Made by a program: the position numbers and the translations under genes
Shown here: positions 1-64,000 of the stretch, piece by piece
Numbering within the stretch: position 1 is the stretch's first letter
How the letters are laid out: the number at the start of each line of letters is the position of its first letter
Assembly (NCBI RefSeq): GCF_009936375.1
Contig: NZ_AP022332.1
Location: 62,001 to 126,000, forward strand
Direction: 5' to 3'
Length of the DNA stretch: 64,000 nucleotides
Origin: Methylosinus sp. C49
GTDB lineage: Bacteria > Pseudomonadota > Alphaproteobacteria > Rhizobiales > Beijerinckiaceae
The notes under the pieces: model-generated
The model's database searches: none
Seen by the model: the letters and a program-made list of their open reading frames with translations, nothing else
What the model was told of the DNA's origin: nothing

Positions 1-3000
1 CTATTTTCTGCGCCTCTTTCGCGCTCGTCAGCCTGCGCTCGAGGAGCGTCTCCTCCATCACCTGCGTCACATATTTCGCCGCGCCTTGCGCGAAATCGGA
101 AGCCTGCAGCGTCGACACCCAATTGCGCTTGATGAAACGCATGGTGACGGGAAGCCCTTCCACCGCCTCGCCTTTGCCGTCGAGCGCGAGAAATTCCGGC
201 CTCACCGCGCCGGGCCGCTCCACATAGCGCGGCAGCTTCAGGCCGAGCGCGAAAGGCGGAACGGCGATGACATTCTGCACATTGCGCACCTCTACTCCGT
301 CATCGCCGGTGACGGTCGCCTCTATCGAATAGCGCCGCGGCTGCGCGGTCGGCTCGATCGTGGTGTCGAAGGTCATGCGCGCGGCGCCGCCGACGTCGGT
401 GCGCGCGTCGCGCTCCAGCACTGGCGAGGATTTGAACTTGCCTTCGCCGGAGAAGCGCGCGTCGCTCGAGAAGAGGAAGCCTTCACGTCCCGGCGGCTGA
501 AACACCTGCGGAAATTGCACGGCGCGCCATTTCACCGGCCGTTCCGCGACGAGACCGCCGGCGAAATAGCGCGCGATGAGATCGACATTGAACTCGCCGT
601 CGAGCGGAACGATCTGCGGCGCATTCAGCGCCACCTCGAATGTCGGCAGCCGATAGGCCTCTTTCTTGAACGAAAACTGTCCGCAAGAGGCGGTCTGCGG
701 CGCTTCGCCCTCGGCCTCTGCGCTTTCGCTCGGCTCCGCCTCATCGCCTTTCGTCTCGTTCTTTTTCGGCTTCGCGCCATCGGGCTCGAAACGCAGCGAA
801 TAATCGCCCGTCGCCGGCGTCTGCGCGTCGAATTTGTGATAGAAGCTCCCGGCTGCGTCGAGCTTCACCGGAATGCGCCATTCCTGATTGCCAGGACCAG
901 ATACGACCAGCGTTCCGCCGGCTTTCGCAATGGCGAGAGCGCCATCGCGATAGGCGCGCACGAAGCCCTTTACATGCACTGCCTCCTCGGGCCGATAGAT
1001 CGGCCGCTCGGCGAAGACATGGCAGAGCGTGCGCGATTCTTCCTTGCGCGGCTCCTGCGGATTCGCGGTCCAGGCGAGCCAGGCGCCATCCGGCTTCGTC
1101 CAATTCTCGTGCGCATATTCGGAGGGGCCGTCATTGGCGTCCAATACGAGCGTGTCGAGGCCTTTGGTCACGACGATGCGGCGCACATCGGCTTCCGCGC
1201 GCTTGCCGGGATCGAAGGCGAAGAAGCCGGAATTGTCGGTGGTCCCGCGCGCGAGCGTGACGAATTTCGCGCCCTTCACGCCTTCGAGCCGCACTTCCGC
1301 GCCGGAGACGGGCTGCGCAGTGGCGAGCGAGGTGACGACGAAACGCACGCGCGCGCGCTCCTCTATCGCGCTCAGCGACAGATCGGTCACTTGCGCGCGC
1401 AGCCAATGGCGCTTCTTCTCGTCCACGGCGCGCAGGCCGACGAGATAGGTTCCCGGCTGTCCGGCGCCGGCGATCTTGGCGAATTCGCGCGAGAGATCGA
1501 GGCCGAATTTCGCGTCGGCGCCATTGCGGCGGATCGGCAGATCGAGCAGCGCCGAAACGGCGGGTGAGCCCAGCGCCTTTATGCGCGCGGCGATCGCCTC
1601 GGCCTCCGGCGCATCGGCCTCGCCCCAATGCACGGGCTCATTGCCGGGCAGCGGCGGCGCGGCGCTGTCCTCCGTCTCGACGCCGCTCTTGGGAAAAGGC
1701 CAGAAGTCGCGCGCCAGCGGATCGATCGCATGAATGCGAATATCGGCGCGATCGTAGCCGCGTCCGCGCAGCGGCAGCAATTGCGGGCCGAAGCGCTCGA
1801 CCAATCCTTGCGCGGCGTCCCATGCGAGCGCCGGCCGGTCGCGATCGAAAGCGAAGCGCAATGCGAAGCGCGAGGCGAGCGCGCGCTTTCTGACGTCGCG
1901 TAGAGCGCCCGGCGCGAGCGCCAGCTCATAGACGCGATCGGATAGAAACTTGCCATAGACATTGAGGCGCTTGTGGTCGATCTCGACAGAGAGATCGTCG
2001 ACCGGCGGCGAGATGCGCAGCGCCTCGCGCGCGCGCAGAATGTCGATCTCGCCCGGCTGCTCGGTGAAGCTCAATGTCAGCCGGCGCCGATTGGCGGGCT
2101 GGTAATTGGAGACGGGCGCGGAGTCTTCCTCGCCCTCCGACGCGGCCGACGCCGGCGGGACGGCGTAGCCGAAGGCGCAGCGCAATACGCCATCCTGCTT
2201 GTCGTCGCTCCAGCCGCGGCCGCAGCTCGCCTCGGTAACGGCGAAAGGCGCGGCGGAACGCGCGCGCAATTCGAAAATCTCATCGTCGAGGTCCGGCTCG
2301 TCGGCAAGCTTCAAGCGCAGGATCGCGACGCGTCCATCGTGAATCGACTCGCGCAAGCGAATGGCGACGCTCTGCGCGGCGTTGCGATCGGCGCGTTCTA
2401 GCGGACGAACGTCATAGTCCTTCGGCGTCAGCAGCTGTCCGCCGAGCGGAGAAATTCCCGGCGCAGGACGCAATTCGATCGTCAGCAGGCGCGCCAGCGC
2501 GGCGATATCAACGGGCTCGGGAAAAGTGAGCGTGATCTGCTCGAGATCGGCGATCGGATCGGCGCTCTCGGTCGGATTGGTGGAAGAAGGCGTCGGCAGC
2601 AGCGCGACGAGCCGCGTCGCGGCGGCGCCCGCTTCTATATCCACACGCTGCAGCGGCTTCCACGGCTCGGCGGGACGAAATTGCAGCGCGCGCGCGCCGA
2701 TCCAGCGCCATTCGCCGGCGGGCTCGCCGGAGAGCTTGGCGAATTTCTCATGCGCGTCTTCCGGCCCGCCGGCCTTGGGGCCGATGTCGCGATCGAAGAA
2801 GATGGTTATGGGATCATAGCTGCGCAGAAATTTGTCCGGCACGATGCGCGCGCCATCGGCGCGGCGCAATTGATCGAAGGACGCCGGCTCGGCGCGCAGC
2901 GGCGCGGAGACGGAAAGACCAGCGAGAATGAGGAACGCCATCGACGCGGCGACGATGGAAAAACGGATCGAGAAGCAAGCTATGCGTTTCATCGCCGAGC

Positions 3001-3043
3001 CTCGAATGGGACTGAGGGCGTTTGTCGAATGCGGAAAGCTCAT
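1..3043 (-). CDS. Alpha-2-macroglobulin family protein, N-terminal part (cut by left window edge)
   Basis: The minus-strand frame stays open from the ATG at 3043 to the window edge, about 1,014 codons, so the C-terminal part, including any thioester and complement-like domains, lies outside. The N-terminus is signal-peptide-like. A second start at 2992 (MKRIACFS...) gives a cleaner leader and has GAGG ten bases upstream, so it may be the true start. The following segment (SFDQLRRADGARIVPDKFL, then TLTFPEPVDI) resembles the MG1-type domain of bacterial alpha-2-macroglobulins, which are periplasmic protease traps. The last residues in view (AKYVTQVMEETLLERRL) are also typical of the family. The ATG overlaps the stop of the upstream giant exported protein by 4 bp (ATGA), indicating one transcript. 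Family assignment comes from motif recognition only. Confidence 0.8.
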   Translation of the reverse strand, partial: MSFPHSTNALSPIRGSAMKRIACFSIRFSIVAASMAFLILAGLSVSAPLRAEPASFDQLRRADGARIVPDKFLRSYDPITIFFDRDIGPKAGGPEDAHEKFAKLSGEPAGEWRWIGARALQFRPAEPWKPLQRVDIEAGAAATRLVALLPTPSSTNPTESADPIADLEQITLTFPEPVDIAALARLLTIELRPAPGISPLGGQLLTPKDYDVRPLERADRNAAQSVAIRLRESIHDGRVAILRLKLADEPDLDDEIFELRARSAAPFAVTEASCGRGWSDDKQDGVLRCAFGYAVPPASAASEGEEDSAPVSNYQPANRRRLTLSFTEQPGEIDILRAREALRISPPVDDLSVEIDHKRLNVYGKFLSDRVYELALAPGALRDVRKRALASRFALRFAFDRDRPALAWDAAQGLVERFGPQLLPLRGRGYDRADIRIHAIDPLARDFWPFPKSGVETEDSAAPPLPGNEPVHWGEADAPEAEAIAARIKALGSPAVSALLDLPIRRNGADAKFGLDLSREFAKIAGAGQPGTYLVGLRAVDEKKRHWLRAQVTDLSLSAIEERARVRFVVTSLATAQPVSGAEVRLEGVKGAKFVTLARGTTDNSGFFAFDPGKRAEADVRRIVVTKGLDTLVLDANDGPSEYAHENWTKPDGAWLAWTANPQEPRKEESRTLCHVFAERPIYRPEEAVHVKGFVRAYRDGALAIAKAGGTLVVSGPGNQEWRIPVKLDAAGSFYHKFDAQTPATGDYSLRFEPDGAKPKKNETKGDEAEPSESAEAEGEAPQTASCGQFSFKKEAYRLPTFEVALNAPQIVPLDGEFNVDLIARYFAGGLVAERPVKWRAVQFPQVFQPPGREGFLFSSDARFSGEGKFKSSPVLERDARTDVGGAARMTFDTTIEPTAQPRRYSIEATVTGDDGVEVRNVQNVIAVPPFALGLKLPRYVERPGAVRPEFLALDGKGEAVEGLPVTMRFIKRNWVSTLQASDFAQGAAKYVTQVMEETLLERRLTSAKEAQKI

Positions 3044-6000
3044 CTGCCGCTCTTCCTTCCGGCCTTTTCCAAAAACTCCGCCGCCACTTCCTGCGGCGGC
3101 CCGGAGGGCGGCGGCGCGAGGCCGCGCAGAGCGAGGCGCACTATCGTCGCGGGCGCATCAGCGGGCGCGCGCGCCTCCACAAAATAGCGGCCGCGCTCGA
3201 GACTCAGAATCTGCGCGGCGCCTTCTCGAAGAGTCTTGCCGGCGGCGTCGAGGAGACGCAGCGCGGCGCGATCCGGCTCGGCGCGCAGGCCGAGTCCGAT
3301 CTCGCCCGCCTTCGCCACCTCGAAGGTGAAGAGCGCGGAGCCTGCGGGGCCGAGAGCGATCGGATCATTGACGCCATCCGTCACCGGAACGACCGGCGTC
3401 GTCGCAATGCTCAGCGCGCCGGAGAGCGCGCCGTCATGCGGCGAAAAAATCTCGATGAGCGCGCGGCCGGGCGCGGCGTAGCGATGCAGCTCCACGCCGG
3501 CGGGGAATGTCTCCACCTCGCGCGCGCCATTCTGCGTGAAAGCAAGAATCGCCGGCGCGCTCGTGCGAATGTCGACGACGATGGGCGCGGTCACATCGAG
3601 CGCGAAAGCCTGCGCTTCTCCGCTGAGCGTCGCAGCGAAAGGCGCGCTCACATCGCGCGGCGCGACCGCAGGCCAGGGCGATTTGCCGGCGCGCTCGATC
3701 CACGCGGCGACGAGGCCGGGCGCATGGGCGATGGTCGCCTCGCCGGGACCGGCGAGCGTCAGCGAGCGGCCGCGCAGCACGCGTCCATCGGCGCCGACGA
3801 ACGCCGCCTCTCCACCGGCGATGACGAGCCGATCGCCCGGCTGCGCCTCGACGAGATGCGCTGTCTCGCCGGCGGCGCCGTAGAAGCGCTTGATCGCCCT
3901 TCCCGCCGTGATCGGCTCGTGGCGCTCGGACGAGGATGCGATACGCGCGGGCGCAGGCGCGTCGGTGAGATTGACGAGCCATAGCGCGCGGGCGCCCTCG
4001 AGACGACGCGAGAGCGACGCGCCATCGGCGAAGGCGGCGAAGGCGCGGGGCTCCTCCGGGGCGGAGAAAGCGGCGAGGCCGCTCGCAAGATCGAGCGCCA
4101 GAGCGCCGGCGCCGTCGAAGGTCAGAGGCTGCGCCGTGAGGGGCGGAATGACGCCAGAGAATTGCGCGCCGGCGCGAAGGGGCGCAGCGAGCGCGACATC
4201 GATCGCGCGCGCCGTGAGACGCAGGAATTGCGCGTCGCCGGCGTTCCACAGGCGCGGAGGCTCCTTGCCGGCGAGCGCCAGAGCCGCGCCCGACGCGACG
4301 GCGAAGCCGCGTCCCGCCGAGACGCCGGGCTGGCCAAAGGCCGAGCGCGCGAGCCACAGTCGCGCCTTGCCGGAGGGCGGTGCGGCGGCGGGCAGAATGG
4401 CGCGCTCATTCTCGCCGAGGGTGAGCGGAATTTCAGCGCCGCTGGGCGCGAAGGCGACGACGCGCGACCGCGCGGCGCAATCGTCGCGCGAGAGCAGCCA
4501 CAGGCTCTCCGATTGCGGCGCCAGCGCGCCGGCCGGAGCCGGGGCGAGCATGCGCCCCGCCGCCGAGCCCGCGACGAGCGAGGCCGGCGCGGCGACGATG
4601 GCGACGAGCGCCGAAGCGGGCGCGGCGACGAGGCCGACGCAGATTTTTGTCGCGAGCCCTTCGATCGGCGCCGGCTCCAGCGCTATGTCGCCGAAGCCGC
4701 GCGGCGTGCGCGCCAGGCTGCGCGCGGCGATCGTGACCGGAGCGGCGGCGCCGTCGATGGTCCAGACGCTGGCGCGCCATTCGCCGCTCTCCGCCGGCCA
4801 GGCGGCGACCGGCGCGAGGCCGCGCTCGCGGCCGATGACGCGCCAACGTCCGTCGGCCTCACGCTTCTCGATCGACAGCGCCGTCTCGCGCGTCGATTGC
4901 GCGGCGACGATCATCAGCCGCCCCTCCGGCGCAGCGGGCAGAGCCAGCTCATGCGCGCCGGCGCCGGGGACGGTCTTCACGCCGGCGAATGTCAGCGCCT
5001 CGGCCGGCGCCGAGGCGGGCAGAGCGAGACTCACCTCGACGCCCTCGGGCTCGGCCGGCCCCTCCGTCTCCTGCGCGACCTCCTCGCCTTCCGCAGCGGC
5101 GCCTTCGCCTTCGTCATTCTGCTCCTCGGCGGCGGCCGCGGGTCGCGGCGCGCCCTTCAGCTCATCGAGCCGCAGGCGATAGGCGCCGGCGGGCAGGCGG
5201 CGCGAGAGCGAAACGTTCCAATCTTCCGCGCGGCCCTCCAGCCGCTCGATCACGGCGCCATTCTCGTCCTCGAGCGCGCCGATCAGCTCCTTGTCGCCGA
5301 AGCTCGCAATATCGACGACGCCATCGCGCGCGATGGAGAAAGTCAGAGCGGCGGGCGGATCGACGAAGAGCGGCGCGCCCGGCTGCAATTGCGTCGATGT
5401 GAGCGCGATGTGGTAATCTAGACGATCGTCATGGGCGAGGCTGCGCGCCTCGACGCGATAGGCGCCGGCGGCGAGCTTGCCGGAGAATTTGCGGCCGCCG
5501 GCGAATTTGCCGACGCTCTTGCGCGCCGCGTCGAAAATCTCCGCCACCATGCCATCGCTCACATCCAGCGCAATGTCCGAGTCGCCGGCGAGCGCGAAGC
5601 TCCAGACATCCGGGTCACGCGGCGCGCTTTTGGCGACAGGCTCGCGCCATTGCAGTCTCTGCGGCGCGTCGAAGGGCAAAGCGTGCGGGCCATGGCCCTC
5701 GAGCGGCGCCGGCGTCACGATCCTGCGCAGGCGCGCGACGAAGCGGCCCTCGACATCCTCCGGCAGCACGACGAGGCGATAGCTTCCCTTCTCGAATCGG
5801 CGGGTGAGACGCGTCAGCGGGCCGGGCGCGGCGAGCGGCCAGCCGTCCGCCTCCTCGAGCCGCGCGCGCCATTCCTTGCCGAGCCCGGTGAGATCGAGCC
5901 GATAGACTCCGTCCTCGGGAATATCGATCGGCACCACGGCGCCACGGCCGCCGTCGAGCGCGGCGCGCGCGGCGCCTTCGCCGGAGATGGGCGCCGTCGT

Positions 6001-8199
6001 CGTCATCGCCACGCTTTTCACCGAAAGGCCGAGATGGCCGGCGGATTCGCGCGCGGTGACGGCGGCGCGATAGGCGCCGGCGCGCAAATAGCTCGTCACC
6101 AGCGCATTATGGCCGGGACCATTGTTCTCGCCCTCGCCGAGATGCGGCGCCAGCGCGGCGCCGAGCGTGAGGCGCGTCTGCAATCGGCCCAAGGTCTCGA
6201 CGCGATAGAGGCCGCCTTCGGCCACATCGAAACGAAACTCCCGCGTCTCGTCGCGGGAGAGATCCAGCCAGGCAGGCTTGGCGGCGGAAATCGTCGCGGG
6301 CGGACGCTCCTTCGCCGCCTCGGCGGCGGCCGTCTCCACATCATACGCATAGACGAGGGCGAGCGCGCCCGGCTCCGTTCGCGCCGGCAGACGAATGGTG
6401 GCGAAGCGATTGTCGTTCTCGATCTTTTCTTCCGTGATCTGCGCGGGCGCGCTCGCGCCCTTATCGTCGACGACGAGAATCCTGCCGCCGCGCGGCGTGC
6501 GCACCGGCAGAAGATATTCCGTCGCGGCCGGCCGCCATAAAGGCGCGGCGCCCTTCTCGAGATCGGCCGGCAGAGCGATGACACGCGGACCCGTCAGCAG
6601 GCCCGGCGCGCTATTGGCGAGAATGAAATACGCGGCGCCGCGGTCGAGCCTCTGCTCGCCGAAGGAGATCGCCGCGCGAGCGGGCGAGCGCGCAGGAAGC
6701 TCCGGCGAAAGGCCGGGCGAGCCGAGCGTCACATCCACAATTCCGACGGCGCCCTCCAGCGGCTCGAGCGAGAGGACATAGAAGCCCGCCTGAAGATCAT
6801 AACGGCTCGGCAGGCGGCCATCGGCGCGCGGCGCTGCGGCGCCGAAAGCGGGCTCGATGATCGCGCGCAGGCGCGGGCCTTTCACCGAGATCGCCACCGG
6901 GCCGCTGTCCGTCGCCTCGAACAGCAGAGTGGTCGGCCCACGCAGATTGAACTTGCCGCGATAGGCGCGGCCGCCGCCGACCTTGGGAAGATCCGACGCC
7001 AGCACGCGCGTCTTGCCATTTTCCGTGCGCGCCAGCAGCGCCGTGGCGGGGACCTCGTCGGCGCCCTCGCCGGCGACGTCCATGGCGACGAGATTGGGTC
7101 CTTCCGTTTCGATCGGCGCGCGGCTCGCCCGGCGCAACGCCCGCAGCGAGAACGCCTGCCCCTCGAGGCCGGAGACTTCGATGAGCCCGGCCGCCTTGCC
7201 GTCGCCGCCGAGCGAGACGATCGCGACCGGCTCGCGGCTCGTCTTGTCGATCCCGGCGGACGCCGGAACGCCGGCGCCGCGCCGCGCCTCGAGGCGGGCG
7301 GCGGTCGGCTTGGCCAACTCCAGGCGGAATGTGTCATAGCGCGCCGGCGCCTCGAAACGCGCCGAGCCGAAAGCGCCTATGACGCCGTCGGCGACGCCCG
7401 CGGCCAGAGATGCGGGTTCGAGGAGATGCAGGAGAAACGGCTGCGCCGCGCCGCCCTCCGGCCAGACGATGGGCTCGCCGCCATAGGCGATCGCGACATA
7501 GCGGCCGGGCTCGACCGCGCCTTCCAGCCGCAGCCGCGTCATCTGACGGCCGGGCCGCGTCTCGATCGTCGCGCGCGCCGGCGCAAGATCGACGAGCTCG
7601 CCGCTGGCCTTCCACAGACGCAGATCGCGCAATGCGCGGCCCAGCGCCTCGACGGCGACGCGGCCCGATGCCCCCACCTCGAGCGAATAGCTCCGCTGGA
7701 CGAGATCGCCGAGCTCGGCGGAGAATGTCTTGCCGGGCGCCAGCGCCTCGCGCGCGCCCTGCTCCTGAAACGCCTCGGCGGTGAGGCGCGCCTTGCCGGC
7801 CGCGCCTTTGGCGCCGAAGAGCCGCAGCTTGTAGACGCCGGCGTCGAGCAGAAGATCGAGGCGTCCGTCGCGCTGGCCCGTCGCGCCCGCCGTCTCGCCG
7901 GGGCCGGTTATCATATCGACGAGCCCAATGGCCACGCCCGAGGCGCTATGCGCGGCAATTGCGTAGCGACCGGGCGCCGGAATGGTCAGAAGCGCGAAGC
8001 CGTCGCGATCGGCCGGCAGCTCGCTCGCAGAAAATCGGCCAGGGGCGGCGTGCTGCTCGATGCGGGCCGGCTCCACGCGCGTCTTGGCGGCGGGCGCGGG
8101 CTCCGACGCCGCATAGGAGACGAAGGCGCCGAGCGACAGGCAAGACATGCCGAAAGCGATTGCGATCTTCAAAAGCAAAGCCCCGATCATGCGCAACAT
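3040..8199 (-). CDS. Giant exported protein with repeated beta-sandwich-like modules, partner of alpha-2-macroglobulin
   Basis: A 1,719-residue protein, taking the ATG at 8199 (MLRMIGALLLKIAIAFGMSC...), which has GGAGG just upstream and begins with a hydrophobic export signal. The frame is open 49 codons further upstream, but that part is basic and not signal-like. The body has many segments built around a Gly-x-Tyr strand (PGRYAIA, AGVYKL, PGRYVAIAY, AGFYVL, GGLYRVE, AGAYRA, DGVYRLDL, KGSYRLVV, AGAYRVE, AGAYRLRL, RGRYFVEA). These recall PPC-type repeats of secreted proteins. An acidic Glu/Ala-rich linker lies near residues 1030-1065. I do not recognise a named family. The 4-bp overlap with the alpha-2-macroglobulin gene suggests the two products act together in the periplasm; this is inference. 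Confidence 0.75.
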   Translation of the reverse strand: MLRMIGALLLKIAIAFGMSCLSLGAFVSYAASEPAPAAKTRVEPARIEQHAAPGRFSASELPADRDGFALLTIPAPGRYAIAAHSASGVAIGLVDMITGPGETAGATGQRDGRLDLLLDAGVYKLRLFGAKGAAGKARLTAEAFQEQGAREALAPGKTFSAELGDLVQRSYSLEVGASGRVAVEALGRALRDLRLWKASGELVDLAPARATIETRPGRQMTRLRLEGAVEPGRYVAIAYGGEPIVWPEGGAAQPFLLHLLEPASLAAGVADGVIGAFGSARFEAPARYDTFRLELAKPTAARLEARRGAGVPASAGIDKTSREPVAIVSLGGDGKAAGLIEVSGLEGQAFSLRALRRASRAPIETEGPNLVAMDVAGEGADEVPATALLARTENGKTRVLASDLPKVGGGRAYRGKFNLRGPTTLLFEATDSGPVAISVKGPRLRAIIEPAFGAAAPRADGRLPSRYDLQAGFYVLSLEPLEGAVGIVDVTLGSPGLSPELPARSPARAAISFGEQRLDRGAAYFILANSAPGLLTGPRVIALPADLEKGAAPLWRPAATEYLLPVRTPRGGRILVVDDKGASAPAQITEEKIENDNRFATIRLPARTEPGALALVYAYDVETAAAEAAKERPPATISAAKPAWLDLSRDETREFRFDVAEGGLYRVETLGRLQTRLTLGAALAPHLGEGENNGPGHNALVTSYLRAGAYRAAVTARESAGHLGLSVKSVAMTTTAPISGEGAARAALDGGRGAVVPIDIPEDGVYRLDLTGLGKEWRARLEEADGWPLAAPGPLTRLTRRFEKGSYRLVVLPEDVEGRFVARLRRIVTPAPLEGHGPHALPFDAPQRLQWREPVAKSAPRDPDVWSFALAGDSDIALDVSDGMVAEIFDAARKSVGKFAGGRKFSGKLAAGAYRVEARSLAHDDRLDYHIALTSTQLQPGAPLFVDPPAALTFSIARDGVVDIASFGDKELIGALEDENGAVIERLEGRAEDWNVSLSRRLPAGAYRLRLDELKGAPRPAAAAEEQNDEGEGAAAEGEEVAQETEGPAEPEGVEVSLALPASAPAEALTFAGVKTVPGAGAHELALPAAPEGRLMIVAAQSTRETALSIEKREADGRWRVIGRERGLAPVAAWPAESGEWRASVWTIDGAAAPVTIAARSLARTPRGFGDIALEPAPIEGLATKICVGLVAAPASALVAIVAAPASLVAGSAAGRMLAPAPAGALAPQSESLWLLSRDDCAARSRVVAFAPSGAEIPLTLGENERAILPAAAPPSGKARLWLARSAFGQPGVSAGRGFAVASGAALALAGKEPPRLWNAGDAQFLRLTARAIDVALAAPLRAGAQFSGVIPPLTAQPLTFDGAGALALDLASGLAAFSAPEEPRAFAAFADGASLSRRLEGARALWLVNLTDAPAPARIASSSERHEPITAGRAIKRFYGAAGETAHLVEAQPGDRLVIAGGEAAFVGADGRVLRGRSLTLAGPGEATIAHAPGLVAAWIERAGKSPWPAVAPRDVSAPFAATLSGEAQAFALDVTAPIVVDIRTSAPAILAFTQNGAREVETFPAGVELHRYAAPGRALIEIFSPHDGALSGALSIATTPVVPVTDGVNDPIALGPAGSALFTFEVAKAGEIGLGLRAEPDRAALRLLDAAGKTLREGAAQILSLERGRYFVEARAPADAPATIVRLALRGLAPPPSGPPQEVAAEFLEKAGRKSGR

Positions 8200-8512
8200 G
8201 ACATCCTCCGCCGCGATACGCCGCAAGACGCTGCGCTCGAGCTTACGCCGTCGCTTCTTTCCGAGTCGAGCCGGACTGTCCCACGACGCCTCTCCATGAG
8301 CGGAAGGAAACGCGCTTTTTCGAGGCGCCGCCGTGCGCGACCGCACAATACGACGCCGATGTGACGCTTCGCTAAGAGATCGCGCGCGCCGCCGTTAACC
8401 TCGAGAGAAAGTGAATTTGCGCCGCGCCGCTGTCGCCGGCCAGGCGCGCGCTACTTGCGCCGTCGTGAGGCATCATCATTGCCGAACGGCATGCCTATTA
8501 CGGAGGTCTTGA
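8200..8512. other. Divergent intergenic region, 313 bases
   Basis: This gap separates the leftward giant-protein gene from the rightward SH3-like gene and must hold both promoters. I see a ribosome binding site (GGAGG near 8501) for the rightward gene and one (GGAGG near 8205) for the leftward gene. I found no convincing small gene, RNA or operator in between. Confidence 0.5.
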
Positions 8513-8908
8513 ATGAAATCGAAAATCGCATCCGTCCTCGCCGCCGCCGCCCTGCTCGGCACGGTCGCCTCGGCCGAGGCCTTCCCGCGCGTCGTCACCG
8601 ATCTCGCCGCCTTCCGCACGGGTCCGGGCGTCGGCTTCCTGCCCATCCTCGCGGTTCCCCCGCAGGCGGTGGTCGATGTGCAGGGCCATATCGGCGGCTG
8701 GTCGCGCGTCGCCTATGCCGGCAAGATCGGCTTCATCGCCAGCTCGCTGCTCGCGCGTCCGATCGTCGTGAAGCCCGTCGTCACCTCGGTCGTCGTGGCC
8801 CCTGCTCCGGTGGTCGCCGTCGCGCCGGCTCCGGCCGTCGCCATCGCGCCCGCTCCGGTCGCGGCTCCGGTCGGCCTCATCACGGCTCCGCTGCGCATCT
8901 TCGAGTAA
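8513..8908 (+). CDS. Exported SH3-like (SH3b) domain protein, 131 aa
   Basis: A signal peptide (MKSKIASVLAAAALLGTVASAEA) precedes a short bacterial SH3-like domain at residues about 24-80. Its signature strings are AAFRTGPGVGF and GGWSRVAYAGKIGFIASSLL, the usual RxGPGxxf...Wxxv...G(f/y)i pattern. The tail is a low-complexity Ala-Pro-Val run. SH3b domains in the periplasm commonly bind cell wall or protein partners; the ligand here is unknown. The next gene is a paralogue with the same domain, suggesting duplication. A Shine-Dalgarno sequence (acggagg) lies 6-12 bases before the ATG. Confidence 0.75.
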   Translation: MKSKIASVLAAAALLGTVASAEAFPRVVTDLAAFRTGPGVGFLPILAVPPQAVVDVQGHIGGWSRVAYAGKIGFIASSLLARPIVVKPVVTSVVVAPAPVVAVAPAPAVAIAPAPVAAPVGLITAPLRIFE

Positions 8909-9075
8909 TCGAGACGCGGTGAGACGAGCAGGCGCGCGGAACATGCTTCCGCGCGTCTTTCGTACGTGCGCCGCGCGAGCGAGTTTCGCGGACAGAAAGC
9001 GAGCGCATCTCCTCTCTTTCGATGCTAGAATTCTCGAACCGAATCTTTTTGAAAATTCGTTTCGAGCGAGGCTCC

Positions 9076-9546
9076 ATGCGCTCTTTCGTCCTGTCCTGCC
9101 TCTGCGCGCCTCTTCTTCTCTTCGCCTCGCAAACGCAGGGAAAGCCCGCCAAGGTCGGCGAGCTCGTCAATCTGCGCTCCGGCCCGGGCCTGAGCTTTAC
9201 CGCGCTTCTCGCCATTCCCCCGGACGCCGTGCTCGAGGTCGCCTCATGCCGCTCCGATTGGTGCCGCGTCACTTATGCAGGGTCCGCCGGCTATGTCGCG
9301 CAGCCGGCGCTTCTCCCGATCGACGCGCGGCCGGTGGAGACGCCCATTCTGCCGCCGCTCGGCGCCTATGTGTGGCGGCGCGAGATTCCGCCGCTTTTTG
9401 ATCCTTACGACTCCGCCGGTCCCTGGTACACCGGCCCATGGGCCTATGAGGGGACCAACGCCGTGCAATGGCGCTACGGATTCCCCGGCGGCTATGTGCC
9501 CTGGTATCGCAACGCCATCTGGCGGCCGGGCTTCGGCTGGTTCTGA
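9076..9546 (+). CDS. Exported SH3-like domain protein, 156 aa, paralogue of the upstream gene
   Basis: The ATG at 9076 (MRSFVLSCLCAPLLLFA...) gives a proper signal peptide. The frame is open to an ATG at 9022, but that adds 18 residues that spoil the leader. The SH3-like domain follows directly (VNLRSGPGLSF, then DWCRVTYAGSAGYVAQ) and aligns well with the domain of the preceding protein. The C-terminal third is rich in Trp, Tyr, Pro and Gly (e.g. GPWYTGPWAYEG) and has no recognised domain. Two cysteines inside the SH3 domain (CRSDWC) may form a disulphide. Probably a cell-envelope protein of unknown partner. Confidence 0.75.
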   Translation: MRSFVLSCLCAPLLLFASQTQGKPAKVGELVNLRSGPGLSFTALLAIPPDAVLEVASCRSDWCRVTYAGSAGYVAQPALLPIDARPVETPILPPLGAYVWRREIPPLFDPYDSAGPWYTGPWAYEGTNAVQWRYGFPGGYVPWYRNAIWRPGFGWF

Positions 9547-9763
9547 CATCCTCGAATTGCGACGCGAAAACGCCGCCGCGCGCAGCGCGCTTCGACACGC
9601 GCGCAGGCGCCGCGCGTTGCGACAAATAAGCGCGCGTCTCGTTTTTTGACGTTTGCGCACTGCGAAGCGAATGCGTGAAAGTCCCAGAATTCCAGGGAAA
9701 ATAACGCACGATTTTCATTCGCCTGTGACATTTGTGCGCAGCGCGGGACGCACGCCGCATTTC

Positions 9764-9777
9764 TTGATCGATGTCAA
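9764..9777. promoter_or_regulatory. FNR/FixK-type binding site (anaerobox) upstream of ccoN
   Basis: The sequence TTGATCGATGTCAA differs from the FNR consensus TTGAT-N4-ATCAA at one base and matches the rhizobial FixK form TTGAT-N4-GTCAA. Its last base is 107 bases before the ccoN ATG, inside the 338-base gap 9547-9884. It is the obvious site for low-oxygen activation of the cbb3 operon. The rest of the gap is AT-richer than its surroundings and holds no recognisable gene. Confidence 0.8.
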
Positions 9778-9884
9778 ATCGCATCGCCGCGCGAGCGATA
9801 GACTCTTACGCGTGATCAAAGACGAAAGGCATTGCGCGCGACACGCGCTCAACGCCTTCCCGCCAGTCTGCGAGGATCCCTCCC

Positions 9885-11540
9885 ATGGCGCCGAATGACG
9901 CTCCCGCAAAATCCGTCACCTTTTCAGAAGCGGCGTTGACGCTTCTCTTCATCGCCTTCGCGGCCTTCGCCGGCTTTGTCGCCTCGCGCGCACATACGCC
10001 GGCTTACGCATTCCACGCAGCTCTCCTCGCCCTCGGCTCCATCATCGCCGTCTTCGCCCTGCTGAAGCGCTATGAGCTGCGCGGCGCGCAGGCGCCCGCG
10101 CCTTTCGTCGACGGGCGGCCCAATTACAATTACGGGCCGATCCGCTTTTGCGCGCTCGCCGCATTGTTCTGGGGCCTCGCCGGCTTCGCCGTCGGACTCT
10201 ATATCGCGCTGGAGCTCGCCTTCCCGGCCTTCAATCTCGATCTGCCCTGGATCAACTTCGGGCGCCTGCGGCCCTTGCACACTTCGGCGGTGATCTTCGC
10301 CTTCGGCGGCAATGTGCTGCTCGCGACCTCCTTCTATGTCGTGCAGCGCACCTGCCGCACGCGGCTCGCCGGAGATATCGCGCCCTGGTTCGTCGTCCTC
10401 GGCTATAATTTCTTCATCCTCATCGCCGGCACCGGCTATCTGCTCGGCGTCACGCGCGGGCACGAATACGCCGAGCCGGAATGGTATGCGATCCTGTGGC
10501 TCGTCGTGGTCTGGGTCGTCTATCTCATCGTCTTCCTCGCCACCTTGGCCAAGCGCGAGGAACCGCACATCTATGTCGCCAATTGGTTCTACCTCGCCTT
10601 CATCGTGACGGTCGCGGTCCTCGTGCTCGGCAACAACACGGAAATTCCGATCTCCGTCTTCTCGCCGAGATCGGTGATCGTCTGGGCCGGCGTGCAGGAT
10701 GCGATGATCCAATGGTGGTACGGCCATAACGCCGTCGGCTTCTTCCTCACCGCGGGCTTTCTCGGCATAATGTATTATTTCGTGCCCAAGCGCGCCGAGC
10801 GGCCGATCTATTCCTACCGCCTCTCCATCGTGCATTTCTGGGCGCTGATCTTCCTCTACATCTGGGCCGGCCCGCATCATCTGCACTATACGGCGCTTCC
10901 CGATTGGGCGCAGACGCTGGGCATGACCTTTTCCATCATGCTGTGGATGCCCTCCTGGGGCGGCATGATAAACGGCCTCATGACTCTCTCCGGCGCATGG
11001 GACCGTCTGCGCACCGATCCCGTGCTGCGCATGCTCGTCGTCTCCGTGGCCTTCTACGGAATGTCCACTTTCGAAGGGCCGCTGATGTCGGTGAAGGCGG
11101 TGAATGCACTGTCGCATTACACCGATTGGGGCATCGGCCATGTGCATTCCGGCAGCCTCGGCTGGGTCGGCTTCGTCTCCTTCGGCGCGCTCTACTGCCT
11201 CATTCCCTGGGTGTTCGGCCGCAAGCTCTACTCGCTGAAGCTCGTCGACTGGCACTTTTGGACCGCGACCATCGGCATCGTCTTCTACATTTCGGCCATG
11301 TGGGTCGCCGGCATCATGCAAGGGCTGATGTGGCGCGCCTACACGCCGCAGGGATTTCTGGAATATTCCTTCATCGAGACCACCGAGGCGCTGCATCCCG
11401 AATATGTGATCCGCGCGGCGGGCGGCGGCCTCTTCCTCATCGGCGCGCTCATCATGGTCTACAATATCTACAAGACGCTGCGCGCGCCTTCGGCGGCGAG
11501 CGCGACAGAATTCTCGCCCCTTCCCGCCCCCGCGCAATAA
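9885..11540 (+). CDS. ccoN: Cytochrome cbb3 oxidase subunit I
   Basis: Catalytic haem-copper subunit of the high-affinity terminal oxidase, reducing O2 to water in the inner membrane. The 551-residue protein has about twelve to fourteen membrane segments and the conserved histidine regions expected for haem b, haem b3 and CuB (e.g. [45 protein letters not shown]). The length is slightly above many CcoN proteins because of an extra N-terminal membrane stretch. It is the first gene of ccoNOQP and lies 107 bases behind an FNR/FixK box, so expression under low oxygen is expected. ccoO begins 12 bases downstream. Confidence 0.97.
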
Positions 11541-11552
11541 GAGGAGAGAGAC

Positions 11553-12311
<759 letters not shown>

Positions 12312-12314
12312 GCC

Positions 12315-12467
12315 ATGACCACTTACGAATCGTGGCGAGAGCTTTCGGCGAGCTCGGGCCTTTTCTTCTTCGTCGCATTGTTCGCCGGAGTCCTGGCCTA
12401 TGCGCTATGGCCCTCCAATCGCGAAAAATTCCGACGCGCCGCCGAGACGCCATTGCGAGAGGACTGA
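12315..12467 (+). CDS. ccoQ: Cytochrome cbb3 oxidase small subunit CcoQ
   Basis: A 50-residue single-span membrane protein beginning MTTYESWRELSASSGLFFFV and ending in a charged cytoplasmic tail. Size, the one helix ending in ALWPSNREKFRRAA, and location three bases after ccoO and four before ccoP identify CcoQ, which stabilises the oxidase complex. It is too short for most gene calls. Confidence 0.93.
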   Translation: MTTYESWRELSASSGLFFFVALFAGVLAYALWPSNREKFRRAAETPLRED

Positions 12468-12471
12468 ACAC

Positions 12472-13359
12472 ATGTCGACGCGACAAGCTCACAGCGACGC
12501 GGCCCGCATCGATCCACATTCCAAGACCAGAACGACCGGCCATGAATGGGACGGCATAGAAGAGCTCGACACGCCGCTGCCGCGCTGGTGGGTCATCACC
12601 TTCTATGCGACGATCCTGTGGTCGATCGGCTATTTTATCGCCTATCCGGCGCTGCCGACTCTTTCCGGCGGCACGCAGGGCCTCATCGGTTGGCATTCGC
12701 GCGCATCTGTCGCGCGCGACATGGAGCAGCTGAGCGAGATTCGTGGCCCCGTGCTCGAGCGGCTCGCCAATGCGCCGCTCGAGGAGATAGAGGCGCGGCC
12801 GCAATTGCTCAGCGCCGTGCGCGCGCTCGGCGCCGCCGCTTTCGCCAATAATTGCGCCGGCTGCCACGGCGCCGGCGCGCAGGGCGCGAAGGGCTATCCC
12901 AATCTCAATGACGATGATTGGCTGTGGGGCGGCAAGCTCGCCGATATTCGGCGCACCATAGAGCATGGCGTGCGCTGGGACGCCGACAAGGAGACGCGCA
13001 GCGAGACCATGCCCGCCTTCGGCCGCGACGGAATGCTCGACGCGAAGCAGATTTCCATCGTCGCCGATCAGCTGCGCGCAATGGCGAAGCTTCCCGGCGG
13101 CAAGGCGAGCGCGCAAGGCGCCAAGCTCTTCGACGACAATTGCTCCGTCTGCCATGGCGTCGACGGCAAGGGCAATCACGACATGGGCGCGCCCAATCTC
13201 ACCGACGCTCTGTGGCTGTTCGGCTCCGACAAGGAGACGATCGCGAGCCGCATCGCCAATGGCGGCGGCGGCGTGATGCCGGCCTGGAAGGATCGCCTCG
13301 ACGAGCCGACGATCAAGGCGCTCACCATCTATGTGCATACGCTCGGCGGCGGCGAGTGA
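12472..13359 (+). CDS. ccoP: Cytochrome cbb3 oxidase subunit III (di-haem cytochrome c)
   Basis: Di-haem cytochrome c subunit that accepts electrons from soluble c-type cytochromes. The ATG at 12472 (MSTRQAHSDAARIDPHSK) is chosen over the open frame upstream because it follows ccoQ by four bases. The 295-residue protein has the N-terminal signature GHEWDGIEELDTPLPRWW, one membrane helix (about 40-62), and two haem c sites: CAGCH (128-132) and CSVCH (224-228). Distal methionines are plausible at METMPAF-like and VMPAW positions. Normal length and context. Confidence 0.96.
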   Translation: MSTRQAHSDAARIDPHSKTRTTGHEWDGIEELDTPLPRWWVITFYATILWSIGYFIAYPALPTLSGGTQGLIGWHSRASVARDMEQLSEIRGPVLERLANAPLEEIEARPQLLSAVRALGAAAFANNCAGCHGAGAQGAKGYPNLNDDDWLWGGKLADIRRTIEHGVRWDADKETRSETMPAFGRDGMLDAKQISIVADQLRAMAKLPGGKASAQGAKLFDDNCSVCHGVDGKGNHDMGAPNLTDALWLFGSDKETIASRIANGGGGVMPAWKDRLDEPTIKALTIYVHTLGGGE

Positions 13360-13370
13360 AGGAGTGGAAA

Positions 13371-14819
13371 ATGACGAGCGCCGATATGGGCAAGGCGAAG
13401 AGCAGCTCGCTCTATGCGCCGCGCAAGGCGATCTATCCGAAAGAGGTCGAAGGCGAGTTCCGCCGCATCAAATGGGGCCTGCTGGCCTTCACTCTCTCGG
13501 TCTATTATCTGCTGCCTTTCGTGCGCTGGGACAGAGGCCCCAGCGCCCCGTCGCAAGCGGTGCTCGTCGATTTTCCGCATCGCCGCTTCTATTTCTTCTT
13601 CATCGAGATCTGGCCGCAGGAGGTCTATTATCTCACCGGCCTCCTGATCCTCGCCGCGCTCGTTCTTTTTCTGATGAACGCGCTCGCCGGACGCGTGTGG
13701 TGCGGCTATCTCTGTCCGCAGACCGTGTGGACCGATCTCTATCTCGCCGCGGAACGCTGGATAGAAGGCGATGCGCGCGAGCGCGCCCGCAAGGACGCCG
13801 GCCCACGCAGCACGAAGATATGGCGCGAGAAGATCGCCAAGCATGCGCTATGGCTCGCCATCGCCTGGTGGACCGGCGGCGCTTGGGTGCTCTATTTCGC
13901 CGATGCGCCGACGCTGGTCTATAAGCTCGCCACCTTCCAGCCGGGAATCTCGGAAGCCTATATTTGGATCGGCATACTCACCTTCACCACCTATATGCTC
14001 GCCGGCCATATGCGCGAGCAAGTGTGCCTTTATATGTGTCCCTGGCCGCGCATACAGGCCGCGCTCACCGACGAATATGCGCTGAACGTCACCTATCGCT
14101 ATGATCGCGGCGAGCCGCGCATGTCGCTGAAGCAAGCGAGCGCGCTGCGCCTCGCCGGCGCGCCGGCCGGCGATTGCGTCGATTGCGGCCAATGCGTCGC
14201 CGTCTGCCCGACAGGCGTCGATATACGCAAAGGCGCCTCGCTCGGCTGCGTGCAATGCGGCCTGTGCATAGACGCCTGCGACGCGGTGATGGCGAAAATC
14301 GGCCGCTCCGCGCGGCTCATCGCCTATGACACGCAGATGAATTGCGAGCGCCGCGGCAAGGGCGAAGCGCCCGTCTACAAGCCGCTGCGCGCGCGCACCA
14401 TCATCTACGCGGCGCTCATTCTCGCGATCGGCGCGCTCATGACCCTGAGACTGGCGACGCGCGAGGACGCCGCCCTCTCGGTGCTGCATGATCGCAACCC
14501 GCTCGCCGTGACGCTCAAGGATGGCAGCATTCGCAACGCCTATACGATTCGCTTCGCCAATATGAGCGCCGAGCCGCGCCGCTTTCTGCTGGAGACGAGC
14601 GGCGTCGAGGACGCCGAGGTGGAGATCGTCGGCGTCGAGCCGGACGCCGAAGGCCGCATGATCGTCGGCGTCGGCGCCGATCAGACGCGCGAGACGCGCG
14701 TGCTCGTCACATGGCGCGGCGCGCGCAGAGCCAAGGGACAGACGCCGATCCTCTTCACCTCCAAGGAGCTGGAGAGCGACGCATCCGTCACTATGAGAGA
14801 CGTGTTCGTGACCCCGTGA
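13371..14819 (+). CDS. ccoG: Cytochrome c oxidase accessory protein CcoG (polyferredoxin, copper reduction)
   Basis: A 482-residue membrane ferredoxin needed for cbb3 assembly; CcoG/RdxA/FixG proteins are linked to reducing Cu(II) for the maturation route. The ATG at 13371 follows GGAG (aaggagtgg). Membrane segments flank a cytoplasmic double [4Fe-4S] domain with C269xxC272xxC275xxxC279P and C293xxC296xxC299xxxC303. An upstream cysteine motif (GYLCPQTVWTDLY) and the C-terminal Ig-like domain typical of FixG are present. It starts the second half of the cbb3 locus, 11 bases after ccoP. Confidence 0.95.
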   Translation: MTSADMGKAKSSSLYAPRKAIYPKEVEGEFRRIKWGLLAFTLSVYYLLPFVRWDRGPSAPSQAVLVDFPHRRFYFFFIEIWPQEVYYLTGLLILAALVLFLMNALAGRVWCGYLCPQTVWTDLYLAAERWIEGDARERARKDAGPRSTKIWREKIAKHALWLAIAWWTGGAWVLYFADAPTLVYKLATFQPGISEAYIWIGILTFTTYMLAGHMREQVCLYMCPWPRIQAALTDEYALNVTYRYDRGEPRMSLKQASALRLAGAPAGDCVDCGQCVAVCPTGVDIRKGASLGCVQCGLCIDACDAVMAKIGRSARLIAYDTQMNCERRGKGEAPVYKPLRARTIIYAALILAIGALMTLRLATREDAALSVLHDRNPLAVTLKDGSIRNAYTIRFANMSAEPRRFLLETSGVEDAEVEIVGVEPDAEGRMIVGVGADQTRETRVLVTWRGARRAKGQTPILFTSKELESDASVTMRDVFVTP

Positions 14820-14829
14820 GGAAAAAGCC

Positions 14830-15336
14830 ATGTCGCACATAAATCTGATGCGCGCGGCGCCCCAGCGTCGCCTCGGTGGTTGGCAGGTTCTTCTGCTGCT
14901 CGTCTTCTTCTTCGGCGTCGTCGCTTCGGTAAATGCGGTGATGATCTACGCCGCCCTCTCCACCTTCCGCGGCGAGGAGGTGAGCCGCGCCTATGAGAGA
15001 GGCCTCGCCTATAATCTCGACATTGCGGGCGCCCGCGAGCAGAGCGCGCGCGACTGGAAGGTGGAGGCGACGATTTTGCGCCGCGGCGCTTGGGAGAATC
15101 TCGTCTCGGTGACGCTGCGCGACCAGAATGGCGGCCTGTCGGGGCTGAAGCTGATGGCGGAAATCCGCGCGCCGGTCGATGGCCGCAAGGATGTCGCCGT
15201 CGATCTCGCGGAGATCGCGCCCGGACGTTACGAGGCGCCGATCGTGATCGAATCGGGCTTCCGCGATCTCGTGCTGGTCGCGACGCGCGACGGCCGCGCA
15301 ATGTTCCGCTCGAAGAGTCGTATCCGCATCGATTGA
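14830..15336 (+). CDS. ccoH: cbb3 oxidase assembly protein CcoH (FixH family)
   Basis: A 168-residue protein with one N-terminal membrane helix (residues about 20-45) and a periplasmic beta-rich domain with the FixH pattern (SRAYERGLAYN near the start, PGRYEAPIVIESGFRDLVL near the end). CcoH is required for assembly and stability of cbb3 oxidase and is thought to contact CcoN and the copper route. It sits between ccoG (10 bases) and ccoI (7 bases). Confidence 0.93.
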   Translation: MSHINLMRAAPQRRLGGWQVLLLLVFFFGVVASVNAVMIYAALSTFRGEEVSRAYERGLAYNLDIAGAREQSARDWKVEATILRRGAWENLVSVTLRDQNGGLSGLKLMAEIRAPVDGRKDVAVDLAEIAPGRYEAPIVIESGFRDLVLVATRDGRAMFRSKSRIRID

Positions 15337-15343
15337 GCGCGCC

Positions 15344-17725
15344 ATGACCATGGACGTCGATTTTTCCGCTCTCGCGACGCGCGGCCGCAATGGCGCGCTG
15401 CGCCTGGAGCTGGCGCTGGACGGCATGACCTGCGCCGCCTGCATCTTCGAAATCGAAGCGGCGCTGAAGGCCATTCCCGATCTCGTCGCGGCGCGCGTGA
15501 ATTACGCCGATCGACGCCTCTCGCTGGAATGGACGGCGCCCGATTTCGACTTCGCCGCCGTGTCGGAAAGGCTGCGGCGCATGGGCTATCGCGCGCGACC
15601 CTTCGAGCGCGAGAGTGGCGAGAGCGCGGAGCGCGAGAGCGCGCGACGCCTGCTGCGCTGCCTCGCCGTCGCCGGCTTCGCCACGGTGAATGTGATGATG
15701 CTGTCCGAGGCCGTCTGGCTCGGCGGCGATATGGACGAGACGACTCGCGATTTCTTCCATGGGGTCTCCGCGCTCATCGCTCTGCCGGCCACGGCTTTCG
15801 CCGGCCAGCCCTTCTTCGCGAGCGCCTTCGCCGCGCTGCGCGCGCGGCGGCTGAACATAGACGTGCCGATCTCGCTCGGCGTGCTGCTGTCGCTCGCAAT
15901 GTCGGTCTATGAGACGCTCACCCATGCGCCGCACGCCTATTTCGATTCGGCGACCATGCTGCTCGCCTTTCTGCTGCTGGCGCGCTATCTCGATTGCGCC
16001 ATGCGCCGCAAGACGCGCGCCGTCGCCGCCAATCTCGCCGCGCTGCGCGCGCCCGCCGCTTGCCGCATCGGCGCCGATGGCGCGCAAAATTATGTTCCGC
16101 TCGCCGCGCTGGCGCCGGGCGACCGCGTACTGACGCGGCCGGGCGAGCGCATTCCTGCAGATGGCGTCGTTCTTTCCGGCGAGGCGAGCCTCGATGAGAG
16201 CCTCGTCACCGGCGAGACGCGCCGCCGCAGCGTTTCTGCAGGCGATGCGGTCTATGCCGGCGCGCTGAATTTCGACGGCGCGCTGACGATGCGCGTGCGG
16301 GCCGCCGCCGGCGACTCGCTCATCGACGAGATCGAGCGCCTGGTGGAGAAAGCGACGGCGGCGCGCTCGCGCTATCTGCGCCTCGCCGATCGCGTCTCGC
16401 GCCTCTATGCGCCTCTCGTTCATCTCGCCGCGCTCGGCGCGCTGCTCGCATGGCTCACGGCCGGCGCCTCGCTGCATGATGCGCTGGTGACGGCCATCGC
16501 CGTGCTGATCGTCACCTGCCCTTGCGCGCTGGCGCTCGCCGTCCCCGCCGTGCAAGTTGCGGCGAGCGGCGCGCTGTTTCGCGCCGGTGTACTGCTCAAT
16601 TCCGACGATGCGCTCGAGCGCTTCGCCGAGATCGACACTGTCGTCCTCGACAAGACCGGCACGCTGACGACGCCGGAGCCCTGCGTCGTCGATGCGCAGG
16701 AGATAGAGCCGCAGCTTTTGGCGCTCGCCGCGCGGCTCGCGCATTCGAGCCGCCACCCGCTCGCCTGCGCAGTCGCGCGCGAATATCCGCGCGCCATGGC
16801 GATCGAAGGCGCGCGTGAGGAGCGCGGCGCCGGCGTTATCGCGATTGTTGACGGCGTCGAGGCGCGGCTCGGCGATCCGCGCTTCTGCGGCGTCGATGAA
16901 GTCGCGGCAGAGGAAGACACATCCGTCATCGCCTTTCGTCATGGCGAGCGCGCCACTGTGCTGCGCGTGAGGCAGACATTGCGCCACGATGCGCGCGAGA
17001 CGATCGACGCGCTGCGGCGGCGCGGCTTGCGCGTGCTGATATTGTCCGGCGATCGCGCCGCGCCGGTGGAGGCGGTGGCGCACGCGCTCGGCGTGACGGA
17101 ATGGCGCGGCGCGTTGAAGCCGGCCGATAAGGTGGCGCGGCTCGAGGCGCTGCGCGACGAAGGATGCAAAGCGCTCATGATCGGCGATGGGATCAATGAC
17201 GCGCCAGCGCTCGCCGCCGCGCATGTGTCGCTGTCGCCGATCGACGCGACGCAGATCGCGCAAGCTTCGGCCGACGCCGTATTTCTCGGCGAGGGCCTCG
17301 CGCCCATCGTCACGACGATCGACGCGGCGCGGCTCGCCCGCGCCTTGATGCGGCAAAATCTCGCTTTGTCGCTGCTCTATAATGTCGTCGCCGCGCCGCT
17401 CGCAATGGCGGGACTGCTGACGCCGCTCATCGCCGCCATCGCAATGTCGAGCTCCTCGCTCATCGTCACGCTCAATGCGCTGCGCGCCGGCGGCGCGAAT
17501 GGATCGGGTGAGCGAGACACACGCCGGAAGAGGTGTTTTCTACCTCCCCCTCGAGGGGGGAGGTCGAGCGCCGAAGGCGATCGGGAGGGGGTGAGCCCCC
17601 GAGTCTTCGCCGCAGAACCCCACCCCGGACCGCAAAGCGGTCCGACCCTCCCCCTGAAGGGGAGGGTAAATGCGCCGACTCTCGCGTCGACCAGATCGCC
17701 CTGCGCCACGCACATCGACGCATAG
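15344..17725 (+). CDS. ccoI: Copper-transporting P1B-type ATPase CcoI with repeat-derived C-terminal tail
   Basis: Inner-membrane copper ATPase that supplies copper for cbb3 oxidase assembly. Visible features are an N-terminal metal-binding domain (GMTCAAC, Cys30 and Cys33), the intramembrane TCPCALA site near residue 391, the phosphorylation motif DKTGTLT near 436 and the hinge GDGINDAPAL near 615. The normal protein should end soon after SSSLIVTLNALRAGG. Here the frame continues about 75 residues through a palindromic repeat element, giving a Pro/Arg/Gly-rich tail (start GERDTRRKRCFLPPP) unlike the family. The true stop is therefore probably displaced by the repeat insertion. Confidence 0.94.
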   Translation: MTMDVDFSALATRGRNGALRLELALDGMTCAACIFEIEAALKAIPDLVAARVNYADRRLSLEWTAPDFDFAAVSERLRRMGYRARPFERESGESAERESARRLLRCLAVAGFATVNVMMLSEAVWLGGDMDETTRDFFHGVSALIALPATAFAGQPFFASAFAALRARRLNIDVPISLGVLLSLAMSVYETLTHAPHAYFDSATMLLAFLLLARYLDCAMRRKTRAVAANLAALRAPAACRIGADGAQNYVPLAALAPGDRVLTRPGERIPADGVVLSGEASLDESLVTGETRRRSVSAGDAVYAGALNFDGALTMRVRAAAGDSLIDEIERLVEKATAARSRYLRLADRVSRLYAPLVHLAALGALLAWLTAGASLHDALVTAIAVLIVTCPCALALAVPAVQVAASGALFRAGVLLNSDDALERFAEIDTVVLDKTGTLTTPEPCVVDAQEIEPQLLALAARLAHSSRHPLACAVAREYPRAMAIEGAREERGAGVIAIVDGVEARLGDPRFCGVDEVAAEEDTSVIAFRHGERATVLRVRQTLRHDARETIDALRRRGLRVLILSGDRAAPVEAVAHALGVTEWRGALKPADKVARLEALRDEGCKALMIGDGINDAPALAAAHVSLSPIDATQIAQASADAVFLGEGLAPIVTTIDAARLARALMRQNLALSLLYNVVAAPLAMAGLLTPLIAAIAMSSSSLIVTLNALRAGGANGSGERDTRRKRCFLPPPRGGRSSAEGDREGVSPRVFAAEPHPGPQSGPTLPLKGRVNAPTLASTRSPCATHIDA
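17542..17667. repeat. GC-rich palindromic repeat element inside the 3' end of ccoI
   Basis: About 126 bases with three perfect hairpins: ACCTCCCCC/GGGGGAGGT at 17542-17564, CGGACCGC-aaa-GCGGTCCG at 17626-17644, and ACCCTCCCC/GGGGAGGGT at 17645-17667. It has the look of a dispersed intergenic palindromic repeat of alphaproteobacteria. Similar arms occur near 53650, 56205 and 62461. The element is read in frame as the terminal part of ccoI and lies shortly before the ccoS start. Confidence 0.8.
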
Positions 17726-17745
17726 CCGAAAAGAGAATCGCCCGC

Positions 17746-17904
17746 ATGAATGTCCTTCTCTTTCTCGTTCCGCTCGCTCTGCTGCTCGGCGCGCTCGGCC
17801 TCGCGGCTTTCGTCTGGTCGCTGAATGCGGGCCAATATGAGGATCTCGAAGGCGCCGCCGCGCGCGCGCTCGCCGACGATGATGTGGAGGATGGGCGATC
17901 ATGA
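17746..17904 (+). CDS. ccoS: cbb3-type oxidase assembly protein CcoS
   Basis: A 52-residue protein with one membrane helix (MNVLLFLVPLALLLGALGLA) followed by FVWSLNAGQYEDLEG, the classic CcoS signature, and an acidic tail. CcoS is required for cofactor insertion in cbb3 oxidase. The ATG at 17746 is internal to a longer open frame, but upstream of it the frame only reads the palindromic repeat. The stop overlaps the next gene's start (ATGA), so the transporter downstream belongs to the same operon. Confidence 0.93.
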   Translation: MNVLLFLVPLALLLGALGLAAFVWSLNAGQYEDLEGAAARALADDDVEDGRS

Positions 17905-18986
17905 GCCTGCAATTCGATCCGCTGCTCGCGCGGCCGAGCGAGACGCTCTGCCTCTGCCCACGCATGGGCGAGACCGACGATGCGCCGTCGACGCTGCGGC
18001 TCGCGCTCGGCTTCGGGCTCGGCGTGCTTGCGCAGGCTTTGGCGCTCTCGCAATTGCCGCAGGCGGCGCTGCTCATTGCGCCGCGCGCGGAGGAGATCGG
18101 CTGGCCGCTGGCGCTGATGCTCATCGGCGCGGCGCTCGCCTCTATTCCGGCGGCGCTGCTGGTCGACGGATTCGGACGGCGCGGCGCCTTCGCGCTGGGG
18201 GCCAGCCTCGGCGTCGGCGGCGGGCTGCTCGCCGCCTTCGGCATGACGCGGGGACATTTTCCGGCGCTGTGCCTCGGCGCGCTGTGGCTCGGGCTGGCGC
18301 AGGGCTTCGGCCTCTTCTATCGCCATATAGCGGCCTCCGCTCAGGGCGGAGTGAGCGTGCTGGCGGGCGGCGCGCTCGCCGCGCTGATGGCGCCGCTCGC
18401 GGCGTATTGCGCAGAGCTCGCGGGGGGCGGAGCGTCGACCTTGCTCTGCGCATCGCTGCTGCAGATTTTCGCGCTCGCTCTGGCGGTGCGCGCACCGCAT
18501 GGCTTCGCGCGACCCGGGGATGAAGGAGAGGTAAACGATCACGATTGGTTTACGCTCAGATTCGCGCTGCTGACGCTCGCCGGCGCAGCGGCCTGGGCGA
18601 TCATGGCGGCGGCCATGCTGCGCGGCCCCTTGTCGCTCGCCCTCTGCGGAGCGGCCCAGAGCTTCATCGGCGGAGCGATGGCGTGGCATCTGCTCGCAAT
18701 GTATGGCCCCGCCGCGCTGGCGGCGCGCTGGCCGGCGCTATTTCCTGCGCTGAAGAGCCTCTGCGTCGGTCTCTTCCTTCTGGCTAGCGCTTTCGCGCTG
18801 CTGCGCCTCTCCGCCTCGCCCGCGCTTCTGGCGGCGGGAATGGCGACGATCGGCGCCGCCTGGTCGCTCGCCAATATCGGCGCGCTGCGGTTGTTGCACG
18901 AGAAAGGCCGGCCGCCGCCGGCCGCGCTGGCGCTGCATGATCTCTGCCTGCTCGGCGCGGCTGCTGCGGGCGCGCTGGCGCTCTGA
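17901..18986 (+). CDS. ccoA: MFS transporter with CcoA-type copper motifs, last gene of the cbb3 operon
   Basis: A 361-residue, very hydrophobic protein with ten to twelve membrane segments and MFS character (VDGFGRRGAFALG loop between helices 2 and 3). It overlaps ccoS by 4 bp, so it is expressed with the oxidase genes. In the second half I see M235AAAM239 and, 28 residues later, H263LLAM267. MxxxM and HxxxM pairs in adjacent helices are the copper-binding signature described for CcoA, the MFS copper importer needed for cbb3 oxidase in Rhodobacter. Motif plus operon context make a CcoA function likely. A Cys-rich start (LCLCP, residues 16-20) may also bind metal. Whole-protein identity to known CcoA was not tested. 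Confidence 0.72.
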   Translation: MSLQFDPLLARPSETLCLCPRMGETDDAPSTLRLALGFGLGVLAQALALSQLPQAALLIAPRAEEIGWPLALMLIGAALASIPAALLVDGFGRRGAFALGASLGVGGGLLAAFGMTRGHFPALCLGALWLGLAQGFGLFYRHIAASAQGGVSVLAGGALAALMAPLAAYCAELAGGGASTLLCASLLQIFALALAVRAPHGFARPGDEGEVNDHDWFTLRFALLTLAGAAAWAIMAAAMLRGPLSLALCGAAQSFIGGAMAWHLLAMYGPAALAARWPALFPALKSLCVGLFLLASAFALLRLSASPALLAAGMATIGAAWSLANIGALRLLHEKGRPPPAALALHDLCLLGAAAAGALAL

Positions 18987-19101
18987 CCCGATTTTGCCGC
19001 ATGCTTTTCGCAAATTGCTGAATTCGGCGTAGACTCTCCCACCGGGATGGGCCTGCGCGGCCGGCGCTCGCGCGCTAAATTGCCCGGCGAGGACGAGAAT
19101 T

Positions 19102-21558
19102 ATGAGCTTCTGGCGCAAGAAAGACAGCGACCGCAGCGAGGCTTCGCCCACGCTGGAGGCTCTGGTGCGACGTTCGCTGGCCGCGCTCGCGCTCGAGCGG
19201 CTGGCGCGCGGCGCCGCCGGGCTGGCCACGCTGCTTCTCATTTTCCTTGCGGCCTCCTTCGCCGGCCTCTGGCTCGAGATCGGCGCGAGCGCGCGGGCGC
19301 TCGGCGTCGGCGCTTTCGCGCTGGCGGCTCTGTGGATCGTCGGGCGCGGCCTCGTCGCCGGAGCGCCGCGGCGGCGCGAGGCTCTGGCGCGGCTCGACGC
19401 CTCGCCCGGCGCGGAGCATCGGCCCGCCGCCTCGCTCGAGGACACGCTCGCCGGCGGCGTCGACGATCCGACGACGCGCTCGCTCTGGGCTCTGCATCGC
19501 AGCCGGCTGGAGCGCAAGCTCGCGGCGATAGAGGTGACGCCGCCGGACCCCGGCCTGCCGCAGCGCGATCCTTTCGCTCTGCGCGCGGCCGCTCTGGTCG
19601 CCGCCGTGGCCGCGGCCTTTGTCGCCGGGGCGGATCGCGAGACGCGGCTGCTCTCCGCCTTCGATTGGGAGAGCGGTCCCGCCTCCGCGACGGGGGCGAG
19701 AGTCGACGCCTGGTTCGAGCCGCCCGCCTATACGGGCCGGCCGCCCATCGTGCTGCCGCAGCGCGCCGAAGGGCCTTGGGCGCAGATCTCGGCGCCCGTG
19801 AATTCCACGCTGGTGCTGCGCAGCCTCGGCGCGCGCGGGGCCGCGACCACCAGCGGCGGCCTCGCGCCGATCGAGGGCGGCAAGCAGAAGCAGCCCGGCG
19901 GCGAGGCCGAGGAGCGTTTCAAGCTCGCCGGCGACGCCGCGCTGGCGCTGCGCGGCGCCGGGGAGTTCCGCATTCAGGCGATCCCGGATCGCCCGCCGAC
20001 CATAGAGATCACGCAGCCGCCGCGCAATAATGCGCGCGGCACCATGACGCTCGGCTTTCGCACCGACGATGATTATGGCGTCATCGCCGGCGAGGCGGTC
20101 GCCGCCCTGCCCGGCTCGGCGCGGCCGAGCCGCTCGCTCTATCCGCCGCCGCGCCTCGCTCTGCCCGTGCCGCCGACCCGCGGCGGCCTCGGCGAGGCCA
20201 AGGCGACGCTCGATTTCTCCGACCATCCCTGGGCCGGCGCGCGCGTCGCGCTGACGCTGGTCGCCCACGACGAGGGCGGCAATGACGGCTTCTCCGCGCC
20301 GCTGGACGTCACTCTGCCAGAGCGCCGCTTCGCCAAGCCGCTCGCCCGCGCCCTCGCCGAGCAGCGCCGCAATCTGGCGCTGGACCCCGATCATTCCGCC
20401 CGCGCGCTGACGGCGGTGGACGCTCTGTCACTGGGCTCGGCGCTGTTCGAGACCCCCTCCTCGATCTTTCTGGGGCTGAGCGCCGCCAAGGCGCGGCTGC
20501 AAGCGGCGCGCGACGACGCCGATCTGCGCGAGGTCGCCGATCTTTTGTGGGCCATGGCGCTCTCTCTCGAGGAAGGCGACGTCGCGCAGGCGGAGCGCGA
20601 TCTGCGCGCGGCGCAAAAGGAGCTGCGCGAGGCTTTGGCGCGCGGCGCCAGCGAGGAAGAGATCGCCAAGCTGACGCAGGACATGCGCGCGGCGATGGAA
20701 AAATTCCTGAGCGGTCTCGGCCAGAAGAACGGCGAGAAGGCCGAGCGCTCCGCGCCGCAGCAGGGCGATCAGCGCGTGCTGACGCCGGACGATCTCGAGG
20801 CCATGCTGAGCGAGATCGAGAAGGCCGAGCGCGTTGGCGATCTCGCCGAGGCGCAACGCCTGCTCGACGATCTGCAGGATGTGCTGGAAAATCTTCGCCC
20901 CGCGCAGGCCGGCCGAGCCGACCCTCGCGCGCGGGAAATGTCGCGCGCGCTGGACGAGCTCGACAAGCTCACGCGCGAGGAGCAGCAATTGCGCGACGAG
21001 ACCAATCGCGGCCAGCAATCGGGCGGCGAGCCGCGACGCGGCGGCAAGGGCCAATCCTCTTCCCCCGACGACGCCCGCGGGCGGCAGAAGGCGTTGCGCG
21101 ACCGCCTGGAGCAGGAGCAGGACCGGCTGCGCCGCGCCGGCGAGGCCTCGCCCGATCTCTCCGACGCCGACAAGGCGATGAAAGAGGCCGAGAAGGCGCT
21201 CGGCCCCGGCGGCGAGGGACCCGGCCGCGCCGTGGACGCCCAGGGCCGCGCGCTACAGGCGCTGCGCCGCGGGGCCGACCAGCTCGCCTCCCGCATGCAG
21301 GGCGAGGGAGAAGAAGGCGAGGGGCAGAACGGCCGCACGGGCCGCCGCGCCGGAATGCGCCCCGGCGAGAGCGCCGATCCGCTCGGCCGCCCGGCCGGCC
21401 GCCAGCGCGGCCAGGAGGCCGGCGTCCATTACGATCCGCTCGGCCTGCCGCCGGCCGTGCGCGCCCGCCGCGTCCAGGAGGAGCTGCGCCGCCGTCTCGG
21501 CCAGCCGGAGCGCCCGGCCGAGGAGCTGGATTATTTCGAGCGGCTGCTGCGGCGGTGA
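19102..21558 (+). CDS. DUF4175 / TIGR02302-type membrane protein with low-complexity C-terminus
   Basis: An 818-residue protein. Residues about 20-90 hold two membrane helices, with a third near 155-175. A periplasmic region contains IQAIPDRPPTIEITQPP and DDDYGV. The C-terminal 350 residues are charged and low complexity, first coiled coil (EVADLLWAMALSLEEGDVAQAERDLRAAQKEL region) and then Arg/Gly/Glu-rich. This layout matches the conserved alphaproteobacterial DUF4175 family (TIGR02302), whose function is not known to me. The ATG at 19102 is followed by MSFWRKKDSDRSEASPTLE, typical of family starts. The gene is separated from the cbb3 operon by 115 bases. Confidence 0.8.
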   Translation: MSFWRKKDSDRSEASPTLEALVRRSLAALALERLARGAAGLATLLLIFLAASFAGLWLEIGASARALGVGAFALAALWIVGRGLVAGAPRRREALARLDASPGAEHRPAASLEDTLAGGVDDPTTRSLWALHRSRLERKLAAIEVTPPDPGLPQRDPFALRAAALVAAVAAAFVAGADRETRLLSAFDWESGPASATGARVDAWFEPPAYTGRPPIVLPQRAEGPWAQISAPVNSTLVLRSLGARGAATTSGGLAPIEGGKQKQPGGEAEERFKLAGDAALALRGAGEFRIQAIPDRPPTIEITQPPRNNARGTMTLGFRTDDDYGVIAGEAVAALPGSARPSRSLYPPPRLALPVPPTRGGLGEAKATLDFSDHPWAGARVALTLVAHDEGGNDGFSAPLDVTLPERRFAKPLARALAEQRRNLALDPDHSARALTAVDALSLGSALFETPSSIFLGLSAAKARLQAARDDADLREVADLLWAMALSLEEGDVAQAERDLRAAQKELREALARGASEEEIAKLTQDMRAAMEKFLSGLGQKNGEKAERSAPQQGDQRVLTPDDLEAMLSEIEKAERVGDLAEAQRLLDDLQDVLENLRPAQAGRADPRAREMSRALDELDKLTREEQQLRDETNRGQQSGGEPRRGGKGQSSSPDDARGRQKALRDRLEQEQDRLRRAGEASPDLSDADKAMKEAEKALGPGGEGPGRAVDAQGRALQALRRGADQLASRMQGEGEEGEGQNGRTGRRAGMRPGESADPLGRPAGRQRGQEAGVHYDPLGLPPAVRARRVQEELRRRLGQPERPAEELDYFERLLRR

Positions 21559-21632
21559 AAGACGGGCCCTCGCGCCGCTGACCCACACGACGAGGCGTAT
21601 TCGATCCAGTCGAACTGAGCGCGCACGCCCGT

Positions 21633-22220
21633 TCAGTCGTCCTCCCGCGCACGAAGCGAGGCGGCGTCAACGGCGGCTCGGCGTATCGACTTGCCGATTT
21701 GCTCCGCGAGCCGATTGCTCTTCACAGAACGCGCCAGCGTCAATCCGCCGATCAAAACGCCGAGCACCGACCAGGCGCGAGAGAGTCGCTGCTCCTCGTC
21801 TCCGCCCGGCAAGCCGTCGGCGACGAGGCCTGCGATCTTTTTCATTTTCGTTTCGAAGAGGGCCTTTACCTCGGGTTCCGATCGCGCGACCTCCGGCGAA
21901 AGGGTCGTCATCGCGCAGCCGCATGCGAGATCGTCACGATGGGCCTTGCCGAGATAATAATCGGCGAAGGCCCGCACCCAGTCGGCGCCATGCTCGCTCT
22001 GATACTGCGGAATGGCTCCGATCACCTCGTCGAGCCCCTGCTCCAGCGCATCGCGAAATGCGCCGTCCTTCGAGCCGAAATGAGCGTAAAAAGCTCCCGA
22101 CGTGACGCCCGCCGCCTTGGCGATGGCGTCGACGCCGACCCCCGCAAATCCATGGCTGCGGAAGCTCCGACTTGCCGCATCGCGCATGCGCTCGCGGGTC
22201 TGCTCCTTCTTCGTAGACAT
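21633..22220 (-). CDS. TetR family transcriptional regulator
   Basis: A 195-residue repressor-type regulator. The N-terminal helix-turn-helix (residues about 12-55: TRERMRDAASRSFRSHGFAG, then VGVDAIAKAAGVTSGAFYAHF) is canonical TetR. The C-terminal ligand domain has the pattern often seen in AcrR/YcdC-like members (CGCAMTTLSPEVARSEPEV). It is transcribed divergently from a small secreted protein and a cupin. The shared 182-base region contains three CGATCG-centred operator-like palindromes, so it probably represses itself and the divergent genes. The ligand is unknown. Confidence 0.92.
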   Translation of the reverse strand: MSTKKEQTRERMRDAASRSFRSHGFAGVGVDAIAKAAGVTSGAFYAHFGSKDGAFRDALEQGLDEVIGAIPQYQSEHGADWVRAFADYYLGKAHRDDLACGCAMTTLSPEVARSEPEVKALFETKMKKIAGLVADGLPGGDEEQRLSRAWSVLGVLIGGLTLARSVKSNRLAEQIGKSIRRAAVDAASLRAREDD

Positions 22221-22235
22221 CCGCCCTCGATGGTT

Positions 22236-22310
22236 TTTATCACGATCGCTATATTTCGCGTTGACAAGATAGCGATCGTTATCCTAGGTCTTATATATCG
22301 ATCGTTATAT
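22236..22310. promoter_or_regulatory. Three operator-like palindromes between tetR and the secreted-protein gene
   Basis: Three copies of a sequence close to TTATaaCGATCGtTATA have CGATCG cores at 22243-22248, 22273-22278 and 22299-22304. The middle copy reads GATAGCGATCGTTATC and the right copy TATATCGATCGTTATA, both near-palindromes. TetR proteins bind such inverted repeats. The middle copy directly follows a TTGACA hexamer (22261-22266) that could be the -35 element of the rightward promoter, so binding would block RNA polymerase. Confidence 0.7.
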
Positions 22311-22402
22311 TTCTGGAGCAGCCGGGGCGCAATGCCCCGACCGACGATCGCCATCACGGAATGGCGCGGCGTTCCAGCCGCACCAATAAGGAGCAACATC
22401 TC

Positions 22403-22900
22403 ATGCTCGAGAAAATCCTATTCCGATCCGTCGTCGCGTCTGTGATCGCGCTGACGGCCGCGTCAGGAGCCCAGGCTGGAAAAGCCCAGGCGGCAAACCA
22501 GTCCTGCATGACGATCGGCGGCGTAGCGATACCGAATTTTTTTGCAGAAGCAGACAATCCGATGATCATTTCCGCCGCGCTGACCGGGAGCGTGAACACC
22601 GCCGCTGGAAAGATCATCGCGCAACGACAAACTCCGACCGGTCTCGAAATGGATATGGAGCATTATTTCGGTCGAGACGACGGCGGCGCCTTTCAGACCA
22701 AGGATCTTGCCGTTCTGACCGCCGTGCCGGGAAAACCCGGTCGGTTCATGATCGAGATTTCCTACCACATTCAGGAAAATGTGACCCGTGGGACGTTGAA
22801 GGGCTACAAAGGGCAGTTCAACAGTTACGGGCTCGTCGACCTGCGCGATCCAGAAAATTTGGTCGGCCTCGTTCGCTATGCCGGCGACATCTGCAAATAG
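22403..22900 (+). CDS. Secreted protein of unknown function, 165 aa
   Basis: The ATG at 22403 has an AAGGAG ribosome site ten bases upstream (22388-22393) and begins a clear signal peptide (MLEKILFRSVVASVIALTAA, ending near AQAGKAQA). The mature part contains CMTIGGVAIPNFFAEADNP and ends in GDICK, so two cysteines could form a disulphide. The sequence looks like a small beta-rich periplasmic protein (AGKIIAQRQTPTGLEMDMEH). I do not recognise the family. It lies under three TetR-type operator sites and is followed by a terminator-like hairpin and then by an exported cupin. Confidence 0.75.
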   Translation: MLEKILFRSVVASVIALTAASGAQAGKAQAANQSCMTIGGVAIPNFFAEADNPMIISAALTGSVNTAAGKIIAQRQTPTGLEMDMEHYFGRDDGGAFQTKDLAVLTAVPGKPGRFMIEISYHIQENVTRGTLKGYKGQFNSYGLVDLRDPENLVGLVRYAGDICK

Positions 22901-22918
22901 GGCGTTTCAAAAAAAGCG

Positions 22919-22947
22919 CCGCCGGGCGACGCGTTGCGGCCCGGCGG
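22919..22947 (+). terminator. Terminator-like hairpin after the secreted-protein gene
   Basis: CCGCCGGGC and GCCCGGCGG form a perfect 9-bp stem with an 11-base loop starting 19 bases after the stop codon. The following GTTCTCTC is only weakly T-rich, so termination may be partial and could let transcription reach the cupin gene. Confidence 0.5.
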
Positions 22948-23028
22948 GTTCTCTCGCAGCGAACTGATCGCTTCCACGCGCGCAATAAGTCGAATGTTCC
23001 CCGTTCGCATCAGAGGTGAGGAGTCGAA

Positions 23029-23508
23029 ATGAGGCTTTCGCACGCATCCGAGATCGCGATCACGAAAATCGAGGCGGACATAAAGAGACGCTTGTTCCTG
23101 GGAGGGATGCTGGGCGCCGCCTTTGCGTTTTCCACCAAGCCGCTGAGCGCGCAAATGAAAACGCTCGGCGATACGATCGTCTCTTCGGACGGGATCAGCC
23201 GCACGACTCTCGAACGCTATGAAAACAGCGCGGGGGAAGAGTTTCGCTTGGTCCTCACCCTCTATCCTGCGGGCGTGGGATTACCCGCTCACCACCATCC
23301 CTCGGTCGCCCATAACTACATATTGGAGGGCGTAGCGGAATCGCAGTACGCGGGCGAGGAGCCGAGGAGGTTTGCCGCAGGGGAGAGCTATCAGGACAAG
23401 GCCGAGGTTCCGCACATGATTTTCAGAAATCCAGACGCCTCTTCCCCACTGAAATATTTGATCGCCTACACGGTCAAAAAGGGCCAGCCCTTTCTCATCA
23501 TTCCGTGA
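23029..23508 (+). CDS. Exported cupin-domain protein with Tat-like signal
   Basis: A 159-residue protein. Residues 18-42 read IKRRLFLGGMLGAAFAFS then TKPLSAQ, an RRxFL twin-arginine-type signal, so it is probably exported folded. The mature domain is a single cupin barrel with the metal-binding signature in PAHHHPSVAHNYILEGVAES (first motif) and a second motif around KAEVPHMIFRN. The histidines suggest a bound metal. The substrate is unknown. It lies 128 bases behind the secreted-protein gene and may share the TetR control. Confidence 0.82.
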   Translation: MRLSHASEIAITKIEADIKRRLFLGGMLGAAFAFSTKPLSAQMKTLGDTIVSSDGISRTTLERYENSAGEEFRLVLTLYPAGVGLPAHHHPSVAHNYILEGVAESQYAGEEPRRFAAGESYQDKAEVPHMIFRNPDASSPLKYLIAYTVKKGQPFLIIP

Positions 23509-23653
23509 CGAGCGAGATCGAAGCGGGAACGGACCGACACGAGCCGAAATCGCCCGGCGCGCCCCGCCTCGCGCTCCCCGCTTGCCCATCGCCCCCCGCT
23601 CCATTAGTCATTGAACCGCAACAGAGCGAGCGCCTCTGGGAGGAGCGGCCCCC

Positions 23654-23845
23654 ATGATGTCCAGCTGGTCCAACATCGCCGTCATGGGCGCGGTCGCCGT
23701 CGTCGCCATCGTCGTGCTGCTCGGCCTCGGCAATGTGCTGCGTGGGGGCGACGGCAATCTCTCGCAAAAGCTGATGCGCTGGCGCGTGGGCTTGCAATTT
23801 TGCGCTCTGCTGCTGATCCTGGCGATCCTCGCCTTTCGTCACTAG
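23654..23845 (+). CDS. HIG1-type twin-transmembrane protein, 63 aa
   Basis: A tiny membrane protein with two helices (residues about 7-27 and 45-61) separated by GGDGNLSQKLMRWRVGLQF. The NLSQKLMRWRVGLQFCAL string is the hallmark of bacterial HIG1-like (hypoxia-induced domain) proteins. Homologues commonly sit next to the cobalamin adenosyltransferase gene, as here (17 bases). Its molecular role in bacteria is unclear to me. Two adjacent ATGs (23654 and 23657) are possible starts. Confidence 0.8.
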   Translation: MMSSWSNIAVMGAVAVVAIVVLLGLGNVLRGGDGNLSQKLMRWRVGLQFCALLLILAILAFRH

Positions 23846-23862
23846 AGCAAGAGCCGCCGAAA

Positions 23863-24441
23863 ATGGTCCGCCTCGACAAGATCTACACGCGCGGCGGGGA
23901 CGCCGGCGCCACTTCCCTCGTCGGCGGCGAGCGTCGCCGCAAGGACGATCTGCGCGTCGAAGCCTATGGCGCGGTGGACGAGACCAACGCCGCCATCGGC
24001 CTCGCGCGGCTCGCCACGGGCGAGGACGCCGCGCTCGACGCCATGCTGGCGCGCATACAGAGCGATCTCTTCGACCTCGGCGCGGAGCTGGCGACGCCGC
24101 TGAAGCCGGGCGAGGCGACGCCGGAAAGCAGCCTCGCGATCGTGCAATCGCAGGTGGATCGGCTGGAGCGCGAGATCGACGAGCTGAACGCCTCGCTCGC
24201 GCCGCTCAAATCCTTCGTGCTGCCGGGCGGAACGGCGGCGGCCGCGCATCTCCATCTCGCCCGCACGGTGAGCCGCCGCGCCGAGCGCATAATGGTGGCG
24301 CTCGCCAATGCGCCGGAAGAGGCCGTCGGCGCTGTGGCGCTGCGCTATGTCAATCGCCTCTCGGATTTTCTCTTCGTCGCCGCGCGCTACGCAAACAAGG
24401 ACAAAGGCGACGTGCTGTGGACGCCGGGCGCGACGCGCTGA
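23863..24441 (+). CDS. Cob(I)alamin adenosyltransferase, PduO type
   Basis: A 192-residue enzyme that transfers the adenosyl group of ATP to cob(I)alamin to make coenzyme B12. The N-terminal ATP motif KIYTRGGDAGATSLVGGERRR and the later VDETNAAIGLAR and LPGGTAAAAHLHLARTVSRR strings are diagnostic of the PduO family. The frame is open upstream, but the ATG at 23863 gives the family's standard start (MVRLDKIYTRGGDAG). It lies just after the HIG1-type gene. Confidence 0.93.
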   Translation: MVRLDKIYTRGGDAGATSLVGGERRRKDDLRVEAYGAVDETNAAIGLARLATGEDAALDAMLARIQSDLFDLGAELATPLKPGEATPESSLAIVQSQVDRLEREIDELNASLAPLKSFVLPGGTAAAAHLHLARTVSRRAERIMVALANAPEEAVGAVALRYVNRLSDFLFVAARYANKDKGDVLWTPGATR

Positions 24442-24451
24442 GACGCCCGCC

Positions 24452-24994
24452 ATGCCCGCGCCGCTCCCAGTCGTTCTCAGCGCTCACGATCCGCGCTGGG
24501 CGCAGCTCGCCGCCGCGCATGCGGAGCGGCTGAAGGCTCTCGGCCCGCTGATCGAGGCCGTTCATCATATCGGCTCGACCTCTGTGCCGGGCCTCATGGC
24601 CAAGCCCCTCATCGATCTTCTGCCCGTGGTGAGCGATCTCGCCGCGCTCGACGCGCGGCGGAACGAGGTGGAGGCGCTCGGCTATGAGTGGCACGGCGAC
24701 TATGGAATAGAGGGGCGGCGCTTCTGCACCTGCTCGGACGCCGCCGGAGCGCGCCTCGCCAATGTGCATTTCTTCGCGGCGAATTCACCGCATGTGGCGC
24801 GCCATCTCGCCTTTCGCGATTATTTGCGCGCGCATCCCGAGGCGGCGCGCGCCTATGAACGGGAGAAGCGCCGCGCCGGCGCGCTGCACCCGCACAATTC
24901 CCACGATTATACCGATGAGAAGGCCGCCTTCGTGAAGGCGATGGAAGGCGAGGCGCTCGCTTGGTGGGAGAGGAATCGACCGCTCGCGGAGTGA
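24452..24994 (+). CDS. GrpB family protein (UPF0157, nucleotidyltransferase fold)
   Basis: A 180-residue protein with the GrpB/UPF0157 signature VHHIGSTSVPGLMAKPLIDL at residues about 33-52, part of a nucleotidyltransferase-like fold. The family's C-terminal pattern (FRDYLRAHPEAARAYEREK, YTDEKAAFV) is present. The biochemical role of the family is poorly defined. It begins ten bases after the adenosyltransferase stop and ends six bases before the convergent thioredoxin-fold gene. Confidence 0.88.
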   Translation: MPAPLPVVLSAHDPRWAQLAAAHAERLKALGPLIEAVHHIGSTSVPGLMAKPLIDLLPVVSDLAALDARRNEVEALGYEWHGDYGIEGRRFCTCSDAAGARLANVHFFAANSPHVARHLAFRDYLRAHPEAARAYEREKRRAGALHPHNSHDYTDEKAAFVKAMEGEALAWWERNRPLAE

Positions 24995-25000
24995 GACGCC

Positions 25001-25522
25001 TCAGCGCTTGCCGTCGATCCAGCTGGCGAGCTTCATATCGGTCAGCGCGCCGATCTCCGTCACCAGGGACCCATTCGGGGCGACGAGCGCGGTGAAGGGC
25101 AGCTCGCCCTGCCAATGATTGTCGACCTCGAAATAGAGCCGTTCGACGAAACGATCGGCGAAAGCGAAATTGACCGCCTGCATCAGCCCCGCCTTCTCCA
25201 TGCGGGCCAAGGCGCGGCGCCGGTCGCTCTCGGGATCGGCGTTGACGAAGACGAAATCGACGCCCGTCGTCTCACGGGCGAGCTTGCCCCATTCGGCGAG
25301 CTCCGAGACGCAGATGACGCAGGTCACAGACCAGAAATGCACGATGAGCGGACGCCCGGCGTGGGCCTTGCGGATGGCCTCGAAAGAGCCGCGCGCAAAG
25401 GGCGCGATCTCCTGCTTGCGCGCCTCTTGCGCCTGTGTGGCTTGCGGCCCTGCGAATTGCGCCAGGGCGCAGGCGACGAGGCCGGCGGCGGCCAATAGCG
25501 CATTTCTCATCCTCGGCCGCAT
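25001..25522 (-). CDS. Exported thioredoxin-fold (TlpA-like) protein
   Basis: A 173-residue protein with a signal peptide (MRPRMRNALLAAAGLVACAL) and a thioredoxin-like domain. The active-site region reads HFWSVTCVICVSELAEW, so the redox pair is C-V-I-C with Thr, not Trp, before the first cysteine. The cis-Pro region appears as GELPFTALVAPNG. Such periplasmic proteins reduce or transfer disulphides in cytochrome or copper-centre assembly. The AAGGAG site ten bases upstream supports the start at 25522. Confidence 0.85.
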   Translation of the reverse strand: MRPRMRNALLAAAGLVACALAQFAGPQATQAQEARKQEIAPFARGSFEAIRKAHAGRPLIVHFWSVTCVICVSELAEWGKLARETTGVDFVFVNADPESDRRRALARMEKAGLMQAVNFAFADRFVERLYFEVDNHWQGELPFTALVAPNGSLVTEIGALTDMKLASWIDGKR

Positions 25523-25692
25523 ATCCCACGTCTCCTTCTCGCGCCCCTCCTTATTACCTTAGCGGAAATCCGGCGTGGAGGCGAGCGGCGCCCGGCGACG
25601 GCGGAAAGGGGCTGGAGGATTTGCGCCTGTCGCATTGTGTTGTTAAGTCTGGGACCCGCGGCGCGGCGGCGCGCCGACCAACCGATCCGCCC

Positions 25693-27096
25693 ATGTCCGA
25701 CACAGCCGACATTTCGACCGACGCGGCCGCGCGCAAGACCTCGGCCGCCAAAGCCTCGATCGCCGCGAGCGCCGTGCTGACGGTCGCCAAGCTCGCGGCC
25801 GGCCTCGCCTCCGGCTCTCTGGCGCTGATCTCGGAGGCCGGCCATTCGGCCGCCGACGTCGCCGCCACAGTGCTGACCTATGTCGCCGTGCGCCAGGCCG
25901 AGAAGCCGGCGGACGAGAAGCACCATTACGGCCATGGCAAGGTCGAATCGCTCGCCGCGCTGATCGAGACCGGCCTGCTCTTCGGCCTCGCGCTGGTCGT
26001 CGCCGGCCAGGCCGCGCAGCGGCTCGGCGACACGGATGTGGAAATCGACGCCGGCTGGCCCGTCTTCGCCGTGCTGATTCTCTCCATCGTCGTCGATTTC
26101 GCGCGCGCGCGGCGGCTCGGCGCCGTCGCCGAGGAGACGCAGAGCGACGCGCTCGCCGCCGATGCGCTGCATTTCACCAGCGATCTCGTCTCCTCGGCGC
26201 TGGTCATCGTCGGCCTCGCGGCCACGCGCGCGGGCTTTGCGCAGGGCGACGCGCTCGCGGCTTTCGGCGTCGCCGCCTTCATCGCCATCGCCGGCTACAG
26301 GCTCGGGCGCCGCACTGTGGCGACGCTGCTCGACGCCGCGCCGCAGGAGCTGGTGCCGCAAATACAGGACATTCTGCGCGCGACGCCCGGCGTCATAGCG
26401 GTGGAGAGCCTGCGCCTGCGCACCGCCGGCCCCAAGGTGATGGGCGAGGCCGTCATCGGCGTCGCGCGGACGCTGCCGCTGGAGCGCGCCGCGCGCATAA
26501 AGGAAGACGCCAACGCCGCCATCACTGAGGCAATTCCCGGCGCACAGATCACCATCGCCACGCGCCCCATCGCGCTCGACGACGAGACCGTGCTGGAGCG
26601 CATTCTGCTGGTCGCCGCGCGGCGCCGCATACAGGTGCATCACATCATCGCGCAGACGGTGGGCGAGCGCCTCTCCATCACGCTGGATCTCGAGCTCGAC
26701 GGCGGCATGTCGCATGGGCGCGCGCATCAGATCGCCTCGGACCTCGAGCAGGCGATCCGCGAGGAGTTCGGCGAGGCGATCGAGATCGACACGCATATAG
26801 AGCCTTCCGAGCCGCAGCTGCTCACCGGCCAGGACGCAGAGCCGCAGACGCGCCGCGCCATCGCCGACGCGCTCGCGCGTCACGCCGCTCGGGGCGGAAA
26901 GGTGATGAATGTCCACGACGTTCGCGCGCGCGAGACGGGGGAAGGGCTGGTCGTCAATTACCACTGCTGCGTCGACCCGGAGCTCTCCGTCGACGCCACG
27001 CACGCCGCCGTCGACGAGGTGGAGCGGGCGGTGCGCGGCGAATTTCCGAACATCCTTCGAATTGCGGGACATGCGGAAATAAACGATCATTCCTGA
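25693..27096 (+). CDS. Cation diffusion facilitator (CDF) family transporter
   Basis: A 467-residue inner-membrane divalent-metal exporter. The transmembrane part has GHSAADV in helix 2 (HxxxD) and DALHFTSDL in helix 5 (HxxxD), the HD/HD metal site usual for zinc-type CDFs, and the family loop HHYGHGKVES. The C-terminal half is an unusually long cytoplasmic region with the usual CDF dimer domain followed by a second domain-like segment (RIQVHHIIAQTVGERLSITLD onward). The ATG at 25693 is chosen because the upstream open frame is basic and unlike CDF starts. Confidence 0.92.
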   Translation: MSDTADISTDAAARKTSAAKASIAASAVLTVAKLAAGLASGSLALISEAGHSAADVAATVLTYVAVRQAEKPADEKHHYGHGKVESLAALIETGLLFGLALVVAGQAAQRLGDTDVEIDAGWPVFAVLILSIVVDFARARRLGAVAEETQSDALAADALHFTSDLVSSALVIVGLAATRAGFAQGDALAAFGVAAFIAIAGYRLGRRTVATLLDAAPQELVPQIQDILRATPGVIAVESLRLRTAGPKVMGEAVIGVARTLPLERAARIKEDANAAITEAIPGAQITIATRPIALDDETVLERILLVAARRRIQVHHIIAQTVGERLSITLDLELDGGMSHGRAHQIASDLEQAIREEFGEAIEIDTHIEPSEPQLLTGQDAEPQTRRAIADALARHAARGGKVMNVHDVRARETGEGLVVNYHCCVDPELSVDATHAAVDEVERAVRGEFPNILRIAGHAEINDHS

Positions 27097-27198
27097 GCGC
27101 GCCGGAGCGCGCGGCGCGCAGTGTCCATATTGTCTTTTGAGCGGAATGCAGCTATCCGTAGCGCGAAATAATGGAATAGTTTTTTCGAGGCCGCGATC

Positions 27199-27864
27199 AT
27201 GTCGAACGTCACGGGCAAAGCCTATGGAATGAACGTCATTACGCCGATGAAACCCTGGCGGACCTGGTTCAATCGCTTCAGCTTCATGATCTCGCGGTCG
27301 ATTCCCTCCTCGCTCGGCGGCTTGCTCGGACTCCGCTTCATCCATTTCGCGCGCTGGGCCATCATCAAGCGCGACCAATGGCCCGATCTCGGCCAGGGCA
27401 AGCAGCAGCTCGCCAATGACTATCTGCTGTTCTGCAGCAATTTCAACGGCACATGGGACCAATATATCGACGCCTTCGCCGACGGCCTGCCCAATGGCCT
27501 CGATCTGCTCTGGTTCACGAGCACGAAATATCCCCATTCCGTGCCGATCACGCCGTTCAAGAATTACATTCGCGCCAATCAGATCGACACCAACTACTAT
27601 TACAATTCCGTTCCCGGCGCCGCGCAGCGCGACGTGACGGCCGCCCTGCGCGTGCGCGAGGCGCTGCTGAAGCTCGAGGCGAATCTGCAAGCCTCGACGC
27701 CGGAGCAGTTCCGCGCGCTCTACGTCCGCTATCTCTGCACGGTGCAGAACGACCTCGGCTACGAAGGTCGCGCGCCGGTCGCCAGCAATGATACGGAAAA
27801 CGCCGAGATCAATCGCGAGGACTATCTGCGCTTCGCCGGCGAGCTGGCGACGAGCGCCCGCTGA
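27199..27864 (+). CDS. Unknown protein of the DyP/P450 locus, first gene (221 aa)
   Basis: No family recognised. The soluble 221-residue protein has a core IHFARWAIIKRDQWPDLG, then NDYLLFCSNFNGTWDQYIDAF, then NQIDTNYYYNS. The second gene of this locus carries the same three blocks in the same order, so the two are probably divergent relatives with a shared fold. The block spacing recalls the ferredoxin-like halves of DyP/chlorite-dismutase proteins, but that is only a guess. It is the first of four genes separated by 46, 9 and 22 bases, so it is probably co-expressed with the peroxidase homologue and P450. Confidence 0.75.
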   Translation: MSNVTGKAYGMNVITPMKPWRTWFNRFSFMISRSIPSSLGGLLGLRFIHFARWAIIKRDQWPDLGQGKQQLANDYLLFCSNFNGTWDQYIDAFADGLPNGLDLLWFTSTKYPHSVPITPFKNYIRANQIDTNYYYNSVPGAAQRDVTAALRVREALLKLEANLQASTPEQFRALYVRYLCTVQNDLGYEGRAPVASNDTENAEINREDYLRFAGELATSAR

Positions 27865-27910
27865 CGCATCCGTCCGCAAGACAGAATTCACGTTTTCTAA
27901 AGAGGCCGTC

Positions 27911-28894
27911 ATGCCTACCTTCGATAGCGGAGCCTATTTTCTCACGACGCTCATTCCCATCAGCACGACGACGATCGTCGAGGATGGCGTCCCCACCTCC
28001 CCCGTGCATGCTCTGCGCAAGCATTTGTCGCTGATGCCGCGCGGCGAGAGGAGCCCTTTCGCCACCAACACGACCAATCATTTCGCGCGTCTCGTCGTCA
28101 TCGACGACGTGGACTACAATGGTCGCGAGCAGCCCAACACGCTGCTGGTCGCCGCCAGCCCCGAGCTGCCCATCGACCAGAAATACAAGGACATGCTCAA
28201 TCCGGTGATCGCGCAGCGGCAAGATCACCTCTCTTGTCCTTTCCTGTTCTTCTCCGCCGATTTCGACTCCAAGACGGGCTCGGACGCCGAGCGCGACGCC
28301 TATCTTCGCGATTTGTGGACGCAATCGGAAGGCGAGCTGCGAAAGGTCTTCAAATATTGTCTCGGCTTCGAGGCGCGCGTGCGCGATGCGGCGAGCTTCG
28401 CCAAATATGTCGCCGACTGCCAGATCGAGACGACCATGCCCTTCCATGATTATTGGGCGCATGGCGTGCCGGCCGACAAGCTGCCGAGCGTGGCGCTGAA
28501 GACTGTGGGCCTCGCGGGGCTCGGGATTTTCGCAGTCGCCGCGGCGCTGGTCTATTTCTGGCTGCTGCCGCATTTCCTGCACGGCTTCATCGGCGCGCTG
28601 CTGGCGATCGTCGCCGGCGTCGCCGCCGCGGGCCTCGCGATCTATCTCTACATTCTCGACTTCGGCAAGAAGCCCTTTCCCGCAGCGCCCGACTCCACTT
28701 TGCCGGATGTGCTGAAGGCGCTCTATCTGCGTCGCGAGCTCACGCGCTTCGCCATCGACAATCAAGTCGACGCCGCCGGGACGGATCCGGCTTCGGCGCA
28801 GCGCCTCTATGACGCTTTCAAAGCTTTCATCGACGCCAACAAGCCGGGCGATGTCGAAGGACCGACGCAAAAGCCGGGCGCAATCGGAATCTAG
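27911..28894 (+). CDS. Unknown membrane-anchored protein of the DyP/P450 locus, second gene (327 aa)
   Basis: Residues about 60-190 contain NHFARLVVIDDVDY, then FLFFSADFDSKTG with DAYLRDLW, then CQIETTMPFHDYW, paralleling blocks in the preceding protein. Two hydrophobic helices follow at about 197-245 (ALKTVGLAGLGIFAVAAALV and a second ending in LAIYLYILDFG), so this copy is membrane-anchored. The ATG at 27911 is preceded by aaagagg and gives 327 residues. The start of the DyP gene lies nine bases downstream. I do not recognise a named family; the context suggests a partner or scaffold for the two haem-enzyme homologues. Confidence 0.78.
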   Translation: MPTFDSGAYFLTTLIPISTTTIVEDGVPTSPVHALRKHLSLMPRGERSPFATNTTNHFARLVVIDDVDYNGREQPNTLLVAASPELPIDQKYKDMLNPVIAQRQDHLSCPFLFFSADFDSKTGSDAERDAYLRDLWTQSEGELRKVFKYCLGFEARVRDAASFAKYVADCQIETTMPFHDYWAHGVPADKLPSVALKTVGLAGLGIFAVAAALVYFWLLPHFLHGFIGALLAIVAGVAAAGLAIYLYILDFGKKPFPAAPDSTLPDVLKALYLRRELTRFAIDNQVDAAGTDPASAQRLYDAFKAFIDANKPGDVEGPTQKPGAIGI

Positions 28895-28903
28895 GGGCGG
28901 AAA

Positions 28904-30508
28904 ATGTCAGTCGTTCTCGACCTCGCGGATATTCAGGGCAATATTCTCGAAGCCTATCCCAAGCAGGGCTATTTCAAAGGCCGCACAATTCTGCTGAACA
29001 TCGGCGGCGACTCGAAGACGAGCCGCGCCGCCAATGGCCGCCATTTCGTGACCAAGCTGCTGCCGCGCGTCACTACGGCGCTGGCGGGCGCGAGCGTCGG
29101 CGATGCGGTTCGGCCGCCGGCGGTCGCCGTCAATGTCGCCTTCACCTTCTACGGCCTGCTCATGCTCGGCGTGCCGACGCGCACGCTGCGCGGCCTGCCC
29201 GACGAGTTCATCGACGGCATGGCCGCCCGCGCGCGCATGCTGGGCGATGATTTCAGCGGCGACCATTGGCAAGAGAAATGGGACACTGTCTGGCAGAACA
29301 AGGGCAAGCCGCCGGAGGCCGCGGTCCATATTCTCATCGTGCTCAACCAGCATTATACGGCGAGCGCGGCCGATCTCGACGCGACGACGGATGCGATCGT
29401 CGCCCTCGCCGCGGAGAATGGCGTGAGCGTGCTCGCCGGCCATAATCCGCCCGGCAAGGAGCAGACGCCCTATCAGGATATTACGGCGCTCTTCGACGAG
29501 CACGGCCGGCCGACGCCCAAGGAGCATTTCGGCTTCTCCGACGGCATCAGCGATCCTGTTTTCGAGGGGCAATATCCGGCCGACAGGCTGCAGAGCGCCG
29601 CGATCGGCCAGGGCGCCGTCGATGGCAATGGCGTGTGGCGCGCGCTGGCGGCCGGCGAGTTCCTGCTCGGCTATCCCGACGAGGCGCAGGAGATTCCCGG
29701 CGCCGCCATGCCGCTCGCCTTCAGCCGTAACGGCACATTCATGGCCTATCGCAAGCTGCATGAGAATGTCGGCGCCTGGCGCAAGTTCATCGGCGAGCAG
29801 GCGGAGAAATTCGCCGCCTTCCGCGGCGTTCCGGTGGATGTGGCGCGCGAGACTCTGCTCGCCAAAATGGCCGGCCGCTGGTCGGACGGCGTGCCGCTGA
29901 TGAAGGCGAAAGACTACGCCGAATGGCAGGCCTTCAACGAGAAGTTCCCGGAAGGCTCGCCGGAGCGCGAGCGCGAGCTCGTGGACTTTACCTATCGCAA
30001 GGATATCGACGGCGAGCAATGTCCGATGACATCGCATACGCGCCGCGTGAACACGCGCGACGGGCTCGACCCTTGGGTGCAGACGGATCCGAAGCAGGCG
30101 TCGGGCTCTGTTCTCAATAATCGCCGCCGCATCCTGCGCCGCGGCCTGCCCTATGGCTCCTCCGGCCCGGAGGCGACGGATGACGGCGATCACGGCATTG
30201 TGATGCTGGTCGTCTGCTCGAGCCTCGCCCGCCAATTCGAATTCGTGCAGCAGCAATGGATTCATTACGGCCTCGACGCCAATGCGGGCAATGACACCTG
30301 CCCCATCGTCGGCAATCATTCGCAGGGCGACGCCCGCAACGGCCCCAAGGCGAAATTCGTGGTGCCGTCGGAGCAGGACTCGGGCAAGCCGCCTTATATC
30401 GCCGAAGGTCTGCCGCAATTCGTGGAGACGCGCGGCGGCGAATATTTCTTCGTGCCGAGCCTCACCGCTCTGCGCATGATCGGCATGGGCACGGTCGATC
30501 CGACCTGA
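28904..30508 (+). CDS. DyP-type peroxidase homologue lacking the usual axial-histidine position
   Basis: A 534-residue relative of dye-decolourising peroxidases. The GxxDG signature is intact as G210FSDG214 in HFGFSDGISDP, and the C-terminal RILRRGLPYG and VVCSSLARQFEFVQQQW blocks are typical. In family members the first block is normally preceded by the haem-ligating histidine (H-x-I-[IL]-R-x-G-x-P-Y-G). Here the aligned residue is Arg408 (NNRRRILRRG), read directly from the codons. The axial ligand may therefore be missing or supplied elsewhere. There is no obvious export signal. It follows two unknown genes and precedes a P450 by 22 bases. Confidence 0.88.
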   Translation: MSVVLDLADIQGNILEAYPKQGYFKGRTILLNIGGDSKTSRAANGRHFVTKLLPRVTTALAGASVGDAVRPPAVAVNVAFTFYGLLMLGVPTRTLRGLPDEFIDGMAARARMLGDDFSGDHWQEKWDTVWQNKGKPPEAAVHILIVLNQHYTASAADLDATTDAIVALAAENGVSVLAGHNPPGKEQTPYQDITALFDEHGRPTPKEHFGFSDGISDPVFEGQYPADRLQSAAIGQGAVDGNGVWRALAAGEFLLGYPDEAQEIPGAAMPLAFSRNGTFMAYRKLHENVGAWRKFIGEQAEKFAAFRGVPVDVARETLLAKMAGRWSDGVPLMKAKDYAEWQAFNEKFPEGSPERERELVDFTYRKDIDGEQCPMTSHTRRVNTRDGLDPWVQTDPKQASGSVLNNRRRILRRGLPYGSSGPEATDDGDHGIVMLVVCSSLARQFEFVQQQWIHYGLDANAGNDTCPIVGNHSQGDARNGPKAKFVVPSEQDSGKPPYIAEGLPQFVETRGGEYFFVPSLTALRMIGMGTVDPT

Positions 30509-30530
30509 CGACCCCAGCGGGAAAAAGACG

Positions 30531-31883
30531 ATGACCTTGTTGAAGAACATCTTCGCCACGCTGCGCGCCTATGCGCTGACGCTCCTCGACGCGGTTGTCG
30601 CCCTTTTCTCGCTGATCGCGGTGACGGCGCGCGCGCTCGTCGCCGGCGAGGGAACGCTGAAGGAGCGTCTGGTCGGCGCGCTCACGCGGCCGAGCTCACT
30701 GATCGCGATCTGCGCGATCTTCCGCGCCGTGGCGCCCAATCTCGTGATCGGCAAGCGGCTGATCACCAGCTACGACAATAATGGCACGGCCTTCGTCCTG
30801 CGCGCCACGGATGTGATCGAGGTGCTCGACCGCGAGGAGGATTTCGCCGTCGTCTACGAGCCGAAGATGCGCGCCATCACCGGCGGCCCCAATTTCTTCC
30901 TCGGCATGCAGAACACGGCGCAATATCAGCACGACACCTCGCTGATGAAGCTCGCCATGCGCCGCGACGATGTCGAGGCTCTGGTGACGCCGCTCGCCCG
31001 CGCCCGCGCCGAGGCCTATGCGAGCGCCTTCCCCAAGCGCATCGACCTGCCGCAGGAGCTGACGCTGCGCGTCCCGGCAGCGATCGTCTCCGACTATTTC
31101 GGCGTCTCCGCCCAGGCCGAAACCGACGCCATCCAATGGGCGACGAGCTTGTTCTGGTGGCTGTTCGTCGATCTCAAAGGCGAGCCGGCGATCGAGACCA
31201 AGGCGCTGATGGCCGCGGACGAGCTACGCAAGGCGATCGACGCCGCCATCGCCGCGCGCAAGGCCAGCGGCGAGACGAAAGACGATGTGCTCGGCCGCGC
31301 GCTCGAGCTGCAGAAGGGCGCGCCGGAATTCGACGATCTCGCCATTCGCAACAATCTCATCGGCCTCGTCATCGGCGCGATCCCGACCATTTCCAAAGCC
31401 TCGGTGCAGGCGCTCGACCAATTGCTCGATCGGCCTGAGGCGCTCGCCGGCGCCCAGGCCGCGGCCGTAGCCGGCGACGAGGCGCTGCTCGGCGCCTATC
31501 TCTTCGAGGCGCTGCGCTTCAACCCGGTCAATCCCGTCATCTACCGCCGCGCCAACCGCTCGACGGTGATCGCCGCCAACACCTTCCGCGCCCGCAAGAT
31601 CCCGGAGGGGGCCATGGTGCTCGCCGCCAATCTCTCGGCCATGTTCGATCCGCTGCAGATCGACAAGCCCAATGAGTTTCGCGTCGATCGTCCCTGGGGC
31701 AATTACATCCTCTGGGGCTATGGCATGCACACTTGCTTCGGCGCCTATATCAACCGCGCCGTCATCCCGGCCATTCTGCGCCCCGTGCTGGCGCGGCCCA
31801 ATCTGCGCCGCGCGGCCGGCGCGGCGGGCCAAATCGACGTCTCGACGCCCTTCCCGCAGCATTTCGTGGTAGAGAGCGACTGA
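30531..31883 (+). CDS. Cytochrome P450 with unusual I-helix motif
   Basis: A 450-residue haem-thiolate protein. The haem-binding loop WGYGMHTCFG (Cys402) matches FxxGxxxCxG with Trp for Phe, and the K-helix ExxR is E326ALR329. In the I-helix, where most monooxygenases have [AG]Gx[DE]T, this protein has G282AIPT286, so the acidic residue used in oxygen activation is replaced by Pro285. That is seen in P450s that use peroxides or rearrange hydroperoxides rather than O2. An N-terminal hydrophobic stretch (about 12-40) may anchor it. No ferredoxin or reductase gene is nearby. It closes the four-gene locus. Confidence 0.9.
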   Translation: MTLLKNIFATLRAYALTLLDAVVALFSLIAVTARALVAGEGTLKERLVGALTRPSSLIAICAIFRAVAPNLVIGKRLITSYDNNGTAFVLRATDVIEVLDREEDFAVVYEPKMRAITGGPNFFLGMQNTAQYQHDTSLMKLAMRRDDVEALVTPLARARAEAYASAFPKRIDLPQELTLRVPAAIVSDYFGVSAQAETDAIQWATSLFWWLFVDLKGEPAIETKALMAADELRKAIDAAIAARKASGETKDDVLGRALELQKGAPEFDDLAIRNNLIGLVIGAIPTISKASVQALDQLLDRPEALAGAQAAAVAGDEALLGAYLFEALRFNPVNPVIYRRANRSTVIAANTFRARKIPEGAMVLAANLSAMFDPLQIDKPNEFRVDRPWGNYILWGYGMHTCFGAYINRAVIPAILRPVLARPNLRRAAGAAGQIDVSTPFPQHFVVESD

Positions 31884-31966
31884 CGGGCGGCTCGCGCGCG
31901 GCGCCCGTCGCCCTTCTCCGATGACGAGAGGGAAATGCGTTCCGCCGCGCCGAAGGAAAAGCCCAA

Positions 31967-32215
31967 GTGTCCGACGCCAACGCCGATATAGACGCCCTGC
32001 CCTTCGAGAAGGCGATTCAGGAGCTCGAGGAGATCGTCGGCAAGCTCGAGAAGGCGAGCGTCTCGCTCGACGATTCGGTGAAGCTCTATGAGCGCGGCGA
32101 GGCGCTGAAGAAGCGCTGCGACACGCTGTTGCGCGAGGCCGAGGCCCGCATAGAGAAGATCACGCTCGGCGCCGATGGCGCGCCCAAGGGGACGGCGCCG
32201 CTCGACGTCGAGTGA
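31967..32215 (+). CDS. xseB: Exodeoxyribonuclease VII small subunit
   Basis: An 82-residue helical protein with the XseB pattern (LPFEKAIQELEEIVGKLEKA, then SLDDSVKLYERGEALKKRCD). It partners XseA, not in this window, to degrade single-stranded DNA. The start is GTG at 31967 (GTG TCC GAC GCC AAC), as no ATG is available near the family N-terminus. It is convergent with the efflux membrane-fusion gene, six bases away. Confidence 0.94.
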   Translation: MSDANADIDALPFEKAIQELEEIVGKLEKASVSLDDSVKLYERGEALKKRCDTLLREAEARIEKITLGADGAPKGTAPLDVE

Positions 32216-32221
32216 TCCCGA

Positions 32222-33499
32222 TCACTTGCGGATCGTCACCTTGCGGCCGTCGCGAATATCGGCGGGCGGATCGAGCGCGATGGTCTCGTCGCCCGTCAAT
32301 CCTTGATCGACGTCGACATTGGTGCCGAAATCGCGCGTGATGTTGATCTTCGCGAGGCGCACGACATCGTCCTTCCCGATCACCGCGACGCGCGGTCCCT
32401 CTGCGCCGAAGAGGATCGACGGCGCCGGAATATTCACCAGTGGCCGCGGGCGCGGAATATCGAGCACGACACGCACGAACATTCCTGGCCGCAGCTCGCC
32501 GGTGGGATTGGGCACATCCACCTCGGTGAGCAGTGTGCGCGAAGCGGCGGCGAGCGAATTGGCGTTGCGCGCGATGCGCCCCTTGAAGCTCTTGCCGGGC
32601 ATCTCCGGCGCCACGATCTTCGATTCGAGACCATCGACGAGGCCCGCCGCCTCCGATTGCGGCACCGACACTTGCACGCGCAGAATATCGTCGCGCGCCA
32701 GGGAGAAGAGCGGCGTGCCGCTATTGGCGTCGGCGCTGACGAGATCGCCCACCTCTATGTTGCGCGCCGTCACCACGCCGCGGAAAGGCGCGGTGATGTC
32801 CTTGAAGTCGACGAGCTGCTTCAACCGATCCACATTGGCCTGCGCCGCCGCTATATTGGCCTGCGCGACCTCGACGCCCGCCTGCGCCGATTGCAGATTG
32901 GCGGCCTGCGACTCGACATTGGCGGCGTTGGTGTCATTGTTCTGCTTGCTCTCGTAATTGTTTTTCACGAGCTGCGAGCTGCGGCCGTAGGTGAGCTTGG
33001 CGAGGTTGAGATTGGCCTTGCCCTGCTCGACCTGCGCCTTGGATTGCAGGAGTTGCGCCTTGTTGAGCGCGAGCTGCGCCAGCGCCTGCGCATATTGCTG
33101 GTCGAGATCGGGCGCGGAGATGCGCACGAGGAGATCGCCCTGCTTCACCTTGCTGCCGATATCGACGCGCCGCTCGGCGATATAGCCCGTCGCGCGCGCG
33201 AAGACTCTCGCCTGCTCCCAAGCCAGCGTCTGGCCCGGCAGCTCTATATGCACGGGGCCGGCGATTTTCGTCACCTTGGTCGCGCGCAGGCTGAGCGTCG
33301 CATTGGCCTGCTCCTGCTGAAAGGCCTGCGCGTCCTGCTCCTGCGCCGCATGGCGGCGCAGGCCGATGAGCAGCACGAGCGCGAGAAGCGCGAGAAGAAC
33401 CAAGAAGGGGAGCTTGCGCAGGCGCGGCGGCGGCGCCTCGCTCACGCCGACGCTGGTCGAAGCGAATCCGCGTCCCTGCGGCTGCGACATCTCGGTCAT
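32222..33499 (-). CDS. RND efflux periplasmic adaptor (membrane fusion protein)
   Basis: A 425-residue HlyD/AcrA-type adaptor. A single N-terminal membrane helix (residues about 30-50) is followed by barrel-sandwich halves around a coiled-coil hairpin (QLALNKAQLLQSKAQVEQGK... region) and a beta-barrel domain (TAPFRGVVTARNIEVGDLV, then RPGMFVRVVLDI). The ATG at 33499 overlaps the stop of the RND pump gene by 4 bp (ATGA); longer readings would run inside the pump gene. It links the pump to an outer-membrane channel not encoded here. Confidence 0.93.
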   Translation of the reverse strand: MTEMSQPQGRGFASTSVGVSEAPPPRLRKLPFLVLLALLALVLLIGLRRHAAQEQDAQAFQQEQANATLSLRATKVTKIAGPVHIELPGQTLAWEQARVFARATGYIAERRVDIGSKVKQGDLLVRISAPDLDQQYAQALAQLALNKAQLLQSKAQVEQGKANLNLAKLTYGRSSQLVKNNYESKQNNDTNAANVESQAANLQSAQAGVEVAQANIAAAQANVDRLKQLVDFKDITAPFRGVVTARNIEVGDLVSADANSGTPLFSLARDDILRVQVSVPQSEAAGLVDGLESKIVAPEMPGKSFKGRIARNANSLAAASRTLLTEVDVPNPTGELRPGMFVRVVLDIPRPRPLVNIPAPSILFGAEGPRVAVIGKDDVVRLAKINITRDFGTNVDVDQGLTGDETIALDPPADIRDGRKVTIRK

Positions 33500-36400
33500 A
33501 GATAGTCCCTCGGAGGCTGCACCTCTCCACGTCGCAGCAGCGAATAGAGGAAAGGCACGAAAAGCAGTGTCGAGCATGTGCCGAAAGCGATGCCGCCCAT
33601 CACCGCGCGGGCGAGCGCGGCGTTCTGCTCGGCGCCTTCGCCGAGCGCGAGCGACATGGGCAGAAGGCCGACGAACATCGCCGTCGCGGTCATGATGACG
33701 GGACGAATACGCGTCAGCCCGGCCTCGATCGCCGCCTCCTCCGCGGAGACGCCGGTCGCCTCACGATGCTCGCGCGCGAATGTGACGAGCAGGATGGAAT
33801 TGGCCGATGCGACGCCGACCGACATTATGGCGCCCATCAATGACGGAATGGAGAAGGTCGTGCCGGTGACGAAGAGCGCGAAGACGATGCCGCAAAAGGC
33901 GATGGGCAGAGCGAGAATGACGACGAAAGGATCGCCCCAGCTCTGGAAGTTCACCACCATCAGCAGATAGACGAAGATCATGGAGGCGACGAGGCCGAGG
34001 CCGATGCGTGCGAAAGCCTGATTCTTGCTGTCGATCTGGCCGCGAATGACGATGTAGTTGCCGGGCTTCAATTCCGGCTCGATCTCCGCGATCGCCTTGC
34101 GCAAATCCTTCTCGACGCCGCCGAGATCGCGGTCCTGAATATTGGCGTAGACGTCATAGGTCGGCTGCGTGTTGGAATGATCGGCGACGCTCTGCTCCAC
34201 GCCGCGCTTCCATTGCGCGACATTGGTCAGAAGATCGACCTGCGCCGAGCCGGCGCCGGTCTGATCGGAGATTGGCGTGTTGGCGAAGGCGTTGAGCGAG
34301 GCGATACGATATTCTGGCGTCTGCACCGCCACCTGATAGGGAATGCCCGTCACCGGATCGGCCCAGAAATTGGGCGTCACCTGAAAGGAGGAGGAGAGCG
34401 AGACATTCACATTATTGGCGATCTGCTGGACGCTGACGCCGAGCTGCTGGCCCTTCCAGCGATCAATGTCGACGAAGAATTCCGGCGCGTCGAGAATCTG
34501 GTGAATATGCGCGTCGACGACGCCGCGCACTTGCGTCACGCGATCCAAGAGCTTGCGCACGATGATCTTATTGCCGGGCGCATCGCGCCCGACGACGCGC
34601 AGCGCGATCGGCGCGGGAAGGCCGAAGTTCAAAATCTGCGTGACGATGTCGGCCGGCTGAAAATAAAAGATCGAATCGGGAAAGCGCTGCGGCAGGACCT
34701 GGCGCAGCTTGCGCATGTAGCCCGCCGTCGGCGCATGGCCATGCGCGAGCGAGATCATGATCTGCCCGTCATTATAGCCGACCGTGGTGCCGTCGGAGAA
34801 AGCGAAATTATAGGTGATCTGCGGCAGGCCGATATTGTCGATGAGCAGAGCGAGATCATGCGGCGGGATCGTCTCGCGAATGACGTCCTCCACCTTTTGG
34901 AACAGGCGCTCGGTCTCCTCTATGCGCAGGCCGGAGCGGCCGCGCACATGCAAGGTCATCTGGCCGGCGTCGATCTGCGGATAATAATCCTCGCCGACCG
35001 AGACGAACAGAAAGGCGCCGAAGGCGAAGACGCCGGCCACGAAGGCGAGCGTGCGGCCCTTGTGGCGCAGCACCGCGACCAGCAGCAGCGCATATTGGCC
35101 GCGCAGCTTCTCGAAGCCATGCTCGAAGCCGAGCTGAACGCGCGTCAGAATGGCGGCGAAGCCGGTTCGGCGCGCGTCGCTCTCACGCTCGCTCTCCGCG
35201 TGATGCTCATGGATGAGCAGCTGGTCCATCAAAATCGGCACCAGCGTTCGCGACAGAAAATAGGAGGCCAGCATGGCGAAGACGACGGCCAGCGCCTGCG
35301 GCACGAAGAGAAAGCGCGCGGCGTCGGTGAGGAAGAGCACGGAGACGAAGGCGGCGCAAATGGCCAGCGTCGAGATCAGCGCCGGCTTGGCGATGCCGGC
35401 GGCGCCCTCCGCCACCGCATAGCGGAAATCCTTGCCCTCCTCGAACAGGCGATAAGTGTTCTCGATGGCGACAGTGGCGTCGTCCACCAATATGCCGACC
35501 GCGAGCGCCATGCCGCCGAGCGTCATGATGTTGATCGTATGGCCGAGCGCGCTGAGCGCGGCGAGCGAGGCGAGGATCGACAGCGGAATGGAGATGACGA
35601 CGATCAGCGTCGAGCGCCAGGAGCCGAGGAACAGAAGGATCATCAGCGCGGTAAGGCCGGCGGCGATGACGCCCTCGTGCAGCACGTCAGATATCGCATT
35701 GGAGACGAAGACCGACTGGTCGAATAATTCCGCGATCGTCGTGTCCTTGGGGATCGCCTCGCGCAGCTTGGCGATGCCGGCCTTCACATTCTCGACGACG
35801 TTGAGCGTCGAGGCGTTGCCATTCTTCAATATGGTCAGCAGCACGGCGCGCGAGCCGTCGACGCGCACGATATTCTGCTGCGGCGGGCTGCCGTCGCGCA
35901 CTTGCGCCACGTCGCGGATCAAGAGCGGCGCGCCATCGGCCACGCGGATCGGAATGCTGTTGAGCGTCGACAGCGCGTCGGGCGTCGAATTGAGGCGCAC
36001 GACATATTGCAGATCGCCGAATTTCACGAGGCCCGAGGGCACCACCAGATTGCCGGCGGTGATGGCGTTGACGACATCGAGCGGCGTCAAGCCACGCGCC
36101 TGCAGCGTCGCCGTGTCGAGATCGACCATGATCTGGCGCTGCTTGCCGCCCCAGGGCGTCGGCAGCGTGACGCCGGGCGTCGTCGTCAGCTGCTGACGGA
36201 CGCGATAGAGGCCCATGTCATAGAGCTGCTGCTCATTGAGGCTCTTGCTGGAGAGCGCGAGCTGAATGACCGGCACCTGCGACGCCGAATAGCGCACCAC
36301 TGTCGGCGGATTGATGCCCGGCGGCATGAGCGCGCGAATGGAGTTCATCGCCGAGACGACCTGCGTGATGGCGAGCTCTATGTTCACATCCGGCTGGAAA

Positions 36401-36684
36401 TAGATCTTGATGACCGCGACGCCTTGCAGCGTCTGGCTCTCCATGTTGCGAATGCCATTGACGTTGTTGGAGGTGGAGAGCTCGGCGTAGGTGGTGACGC
36501 GGCTCTCCATCTCGGCGGTGGAGAGGCCGGTGTAGGTCCAGATGACGGTGACGACCGGAATATCGACATTGGGGAACACGTCCTTGGGCGTCGAGACGAT
36601 CGCCGCGCCGCCGAGGAACGTCATCAAAATGGCCAGGACGTAGAACGTCAGCCGAAACTTGAGCGCATATTTGACGAGTTCCAT
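33496..36684 (-). CDS. RND efflux transporter permease (AcrB/HAE family)
   Basis: A 1,062-residue proton-driven inner-membrane pump with the standard RND layout: a helix near residue 10, a large periplasmic loop, a helix cluster about 340-480, a second loop and a last cluster about 870-1040. The functional string GMALAVGILVDDATVAIENT carries the paired aspartates of the proton relay in helix 4. The protein lies downstream of a marR gene and overlaps the adaptor gene. The substrate cannot be inferred; multidrug or toxic-compound export is likely. Confidence 0.95.
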   Translation of the reverse strand: MELVKYALKFRLTFYVLAILMTFLGGAAIVSTPKDVFPNVDIPVVTVIWTYTGLSTAEMESRVTTYAELSTSNNVNGIRNMESQTLQGVAVIKIYFQPDVNIELAITQVVSAMNSIRALMPPGINPPTVVRYSASQVPVIQLALSSKSLNEQQLYDMGLYRVRQQLTTTPGVTLPTPWGGKQRQIMVDLDTATLQARGLTPLDVVNAITAGNLVVPSGLVKFGDLQYVVRLNSTPDALSTLNSIPIRVADGAPLLIRDVAQVRDGSPPQQNIVRVDGSRAVLLTILKNGNASTLNVVENVKAGIAKLREAIPKDTTIAELFDQSVFVSNAISDVLHEGVIAAGLTALMILLFLGSWRSTLIVVISIPLSILASLAALSALGHTINIMTLGGMALAVGILVDDATVAIENTYRLFEEGKDFRYAVAEGAAGIAKPALISTLAICAAFVSVLFLTDAARFLFVPQALAVVFAMLASYFLSRTLVPILMDQLLIHEHHAESERESDARRTGFAAILTRVQLGFEHGFEKLRGQYALLLVAVLRHKGRTLAFVAGVFAFGAFLFVSVGEDYYPQIDAGQMTLHVRGRSGLRIEETERLFQKVEDVIRETIPPHDLALLIDNIGLPQITYNFAFSDGTTVGYNDGQIMISLAHGHAPTAGYMRKLRQVLPQRFPDSIFYFQPADIVTQILNFGLPAPIALRVVGRDAPGNKIIVRKLLDRVTQVRGVVDAHIHQILDAPEFFVDIDRWKGQQLGVSVQQIANNVNVSLSSSFQVTPNFWADPVTGIPYQVAVQTPEYRIASLNAFANTPISDQTGAGSAQVDLLTNVAQWKRGVEQSVADHSNTQPTYDVYANIQDRDLGGVEKDLRKAIAEIEPELKPGNYIVIRGQIDSKNQAFARIGLGLVASMIFVYLLMVVNFQSWGDPFVVILALPIAFCGIVFALFVTGTTFSIPSLMGAIMSVGVASANSILLVTFAREHREATGVSAEEAAIEAGLTRIRPVIMTATAMFVGLLPMSLALGEGAEQNAALARAVMGGIAFGTCSTLLFVPFLYSLLRRGEVQPPRDYL

Positions 36685-36762
36685 GGACGTCTTCCACTCT
36701 CACCACGCTGCGGGCGCCGCCGTCCGCATCGCTCTCGCCTCGCCCGCCCCGCGGACCGTCGG

Positions 36763-37239
36763 TCAGCCGACCGCGCTTCGCGCCTTCGGCTTTTTCGTCG
36801 AGCAGCTCATTTTCTCGATCAGATTGCCGCGCGCCGTCTCCAGCACGCGCATCAATGTCGCGCGATCCTCGTCGCTGACGCCGGCCAGCGCCTCCTGGCG
36901 GGTCGCCTCGGAGATGGGCGCTATGGCCTCGACGACAGGCCAGGCCGCCTCGGTGAGGAACAGCAGCCAGACGCGCCGGTCGGATTCATGCGGCCGGCGC
37001 TCCACCAGGCCCATCGCCTGCAGCCGATCGACCGTGCGGCCGAGCGTGATCGGCTCGAGATCGAGCATTTCGGCGAGCACGCACTGGCTGACGCCCTCAT
37101 TGCGCGACAGATAGGCCAGGGCCTGGGTCTGCGCACGCGTCAGGCCCAATTCGCGGGCATTCTGCTCGAACCGCTTGCGCATCAGCCGCGCTGCGTCATG
37201 CAGCAGAAAGCAGAAGGTGGTCGGCGGCGGCGAGGGCAT
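36763..37239 (-). CDS. MarR family transcriptional regulator
   Basis: A 158-residue winged-helix regulator. The DNA-binding domain spans residues about 30-100 (LTRAQTQALAYLSRNEGVSQ, then LAEMLDLEPITLGRTVDRLQ, then ERRPHESDRRVWLLFLT with the wing DRR). It is the first gene of the leftward RND pump locus, 78 bases before the permease. An imperfect 22-bp palindrome starts 25 bases upstream of its ATG, consistent with autorepression relieved by a pump substrate. Confidence 0.92.
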   Translation of the reverse strand: MPSPPPTTFCFLLHDAARLMRKRFEQNARELGLTRAQTQALAYLSRNEGVSQCVLAEMLDLEPITLGRTVDRLQAMGLVERRPHESDRRVWLLFLTEAAWPVVEAIAPISEATRQEALAGVSDEDRATLMRVLETARGNLIEKMSCSTKKPKARSAVG

Positions 37240-37264
37240 TAGGCGCGCTTTCTATAGCAGTGCT

Positions 37265-37286
37265 TTTGATGAGCATGCTTATTAAA
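37265..37286. promoter_or_regulatory. Palindromic operator candidate upstream of marR
   Basis: A 22-base AT-rich inverted repeat, TTTGAT-GAGCATGCTT-ATTAAA, in which 18 of 22 positions are symmetric about the AGCATGCT core (37272-37279). It lies 25 bases upstream of the marR start on the minus strand, where its promoter should be. Size and placement fit a MarR-dimer operator. Confidence 0.6.
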
Positions 37287-37476
37287 TAGATGCGGCGCGC
37301 CGAATTCAAGCCCCGCCCGAGCCGCCTCCGCCCTTCGGAAGAAAATTTCGGCCCTATTTAGGATGAGGGCAGGAGCCGATTGCCGCTCGCGCAATCGCGC
37401 CTATCGTAATTATGGCAATTCGGCGCCGAGACGATCCCAGCCATCACGGCTGAGCGACAAAGGGAGGATGACGGGA

Positions 37477-37722
37477 ATGAGGCTGCTATTGGCTTGCACA
37501 TTCTTGCTGATCTGCGCGGCCTCGGCCGACGCCGCGCAGCGCGGGTCGGCCCGCCAGCGCTCGGCCTGCACGGACGACGCCTATAAATTCTGCGAGCGCT
37601 ATGTGCCGGACGCCGCGGCGGTGGAAAGCTGCCTGAAGGCCAATTTCGGCGGGCTCAGCCGCGCCTGCAAGGCGCAGATACAAGGGGCCGCGGCCGCCAA
37701 GAAGCGCGGCCGCCGTCACTGA
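37477..37722 (+). CDS. Small exported cysteine-rich protein, 81 aa
   Basis: The start at 37477 is preferred because GGAGG sits nine bases upstream; the ATG at 37468 abuts the same site. A signal peptide (MRLLLACTFLLICAASADA) precedes a four-cysteine module CTDDAYKFCERYVPDAAAVE then SCLKANFGGLSRACKAQI, which resembles the cysteine-rich repeat common in small exported proteins of Hyphomicrobiales. A basic tail (KKRGRRH) ends the protein. Probably periplasmic; function unknown. Confidence 0.72.
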   Translation: MRLLLACTFLLICAASADAAQRGSARQRSACTDDAYKFCERYVPDAAAVESCLKANFGGLSRACKAQIQGAAAAKKRGRRH

Positions 37723-37735
37723 AGGCGCTCGCGGC

Positions 37736-38041
37736 TCACATGCGCCGCGCGAAACGGCGGATGTCGACGCCGTTCTGGGCGAGAAGATCGCGCAAGGCGG
37801 GCGGGAGATTTACCACGCGGGTGGCGTTGCCGTCATATTGGCAGGCGCTGCGCAGGCTGACGTAATGGCCATAGATGCGATTGGTTTCCTGATCGCCGAT
37901 GACCGAGCGCGCCTCGCCGAGAAGATAACCGACTTGATCTTCGCTGTATTGCGACACCAGCTGGCAGCCGACGGCGACCTTTTCGGCGCATGCCGGAAAA
38001 GAGACCAAGGTGACAACGGCCGCCGTTACGAGAATCTTCAT
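37736..38041 (-). CDS. Small exported protein of unknown function, 101 aa
   Basis: A signal peptide (MKILVTAAVVTLVSFPACA) precedes about 80 residues with two cysteines (GCQLVSQY and SACQYDGN) that may pair. I do not recognise a family. It is convergent with the cysteine-rich gene, 13 bases between stops. The 284-base gap to its right (38042-38325) holds its promoter region, a short hairpin GCCCG/CGGGC at 38294-38310 and the promoter of the next gene; nothing else was seen there. Confidence 0.65.
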   Translation of the reverse strand: MKILVTAAVVTLVSFPACAEKVAVGCQLVSQYSEDQVGYLLGEARSVIGDQETNRIYGHYVSLRSACQYDGNATRVVNLPPALRDLLAQNGVDIRRFARRM

Positions 38042-38325
38042 GCTGTTTCCTCGATATTGCAGGATAAGAGCGACCTCGTGTCGCGCTGATCTTCGTATCT
38101 GACCTCCTCTCTCTTTCGGAGCTTCTTGGCCGAAGTTTGGCCCGAGGCCTTGGGCGCGCCGCCCGCAGCCGCGCCCGCGGCGCGTCGAAAAGCGAAAACG
38201 CGACTATGTTCAACGGAATGTTTACGCTTAACGCCAATGTTCGGGGCCAGATAAGTCTTTTTCGGGACTTTCGGCCCGATTGTAATGTGTAAAGCCCGCT
38301 CGAGACGGGCGGTTGGAGTAGAGTC

Positions 38326-39174
38326 ATGAGTCTGTCGGCGTCCGGCGATGACCTCCCCTATGCCTCCGGCCCGCTGAGGGCGCGTCCGCTCGGCAATCTC
38401 GCCGCAGTGTCGATGGGCGTCGCGGCGCTTCTGGTGCTGCTGGCCGCGCTCGCCTTCGTCCGCGCGCCGTCGCAGGAGGCCGCGATCGCGCCGGCCGCCG
38501 CGCCAAAGGCGAGCGCCGCGCCCAGCTACGCAAATGCGCCTGCCTCTGCGCCCGCGGCCCCCGCGGAGCGCGTCGCCGCCTTTCGTCTCGAGGCGCCGGA
38601 GATCGACAAGGATCCGAAGATCACCTTCGATCAGCCGCTTCCCTCGGGCGGCCGCCAGGAGACGCACGCCTTCGGCGCCTTCGACACGGGCCGTCCCTAT
38701 CTGCGGCTCGATATTCTCCAGCCCGCCGGCGAGAAGCTCGGCAATTCCGACTTCTTCCTGGATGTGGCGCGCCACGCCGCCCAGGCCGGCCTCGGCGTCG
38801 TCCGCATCGGCCAGCCGACGCCGCTGGTGACGCGCGCCGGCGCCTTCGAGGCGGCGGAGATCAAATTGTCGCTGCGCGAGGGCGGCGTCGCGGCCGCGGC
38901 GGCGGGCGAGCGCAGCTGCCTCGCCATGCGCCTCGTCAACGCCAGCCTGTCGATGGAGATCGCCGGCATCGCCTGCGGCGCCGGCGCCAAGCCGATCGAC
39001 CGCCGCGCCATGGGCTGCCTGCTCGACCGCATCTATTATCTGCCCGCCGGGGACAACAAGGCGCTGGCCCGCTCCTTCCCCAAGACGGAGGGGCCGGGCT
39101 GCCTCGCCGCCGCGCCCGCGAGCGACGGCGAGCCCGCCAAGCCCGCCGCGAAAAAGCGCGCGGCGCGCCATTGA
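38326..39174 (+). CDS. Membrane-anchored protein of unknown function, 282 aa
   Basis: One N-terminal membrane helix (residues about 26-45: NLAAVSMGVAALLVLLAALA) is followed by an Ala/Pro-rich linker and a periplasmic domain of about 200 residues. That domain includes RPYLRLDILQPAGEKLGNSD and a possible disulphide set (SCLAMRLVNASLSM, GIACGAG, MGCLLDRIYY, GCLAA). The pattern resembles conserved exported proteins of Hyphomicrobiales without a known role. It stands alone, with its own promoter region, between small exported proteins. Confidence 0.7.
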   Translation: MSLSASGDDLPYASGPLRARPLGNLAAVSMGVAALLVLLAALAFVRAPSQEAAIAPAAAPKASAAPSYANAPASAPAAPAERVAAFRLEAPEIDKDPKITFDQPLPSGGRQETHAFGAFDTGRPYLRLDILQPAGEKLGNSDFFLDVARHAAQAGLGVVRIGQPTPLVTRAGAFEAAEIKLSLREGGVAAAAAGERSCLAMRLVNASLSMEIAGIACGAGAKPIDRRAMGCLLDRIYYLPAGDNKALARSFPKTEGPGCLAAAPASDGEPAKPAAKKRAARH

Positions 39175-39310
39175 GCGCGTCTACCTAGGGGCGATCCGGC
39201 GCTTTCGTCGGACCGCTTTCAGCTTTCATGAGGCGCCATTCGCGACCGCCGGTATCGCTCGGCGACGTGATTGGTTATGATCCTGTCGATATCGGAATCA
39301 GGAGATGAGG

Positions 39311-39682
39311 ATGCGTCATTTCGTCAGTTTGTCGGCCGGACTCGCCTGCCTTCTCGCCCTCGCGACGGCGGGCGAGGCGCTCGCCAAAACGCATCGCTCC
39401 GCGCATCGTCATTTCATTCCCGCGGAGGGAATCGTCGTGGCGACCGGCCCCATCCCCTATGTGCGCCAGCCGCTGGTGGTTCCGCGCCGCAGCTGGCTCG
39501 ATCCCGGCCCGGTCGTCCCGGTCGGCTCGACCAATCGCTACATGGTGGAAGCCACCTATTTCGCCTATCAGCCGATGGAGGACAATCAGCGCAGCTGGTT
39601 CATGCAGGAGACGCTGCCGAACCGCCGCCGCTTCGAGGTTCTGCCCTATCGCGACGGCATCGCGCCGATCTGGTGGCCCTGA
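39311..39682 (+). CDS. Small exported protein of unknown function, 123 aa
   Basis: The AGGAG site ends at 39304, so the ATG at 39311 (six-base spacing) is preferred over 39305. A signal peptide (MRHFVSLSAGLACLLALATA) precedes a mature part rich in Tyr, Trp, Arg and Pro (RHFIPAEGIVVATGPIPYV, RNRRRFEVLPYRDG-like end, final IWWP). No domain recognised. A strong intrinsic terminator follows 28 bases after the stop. Confidence 0.68.
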   Translation: MRHFVSLSAGLACLLALATAGEALAKTHRSAHRHFIPAEGIVVATGPIPYVRQPLVVPRRSWLDPGPVVPVGSTNRYMVEATYFAYQPMEDNQRSWFMQETLPNRRRFEVLPYRDGIAPIWWP

Positions 39683-39710
39683 GCCCCTCGCCTCTCGGCT
39701 TCGCTTTTTC

Positions 39711-39742
39711 GGCCGGCCCGCGCTTCGCGAGCCGGCCTTTTT
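39711..39742 (+). terminator. Rho-independent terminator
   Basis: GGCCGGC and GCCGGCC pair around an inner CGCG-ctt-CGCG stem, followed at once by TTTTT. It closes the small exported protein gene and isolates it from the rpsD promoter that begins two bases later. Confidence 0.88.
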
Positions 39743-39743
39743 C

Positions 39744-39772
39744 TTGACTTCCTCCGCTCGCGCGGATAATCA
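39744..39772 (+). promoter_or_regulatory. Predicted housekeeping promoter of rpsD
   Basis: TTGACT (39744-39749) and TAATCA (39767-39772) are separated by 17 bases, a good sigma-70-type pair. It is placed directly after the upstream terminator and about 225 bases before the rpsD start codon. Confidence 0.6.
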
Positions 39773-39997
39773 CCCCCGGTCCGGCGCGGGGAAACCTTCG
39801 CCGGCCCGCACCCGTGGCCGCTCCTGAGCGGCCTGTCGGCCGGTTTCCGGCAGAGGAGGGCGCGTTCTTTTGACGCGAGAGGCACGCCTCGTCGCGCGGG
39901 AACGTGGTTCGGCGACGCTCGCCTCTGACCGAGGCTGAGCGCGGCGTCTCGTTTTCGCGCTTTTACGAGGCTGCGAAAAGGAAGAGGACGCCGGCAA
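39773..39997 (+). other. Long structured leader of rpsD
   Basis: About 220 bases lie between the predicted promoter and the GTG start of rpsD with no gene in them. They contain strong hairpins, including GGCCGCT-cctg-AGCGGCC at 39816-39833, GCCGG-ttt-CCGGC at 39839-39851 and GAGGC-ac-GCCTC near 39890. Such a leader could hold an S4-binding autoregulatory structure, as rpsD-linked mRNAs do in other bacteria, but no known class is recognised here. A ribosome site (aagag/gaggacg) precedes the start. Confidence 0.45.
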
Positions 39998-40615
39998 GTG
40001 ACGAAACGCGCCGAAGCCAAATATAAAATCGATCGCCGTCTCGGACAGAACATCTGGGGCCGCCCGAAGAGCCCGGTGAACCGTCGCGAATACGGACCCG
40101 GCCAGCACGGCCAGCGCCGCAAGGGCAAGCCCTCCGACTTCGGCACGCAGCTCAAGGCCAAGCAGAAGCTCAAGGGCTATTACGGCAATATCTCCGAGAA
40201 GCAGTTCCGCAAATATTATGCGGAGGCCATCCGGCTGAAGGGCGACTCGGGAGACAATCTGATCGGCCTGCTCGAGCGCCGTCTCGACGCCGTGGTCTAT
40301 CGCGCCAAATTCGTGCCGACCGTCTTCGCCTCGCGGCAGTTCATCAACCACGGCCACATCAAGGTGAATGGCCGCCGGGTGAACATTCCATCCTATCTGG
40401 TGAAGCCGGGCGACGTCGTCGAGGTGAAGGAGAGCTCGCGTCAGCTCGTCATCGTCCTCGAGGCGGTCGGCCTCGCCGAGCGCGACGTGCCGGAGTATTA
40501 CGAGGTCGACCATCAGAAGCTGACGGCCAAGCTCACGCGCATCCCGCTGCCCTCTGAAGTGCCCTATCCGGTGCAGATGGAGCCGAATCTGGTCATCGAG
40601 TTCTACTCGCGCTGA
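39998..40615 (+). CDS. rpsD: 30S ribosomal protein S4
   Basis: A 205-residue primary 16S rRNA-binding protein. The start is GTG at 39998 ([16 protein letters not shown]). The S4 RNA-binding domain is clear ([20 protein letters not shown], then [20 protein letters not shown]). It is monocistronic, between its own promoter/leader and a perfect terminator hairpin. Length is normal for alphaproteobacteria, which lack the zinc-binding cysteines. Confidence 0.98.
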
Positions 40616-40623
40616 TCGACATT

Positions 40624-40650
40624 CGCCGGCCCGGAGCTTTCGGGCCGGCG
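40624..40650 (+). terminator. Terminator hairpin after rpsD
   Basis: CGCCGGCCCG and CGGGCCGGCG form a perfect 10-bp stem with a seven-base loop, starting nine bases after the rpsD stop. The T-run is poor (TATCTCTATC), but the stem is very stable. It may also serve the leftward EF-G-like gene that ends at 40662. Confidence 0.75.
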
Positions 40651-40661
40651 TATCTCTATCG

Positions 40662-41546
40662 TCAGGCCGTGGCGCTGGGGCGAGCGGAGGCCGCGGGGCG
40701 GAAGGGCGTATCGTCCTCGGGCGCAATCGGCGCATAATGGCCGAAGCGCAGTTTATGGCTCGCGCGCCCTTTGGCCAGCGCGCTCAGCGCATCCCCATAG
40801 CCCAGCAGTTCCGCGAGCGGCGCGGTCGCCGTGATCCGCGTGGTCTCGTCGCCCTGCTCCGCCTTCAGAGCCTGCGCGCGCCGGCCGCGCAAATCTTCGA
40901 TCACCGCTTCCGCAATGTCATTGGGCGCGACTGTCTCGACGCTCATGATCGGCTCGAGCAATTCGCTGCTTTTGGCCAGAGCCTCCCGCGTCGCGGCGCG
41001 CGCGGCGATCTCGAAGGCCAGCACCGACGAATCCGAGCCATGCCCGGCGCCGTCCACCAGGGCCGCTTTCAGCTCCACCACCGGTCGGCCGAGAATGACG
41101 CCGCTCTCCACCACAGAGACGATTCCGCGCTCCACGCCATCGACGAATTCCGCCGGAACGGAACTCTCCGGCGCACGATTCTCGAAAATCTCGCCGCCCG
41201 CGCCATCCGTGTCGAAGACGAGCTTCACGCGGGCGTATTGGCCGGGCCGCTTATGGGTGAAATCGATTTCCTGGCGCCGCGACAGGCGCTCGCGATAAGC
41301 GACGCGCGGCGGGCCGATGATCGCCTCGACGGGCGACAGCTCCTGGAAGCGCGCGACAATGTCGCGCAGCCCCTCCTCGCTCGCCGCCTCGAGCAGCGCC
41401 TGTGTTCCGCCGATCACATCCAAATCGGAGACGCGCAGTCCGGGCGCGCCGGCGGACAGCCGCGCGAGCGCCTCGACGAGTTCCTCCCAATCGCGTTCGA
41501 GCTTGGGCTCTATCGTCACCGAGACGAGCAGCGGCGAATTATTCAT
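40662..41546 (-). CDS. EF-G-like protein lacking the GTPase domain (domains III-V only)
   Basis: A 294-residue protein whose whole length matches the C-terminal half of translation factor EF-G. Domain III gives VSVTIEPKLERDWEELVEAL; domain IV gives GPPRVAYRERL, GQYARVKLVFD, PAEFVDGVERGI and HGSDSSVLAFEIAARA; domain V gives LLEPIMSVETVAP and LAKGRASHKLRFGHYAP. There is no G domain or domain II upstream: the ATG at 41546 follows a short gap after the neighbouring gene's stop, and the extra 31 codons upstream show no similarity. The domain III motif GELHLDI is changed (EEGLRDI). Unlikely to be a decayed gene because the frame is intact and conserved residues persist. Possibly a ribosome-binding paralogue without GTP hydrolysis. 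Confidence 0.85.
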   Translation of the reverse strand: MNNSPLLVSVTIEPKLERDWEELVEALARLSAGAPGLRVSDLDVIGGTQALLEAASEEGLRDIVARFQELSPVEAIIGPPRVAYRERLSRRQEIDFTHKRPGQYARVKLVFDTDGAGGEIFENRAPESSVPAEFVDGVERGIVSVVESGVILGRPVVELKAALVDGAGHGSDSSVLAFEIAARAATREALAKSSELLEPIMSVETVAPNDIAEAVIEDLRGRRAQALKAEQGDETTRITATAPLAELLGYGDALSALAKGRASHKLRFGHYAPIAPEDDTPFRPAASARPSATA

Positions 41547-41645
41547 GACGGCCTCCCCACATCTCCCGTCGCCGGCGGCGAATCGGGAGCAGGCGAGGCT
41601 AGCGGCGGCGTATGACAGGACGTCATACGCCGCGCTCACGCCCGC

Positions 41646-42398
41646 TCAATTGCGGCGGGCGAGGGAGCGCAGAAAGCCCTCCATATCCTCGGTCAGCTCT
41701 TGATCGATGGCGGGCGCCAATTTCAGCAGCAGATTGGCGACGAATGCCTGATCATTGCGCTTTTCCTCGAGCACCTCGCGCAGCACGGGGACATTGTCCT
41801 CGATATGGGTGAGGAAGGAAATGCCCTTCTCCAGCGTCTCCGTCCAGCGCTCGCGGCTCCACAGCGCCAGTGGATACATGATCTCATGGACGAAATTGGA
41901 TTTGCGCGCAGCTTCGAAGAAGCGAATGCCCGCGTTCCAATTCTCCTTGGCGCGCATGGGCGGCGGCGGAATGTCGCCGAGCAGCATCTTCTTGCCGGCG
42001 GCGCCGACGTGATCCTCGAGGCTGATGGGCGGGTCCATCGGCGTGCGGAAGGCCCATAGCGAGGTCGAGCCGGGGAAATCCTTGCCCATGGCCTCGGTGA
42101 GCGCCGCCTCGACCTTGTCGGCGGCCGCCTTGTCGCCCTTGAGCGCGGCCGTCATGAAGAAGGCGAAGACCGCGTCGCCGCCGTAAGTCACCGCCGCAGC
42201 GGCCTTCAATTGCTGGTCCGTGAGCTTGGGCGTGACGCCGTCGGCGGGAACCGTCACATCGCCGGCGCGCAGCGCGGTGATGAAGGTCGTGATCTCCAGC
42301 CAGCCCACATAATTGGCGATGAAGGCGTCGGGATCGACATAGACGATCGCCAGATTGAGAGGCTGCTTGCGCTTTTGCAGTTCCGCCATGTCCGTCAT
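41646..42398 (-). CDS. Unknown soluble protein, 250 aa
   Basis: I do not recognise this family. It is a soluble, mostly helical protein with LAIVYVDPDAFIANYVGWLE near the start, AVTYGGDAVFAFFMTAALKG in the middle and HEIMYPLALWSRERW in the second half; the final third resembles a helical bundle. The gene lies 91 bases after the Rieske-protein gene and 99 bases before the EF-G-like gene, all leftward, so the three may form a transcription unit. Two ATGs (42398, 42389) are close together. Confidence 0.7.
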   Translation of the reverse strand: MTDMAELQKRKQPLNLAIVYVDPDAFIANYVGWLEITTFITALRAGDVTVPADGVTPKLTDQQLKAAAAVTYGGDAVFAFFMTAALKGDKAAADKVEAALTEAMGKDFPGSTSLWAFRTPMDPPISLEDHVGAAGKKMLLGDIPPPPMRAKENWNAGIRFFEAARKSNFVHEIMYPLALWSRERWTETLEKGISFLTHIEDNVPVLREVLEEKRNDQAFVANLLLKLAPAIDQELTEDMEGFLRSLARRN

Positions 42399-42489
42399 GG
42401 AATATCCTTCCTGTCCCCAGTCTTTGCTGTCCCAGGTCTATGCTTGGGCGCTCGCGCCTGAGCCCCTCTCTCGGGCGCGGCGCCCGTCC

Positions 42490-42861
42490 TCACTCGTCCG
42501 CCAGCATCACGCCGGTGATGCAGACGTCGCCATCGTCGATCACGAGCGAGAGAGGCGTCAGCTTTCCGCCTTGGCACGGGCCGATGAAGCAATGGCCGGT
42601 GTCGAGATCGAATTGGGCGTGATGCCGCCCGCATTCGATGAAATTGCCCGACTCGTCGAGGAAATTGCCGGGCGAGGTGTCGAGACGCATCTGCTCATGC
42701 GGGCAGGAGTTCTCGAAGCCGTAGAAATTATTGCCCTTGCGGGTGATGAGGATCGGCCACGGATTGGTGTCGCCGTTGTCATAGGCGCGCATCAGGACAA
42801 AGCCATGGGCTTGGCCGTCCTCTATGTGGCCTGTGCGACAAATCACAAACAGATCGTCCAT
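42490..42861 (-). CDS. Rieske-type [2Fe-2S] ferredoxin
   Basis: A 123-residue soluble Rieske protein. The cluster ligands are C-P-H in NSCPHEQMRLD and C-G-R-H in ECGRHHAQFDLDTGHC, the CxH...CxxH pattern of Rieske ferredoxins that serve oxygenases or other redox enzymes. The ATG at 42861 (MDDLFVICR) has aaagggg upstream; the ATG at 42882 has none. No oxygenase gene adjoins it. It heads the leftward group with the unknown 250-aa protein and the EF-G-like protein. Confidence 0.9.
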   Translation of the reverse strand: MDDLFVICRTGHIEDGQAHGFVLMRAYDNGDTNPWPILITRKGNNFYGFENSCPHEQMRLDTSPGNFLDESGNFIECGRHHAQFDLDTGHCFIGPCQGGKLTPLSLVIDDGDVCITGVMLADE

Positions 42862-43020
42862 GGGCTGACCCCTTTCGAACAAACATCCACGCTCCGTGCG
42901 ACCCGGAGCGGACCCGTGAAAACGGGTAGCAAGCGATGAGCCAGCCTGATCCGACGCTTGACGATATGGTTAGATCACCATATTGAACGAGAGGAATATC
43001 AGACGGAGACCCGCGGCGAG

Positions 43021-43497
43021 ATGAGCGCATCGGCAATCTTGAAGCTCCAAGCAGCCGGCTTCTCGACGGAGCAAGTGACGGCGCTCGCCGAACTCATCGA
43101 CTCGCAGGCGGCCACCAAGGCCGATCTCGAGGCGGCGAAGCACGAGCTCGGCACACAGATCGGTGGCGTGAAGTCCGAGCTCGGCGCGCGCATCGACAGC
43201 GTGAAGTCCGACCTCGAGGCTGCAAAGCACGAGCTCGGCGCACAGATCGGTGGCGTGAAGTCCGAGCTCGGCGCGCGCATCGACAGCGCGAAGTCCGACC
43301 TCGAGGCTGCAAAGCACGAGCTCGGCGGGAGAATTGACAGCTTAGAACATAGTCTCGGCTCGAAGATCGACGCAGCCGATCACCGGCTCGACATGAAGAT
43401 TACCCGTCTCGACGGCGAATTCGCGTTGGTAAAATGGATGCTCGGCTTCACCCTCGCATTCGAGGTCGCCCTCTTCTACAAGCTTTTCCTGCACTGA
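43021..43497 (+). CDS. Coiled-coil membrane protein of DUF1640 type with internal repeats, 158 aa
   Basis: The start at 43021 (MSASAILKLQAAGFSTEQVT) is the family-like start; an earlier ATG only adds 21 unrelated residues. The N-terminal segment (LQAAGFSTEQVTALAELIDS) is typical of DUF1640/CCDC90-like proteins. The middle consists of a 29-residue heptad-type repeat, LEAAKHELGxQIGGVKSELG plus ARIDSxKSD, present twice and partly a third time. The C-terminus is one membrane helix (KWMLGFTLAFEVALFYKLFL). Probably an anchored trimeric or dimeric coiled coil; its role is unknown. Confidence 0.8.
   Translation: MSASAILKLQAAGFSTEQVTALAELIDSQAATKADLEAAKHELGTQIGGVKSELGARIDSVKSDLEAAKHELGAQIGGVKSELGARIDSAKSDLEAAKHELGGRIDSLEHSLGSKIDAADHRLDMKITRLDGEFALVKWMLGFTLAFEVALFYKLFLH
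43126..43335 (+). repeat. Tandem 87-bp coding repeats in the coiled-coil gene
   Basis: Two almost identical 87-base units (43126-43212 and 43213-43299) are followed by the first part of a third (to about 43335). They differ at only a few bases, mostly third positions, so the duplication is recent or maintained by gene conversion. Unit number may vary between strains by slippage. The units are in frame. Confidence 0.85.
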
Positions 43498-43506
43498 GCG
43501 ACGAAG

Positions 43507-43806
43507 ATGCGGGATCGTCCTGAGACTTATGAAGCCTCGCCCTGCGGCGCCGAAAACGCGCTCAAAGCGCAGCTCATCGGCAAGATCGGCCGGCTGATGA
43601 AGGAGCGCGGCTTGAAGCAGGTGGAGGCCGCGGGCCTGCTCGGCGTCAAGCAGCCGGACGTCTCCAAAATGCTGCGTGGCGATTTGCGCCAATTCTCGGT
43701 CGAGCGTCTGCTGCGTTTTCTGGTGGCGCTGGGGCAGGACGTCGAGATCGTCGTCAAGCCGCCGAACGGGGCGGAGGCTCCGGCTCTGCGCGTCGCGCGT
43801 CTGTGA
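43507..43806 (+). CDS. HigA-like XRE-family regulator, apparently orphan antitoxin
   Basis: A 99-residue protein with a Cro/C1-type helix-turn-helix at about 25-75 (LMKERGLKQVEAAGLLGVKQ, then PDVSKMLRGDLRQFSVERLL). The extended C-terminal pattern VALGQDVEIVVKPP is typical of HigA/RelB-paired antitoxins. No RelE/HigB-like toxin gene lies next to it: the upstream neighbour is a coiled-coil protein nine bases away and shc follows. It may be a solitary regulator left after toxin loss, or may pair with a toxin elsewhere. Confidence 0.82.
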   Translation: MRDRPETYEASPCGAENALKAQLIGKIGRLMKERGLKQVEAAGLLGVKQPDVSKMLRGDLRQFSVERLLRFLVALGQDVEIVVKPPNGAEAPALRVARL

Positions 43807-43882
43807 CGCGGATCGACCATTCTATTGGAAAAGCGAGAAACGAAAGGATCGTGATGACCGAGCTGCGAAGGAGCGCGAAAAT

Positions 43883-45847
43883 ATGACCGCGACCGCCCTT
43901 GCGATCGAGCCGAAGCGCGACGACGCGCTCGACCAGAGCATCGCGCGCGCGTCCGGCGCGTTGCGCGCGCTCGCCAAAGGCGACGGCCATTGGTGCTTCG
44001 AGCTCGAGGCCGACGCCACGATTCCCGCCGAATATGTGCTGATGCGTCATTTCCGCGACGAGCCGATCGATCACGCGCTCGAGGGCAAGATCGCCGCCTA
44101 TCTGCGTCGCATTCAAGGCGCGCATGGCGGCTGGCCTTTGTTCCGCGACGGCGCTTTCGATATGAGCGCCAGCGTGAAGGCCTATTTCGCGCTGAAGATG
44201 ATCGGCGACGACATTGACGCGCCGCATATGAAGCGGGCGCGCGAGGCGATCCTCAGCCATGGCGGCGCCGCGCGCACGAATGTCTTCACACGCGCGCTGC
44301 TGGCGCTCTATGGCGAGATTCCCTGGCGCGGCGTGCCGGCCATGCCGGTGGAGATCATGCTGCTGCCGAAATGGTTTCCCTTCCATACCGACAAGATCTC
44401 CTATTGGGGCCGCACCGTCCTCGTGCCGCTGCTGGTGCTGCAGACGTTGAAGCCGCAGGCCGTCAATCGGCTCGGCGTGCATATCGACGAGCTGTTCACC
44501 ACGCCGCCGGAGCAAGTGAAGAAATGGCCGACAGGCGCGCATCAGCATCCGGCGCTGGTCGCGATGTTCGGCGCGATCGACAGGATGCTGCGCGCGGCCG
44601 ATCCTTATTTTCCCAAAGGCCCGCGCCAGCGCGCGATAAAGGCGGCGGAGGCCTTCGTCACCGCGCGGCTGAACGGCGTCGACGGTCTCGGCGCCATCTT
44701 TCCGGCCATGGTCAACAGCCTGCTGATGTATGAGGTTCTCGGCGTCCCCGCCGATGACGAGCGCATCCGGCTCGCGCGCGAATCGATCGAGCGTCTGCTC
44801 GTCGTCAAGGAAGACGAGGCCTATTGCCAGCCCTGCGTCTCGCCCGTGTGGGACACGGCGCTCGCCTGCCACACGCTGCTCGAGGTCGGCGGCGAGGCGG
44901 AGGAGGCCCGCGCCCGCGCCGGCCTCGATTGGCTGGCGCCCTTGCAAGTGCTGGATGTGAAGGGTGATTGGGCCGTGCAGCGGCCGAATGTGCGCCCCGG
45001 CGGCTGGGCCTTCCAATACGCCAACGCCTATTACCCGGATGTCGACGACACCGCCGTGGTGGTGACGGCGATGGATCGTTCCACCGCCGGCAGCGCCGAG
45101 CGTCCCTATGACGAGCGCATCGCCCGCGCGCGCGAATGGGTCGAGGGGCTGCAGAGCAAGAATGGCGGCTGGGGCGCCTTCGACGCCGACAATGAATATT
45201 ATTATCTCAACCACATTCCCTTCGCCGATCATGGCGCGCTGCTCGATCCGCCGACCTCGGACGTCTCGGCCCGCTGCGTCTCCATGCTGGCGCAGCTCGG
45301 CGACACGATCGAGACCAGCCCCTGCATGAAAGCCGGCGTCGATTATCTCCTCGCCGAGCAGGAGCCGGACGGCAGCTGGTTCGGCCGCTGGGGAATGAAC
45401 TATATATACGGGACCTGGTCGACGCTCTGCGCGCTCAACGCCGCCGGGCTGAAGCCGGAACATCGCGCCATGCGCCGCGCCGTCGATTGGCTCGTCGCGA
45501 TCCAGAACGAGGACGGCGGCTGGGGCGAGGATGGAGACAGCTACAAGCTCGACTATCGCGGCTATGAGAAAGCGCCGAGCACTCCCTCGCAGACGGCCTG
45601 GGGCGTGCTGGCGCTGATGGCGGCGGGCGAGGTCGGCCATCCCGCGGTCGCCCGCGGCATAGCCTATCTGCAGGCCAATCAGGATGCGGATGGGCTGTGG
45701 AAGGAGGAGCGCTACACCGCCACGGGCTTCCCGCGCGTCTTCTATCTGCGCTATCACGGCTACGCGAAATTCTTCCCGCTGTGGGCGCTCGCGCGCTATC
45801 GTAACCTCGAGAGGGGCAACAGCAAAATTGTCCAGACCGGACTCTAA
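43883..45847 (+). CDS. shc: Squalene-hopene cyclase
   Basis: A 654-residue membrane-associated enzyme that cyclises squalene to hopene and diplopterol. Catalytic motif DVDDTA lies near residue 386 (YYPDVDDTAVVVTAMD). Several QW repeats are visible (QSKNGGWGAFD, QEPDGSWFGRW, QNEDGGWGEDG, QDADGLWKEE). The ATG at 43883 is preferred because the frame upstream reads through the regulator gene region. The next gene, hpnG, follows 25 bases later, so hopanoid side-chain steps are coupled to cyclisation. Confidence 0.97.
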   Translation: MTATALAIEPKRDDALDQSIARASGALRALAKGDGHWCFELEADATIPAEYVLMRHFRDEPIDHALEGKIAAYLRRIQGAHGGWPLFRDGAFDMSASVKAYFALKMIGDDIDAPHMKRAREAILSHGGAARTNVFTRALLALYGEIPWRGVPAMPVEIMLLPKWFPFHTDKISYWGRTVLVPLLVLQTLKPQAVNRLGVHIDELFTTPPEQVKKWPTGAHQHPALVAMFGAIDRMLRAADPYFPKGPRQRAIKAAEAFVTARLNGVDGLGAIFPAMVNSLLMYEVLGVPADDERIRLARESIERLLVVKEDEAYCQPCVSPVWDTALACHTLLEVGGEAEEARARAGLDWLAPLQVLDVKGDWAVQRPNVRPGGWAFQYANAYYPDVDDTAVVVTAMDRSTAGSAERPYDERIARAREWVEGLQSKNGGWGAFDADNEYYYLNHIPFADHGALLDPPTSDVSARCVSMLAQLGDTIETSPCMKAGVDYLLAEQEPDGSWFGRWGMNYIYGTWSTLCALNAAGLKPEHRAMRRAVDWLVAIQNEDGGWGEDGDSYKLDYRGYEKAPSTPSQTAWGVLALMAAGEVGHPAVARGIAYLQANQDADGLWKEERYTATGFPRVFYLRYHGYAKFFPLWALARYRNLERGNSKIVQTGL

Positions 45848-45872
45848 TCGTCGCTTGGACGGCCCGGATGAG

Positions 45873-46565
45873 GTGGAGCCCCCGCGCTTCCTCATCATCA
45901 CGGGGCTGCTCAGCGAGCGCGCCTGCGCCGAGGGCGAAGGTCTGGTGCCGATTTGCAGCGGCGCCGACACAGAGGGCCTGCGCGCCGCGCTCGAGCGCAC
46001 GCAGGGCTTCGCGCTCGCCGGCGTCGTCAGCTTCGGCATAGCGGGCGGGCTCGATCCGGCGCTGCGGCCGGGCGACGTCGTCATCGGCGCCTCGGTCGTC
46101 GCCGAGAGCAAGCGCTATGAGACGAGCGCCGAGCTGTCGTCCATATTGAGCGAAGGTCTCGGCGCCTCGGGCGGCAAGATCGTCTCGGGCGTCATCGCCG
46201 GCGTCGAGGCGCCCGTGCTCGACCCCAAGGCCAAAGCCGCGCTGCGCAAGAGGACCGGCGCCGCCGTCGTCGATATGGAGACGCATATCGCCGCGGAATT
46301 CGCCGAGCGCCGGCGCCTGCCGCTGGCCGTGGTGCGCGTGGTCAATGATCCGGCGGCGCGGGCGCTGCCGCCGCTGGCCACCTCCGCCGTCACGCCGGAC
46401 GGCGGCGTCGATTTCCGCGCGGTGTTTCGCGATCTCGCCCGCGAGCCGCGCCAGATCGGCGATCTCATTCTCGCCGGTCTGGACTTTCGCAAATCATCGG
46501 CGACCTTAGGCCGCTGTGGGCGTCTTCTCGGCCCGCTCCTTAGCCTCGGCCTCTCGGAGCTCTGA
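45873..46565 (+). CDS. hpnG: Hopanoid-associated phosphorylase/nucleosidase HpnG
   Basis: A 230-residue nucleoside-phosphorylase-fold protein that removes adenine from adenosylhopane during bacteriohopanepolyol synthesis. Motifs are GVVSFGIAGGLDPALRPGDV and AAVVDMETHIAAEFAERRRL, with the conserved VVNDPAARALPP. No ATG lies in frame near the expected start; GTG at 45873 (GTG GAG CCC CCG) gives the family length, with TTG at 45855 as alternative. The 3' end overlaps the convergent hpnH by 60 bases. Confidence 0.9.
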   Translation: MEPPRFLIITGLLSERACAEGEGLVPICSGADTEGLRAALERTQGFALAGVVSFGIAGGLDPALRPGDVVIGASVVAESKRYETSAELSSILSEGLGASGGKIVSGVIAGVEAPVLDPKAKAALRKRTGAAVVDMETHIAAEFAERRRLPLAVVRVVNDPAARALPPLATSAVTPDGGVDFRAVFRDLAREPRQIGDLILAGLDFRKSSATLGRCGRLLGPLLSLGLSEL

Positions 46566-47657
46566 CAGAGTCGCGACATTCTCGTCGAAGACATATTGCG
46601 CCGGCCGCTGCTTCTCGAGCGAGATGTCGGGCGCGAAATCGCCTTCCGTCCTCACGCCGCGCAGAGCGACCAGCGCCGCCTTCCACGGACGCGCGACGGC
46701 GTCCTTCACGGCCGTGGCCTCGAAGCCGCAATGGACCATGCAATCGGCGCATTTCTCATAATTGCCGACGCCGTATGAATCCCAATCGGTCTCGTCCATC
46801 AGCTGCTTGAAGGTCGGGACATAGCCCTCGCCCAGGAGATAGCAGGGGCGCTGCCAGCCGAAGACGGTGCGCGCCGGATTGCCCCAGGGCGTGCAATGAT
46901 AGCTCTGATTGCCCGCCAGAAAGTCGAGGAACAGGCCCGACTGCACGAAGGCCCAGTCGCGTCCGCCGCGTCCGCGCTTCAGAATGCCGCGGAACAGCTC
47001 CTTGGTGCGCGCGCGATTGAGGAAATGCGCCTGATTGGGCGCGCGCTCATAGGCGTAGCCCGGCGACACTGTCATGCCGTCTATGCCTATGCGCTTCACC
47101 TCGTCGAAGAAATCGGCGACGCGGGCCGGATCGGCGTCCTGGAAGAAGGTGCTGTTGATGGTGACGCGGAAGCCTTTCGACTTCGCCAGCTTGATCGCCT
47201 CGACGGCGCGCTTGTAGACGCCGGTCTGGCTCACCGCGCGATCATGCATCTCCTCGTCGCCATCGAGATGGATCGACCAGGTGAAATAAGGGCTCGGCTT
47301 ATACTGATCGATCTTTTTGGCGAGCAGCAGCGCATTGGTGCAGACGATGGCGAATTTCTTGCGCGCCATTATGCCCTGCACGATCTGCGGCAGCTCCTTG
47401 TGCAGCAGCGGCTCGCCGCCCGCGATCACGACGACCGGCGCGCCGCATTCGTCCACCGAGGCGAGGCAATCCTCCGCCGAGAGGCGCTTATCGAGAATAT
47501 GGTCCGGGTAGTCGATCTTGCCGCAGCCGGCGCAAGCGAGATTGCAGCGAAACAGCGGCTCGAGCATCAGCACCAGCGGATAGCGCTTCCGGCCGGCGAG
47601 ATGCTGGCGGAGGATATAGCCCCCGATCGACATGATGTAGCGAAGCGGAATGGACAA
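46506..47657 (-). CDS. hpnH: Adenosyl-hopene transferase HpnH (radical SAM)
   Basis: A 383-residue radical SAM enzyme that adds an adenosyl group to hopene, the first side-chain step. The cluster motif is C38xxxC42xxC45 in FRCNLACAGCGKIDYP. A C-terminal cysteine group (CADCMVHCGFEA) matches the SPASM-like end of the family. I place the start at TTG (47657), giving MSIPLRYIMSIGGYIL. It has GGAAGGA about nine bases upstream, whereas the ATG eight codons later has no ribosome site. The gene points toward hpnG and their coding ends overlap by 60 bases. Confidence 0.95.
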   Translation of the reverse strand: MSIPLRYIMSIGGYILRQHLAGRKRYPLVLMLEPLFRCNLACAGCGKIDYPDHILDKRLSAEDCLASVDECGAPVVVIAGGEPLLHKELPQIVQGIMARKKFAIVCTNALLLAKKIDQYKPSPYFTWSIHLDGDEEMHDRAVSQTGVYKRAVEAIKLAKSKGFRVTINSTFFQDADPARVADFFDEVKRIGIDGMTVSPGYAYERAPNQAHFLNRARTKELFRGILKRGRGGRDWAFVQSGLFLDFLAGNQSYHCTPWGNPARTVFGWQRPCYLLGEGYVPTFKQLMDETDWDSYGVGNYEKCADCMVHCGFEATAVKDAVARPWKAALVALRGVRTEGDFAPDISLEKQRPAQYVFDENVATLSELREAEAKERAEKTPTAA

Positions 47658-47893
47658 GAAAGCTGTTCCTTCCAGGGACCGGCTCTTCGACAGAGCGGCG
47701 CTGCGGCCGCCCGGCTTCGACGCGCGACAAACACAGCGTCGGAACGTGTCGTCTAACACGAAAGCTCGACTGCGCAAACCGGCGGCCGAGATCGCCGGCT
47801 GCGGCGACTTCAACCCGAGGATATGGCGTTTTTCAGGCCCGAGCGGATCATGATAGGGTCGCCGCCCCGTTACGGAAGCCGCGAGAGGGAAGC

Positions 47894-48541
47894 TTGGCCG
47901 ACGTGATCGTCAAAATCTGCGGCTTGTCCACCCTGCTGACGCTCGAGGCGACGATCGCCGCCGGCGCGGATATGGCCGGCTTCGTCTTCTTCGAGAAAAG
48001 CCCGCGCCACATCACGCTCGGGACGGCGCGAGAACTCGGCCGGATCACGCAGGGACGCATTCGCAAAGTGGCGCTCACCGTCGACGCCGACGATTCCGCG
48101 CTCGACGCCATCGTCGCCGCCCTCGCGCCGGACCTTCTGCAATTGCACGGAGCGGAGACGCCCGAGCGCGTCGCCGCCGTGAAGGCGCGTTTTGGCCTGC
48201 CGGTCATCAAGGCGATCGGCGTCGCCGGCGCCGCGGATGTCGCCAGCGCCGCGGCCTTTCGAGAGGTCGCCGACATTCTCCTCTTCGACGCCAAGCCCGC
48301 GCCGAACGCCGCCGTCCCCGGCGGGGCCGGGACCGTCTTCGATTGGGAGCTGCTGCGCGGCTATAGCGAAGGCGATTGGATGCTCTCCGGCGGTCTCGAC
48401 CCCGCCAATGTGACGGAGGCGCTGCGGCTTACCAGCGCGCCGGCGGTGGATGTGTCGTCCGGCGTGGAACGCGAGCGCGGCGTGAAGGACGAGGCGAAGA
48501 TCGCGGCTTTCGTCGGGGCGGCGCGCGGCGCATCTGTCTGA
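47894..48541 (+). CDS. trpF: Phosphoribosylanthranilate isomerase
   Basis: A 215-residue TIM-barrel enzyme of tryptophan synthesis that converts N-(5-phosphoribosyl)anthranilate to the carboxyphenylamino-deoxyribulose phosphate. Family strings are VKICGLSTL with the catalytic cysteine, [20 protein letters not shown] and GGLDPANV. The start is TTG at 47894, preceded by gagaggga. It is separated from trpB by 73 bases. The 236-base gap to hpnH on the left carries both divergent promoters and nothing else that I recognise. Confidence 0.95.
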
Positions 48542-48614
48542 CGATCTACGCCGCTTTCATCGGAGCGGCGGAGGGTCTAAGAGTGCGCCGCAGCCGAGGC
48601 GAGGAGGACCGACA

Positions 48615-49862
<1,248 letters not shown>

Positions 49863-49886
49863 GCTTGTCGGCGGGTCCGGCTAGGG

Positions 49887-49902
49887 TTATATTTTTATAT
49901 AA
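49887..49902 (+). promoter_or_regulatory. AT-rich inverted repeat in the mazEF promoter region
   Basis: TTATAT-TTTT-ATATAA is a perfect inverted repeat, strikingly AT-rich in this GC-rich DNA. It lies 18 bases before the antitoxin ATG. Toxin-antitoxin promoters are often repressed by the antitoxin through such sites. It probably contains the -10 region. Confidence 0.55.
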
Positions 49903-49920
49903 TCTAAAAGGGCAACGACG

Positions 49921-50172
49921 ATGCAGACGGCCAAGCTACGAAAAGTCGGCGGCTCGATCATGGTGGCGGTTCCGCCCGCCATGCTCAACGCGCTCGAGCT
50001 CGCGGCCGAATCGACCGTCGGCCTTTCGGTCGAGGGCGGGCGCCTGATCGTCGAGCCGCAACCCCATCGCCGCTATTCGCTCGACGAGCTTTTGTCCGAA
50101 GAGGCCCCCTCTGTCTCCGACCAGGACGAAGCTTGGATGAATTCGCCGCCCATCGGCCGCGAACTTCTCTGA
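49921..50172 (+). CDS. MazE/AbrB-type antitoxin
   Basis: An 83-residue protein. The N-terminal half (MQTAKLRKVGGSIMVAVPPA, then MLNALELAAESTVGLSVEGG) is a swapped-hairpin AbrB/MazE DNA-binding domain. The acidic C-terminal tail (SEEAPSVSDQDEAW) should wrap the toxin. The stop overlaps the toxin start by one base (TGATG), giving translational coupling. The pair sits between trpB and trpA, an uncommon place. Confidence 0.9.
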   Translation: MQTAKLRKVGGSIMVAVPPAMLNALELAAESTVGLSVEGGRLIVEPQPHRRYSLDELLSEEAPSVSDQDEAWMNSPPIGRELL

Positions 50173-50504
50173 TGGATCGAGGCGACATCTACCTCGTCGA
50201 TCTCGATCCGACCGAAGGCCGTGAGCAAAAAGGCCGCCGCTGCGTGATGATCGTTTCGGCGAGCCGCTTCAACCGGCACACGGGGGCGCCGCTCTGCGTG
50301 CCGATCACCGGCGGGGGCGGCTTCGCTCGCGCAACCGGCTTCACGGTTCCGCTCACGGGCAGCGGACTTTCGACCGATGGCGTCGTCCGCTGCGATCAGG
50401 CCCGGACGCTAGATCTTCGCGCCCGCGGCGCCCGCAAGCTCGAGAGCGCTCCCGACTATATCGTCAATGAGGTGATCGCCCGGCTCACGACATTGCTGGA
50501 ATGA
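50172..50504 (+). CDS. PemK/MazF-type endoribonuclease toxin
   Basis: A 110-residue toxin predicted to cut mRNA. It starts [20 protein letters not shown] with the family motif [20 protein letters not shown]. The conserved [13 protein letters not shown] block follows, with the catalytic Arg and Thr/Asp positions in [11 protein letters not shown]. Length is normal. It is translationally coupled to the antitoxin. Confidence 0.92.
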
Positions 50505-50556
50505 CGCCCCACCCCGCCATTCCCCTTCGCCCTCCCCTATGCTATCGCCTGCGGCC

Positions 50557-51453
50557 ATGAGCACACGCATCGACGCCCGCTTCGAAGCCCTGCGCGCCGA
50601 GGGCCGCGCCGCCCTCGTGACCTTCGTCATGGCCGGCGACCCGGACCTCGAGACCTCGCGCGAGATCGTCAAGAGCCTGCCCGGGGCCGGCGCGGATCTG
50701 ATCGAGCTCGGCATTCCCTTCACCGATCCCATGGCCGACGGCCCCGCCATTCAGGCGGCCGGCCTCCGGGCGCTGCATGCGGGGATGACGCTCAATAAGA
50801 CGCTCGATCTGGTCCGCGCCTTCCGCGCGCAGGATCAGGCGACGCCGATCGTGCTGATGGGCTATTACAACCCCGTCTATGTGCATGGCGTGCCCGCCTT
50901 CCTCGAGGAGGCGAAGGCGGCCGGCGTCGATGGGCTCATCATCGTCGATCTTCCGGCGGAGGAAGACGCCGAGCTGTGCCTGCCGGCGCGCGCGGCGGGG
51001 CTGAACTTCATCCGCCTGGCGACGCCCACCACGGACGACAAGCGCCTGCCCAAAGTGCTCGAAAACACGAGTGGATTCGTCTATTATGTGTCGCTCACCG
51101 GCATCACCGGCGCGGCGCTCTCGGATTATTCCGGCGTGTCGGAGGCGGTCGCGCGCATCAAGCGCAGCACGCCTCTGCCCATCGCCGTCGGCTTCGGCGT
51201 CAAGACGGCGGAAAACGCCGCCGCGATCGCGCGTTACGCCGATGGCGTGGTGGTCGGCTCGGCGCTGGTCGATGCGCTGGCGAAATCGCTCGACGCGGAA
51301 AATCGCGCCGGTCCGCGGACGGTGGAGGCGGTGACGAGCCTCGTCGCCGATCTCTCCCGCGGCGTGCGCGGCGCGCGGGCGCAAGAGGCGAAGAAGGACG
51401 AGCCCTTCTCGTTGAAAGGCGCCCTGGGAGCGATCGCGAGGCTTTGGTCATGA
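50557..51453 (+). CDS. trpA: Tryptophan synthase alpha subunit
   Basis: A 298-residue TIM-barrel lyase that splits indole-3-glycerol phosphate. The catalytic Glu and Asp sit in [16 protein letters not shown] and [17 protein letters not shown] and [11 protein letters not shown] form the phosphate site. The ATG at 50557 ([16 protein letters not shown]) matches alphaproteobacterial starts; an ATG at 50539 adds six residues. The 3' end overlaps accD by 4 bp (ATGA). Confidence 0.96.
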
Positions 51454-52310
51454 ACTGGTATTCCAACGTCGTTCCGCCCAAGATCAAAGCCCTCATCAAG
51501 CGCGAGGCGCCGGAGAACGCCTGGGTCAAATGCCCGGAGAGCGGCCAGCTGGTGTTCCACAAGGACATTGAGGACAATCTCTATGTCGTGCCGGGCTCCG
51601 GCTATCACATGCGCATTCCGGTGGAGGCGCGGCTCGCCGGCCTCTTCGACAATGGCGAGCACGAAGTGGTGCCGACGCCGGATGTTCCGAGCGATCCGCT
51701 GAAGTTCCGCGACATCAAGCGCTATGTCGACAAGATCAAGGAATATCGGCTCAAGACTGGCCATCAGGACGCTGTGACCATCGCCTATGGCAAGCTCGAG
51801 GGCGCGGCCGTCACCGTCGCCGTGCAGGACTTCGAGTTCATGGGCGGCTCGCTCGGCATGGCGGCCGGCGAGGCGATCATCGCCGGCATGACTCACGCCA
51901 TAGAGAAGCGCACGCCCTTCATCATCTTCACCGCCTCCGGCGGCGCGCGCATGCAGGAGGGCATGTTCTCGCTGATGCAGATGCCGCGCACCACAATCGC
52001 CGTGCGTCGCCTGCGCGAGGCGCGCCTGCCCTATATCGTCGTGCTCACCAATCCGACGACAGGCGGCGTCACCGCCTCCTACGCCATGCTGGGCGACATT
52101 CACATCGCCGAGCCCGGCGCGATCATCGGCTTCGCCGGCGCGCGCGTCATCGAGCAGACGATTCGCGAGAAGCTGCCCGAGGGTTTTCAGCGCGCCGAAT
52201 ATCTGCGCGACCATGGCATGGTGGATATGGTGGTGCCGCGCACGGAAATGCGCGAGACGCTGGCCCGGCTCTGCGCGCTGCTGACCAAAGCGCCGCGCCG
52301 CGCGGCTTGA
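51450..52310 (+). CDS. accD: Acetyl-CoA carboxylase carboxyltransferase beta subunit
   Basis: A 286-residue subunit that, with AccA, transfers carboxyl to acetyl-CoA for fatty-acid synthesis. The family strings are [58 protein letters not shown] and [12 protein letters not shown]. The second cysteine pair of the E. coli zinc ribbon is absent here ([12 protein letters not shown]), which I believe is common in this lineage. It is coupled to trpA and followed by folC after 19 bases, the conserved trpA-accD-folC order. Confidence 0.96.
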
Positions 52311-52329
52311 CGGAACGAAAGCAGATATC

Positions 52330-53637
52330 ATGGATCAGCGCGACGCGATTCTGACGCGCTTGCTGGACCTTCATCCCAAGAAGATCGATCTGTCGCTCGG
52401 ACGGACCGAATGGCTGCTGGCCGAAATGGGCCATCCCGAGCGCCGGCTGCCGCCGATCATCCATGTCGCCGGCACCAATGGCAAAGGCTCGACGCTGGCC
52501 TTTCTGCGCGCCATTCTGGAGGCCGCCGGACAGCGCGCGCATGTCTACACCTCGCCGCATCTCTTGCGCTTCAACGAGCGCATCCGCCTCGCCGGAACGC
52601 TGGTGGACGACGCCCGCCTGCAAAAGGCGCTGGAGGATTGCGAGCGCGCCAATGGCCAGCGGCCCGTGACCTTCTTCGAGATCACCACCGTCGCCGCCTT
52701 CACCCTTTTCGCCGAGGAGCCTGCCGATTGGCTGCTGCTGGAGACGGGCCTCGGCGGGCGCTATGATTCGACCAATGTGATCGAGAGCCCCAAAGCCACG
52801 ATCATCACTTCCATATCGCGCGACCATCCCGAGTTTCTGGGCGATACGATCGAGAAGATCGCCTATGAGAAAGCCGGCATTTTGAAGCGCGGCGCGCCCG
52901 CGATCATCGGCTTTCAGCAGCATGACGGCGCCCGCGACGTCCTGGAGCGCGAGGCGCGGCGCGTCGGCGCGCCGCTCTCCATCGCGGGCGAGGATTTCCA
53001 CATTCGCGAGGAGAACGGCCGCTTCGTCTATGAGGACGAGCGCGGTCTGCTCGATCTGCCGCTGCCGCGCCTGCCCGGCCGCCATCAGCAAGCCAACGCC
53101 GCCGGCGCCATAGCCGCGCTGCGCGCCGTCGCGCCGCACATCGGCGCCGAGCATATCGAGGCGGGCCTCACCCGCGCCGAATGGCCGGCGCGGCTGCAAT
53201 TGCTCTCGCGCGGGCGGGTGGCGGATCTGGTTCCGCCGGGCTCGGAAGTCTGGCTCGACGGCGGCCACAATGACGACGGCGGCCGCGTGCTCGCCGAGGC
53301 CATGGCGCAATTCGAGGAGAAGAACGCCCGGCCGCTGGTCTTCGTCTGCGGCGCGCAGGTGACGAAGGACATTCGCGCGCTGATAAAGCATTTCGTCGGC
53401 CTCGCCGGCGAGGTCGTCGCCGTGCCGGTCGAGGGCGAGCACAAGAGCTGGCCGCCGGAAGAGATCGCCGCCCTGGCCTGCGCCGAGGGCATGAGGTCGG
53501 CGGCCGCGCAGAGCGTCGAGGAGGCGCTGGCGATCATCGCGCAGCGCAGCTATGCGGTCCCGCCGCGCATATTGATCGCCGGCTCGCTCTATCTCGCCGC
53601 CGGCGTGCTGGCGCTGAACGGCTCCGTCATAGAGTGA
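52330..53637 (+). CDS. folC: Bifunctional folylpolyglutamate/dihydrofolate synthase
   Basis: A 435-residue Mur-ligase-family enzyme that adds glutamate to folates. The ATP loop is HVAGTNGKGST (about residues 45-55). The folate-binding string HLLRFNERIRLAG, the LLETGLGGRYDSTN motif and the C-terminal WLDGGHNDDGG are present. It ends the trpA-accD-folC unit and is followed directly by a palindromic repeat that may act as a transcription end. Confidence 0.95.
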   Translation: MDQRDAILTRLLDLHPKKIDLSLGRTEWLLAEMGHPERRLPPIIHVAGTNGKGSTLAFLRAILEAAGQRAHVYTSPHLLRFNERIRLAGTLVDDARLQKALEDCERANGQRPVTFFEITTVAAFTLFAEEPADWLLLETGLGGRYDSTNVIESPKATIITSISRDHPEFLGDTIEKIAYEKAGILKRGAPAIIGFQQHDGARDVLEREARRVGAPLSIAGEDFHIREENGRFVYEDERGLLDLPLPRLPGRHQQANAAGAIAALRAVAPHIGAEHIEAGLTRAEWPARLQLLSRGRVADLVPPGSEVWLDGGHNDDGGRVLAEAMAQFEEKNARPLVFVCGAQVTKDIRALIKHFVGLAGEVVAVPVEGEHKSWPPEEIAALACAEGMRSAAAQSVEEALAIIAQRSYAVPPRILIAGSLYLAAGVLALNGSVIE

Positions 53638-53649
53638 GGCGGCGCCTCT

Positions 53650-53703
53650 CCCTTCTCCCGCTTGCGGGAGAAGGTGGCCCGGCGAAGCCGGGTCGGATGA
53701 GGG
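53650..53703. repeat. Palindromic intergenic repeat downstream of folC
   Basis: Two hairpins, CTTCTCCCG-cttg-CGGGAGAAG (53652-53673) and CCCGGC-gaa-GCCGGG (53678-53692), end in GGATGAGGG. This arrangement is a common dispersed repeat of alphaproteobacterial genomes. It lies between the convergent folC and DJ-1/PfpI genes, where the hairpins could terminate both transcripts. Confidence 0.75.
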
Positions 53704-53721
53704 TCCGCGCCGGAAAGAGCG

Positions 53722-54405
53722 TCACCCTTTCGCGAGCGCTTCCAGCAGCTTGTGGGCGGCCGGACCGGAGGAGGCCGGATTCTGCCCGGTAATCAGCAAT
53801 CCGTCCTCGACCACATAAGGCGCCCAATCGGCGCCTTTCGAGAACAGCCCGCCCTTGGCGCGCAGCTCGTCCTCCACCAGAAACGGCACGACCCCGGTGA
53901 GACCCACGGCCTCCTCCTCGCTATTGGCGAAGCCCGTCACCTTTTTGCCCGCGACCAGCGGCCGTCCGTCCGGCGCGCTCACATGACGCAGCACGCCCGG
54001 CGCATGGCAGACGAGGGCGATCGGCTTTCCCGCGCGGATGAAGGATTCGAGCAGCGCGATCGAATGCGCATCCTCCGCGAGATCCCAGAGCGGACCATGG
54101 CCGCCGGGGTAGAACACAGTGTCGAAATCCTCCTGGCGGGCGTCGGCGAGCGGGACCGTCTGCGCGAGCTGCGCCTTCGCCGCCGCATCGGCCTCGAAGC
54201 GTCGCGTGAGGTCGGTCTGGAAATCCGGCTCATTGCTCTTGGGGTCGAGCGGCGGCTGGCCGCCCTTCGGCGAGGCCAGCGTGATCGTCGCCCCAGCGTC
54301 CTGGAAGGCGTAATAAGGGGCGGCGAGCTCTTCCAGCCAGAAGCCGGTCTTGCGGCCGGTGTCGCCGAGCCGATCATGCGATGTGAGCACGATGAGAATT
54401 TTCAT
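53722..54405 (-). CDS. DJ-1/PfpI family protein (Hsp31/glyoxalase III-like)
   Basis: A 227-residue class I glutamine-amidotransferase-fold protein. The nucleophile cysteine is in the elbow ALVCHAPGVL, with the family strings GFWLEELAAPYYAF, FYPGGHGPLWDL and VGLTGVVPFLVEDEL. These match Hsp31-like proteins, which act on methylglyoxal or glycated proteins. The ATG at 54405 (MKILIVLTSHDRLGDTGRKT) is the family start; the frame is open far upstream but reads the opposite-strand mfnB region. Confidence 0.9.
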   Translation of the reverse strand: MKILIVLTSHDRLGDTGRKTGFWLEELAAPYYAFQDAGATITLASPKGGQPPLDPKSNEPDFQTDLTRRFEADAAAKAQLAQTVPLADARQEDFDTVFYPGGHGPLWDLAEDAHSIALLESFIRAGKPIALVCHAPGVLRHVSAPDGRPLVAGKKVTGFANSEEEAVGLTGVVPFLVEDELRAKGGLFSKGADWAPYVVEDGLLITGQNPASSGPAAHKLLEALAKG

Positions 54406-54583
54406 GGGGCCGCTCCGTCGTCTCGCTTTTTCGCGCAAGCGCTCGCCGGAAGATAAGGAGCCCGCCCGCGGGCGCCCACTCGAATTCGCCTGCGGCGCCA
54501 CTTGGATTTCGGAAGAAATTGCTCCACAAGCGTCCTGCCTCTCCCGCCGCGGGCCGAGGCGAGATCGAAAGAGCGCCTGATCG

Positions 54584-55765
54584 ATGACCCTTATGTTGAC
54601 GAGCGTCGCCAGCGTGGCGGAAGCCGAGATCGCCGCCGCCGGCGGAGCCGACGTCATCGATTGCAAGGACGCGACCCGCGGCGCTCTCGGCGCTCTGCCT
54701 TCGGCCGAGATCGCGGCGATCCTGCGCGCTATCGCCGGCCGCCGTCCGGTCAGCGCCGTCGTCGAGCTGCCGCATGATCCTGCCTCGGCGCGCGCAGCGA
54801 TAGAGGAGACCGCCGCGCTCGGCGTCGCTTTCGTCAAATTCGCGCTGCCGGCGACGCCGGACGCCGATGCGCTGATCGCGGCTCTGGCGCCGATCGCGCA
54901 GCGCGTGCGGCTCGTCGCCGTGCTCTTCGCCGATCTCGGGCCGGACCTCGACCTGCTGCCGCGCCTCGCCGCGGCGGGCTTTTCCGGCGCGCTGCTGGAC
55001 ACGGCGCATAAGGGCAAGGGCAGGCTCATCGAGCATTTCGACATTGGCGCGCTCTCCTCCTTCGTCGAGCGCTGTCATGCGCTCGGCCTCGAGGCGGGGC
55101 TCGCCGGCTCGCTGGAGGCGCCGGACGTGCCGCGCCTGCTAGTGACGGGCGTCGATGTGATGGGCTTTCGCGGCGCGCTGTGCCGCGACCACGACCGCAA
55201 GAGCGCGCTGGACGCCACGGCCGTCGCGCTGATCCGCGACCTCATCCCCGGCGGCCCGGCGCGGGCCAGCGGCAAGGGCTCGGCGCTCGCCGCCAATGTC
55301 GATTGGTCGCTGGTCGTCGGCCGCGGCTATCTCGAGAGCCGCGAGCGCACGCGCGAGGTGGACCATGTTTTCGTGCGCGATCTCGTCATTCCGGTCGAGA
55401 TCGGCGCCTATGATTTCGAGCGCGGCCGCACGCAGCGGGTGCGCTTCAACGTCGATGTCGATGTGACGCGCGTCTCCGCCGGCGGCGACGACATGCGCAA
55501 TGTCTTCTCCTATGACGTCATCATGGACGCGATAAAGATGATCCTCGCCTCGGGCCACATAGAGCTCGTCGAGACGATCGCCGAGCGCCTCGCCGAGCTG
55601 GTGCTGCGGCACGAGCGCGTGCAGGCGCTGACCGTGCAGGTGGAGAAGCTCGACGTCGCGCCGGGCGCGGTCGGCATTCGCATCCGGCGCGAGCGCCAGG
55701 CCGAGACCGCCAAGGTTCATAACCTCTTTCCGGGCCTTCCCGATGCCGCCGAGCCCGAGCGCTGA
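54584..55765 (+). CDS. Fusion of (5-formylfuran-3-yl)methyl phosphate synthase (MfnB) and dihydroneopterin aldolase (FolB)
   Basis: A 393-residue two-domain protein. Residues 1 to about 235 are MfnB/DUF556, the aldolase-type enzyme that makes the furan precursor of methanofuran from glyceraldehyde-3-phosphate. The active-site segment ADVIDCKDATRGALGA carries Lys28, and a second lysine segment is LLDTAHKGKGRLIEH. Residues about 260-375 are a FolB-type dihydroneopterin aldolase (DHVFVRDLVIPVEIGAYDFE, RQRVRFNVDVDV-like strand, VETIAERLAELVL). The fusion joins a methanofuran step and a pterin step. It starts the C1-cofactor operon; the next gene overlaps its end by 23 bases. Confidence 0.92.
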   Translation: MTLMLTSVASVAEAEIAAAGGADVIDCKDATRGALGALPSAEIAAILRAIAGRRPVSAVVELPHDPASARAAIEETAALGVAFVKFALPATPDADALIAALAPIAQRVRLVAVLFADLGPDLDLLPRLAAAGFSGALLDTAHKGKGRLIEHFDIGALSSFVERCHALGLEAGLAGSLEAPDVPRLLVTGVDVMGFRGALCRDHDRKSALDATAVALIRDLIPGGPARASGKGSALAANVDWSLVVGRGYLESRERTREVDHVFVRDLVIPVEIGAYDFERGRTQRVRFNVDVDVTRVSAGGDDMRNVFSYDVIMDAIKMILASGHIELVETIAERLAELVLRHERVQALTVQVEKLDVAPGAVGIRIRRERQAETAKVHNLFPGLPDAAEPER

Positions 55766-56393
55766 GACGCCTCTCGTCGTCAAGCTCGGCGGAAGCCTCG
55801 CCGCCTCCCCCGCCTTGCGCCAATGGCTGGCGGCGCTGCGGCGCTATCCCGGCCCTCTCGCCATCGTTCCCGGCGGCGGCCCTTTCGCCGACGCCGTGCG
55901 CAGCGCGCAAGAGGCGCTGCGCTTCTCCGACGCGGCGGCGCATGACATGGCCATAATGGCCATGGAGCAATATGGGCGCGCGCTCTGCGATCTCGAGCCG
56001 GGCCTTCGCCCCGCTGCGACGCCGCGGGAGGCGACGGCCGCGCATGCGCAGGGCGCGATCGCAGTCTGGAGCCCGGTTGCGATGACGCGCGCCGATCCCC
56101 AGATTCCAGCGAGCTGGGACATGACGTCCGACAGTCTCGCGGCCTGGTATGCGCATGCGGCGGGAGCGCGCGCGCTATTACTGATCAAGAGCGTCGATTT
56201 CCCGCCTTCCCCTGAAGGGGAGGGTGGTGGCGCCGCATCCATCGTCGATCCCTGCTTCGCGCATTATGCGCGCGGGCTCGACGTCTTCATCGCCGGCCCC
56301 GCGGCCTTGCGCGAGGCGCCCGAAACTTTCGCACGCGGCGGCCTTCCCGGCGCGCGCTTCGATTTCACCAGAGAGCAAAGCATCGCATCATGA
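55743..56393 (+). CDS. Amino-acid-kinase-fold protein, MfnE-like, interrupted by a repeat-derived loop
   Basis: A 216-residue kinase of the carbamate/aspartokinase fold. It has VVKLGGSLAASP at the start, AIVPGGGPFADAVR, and MTSDSLAAWYAHAAGARALL in the C-terminal half. In methanogens the homologue MfnE phosphorylates the aminomethyl-furan phosphate in methanofuran synthesis; the position after mfnB supports that role. The loop PPSPEGEGGGAAS (about residues 155-168) is encoded by a palindromic repeat arm, an in-frame insertion just after KSVDF. It overlaps the next gene by 4 bp. Confidence 0.82.
   Translation: MPPSPSAETPLVVKLGGSLAASPALRQWLAALRRYPGPLAIVPGGGPFADAVRSAQEALRFSDAAAHDMAIMAMEQYGRALCDLEPGLRPAATPREATAAHAQGAIAVWSPVAMTRADPQIPASWDMTSDSLAAWYAHAAGARALLLIKSVDFPPSPEGEGGGAASIVDPCFAHYARGLDVFIAGPAALREAPETFARGGLPGARFDFTREQSIAS
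56205..56224. repeat. Palindromic repeat arm within the MfnE-like gene
   Basis: CCTTCCCC-TGAA-GGGGAGGG forms a hairpin with one wobble. The core CCCCTGAAGGGGAGGGT is identical to the right arm of the element at the end of ccoI (17645-17667). It is translated in frame as a Pro/Gly-rich loop. Confidence 0.7.
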
Positions 56394-56959
56394 AAAAGGT
56401 CGTCACGCCGCGCTGGGGCTGGGCGCTCACCGGCTCGGGACATTTCTTCACCGAATGTCTCGACATCATCCGCTCGCTCGACCATGTCGATCTCTTCGTC
56501 AGCAGAGCGGCGGCGGAAGTGATCCGCATGTACAAGCACAGGCTCGAGGACATGCCGGACCATGTGCGCGTGTTCAAGGACACGACGGCGAGCTCGGTTC
56601 CGGTCGGCGGCTTCTATCACAGCTATTATCACACGCTGATCGTCGCGCCGGCGACCTCCAACACGGTCGCCAAATTCGTCTATGGCATCTCCGACAATCT
56701 CGCGACCAATGTCTTCGCCCAGGCCGGCAAATGCCGCGTGCCGACGGTGGTGTTCGCCTGCGACACGGCGCCGGAGCTGGAGACGCAGGCGCCCGATCGC
56801 AAGGTGATGGTCTATCCGCGCCGCATCGACCTCGAGAACACCGACAAATTGAAAACCTTCGAGGGGACGCAGGTCGCCGAGAGCCTCGCCGCCCTGCATG
56901 AGGCCGTCGAGCGCCGGCGCCGCGAGCTTTCCGCTCGGGAGCCGATCGGGAATGTCTGA
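56390..56959 (+). CDS. AfpA-like flavoprotein (dihydromethanopterin reductase-type)
   Basis: A 189-residue flavodoxin-like protein of the archaeal AfpA/DmrB group. It has the nucleotide loop LTGSGHFFTECLDIIRSLD at the start, YYHTLIVAPATSNTVAKFVY in the middle and SDNLATNVFAQAGK. In methylotrophs this gene belongs to the H4MPT biosynthesis set, where it may reduce dihydromethanopterin. It overlaps both neighbours (4 bp upstream, 8 bp downstream), so all are translated from one mRNA. Confidence 0.85.
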   Translation: MKKVVTPRWGWALTGSGHFFTECLDIIRSLDHVDLFVSRAAAEVIRMYKHRLEDMPDHVRVFKDTTASSVPVGGFYHSYYHTLIVAPATSNTVAKFVYGISDNLATNVFAQAGKCRVPTVVFACDTAPELETQAPDRKVMVYPRRIDLENTDKLKTFEGTQVAESLAALHEAVERRRRELSAREPIGNV

Positions 56960-58346
56960 GCGCCTGCTGTTCCTCACCGGCCATCTCGCTCTGCCGCGCC
57001 TCGAGCGCATGTTGGCGGGCTTCGGCGAGGAGGCGAGGGACTGGCGCATCCACGACATTGGCGTGAAGGTCGCGGCGCTGATGACGCAGGAGATCATCCT
57101 GCGCCGCCTGCCTCGCCCGCTGGACGCCGATCGCGTCATATTGCCGGGCCGTTGCCGCGCCGATCTTTCCGCTCTCGCGGAGGCCTTCGGCGCGCCTTTC
57201 GAGCGCGGGCCGGAGGAGATCGCCGATCTTCCGGCGTTCTTGGGCAAGCGCGGCGGCAAGGCCGATCTGACGCGCCATGACATGCGCATTTTCGCCGAGA
57301 TCGTCGACGCCTCCATCATGAGCGTGGAGGAGGTCGTCGCGCGCGCGGCGATGCTGAAAGAGGCGGGCGCCGACGTCATCGATCTCGGCTGCCTGCCGGA
57401 CACGCCCTTTCCGCATATGGAAGAGACGATCGTCGCGCTGAAACAGCGCGGCTTTTCCGTCAGCCTCGATTCGGCGAAGCGCGAGGAATTGGAGCGCGGC
57501 GCGCGCGCGGGCGCCGATCATCTGCTCAGCCTCGACGAGCATACGCTCGCGATACTGCCGGACAATTCGCCGCTAATTCCGATTCTCGTGCCCAATCCGC
57601 ACGGCGATCTCGACTCATTGCAACGCGCCGCGCGCATCGCGGAGCGACGCGGCGTTTCCTATATTCTCGATCCGATCCTCGATCCCATTCACTTCGGCCT
57701 CGCCGCCTCCATAGAGCGCTATGTCGAGACGCGCCGCCGCGAGCCCCACGCCGAAATAATGATGGGCACGGGCAATCTCACCGAATTGACCGACGCGGAT
57801 TCCTCCGGCGTCACCGCCGTTCTGCTGGGCCTGTGCTCGGAGCTGGACATTCGCCATCTGCTCACCGTGCAGGTGAGCCCGCACACGCGCCGCACGGTGC
57901 AGGAGCATGACGCCGCACGGCGCATGCTGTTCGCCGCGCGCGCCGACGCCGCCCTGCCCAAAGGCTACAGCGACGCGCTGCTGCAAATCCACGACAAACG
58001 CCCCTATGCCGCAACGCCGGAGGAGATCGCCGAGCTCGCGCGCGAATTGCGCGACGAGAATTTCCGCATAGAGGTCGCAGCCGACGGCATTCACATTTAC
58101 GCCCGCGGCTTTCATCGCGTGGCGCAGGACGCCATGTCGCTCTTTCCCGAGCTCGGGGTCGAGAAGGACAGCGCCCACGCCTTCTATCTCGGCGCGGAAC
58201 TGATGAAGGCGGAAATCGCTTTTCGTCTGGGCAAGCGCTATCGGCAGGACGAGCCGCTGGACTTCGGCTGCGCTTCGGATAGATCGCAAGAGGACGAAAC
58301 GCGCCTGCGCGAAGCCGGGCATACGCTGCGCAAAGCGCGGGAATGA
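56952..58346 (+). CDS. DUF6513 / dihydropteroate-synthase-like protein of the H4MPT pathway
   Basis: A 464-residue protein. The N-terminal 120 residues (MSERLLFLTGHLALPRLERM, TQEIILRRLPRPLDADRVIL, PGRC) are the DUF6513 domain. The rest is a TIM barrel of the dihydropteroate synthase type (AGADVIDLGCLPDTPFPHME, YILDPILDPIHFGLAAS, MGTGNLTELTDADS). In methylotrophs it is required for, or tightly associated with, dephospho-H4MPT synthesis, probably joining the pterin to its aryl part. The ATG at 56952 overlaps the flavoprotein stop by 8 bp. Confidence 0.88.
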   Translation: MSERLLFLTGHLALPRLERMLAGFGEEARDWRIHDIGVKVAALMTQEIILRRLPRPLDADRVILPGRCRADLSALAEAFGAPFERGPEEIADLPAFLGKRGGKADLTRHDMRIFAEIVDASIMSVEEVVARAAMLKEAGADVIDLGCLPDTPFPHMEETIVALKQRGFSVSLDSAKREELERGARAGADHLLSLDEHTLAILPDNSPLIPILVPNPHGDLDSLQRAARIAERRGVSYILDPILDPIHFGLAASIERYVETRRREPHAEIMMGTGNLTELTDADSSGVTAVLLGLCSELDIRHLLTVQVSPHTRRTVQEHDAARRMLFAARADAALPKGYSDALLQIHDKRPYAATPEEIAELARELRDENFRIEVAADGIHIYARGFHRVAQDAMSLFPELGVEKDSAHAFYLGAELMKAEIAFRLGKRYRQDEPLDFGCASDRSQEDETRLREAGHTLRKARE

Positions 58347-58383
58347 TGGATATCTCACGGGACCCGAGCGGGAGCAGCAGCCG

Positions 58384-58953
58384 ATGCCGATGATCCGCGA
58401 ATGCGTCGTGACCACAGTCGGCCCCACGGGCCAGCATCACATCGCGCCGCTCGGGCTCATCGAGCAGGACGAGTTCTGGGTCATCGCGCCCTTCCGCCCC
58501 TCGACGACGCTCGCCAATCTCGAGGCCGCGCCCTTCGCCACGGCGAGCTTCATCGACGATGTGCGCATTTTCGCCGGCTGCGTTTGCGGCAAGAGCGACT
58601 GGCCGATGGAGCCGGTCCCCGATTGGCCGGCGCCGCGCCTTTCCGCCGCCCTCTCGCACGCCGAGCTGGAAGTAGCGCGCAACGAGGGCGACCCTCAGCG
58701 GCCGCGCTTTTTCTGCCGGATAAGAAACATCGTCTCCCACAAGCCCTTTTTGGGGTTCAACCGCGCTCAATCGGCCGTGGTCGAGGCCGCTATTTTGGCG
58801 ACGCGGCTCGGAATGCTTCCCCGCGAAAAAATCGACACAGAAATGGCCTATCTCCGCATAGCGATCGACAAGACGGCCGGGGCCGCCGAGCGCGAGGCGT
58901 GGGAGCTGGTGACGGCCAAGATCGAGGCTTATCTTCAAACGCAGTCGGAATGA
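58384..58953 (+). CDS. DUF447 family flavin-binding-like protein
   Basis: A 189-residue protein of the split-barrel FMN-binding type. The start MIRECVVTTVGPTGQHHIAP and the later FFCRIRNIVSHKPFLGFNRA are DUF447 signatures. The family occurs in methanogens and H4MPT-using methylotrophs, and its position last in this operon supports a role in C1-cofactor metabolism; the reaction is not established. ATGs at 58384 and 58390 are both usable. Confidence 0.85.
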   Translation: MPMIRECVVTTVGPTGQHHIAPLGLIEQDEFWVIAPFRPSTTLANLEAAPFATASFIDDVRIFAGCVCGKSDWPMEPVPDWPAPRLSAALSHAELEVARNEGDPQRPRFFCRIRNIVSHKPFLGFNRAQSAVVEAAILATRLGMLPREKIDTEMAYLRIAIDKTAGAAEREAWELVTAKIEAYLQTQSE

Positions 58954-59040
58954 CCGATTCGCCCCTCGGGGCGGAACGGCGCGGCGCGCCCGCGGCTCGC
59001 TCGATTAAATTTCGACACGAATTTTCACGAAGGATGGACA

Positions 59041-59607
59041 ATGTCCGAAGCAATGACGACAGAGCATCTCGAGCACGCGGAGCATGCCGAGCATGTCGCG
59101 CATGAAGGCACGCCCTTCATGACGCAGGTCTCGATGACGATCGCCGTTTTCGCCGTCGTCGCCGCGACCATCGGCAGCCTGGAGACGATCGAGACCGCCG
59201 CCACGCTCGGCGCGCAGAACGCCGCCGCGCTCAGCCAGAGCAAGGCGAGCGATCAATGGGCTTTCTTCCAGGCCAAGAGCATCAAGAAGAGCGTGAACGA
59301 GGTCGCCGCCAAGCAGGGCGGCCCGCAGGCCGATCCGCTGGCCCGCGAGGCCAAGCGCTATGACGACGAGAGCAAGGCGATCAAGACCGAGGCCGAGGCG
59401 CTCGAGCATCGCGTCGAGGAGCATTTGCACGAGGCCGAGCATCACGAGCATCGCCATCACATTCTGACGATGGCGGTGACGCTGGTGCATGCGGCGATCG
59501 CCATTGCGACCATCGCGATCATCACCCGCGGGCGCAGATGGCCATGGTATTCCGGCCTCGCTCTCGCCGCCTCTGGCGTTCTTCTCGCCGGCTACGCCTA
59601 TATTTGA
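59041..59607 (+). CDS. DUF4337 membrane protein
   Basis: A 188-residue protein with a His/Glu-rich N-terminus (MTTEHLEHAEHAEHVAHEG), one helix at about 28-50, a long coiled coil (KASDQWAFFQAKSIKKSVNE, then KAIKTEAEALEHRVEEHLHE), a second His/Glu patch (HHEHRHH) and two terminal helices. This is the DUF4337 layout. The SQSKASDQWAFFQAKSIK string is diagnostic. The His-rich ends may bind metal. It sits between two groups of C1-pathway genes, but no link is known. A long GC hairpin follows the gene. Confidence 0.82.
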   Translation: MSEAMTTEHLEHAEHAEHVAHEGTPFMTQVSMTIAVFAVVAATIGSLETIETAATLGAQNAAALSQSKASDQWAFFQAKSIKKSVNEVAAKQGGPQADPLAREAKRYDDESKAIKTEAEALEHRVEEHLHEAEHHEHRHHILTMAVTLVHAAIAIATIAIITRGRRWPWYSGLALAASGVLLAGYAYI

Positions 59608-59615
59608 GCGCAGCG

Positions 59616-59661
59616 CTTCGGCCGGGGCCGCGGCGCAGGGTCGCGGCCGCCCCGGCCGAAG
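59616..59661 (+). terminator. Large GC-rich hairpin after the DUF4337 gene
   Basis: CTTCGGCCGGGG and CCCCGGCCGAAG pair perfectly over 12 bases, enclosing an inner CCGCG/CGCGG stem. It begins nine bases after the stop codon. It has no T-run, so it may act with Rho or as an mRNA stabiliser. The remaining 160 bases to the kinase gene show no other clear signal. Confidence 0.55.
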
Positions 59662-59822
59662 CCGGCCCAAAATCCGCGCATTGCCGAGTTTTCGTTCATT
59701 TTTCGTAGACTTGTCTCATTTTCAGCGACGACGGGCGCGCGCCGAGCCCATCTCGCCGCCAGCGGAGCGCGGGTTGCTTTTTCAGCCGCCATCGCAATCT
59801 CTCCGCTTGTGGAGTGCCTCCG

Positions 59823-61400
59823 ATGTCTGCATTGAGCGAATGGCTCTTCGGCGTCGACAATCTGACGCCGCATGGTTTCTGCCTCCTTTGGGAGCCGGGC
59901 CTGATCTGGCTCTTCGCGATCTCCGACGGCTTGATCGCGCTGGCCTATTTCTCCATTCCGCTGGCGCTGGTCATCATCGGGCAGAGACGCGCGGATCTCG
60001 TATTTCGGCCCCTGCTCTGGCTGTTCGCCGCCTTCATCCTGCTCTGCGGGGCCACGCATTGGCTCGATGTCGTGACCTTGTGGAAGCCGGTCTATGGCGT
60101 GCAGGGACTCGTCAAGGCGGCGACGGCGCTCGTCTCGCTCGGGACCTCGATCGCGCTGTGGTGGTGGCTGCCGAGCTTTCTGGCTCTGCCCTCGCCCGAT
60201 CAGCTGCGCAGGGCCAACGCCGCGCTGCTGGAGAGCGAGGAGCGGCTGGCCCATGCGCAAAAGATGGAGGCCATCGGCCAGCTGACCGGCGGGATAGCGC
60301 ATGACTTCAACAATGTGCTGCAGGTGGTCATCGGCTCGCTCGGCGTCATAGAGCGGCAATTGGCGCGCGGACGCGCCGAGGAGATCGGCCCCTCGGTCGC
60401 GGCCATTCGCAAGGCGGCGAGCTCGGCCTCCAATCTCATCGATCGTCTGCTCGCCTTCTCCCGCCGCCAGACGCTGCTGCCGCGCGTCATAGAGCCGGAC
60501 AGGCTGATCGTCGACCTCGAGGATCTGCTGCGGCGCACGCTCGGCTCCGGCGTCGAGCTCGATCTGCGACTCGGCCGCTGCCGACGCAGCGTCGTCTGCG
60601 ATCCGTCGCAGCTCGAGAGCGCGCTGCTCAATCTGGCCATCAATGCGCGCGACGCCATGCCGGCCGGCGGCGTGCTCGAGATCGCGACCGCCGATCGCCG
60701 GCTGGACGCCGCCCCCGACGACCCTGATCTCACGCCCGGCGATTATGTGGAGATCAGCGTGAAGGACAATGGCGCCGGCATGAGCCGCGAGGTGCTGGCG
60801 CATGTCTTCGAGCCTTTCTTCACCACCAAGCCGACCGGGCGCGGCACTGGCCTCGGGCTCTCGCAGATTTATGGTTTCGTGAAGCAGTCCGGCGGCTTCG
60901 TGCGCATCGACAGCGCGCCGGGAAAAGGAACCAGCGTGCGCCTCTATCTGCCCGGGCGCGATCAGAGGGAGGTCCAGCCGGCGGAGGCTATCGCGGAGCA
61001 AAAGCAAGGCTGCCCCGCCGCGCCCTGCGGAAAGATGCTGCTCGTCGAGGATCAGCTGGAAGTTCGAATGCAGATCGCCGACACGCTCGAGGAGATGGGT
61101 TGCGAAGTCATAGAGGCGGATGACGGAGACGCCGGGCTGAAGGTGCTGGAGTCGGAGCAGAGCCTATGTCTGCTGGTCACAGATGTCGGCCTGCCGGGCG
61201 TCAGCGGGCGCCATCTGGCCGAAGCCGCCCGCGCCGCTCACCCCGATCTCCCGATCCTGCTCATCACCGGCTATGCCGGCAAATCGCTCGACAGCCTCGA
61301 TCTCGCATCGAACATCGAAGTTCTGCGCAAGCCCTTCACGCTCGAGGAGCTGACCGAGCGCGTACGCATATTGCTGGCGCGCGCCGCGGCCGTGGAATAA
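59823..61400 (+). CDS. Hybrid histidine kinase with ethylene-receptor-type copper-binding sensor
   Basis: A 525-residue sensor. Residues 25-110 form three membrane helices matching the ethylene-binding domain of plant ETR1-type receptors. All five copper-site positions are kept with identical spacing: Asp35 and Tyr42 (SDGLIALAYFSIPL), Ile72, Cys75 and His79 (FILLCGATHWLD). A short linker leads to a HisKA domain (GQLTGGIAHDFNNVLQ) and an ATPase domain (NLAINARDAMPAGG, DNGAGMS, GTGLGLSQIYGF). A C-terminal receiver domain (LLVEDQLEVR, LVTDVGLPGVSG, LLITGYAGKSLD) ends the protein. The output partner is unknown. It may sense ethylene or act as a copper-dependent sensor; copper is central to methanotroph regulation. 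Confidence 0.92.
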   Translation: MSALSEWLFGVDNLTPHGFCLLWEPGLIWLFAISDGLIALAYFSIPLALVIIGQRRADLVFRPLLWLFAAFILLCGATHWLDVVTLWKPVYGVQGLVKAATALVSLGTSIALWWWLPSFLALPSPDQLRRANAALLESEERLAHAQKMEAIGQLTGGIAHDFNNVLQVVIGSLGVIERQLARGRAEEIGPSVAAIRKAASSASNLIDRLLAFSRRQTLLPRVIEPDRLIVDLEDLLRRTLGSGVELDLRLGRCRRSVVCDPSQLESALLNLAINARDAMPAGGVLEIATADRRLDAAPDDPDLTPGDYVEISVKDNGAGMSREVLAHVFEPFFTTKPTGRGTGLGLSQIYGFVKQSGGFVRIDSAPGKGTSVRLYLPGRDQREVQPAEAIAEQKQGCPAAPCGKMLLVEDQLEVRMQIADTLEEMGCEVIEADDGDAGLKVLESEQSLCLLVTDVGLPGVSGRHLAEAARAAHPDLPILLITGYAGKSLDSLDLASNIEVLRKPFTLEELTERVRILLARAAAVE

Positions 61401-61405
61401 TCCGC

Positions 61406-62425
61406 TCAGCCGGAGGCGAGCAGGGCGACCGCGCAGGCAGGCGCGCAGTCGGCGGCGGCGGCCGCGGCCTCCGGGACCGCATCGATGAACTCGGCGATGT
61501 CGCGATAGGCGCGGCCTTCGGCCAGAGCGAGGCGCGCGACCAAGGCGCGGCCGACGCCGGCGCCCACGATGGGCGCGCCTTCCGCCATTGCGGCGCGCGA
61601 GCGCAGCAGCGCGATCTGATCCTCGATCGAGCGCATTTGCGCGCGGGCGAGAAAATCCGCGAAGGCGCGCCATTGCGCGCGCGAGGCCTCGGCGGCGTCG
61701 CGACCGGCGAGGCGGGCGAGGCGCGCGATCGATTCCGCGACGCTCTTGCCGCGGCCGTCCGCGGTCGGCTCGGCGTCCTCTGCGGCGAGATCGCCGGTCA
61801 CGCGGCGCACATCGGCCATGGTCGCGAAATTCTCGCGCGCCGGCGGCGTCCAGCGGCCCGCAAAGGGCGCGAGCGTCACGCCGGCCAGCGGATCGCCGCG
61901 CGAGAAGCCCGTATAGACCAGCTCGCCATTGGCGAGGCGCTCGGCGTCGCCGCCGCCGAGAGCGCCGACGCGGCCGCCGGAAATGGGGACGAGGTCGGTC
62001 GTCGTCGAGCCCATGTCGATGAATAGCGCCTCGGGGAAACGCCGCGCGACCAGCTCCGCGCTCGCCCGCCAATTGGCGGAGGCGATGGCCTGCGCCGCGC
62101 CGCGAACATCGGCGAAGGGAAGGAAGCCGCCCTCCCCGGCGTAGAACAGCGTCTCGCCCTTCACGCGCCGGGCGACGGCCGAGGCGATGGCGGCGACGCC
62201 GGCGGCGCGCGTCTCGAAAGCGTCGGAGAGCTCGGCCGTCATGGTGACGGCGAATCGATCCGCGGCGCCGAGCCGGGCGGCCGCCTCCTCTATCGCGCTC
62301 TCGAGCCGCGCGAGGCCGTAATGCGGATTGCTGGGCAGCAGCAGCACCTCGACGATCCGCCCGTCAATGGCGCGCGCGGCCTTGAGATGCGCGCCGCCTA
62401 TGTCGAAGCCGATGACGCTGGCCAT
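61406..62425 (-). CDS. H4MPT-linked C1 transfer pathway protein (hydantoinase/ASKHA-like)
   Basis: A 339-residue protein of the family annotated as probable H4MPT-linked C1 transfer pathway protein (TIGR03123). The N-terminus MASVIGFDIGGAHLKAARA is an ASKHA-type phosphate loop. FIDMGSTTTDLVPISGGRV is a second nucleotide-binding motif, and PIVGAGVGRALVARLA a third. The reaction is not established; it occurs with fae, mtdB and mch in methylotrophs. It lies downstream of fae on the same strand, but a terminator and a repeat separate them. Confidence 0.87.
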   Translation of the reverse strand: MASVIGFDIGGAHLKAARAIDGRIVEVLLLPSNPHYGLARLESAIEEAAARLGAADRFAVTMTAELSDAFETRAAGVAAIASAVARRVKGETLFYAGEGGFLPFADVRGAAQAIASANWRASAELVARRFPEALFIDMGSTTTDLVPISGGRVGALGGGDAERLANGELVYTGFSRGDPLAGVTLAPFAGRWTPPARENFATMADVRRVTGDLAAEDAEPTADGRGKSVAESIARLARLAGRDAAEASRAQWRAFADFLARAQMRSIEDQIALLRSRAAMAEGAPIVGAGVGRALVARLALAEGRAYRDIAEFIDAVPEAAAAAADCAPACAVALLASG

Positions 62426-62460
62426 GAGCCTTTCCGTTTCGATCGCGCCCCTCACCCCTA

Positions 62461-62486
62461 CCCTCTCCCCGCAGGCGGGGAGAGGG
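62461..62486. repeat. Palindromic repeat between the C1-pathway gene and fae
   Basis: CCCTCTCCCC-gcaggc-GGGGAGAGGG is a perfect 10-bp inverted repeat flanked by CCTCACCCCTA. It is a member of the same palindromic repeat class found near 17.6, 53.7 and 56.2 kb. Confidence 0.75.
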
Positions 62487-62505
62487 GGAATTCTGCGCGC
62501 GCCTT

Positions 62506-62539
62506 CAAAAAGCAAAAGGGGAGCCGCGAGCGGCTCCCC
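62506..62539 (-). terminator. Rho-independent terminator of fae
   Basis: On the minus strand GGGGAGCCG and CGGCTCCCC form a 9-bp stem followed by TTTTGCTTTTT. It lies 29 bases after the fae stop and is the strongest intrinsic terminator in this part of the window, fitting a very highly expressed gene. Confidence 0.9.
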
Positions 62540-62567
62540 CCGAAGATAAGCGATCCGGTCGAAGCCG

Positions 62568-63077
62568 TCAGTTGGCGCCGAAAGGATGCTTGACGTCGTT
62601 GCGCTTGGCGACGACCTCGGCGGCCTTCGGCTCGCCCTTGATGGCGCGGGCGATGGCTTCCTTGGTGGCCTGATAGTTGTACTCTTGGATCTTCTTGTCG
62701 TCGCTCGCGTCCCAATGGATGAACACGCCGACCGAGATGAAGACGTCATCGGCCTCGGCGACCGGGATCACGCCCTCGGCGACCGAATCGGCGACCGCCT
62801 TGGCGACGCCGGCCTGCGCCGGTCCGAACATCTGAACGGCCTGCTTGGCGTTCTTGATGGTGACCTTGTTGAACAGGATCGTGTTCGGCTTGGCCAGCAG
62901 GTTCGGCGCGACGACGGCGAGCAGAGTGGTGAAGCCGTCCTTGTTGTTGACCAGCGCATTGGCGAAGGCGGTCTCGGCGGCGCTGCCGCGCGGTCCGATC
63001 AGCAGGTCGATGTGAGCGACCTCATTGCCTTCGCCGACGAGCGACTCGCCGACCAGAAGCTTGTTGATCACGGCCAT
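62568..63077 (-). CDS. fae: Formaldehyde-activating enzyme
   Basis: A 169-residue enzyme that condenses formaldehyde with H4MPT to methylene-H4MPT, the entry step of the cytoplasmic formaldehyde oxidation pathway. The family strings are [55 protein letters not shown] and [19 protein letters not shown]. The ATG at 63077 ([10 protein letters not shown]) is preceded by aaggaaaag. It lies downstream of mtdB across a 135-base gap and ends in a strong terminator. Confidence 0.98.
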
Positions 63078-63212
63078 TTTCTTTTCCTTATGGCTTATCG
63101 CTGGGGGAATCCGAGCGAGGGAAGACGAGCCGCCGTCATCAATCATTTTCGCATGACAGCGGCAAGTCGGGACGAAACCGTCGGGACGAGGCCCGATCCA
63201 GATTCGAGCGGC

Positions 63213-64000
63213 TCAGAGCAGGCTGCGCGCCAGCGCGAAAGCATGGCGGAAGTCGAGGCGCAGCGGCTTGTCGGAAGTGGTCATCTGCTTGAAGAGACCG
63301 GCCTCCGTTCCGTATTTGATGTCGCCGATGGCGAGCGCGCCGATGCCGAGCGCGCCCGACGGCAGCTCGACGCCCTTGTCGTGCAGCTTGACGCCCTCGA
63401 CGCCGAGCGGCGGAACGGCGTTGACGTCCGCCGCGATGAGCAGCGATTTGGCGGCGGCGAGGTCTTCCGCGGACAGAACCTGGACGCCGGCGCGGGCCGC
63501 GCAGAGCGCGATCTCATGTTCGACGAGGAGGGCGCGCACCTGCTCGGACTTGCTGCCGTCGGCGGGCGTCACCTTCACGCCGAAGCGCTTCTCGATCTCC
63601 TCGGCCTGGACGGTCACGCGGTCGAGGCCGCTGTAGCCGACGATCGTCACCTCGGCGCCTTCGAGCGCGGCGATGACGGCGGAGGAATAGCCGACGACGC
63701 CGGTCGCGCCATAGACGACGATCTTGGCGCCTTTGAGCTCGCGGCCCTTCTTCTCGCGCAGCACCTTCTCGACGAAGGCGACCATGGCGCCGGCGGTGGT
63801 GAAGGAGCCGTAAGGGTCGGCGAAAAGCGAAATCTCGAAGGGCTTCAGCAGCGCCTTCTCGGCGGCGTCCAGCATGTCGAGCGCGAGCACGGCGTCACGG
63901 CCGGCGAAGAAAATTCCGGTGCGCAGAGCCGCCGAGGGCGCGCGGGAGAACATCGCGTCCTGCACCAGCGCCGTCACCTCGTCGAGAGTGACATTCGTGT
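63213..64000 (-). CDS. mtdB: Methylene-H4MPT dehydrogenase, C-terminal part (cut by right window edge)
   Basis: About 262 residues are in view; the N-terminus (roughly 30-35 residues) lies beyond the edge, since the frame is open to position 64000 (TNVTLDEVTALVQDAMF). The enzyme oxidises methylene-H4MPT to methenyl-H4MPT with NAD(P)+. Family strings are SRAPSAALRTGIFFAGRDAV, LALDMLDAAEKALLKPFEIS and the nucleotide loop VVYGATGVVGYSSAV. The C-terminal GALAIGDIKYGTEAGLF is also typical. A GTG at 63977 is an internal codon, not the start. Confidence 0.95.
   Translation of the reverse strand, partial: TNVTLDEVTALVQDAMFSRAPSAALRTGIFFAGRDAVLALDMLDAAEKALLKPFEISLFADPYGSFTTAGAMVAFVEKVLREKKGRELKGAKIVVYGATGVVGYSSAVIAALEGAEVTIVGYSGLDRVTVQAEEIEKRFGVKVTPADGSKSEQVRALLVEHEIALCAARAGVQVLSAEDLAAAKSLLIAADVNAVPPLGVEGVKLHDKGVELPSGALGIGALAIGDIKYGTEAGLFKQMTTSDKPLRLDFRHAFALARSLL

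Follow-up and report, generated by a model that had tools for sequence, protein, structure and literature searches.

A DyP peroxidase-P450 unit of Methylosinus, conserved in many bacteria and fused in some, suggests a bacterial counterpart of fungal lipid-signal peroxidase-P450 pairs

We identified a compact unit of four genes, A-B-DyP-P450, in a stretch of 64,000 nucleotides from Methylosinus sp. C49 (NZ_AP022332.1, positions 62,001 to 126,000, hereafter the window). The association of these genes is judged to go beyond chance, because their order is conserved in distant genomes and because there are single-frame fusions of their products. It brings together a haem peroxidase that looks intact and a P450 without a residue that most P450s need for oxygen activation, which suggests that the unit may be a bacterial counterpart of the fungal peroxidase-P450 pairs by which lipid signals are produced. 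No description of this DyP-P450 unit, or of close kin, was found in the titles and abstract openings of the open-access papers searched.

The four genes lie on the forward strand. Gene A (P0001, 27199..27864, 221 aa) encodes a protein with an HFARW...LFCSNFNG motif, and gene B (P0002, 27911..28894, 327 aa) a homologue of A with the motif HFARLVVID. They are followed by the genes of a DyP-type haem peroxidase (P0003, 28904..30508, 534 aa) and of a cytochrome P450 (P0004, 30531..31883, 450 aa). The coordinates, the strand, and the gaps of 46, 9, and 22 bases given in an earlier sequence-only reading of this DNA were all reproduced.

A search across genomes for the gene order, which that reading had called for, showed that it is conserved; a lack of conservation had been named there as an outcome that would count against the proposal. 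Among the 80 named loci (the best 80 of 289, with some genomes entered twice, e.g., G005/L026, G001/L027, G096/L074, G083/L088, and more), 53 have the order A-B-DyP-P450, including one (L029) with only a fragment of the P450, and two further loci have the P450 on the opposite strand. The remainder includes 21 loci with A-B-DyP and no detected P450, some of them at contig ends; in a one-contig genome (G018), no member of the P450 family was found at E 1e-10. The unit occurs in methanotrophs, rhizobia, and sphingomonads, and also in roseobacters and nitrosomonads.

The P450 and the DyP are fused in one chain in seven frames, which measure 1410-1544 aa from stop to stop, and the A domain was detected in six of them. 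Matches to P450, A, and DyP share a stop-to-stop frame in loci L136-L140 and L199, the frame of L143 has P450 and DyP with no A match, and a single P450-DyP frame is also given for L165. An example is the protein of 1443 aa encoded by plasmid pNL2 of Novosphingobium aromaticivorans (WP_011907039); a single piece in Pararhizobium qamdonense covers 99% of the query from L136 with 53% identity. The DyP part is C-terminal in the fused chains. The profile search gave no match to B in these chains, where a B-like part was discerned by eye. In distant relatives the A domain precedes the DyP part within one chain.

The surroundings of A-B-DyP-P450 vary from lineage to lineage, and no substrate-specific gene is linked to it. 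We clustered the frames flanking loci L026-L105 and the window (7 kb per side) and looked at the 45 top clusters. The biggest ones, with 65, 35, and 15 loci, overlap the cassette itself, on the opposite strand or in a different frame, as judged by position. The next is an ABC transporter ATPase, recognized by eye in 9 loci, and the others comprise at most 6 loci. Since no consistent real neighbour emerged, the unit was ruled out as a piece of a larger biosynthetic cluster.

The products of genes A and B had been described as two related unknown proteins. Their kinship is confirmed by profile alignment (hhalign probability 96.9, E 1.6e-10), and neither has a Pfam family; A also lacks a match in NCBIfam. 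The start of gene B at 27911 coincides with the onset of conservation in the family. The AlphaFold2 model of B (pLDDT 83.3) predicts an alpha+beta domain, two hydrophobic helices, and a helical tail, and has no structural match in the PDB under E 0.001; the model of A is poor (pLDDT 62.9). Residues 193-252 of B (28487..28666, + strand) are hydrophobic on the Kyte-Doolittle scale and are modelled as helices 193-218 and 222-252, so that they are likely to form a membrane hairpin. This hydrophobic stretch was found in 76 of 77 B proteins. A sequence relationship between B and DyP was also considered and ruled out (hhalign probability 0.4).

The third protein matches the DyP profiles PF20628 (23.6 bits, over the 20-bit cut-off), PF21105 (27.3, slightly under the cut-off of 27.5), and TIGR01413 (E 1.4e-25, with a score of 90.3 under the cut-off of 100.5), and its nearest solved chain is the Deinococcus DyP 8re3 (E 1.8e-37). 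The roles of its residues were assigned by alignment to solved proteins, with residue names taken from PMC10820274 and positions counted by hand. The sequence-only reading had taken Arg408 (30125..30127) to occupy the place of the axial haem histidine. This is wrong: the predicted axial ligand is His378, in the motif CPMTSH (30035..30037), which is invariant in 87 of 87 aligned sequences (a set that includes the window protein and near-duplicates) and aligns with His324, the crystallographic axial ligand of the Deinococcus enzyme (PMC10820274). Arg408 aligns with a different, non-ligand histidine of that enzyme, and the position is occupied by Arg in 84 and by His in 3 of the 87 sequences. The same alignment has the distal Asp of the GXXDG motif (Asp213, 29540..29542) and the distal Arg (Arg412, 30137..30139, aligned with Arg348 of Deinococcus DyP) in all 87 sequences, while the last Gly of GXXDG is kept in 76 and replaced by Ala in 11. 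Since the axial His, the distal Asp, and the distal Arg are all kept, the DyP looks canonical at its haem, and the reading of it as a haem-ligand variant was rejected. That reading had itself named, as an outcome that would count against it, a different axial histidine in an enzyme with normal peroxidase activity; the alignment speaks to the first part, and predicts such a histidine. The Deinococcus DyP (8RE2/8RE3) shares with the window protein the GXXDG Asp, the axial His, and the distal Arg (PMC10820274). At 534 aa the window DyP exceeds the solved chains, which have 442-445 aa, and it differs further in that its gene stands in one unit with A, B, and the gene of a haem partner.

The fourth protein is matched by PF00067 (E 3e-8, 33.3 bits, over the cut-off of 22.8), and in the PDB it is matched best by ordinary bacterial P450s. 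The hallmarks of the family are present in all 62 sequences of the alignment, a count that takes in the window protein and near-duplicates: the ExxR motif (Glu326 and Arg329, 31506..31517) and the haem thiolate ligand Cys402 in a GxHxCxG loop (31734..31736). Residues 7-40 (30549..30650) form a hydrophobic stretch, a possible membrane anchor, which recurs in 29 of 35 orthologues whose alignment reaches back to the N terminus. Most P450s use an acid of the I helix in O2 activation. The claim that Pro285 replaces this acid holds: its position is that of the acid in solved P450s such as 3wvs, and the pair Pro285-Thr286 (GAIPT, 31383..31388), where the alcohol residue is retained, is invariant in the same 62 sequences. 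However, the proline alone is no proof of peroxide use, because the best solved match, 7ayx (CYP113A1), an O2-using hydroxylase, aligns a proline at the equal position (AGYLPA, beside a two-residue gap). The statement that no redox-partner gene lies nearby stands for 2Fe-2S ferredoxins: a profile search restricted to this one type of partner (PF00111) gave no match in the window and 10 elsewhere in the genome. P450s of the CYP74 clan have an I-helix groove, an ERR triad, and a long Cys loop, and those of CYP152 use peroxide and have an I helix that departs from the monooxygenase type; the window P450, with its GxHxCxG loop and Pro-Thr motif, would differ from both in these features. What the CYP74 clan, including a hydroperoxide lyase of Methylobacterium nodulans, would have in common with it is the use of hydroperoxides and, again, an I helix of another kind than in monooxygenases (PMC10813956).

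The distribution of the I-helix motif follows the type of partner. We tabulated the genes within 4 kb of P450s and 3.5 kb of DyPs after removing identical sequences and dropping P450 segments that were shorter than 250 aa or scored less than 60 bits. The acid is absent from all 76 distinct P450s that adjoin a DyP (71 PT, 3 PQ, 1 PV, and 1 AT), whereas the 7 sister P450s beside a COX-like or RoxA-like protein all have Glu-Thr. Three P450s with no partner found have ET (two) or PT (one), and the P450 of L190, which adjoins a RoxA-like gene, is absent from the table, presumably because it was merged with that of L163. The COX-like genes neighbour P450s in Rhizobium and Sinorhizobium (L161 and L162). 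The best solved match of the S. medicae protein is prostaglandin G/H synthase 2 (E 4.6e-53), with the region of Tyr385 aligned. PF21419 is present in the RoxA-like partners of 6 loci, and RoxA is the protein with which PA2077, a fatty-acid 10S-dioxygenase, has been compared (PMC4496055). On the P450 tree the switch between Glu and Pro is explained by a single change, and because this suffices, the match between motif and partner type counts as one event and not as many. A single clade of all DyP-partnered P450s was rejected (p-AU 0.002); the long-branched P450 of L144 adjoins the Glu form in the tree.

The P450 itself can be exchanged. Among 114 distinct DyP frames, one of which is fragmentary (the second of L016), 76 have a P450 as partner, 10 a catalase-related protein, 1 a RoxA-like protein, and 27 none, and in no case do a P450 and a catalase-related protein occur together; the model used to count the latter was built from two sequences. 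The Pfam catalase model scores over its cut-off in 2 of the 8 catalase-related partners scanned. The proximal RxxxY is present in 11 of 11, and none has a Thr before the position of the distal His, as set by alignment of the L151 protein with catalase. That His is kept in 6 of the 11 and is Asn or Gln in the other 5. The Thr-His pair is reportedly a hallmark of the catalase relatives that act on fatty-acid hydroperoxides. In L141, A-DyP adjoins a RoxA-like gene that is apparently split over two frames; if its product makes a hydroperoxide, the DyP would act after it.

These observations bear on the proposal of a peroxidase-P450 hydroperoxide pathway made in the sequence-only reading. The argument from a variant DyP has fallen, and the idea survives because of the conserved unit, the fusions, the exchange with catalase-related proteins, and the sister P450s next to COX-like and RoxA-like proteins, from which we still only infer it. 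We tentatively regard it as quite possible, by analogy, that A-B-DyP-P450 is one membrane-associated unit for the chemistry of organic, most likely lipid, hydroperoxides, in the manner of Ppo enzymes. It would work like the fungal dioxygenase-P450 (Ppo) pairs and the coral pairs of lipoxygenase and catalase-related protein. In a first step the DyP, with its haem site intact and anchored to the membrane through B and A, would use peroxide for the oxidation of a lipid-like, unsaturated substrate to a hydroperoxide, or alternatively would handle such a hydroperoxide instead of forming one. The acid-less P450 would then take the hydroperoxide directly and rearrange or cleave it, needing neither O2 nor a redox partner. 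A bolder version, which we consider unlikely, would see in A-B-DyP an undescribed bacterial lipid dioxygenase, a DyP-fold protein that came to form lipid hydroperoxides at the membrane, and in the P450, which rhizobia and certain other bacteria have fused to it, an isomerase or lyase of hydroperoxides that exchanged the acid for Pro as it took on this role. This would be a further independent origin of a dioxygenase-P450 oxylipin synthase, with the catalase-related protein as an interchangeable second enzyme. We know of no DyP that dioxygenates lipids.

An improbable alternative is detoxification of lipid peroxides or H2O2, where the membrane-bound DyP would reduce hydroperoxides that arise from oxidative damage and the P450 or catalase-related protein would clear the rest. 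It fits the peroxidase-like haem site of the DyP, the use of a catalase-related protein as partner, and the rarity of lipoxygenase (PF00305), which was found in only 1 of 20 genomes, although A and DyP are both present in 19 of this set. However, 5 of the 11 catalase-related partners miss the distal His, the sister P450s pair with proteins whose known relatives make oxygenated lipids, and, because P450 and DyP are fused in one frame, channelling of a product is favoured over scavenging. Quite improbable, in our view, is a role in tailoring a substrate other than a lipid, with the P450 as an H2O2-driven peroxygenase and the DyP as the enzyme that activates or couples the substrate, an aromatic or a terpenoid. 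The loss of the acid is compatible with H2O2 use, and the CYP152 enzymes, which are peroxygenases of this kind, have Arg-Pro in place of the acid-alcohol pair; yet Thr286 is kept here, and no biosynthetic gene accompanies the cassette. The very name of the DyPs, which comes from the degradation of bulky dyes (PMC4420034), is also in keeping with such a role. Finally, an ordinary monooxygenase, served by a ferredoxin encoded elsewhere, with a neutral Pro and a DyP that supplies or removes an intermediate, would agree with the proline of 7ayx, the retained Thr286, and the 10 PF00111 matches in the genome, but is distinctly improbable given that Pro is invariant while the sister clade carries Glu, that the window has no such match, and that fusions tie the P450 to a peroxidase, with no reductase model reported in the fused L136 protein.

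The hydroperoxide unit that we favour resembles several known systems in part. Fungal Ppo and linoleate diol synthases likewise combine a domain of the haem peroxidase type with a P450, as a single chain or unit, and have an HxC-type Cys loop (PMC9579011, PMC13049297). Their dioxygenase, in contrast, is COX-like (An_peroxidase), with a catalytic Tyr, and N-terminal, whereas here a DyP fold with A and B is C-terminal when fused, and PF03098 has no match in the four window proteins. In this respect the COX-like/P450 neighbours of L161 and L162 are nearer to Ppo than the DyP unit is. Coral and cyanobacterial systems similarly pair a hydroperoxide former, lipoxygenase or DOX, with a catalase-fold haem protein, the catalase-related AOS/HPL (PMC5617202, PMC13049297), but here lipoxygenase is no part of the unit and was found in just 1 of 20 genomes, and the catalase-related proteins lack Thr-His and in some cases the distal His. 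The 10S-DOX and 7,10-diol synthase of Pseudomonas (PA2077/PA2078) are a two-gene bacterial system for fatty-acid oxygenation with haem-peroxidase-like proteins; they differ in being di-haem c-type, and the available text on them mentions no DyP or P450 partner (PMC4496055). The likeness extends to the RoxA-like di-haem proteins that adjoin the sister P450s here.

Oxylipin-type chemistry is little mapped in bacteria, and the natural roles of DyPs are often unclear. A conserved and partly single-chain DyP-P450 unit could be tested as a source of lipid signals or aldehydes, would provide DyPs with a physiological partner, and would offer P450s that work without redox partners. As the Glu/Pro difference tracks partner type, the step from O2 to hydroperoxide use would be open to a direct test by mutation. 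The P450s fused in the fungal enzymes have been proposed to descend from an ancient bacterial P450 fused to an ancestor of peroxidases and COX (PMC13049297), and the COX-like/P450 neighbours of Rhizobium and Sinorhizobium are natural candidates for comparison.

The four genes A, B, DyP and P450 lie on the + strand at 27199-31883, with intergenic gaps of 46, 9 and 22 bases. Family-model searches identify the third gene as a DyP-type peroxidase and the fourth as a P450. A (221 aa) has no match in Pfam or NCBIfam, and the matches of B (327 aa) in these collections are all insignificant; comparison of the two proteins shows that they are homologous. B is predicted to sit at a membrane, given its predicted helices and hydrophobic stretches, and of the 35 P450 orthologues checked, 29 have a hydrophobic N terminus. 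The whole genome has three P450s (PF00067) and a single DyP (TIGR01413), which adjoins one of the three. The flanking cation-efflux gene (25507-27096) and xseB (31967-32215) were rejected as members of the unit, since no flanking gene consistently recurs around it.

The A gene was found in this genome, in 6 of 9 further congeneric genomes, and in 12 of 100 genomes overall, two of which (G074 and G095) have weak matches alone. The complete A-B-DyP-P450 order is present in five other genomes of the genus and in one of another family, and other cases are interrupted by contig ends. One single-contig genome (G018) has A-B-DyP and no P450 of the same family as that of the window. A scan of named-species genomes confirmed 289 relatives of A. 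Among the best 80 of these 289 loci, which were retained, 53 have A-B-DyP-P450, 2 have the P450 reversed, 21 have A-B-DyP, 3 have A-B, and 1 has A alone; they were found in Methylosinus, Methylocystis, Methylobacterium, roseobacters, sphingomonads, Caulobacter, Nitrosomonas, and gammaproteobacteria. The A gene of Rhodobacteraceae bacterium HTCC2150 (L091:6973-7593) has one in-frame stop within the matched stretch.

The sequence-only reading had regarded the DyP haem site as noncanonical, with Arg408 replacing the axial histidine. Alignment to the solved Deinococcus enzyme (DrDyP, 8RE2/8RE3) overturns this view. His378 aligns with chain residue 306 of 8RE2 (positions counted by hand), which corresponds to His324 because the published numbering runs 18 ahead of that of the chain (Asp189 for residue 171). 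His324 is the axial haem ligand of DrDyP according to PMC10820274. Arg412 aligns with Arg348 of DrDyP, again by hand count, and His378, Asp213, Arg409, and Arg412 are invariant in 87 aligned DyP sequences, that of the window included. Position 408 is Arg in 84 of the 87 and His in 3, and lies opposite a DrDyP histidine other than the ligand, which may be the source of the misreading. Judged by its residues, the DyP appears canonical at the haem.

The same reading had placed Pro285 of the P450 at the I-helix acid, and this holds: when AGHETT of 3wvs is set against GAIPT, Glu lies opposite Pro285 and a Thr opposite Thr286. Pro285, Thr286, Cys402, and the ExxR motif are invariant in all 62 aligned P450 sequences. 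In the best solved match, 7ayx (CYP113A1), the aligned stretch is AGYLPA, with Pro on Pro285 and a gap directly after. Since this protein, an O2-using hydroxylase, has Pro there too, the simple reading of Pro285 is weakened. From these alignments, proline at the acid position is real in the window P450, yet not unique. A model search found no PF00111 ferredoxin within the 64-kb window.

Sister P450s, around 33% identical to that of the window, have Glu-Thr at the pair. In Sinorhizobium medicae and Rhizobium etli they adjoin a COX-like protein, and in loci L164, L189, L190, L191, L194, and L198 their neighbours are RoxA-like di-haem c-type proteins. The best solved match of the S. medicae COX-like protein is prostaglandin G/H synthase 2, and the catalytic-Tyr region is retained (LYHWHPL against LYRWHSL around Tyr385). 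On the plasmids of S. medicae (L161:7857-10774) and R. etli (L162:7851-10753), the P450 is immediately upstream of the cyclooxygenase-like peroxidase (PF03098), and these pairs are a bacterial two-gene counterpart of the fungal Ppo fusions. In L194, a tyrosinase-like frame recognised by eye (3839-4666) lies near the P450/RoxA-like pair. Among 86 distinct P450s, those beside a DyP have Pro-Thr (71), Pro-Gln (3), Pro-Val (1), or Ala-Thr (1), those beside COX-like (2) or RoxA-like (5) proteins have Glu-Thr, and those whose partner was not found have Glu-Thr (2) or Pro-Thr (1). The Glu form requires one change on a tree of 40 representative P450s, and is therefore a single evolutionary event, kept since, rather than many independent ones. 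Two very divergent P450s occur in the same gene arrangement, with Pro-Val (L145:9403-11253) and Ala-Thr (L144:9313-10917) at the pair; the latter has a long branch placed near the Glu-form clade.

When 398 genomes of the phylum were searched with a profile of A, 27 gave matches. In L136-L140, matches to P450, A, and DyP lie within single frames of 1410-1542 aa, and L143 has P450 and DyP in one frame of 1544 aa with no A match there. Further one-frame cases are L199 (1505 aa), Novosphingobium aromaticivorans WP_011907039 (1443 aa), and Pararhizobium qamdonense. B and A matches share a frame adjoining the DyP frame in L147 and L154, and a B-like part was recognised by eye in L018. A 1599 aa frame (L142:356-5152) has its DyP domain mid-chain (337-821) and a weak A-like match.

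Within 3.5 kb of 114 distinct DyP frames, the partner was a P450 of this kind in 76 cases, a catalase-related protein in 10, a RoxA-like protein in 1, and none in 27; P450 and catalase-related protein were never found together beside one of these 114. The RoxA-like case (L141:4388-8137) has A-DyP followed by a gene matched in two reading frames, possibly a frameshift or a broken gene. In L150, the DyP and catalase-related parts are joined in a 911 aa frame. The Pfam catalase model scored above cut-off in 2 of 8 catalase-related proteins scanned (L151 and L146) and weakly in a third, and a sequence search of the PDB with that of L018 gave nothing at E 1. All 11 such proteins keep the proximal RxxxY, and their distal position is His (6), Asn (4), or Gln (1), in no case preceded by Thr, whereas known hydroperoxide-specific catalase relatives carry Thr-His. 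By sequence, the 11 are distant from true catalases, and some are likely not catalases.

COX-like proteins, RoxA-like proteins, and the DyP module occupy an equivalent place beside one P450 lineage, and the DyP-side P450, which lacks the usual acid, is exchangeable for a catalase-related protein. The COX-like proteins are relatives of cyclooxygenases, and the RoxA-like proteins are related to a family against which the fatty-acid 10S-dioxygenase PA2077 has been compared (PMC4496055). P450 and catalase-related folds are both described as acting on fatty-acid hydroperoxides (PMC10813956, PMC5617202, PMC13049297), and the partner of one cyanobacterial 10S-DOX is a catalase-related lyase (PMC13049297). 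By analogy, the simplest common function would be making and rearranging an organic hydroperoxide; analogy with known systems and the membrane association suggest a lipid as putative substrate. A simple order of steps fits poorly with L141, where a RoxA-like gene, apparently split over two frames, is the neighbour of the DyP module. Among 20 genomes searched, of which 19 hold A and DyP, a single one has a lipoxygenase, and an outside lipoxygenase is therefore not the general hydroperoxide source. Both DyP and P450 are established families, and fungi are already known to pair a peroxidase with a P450. The accessible parts of the open-access literature searched gave no description of a DyP-based pair with A/B, fusions, and an exchangeable partner.

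Elsewhere in the window, 4001-8000 and 18001-22000 exceed 71% G+C, with long frames overlapping on both strands, and the AT skew is -0.26 at 18001-20000.
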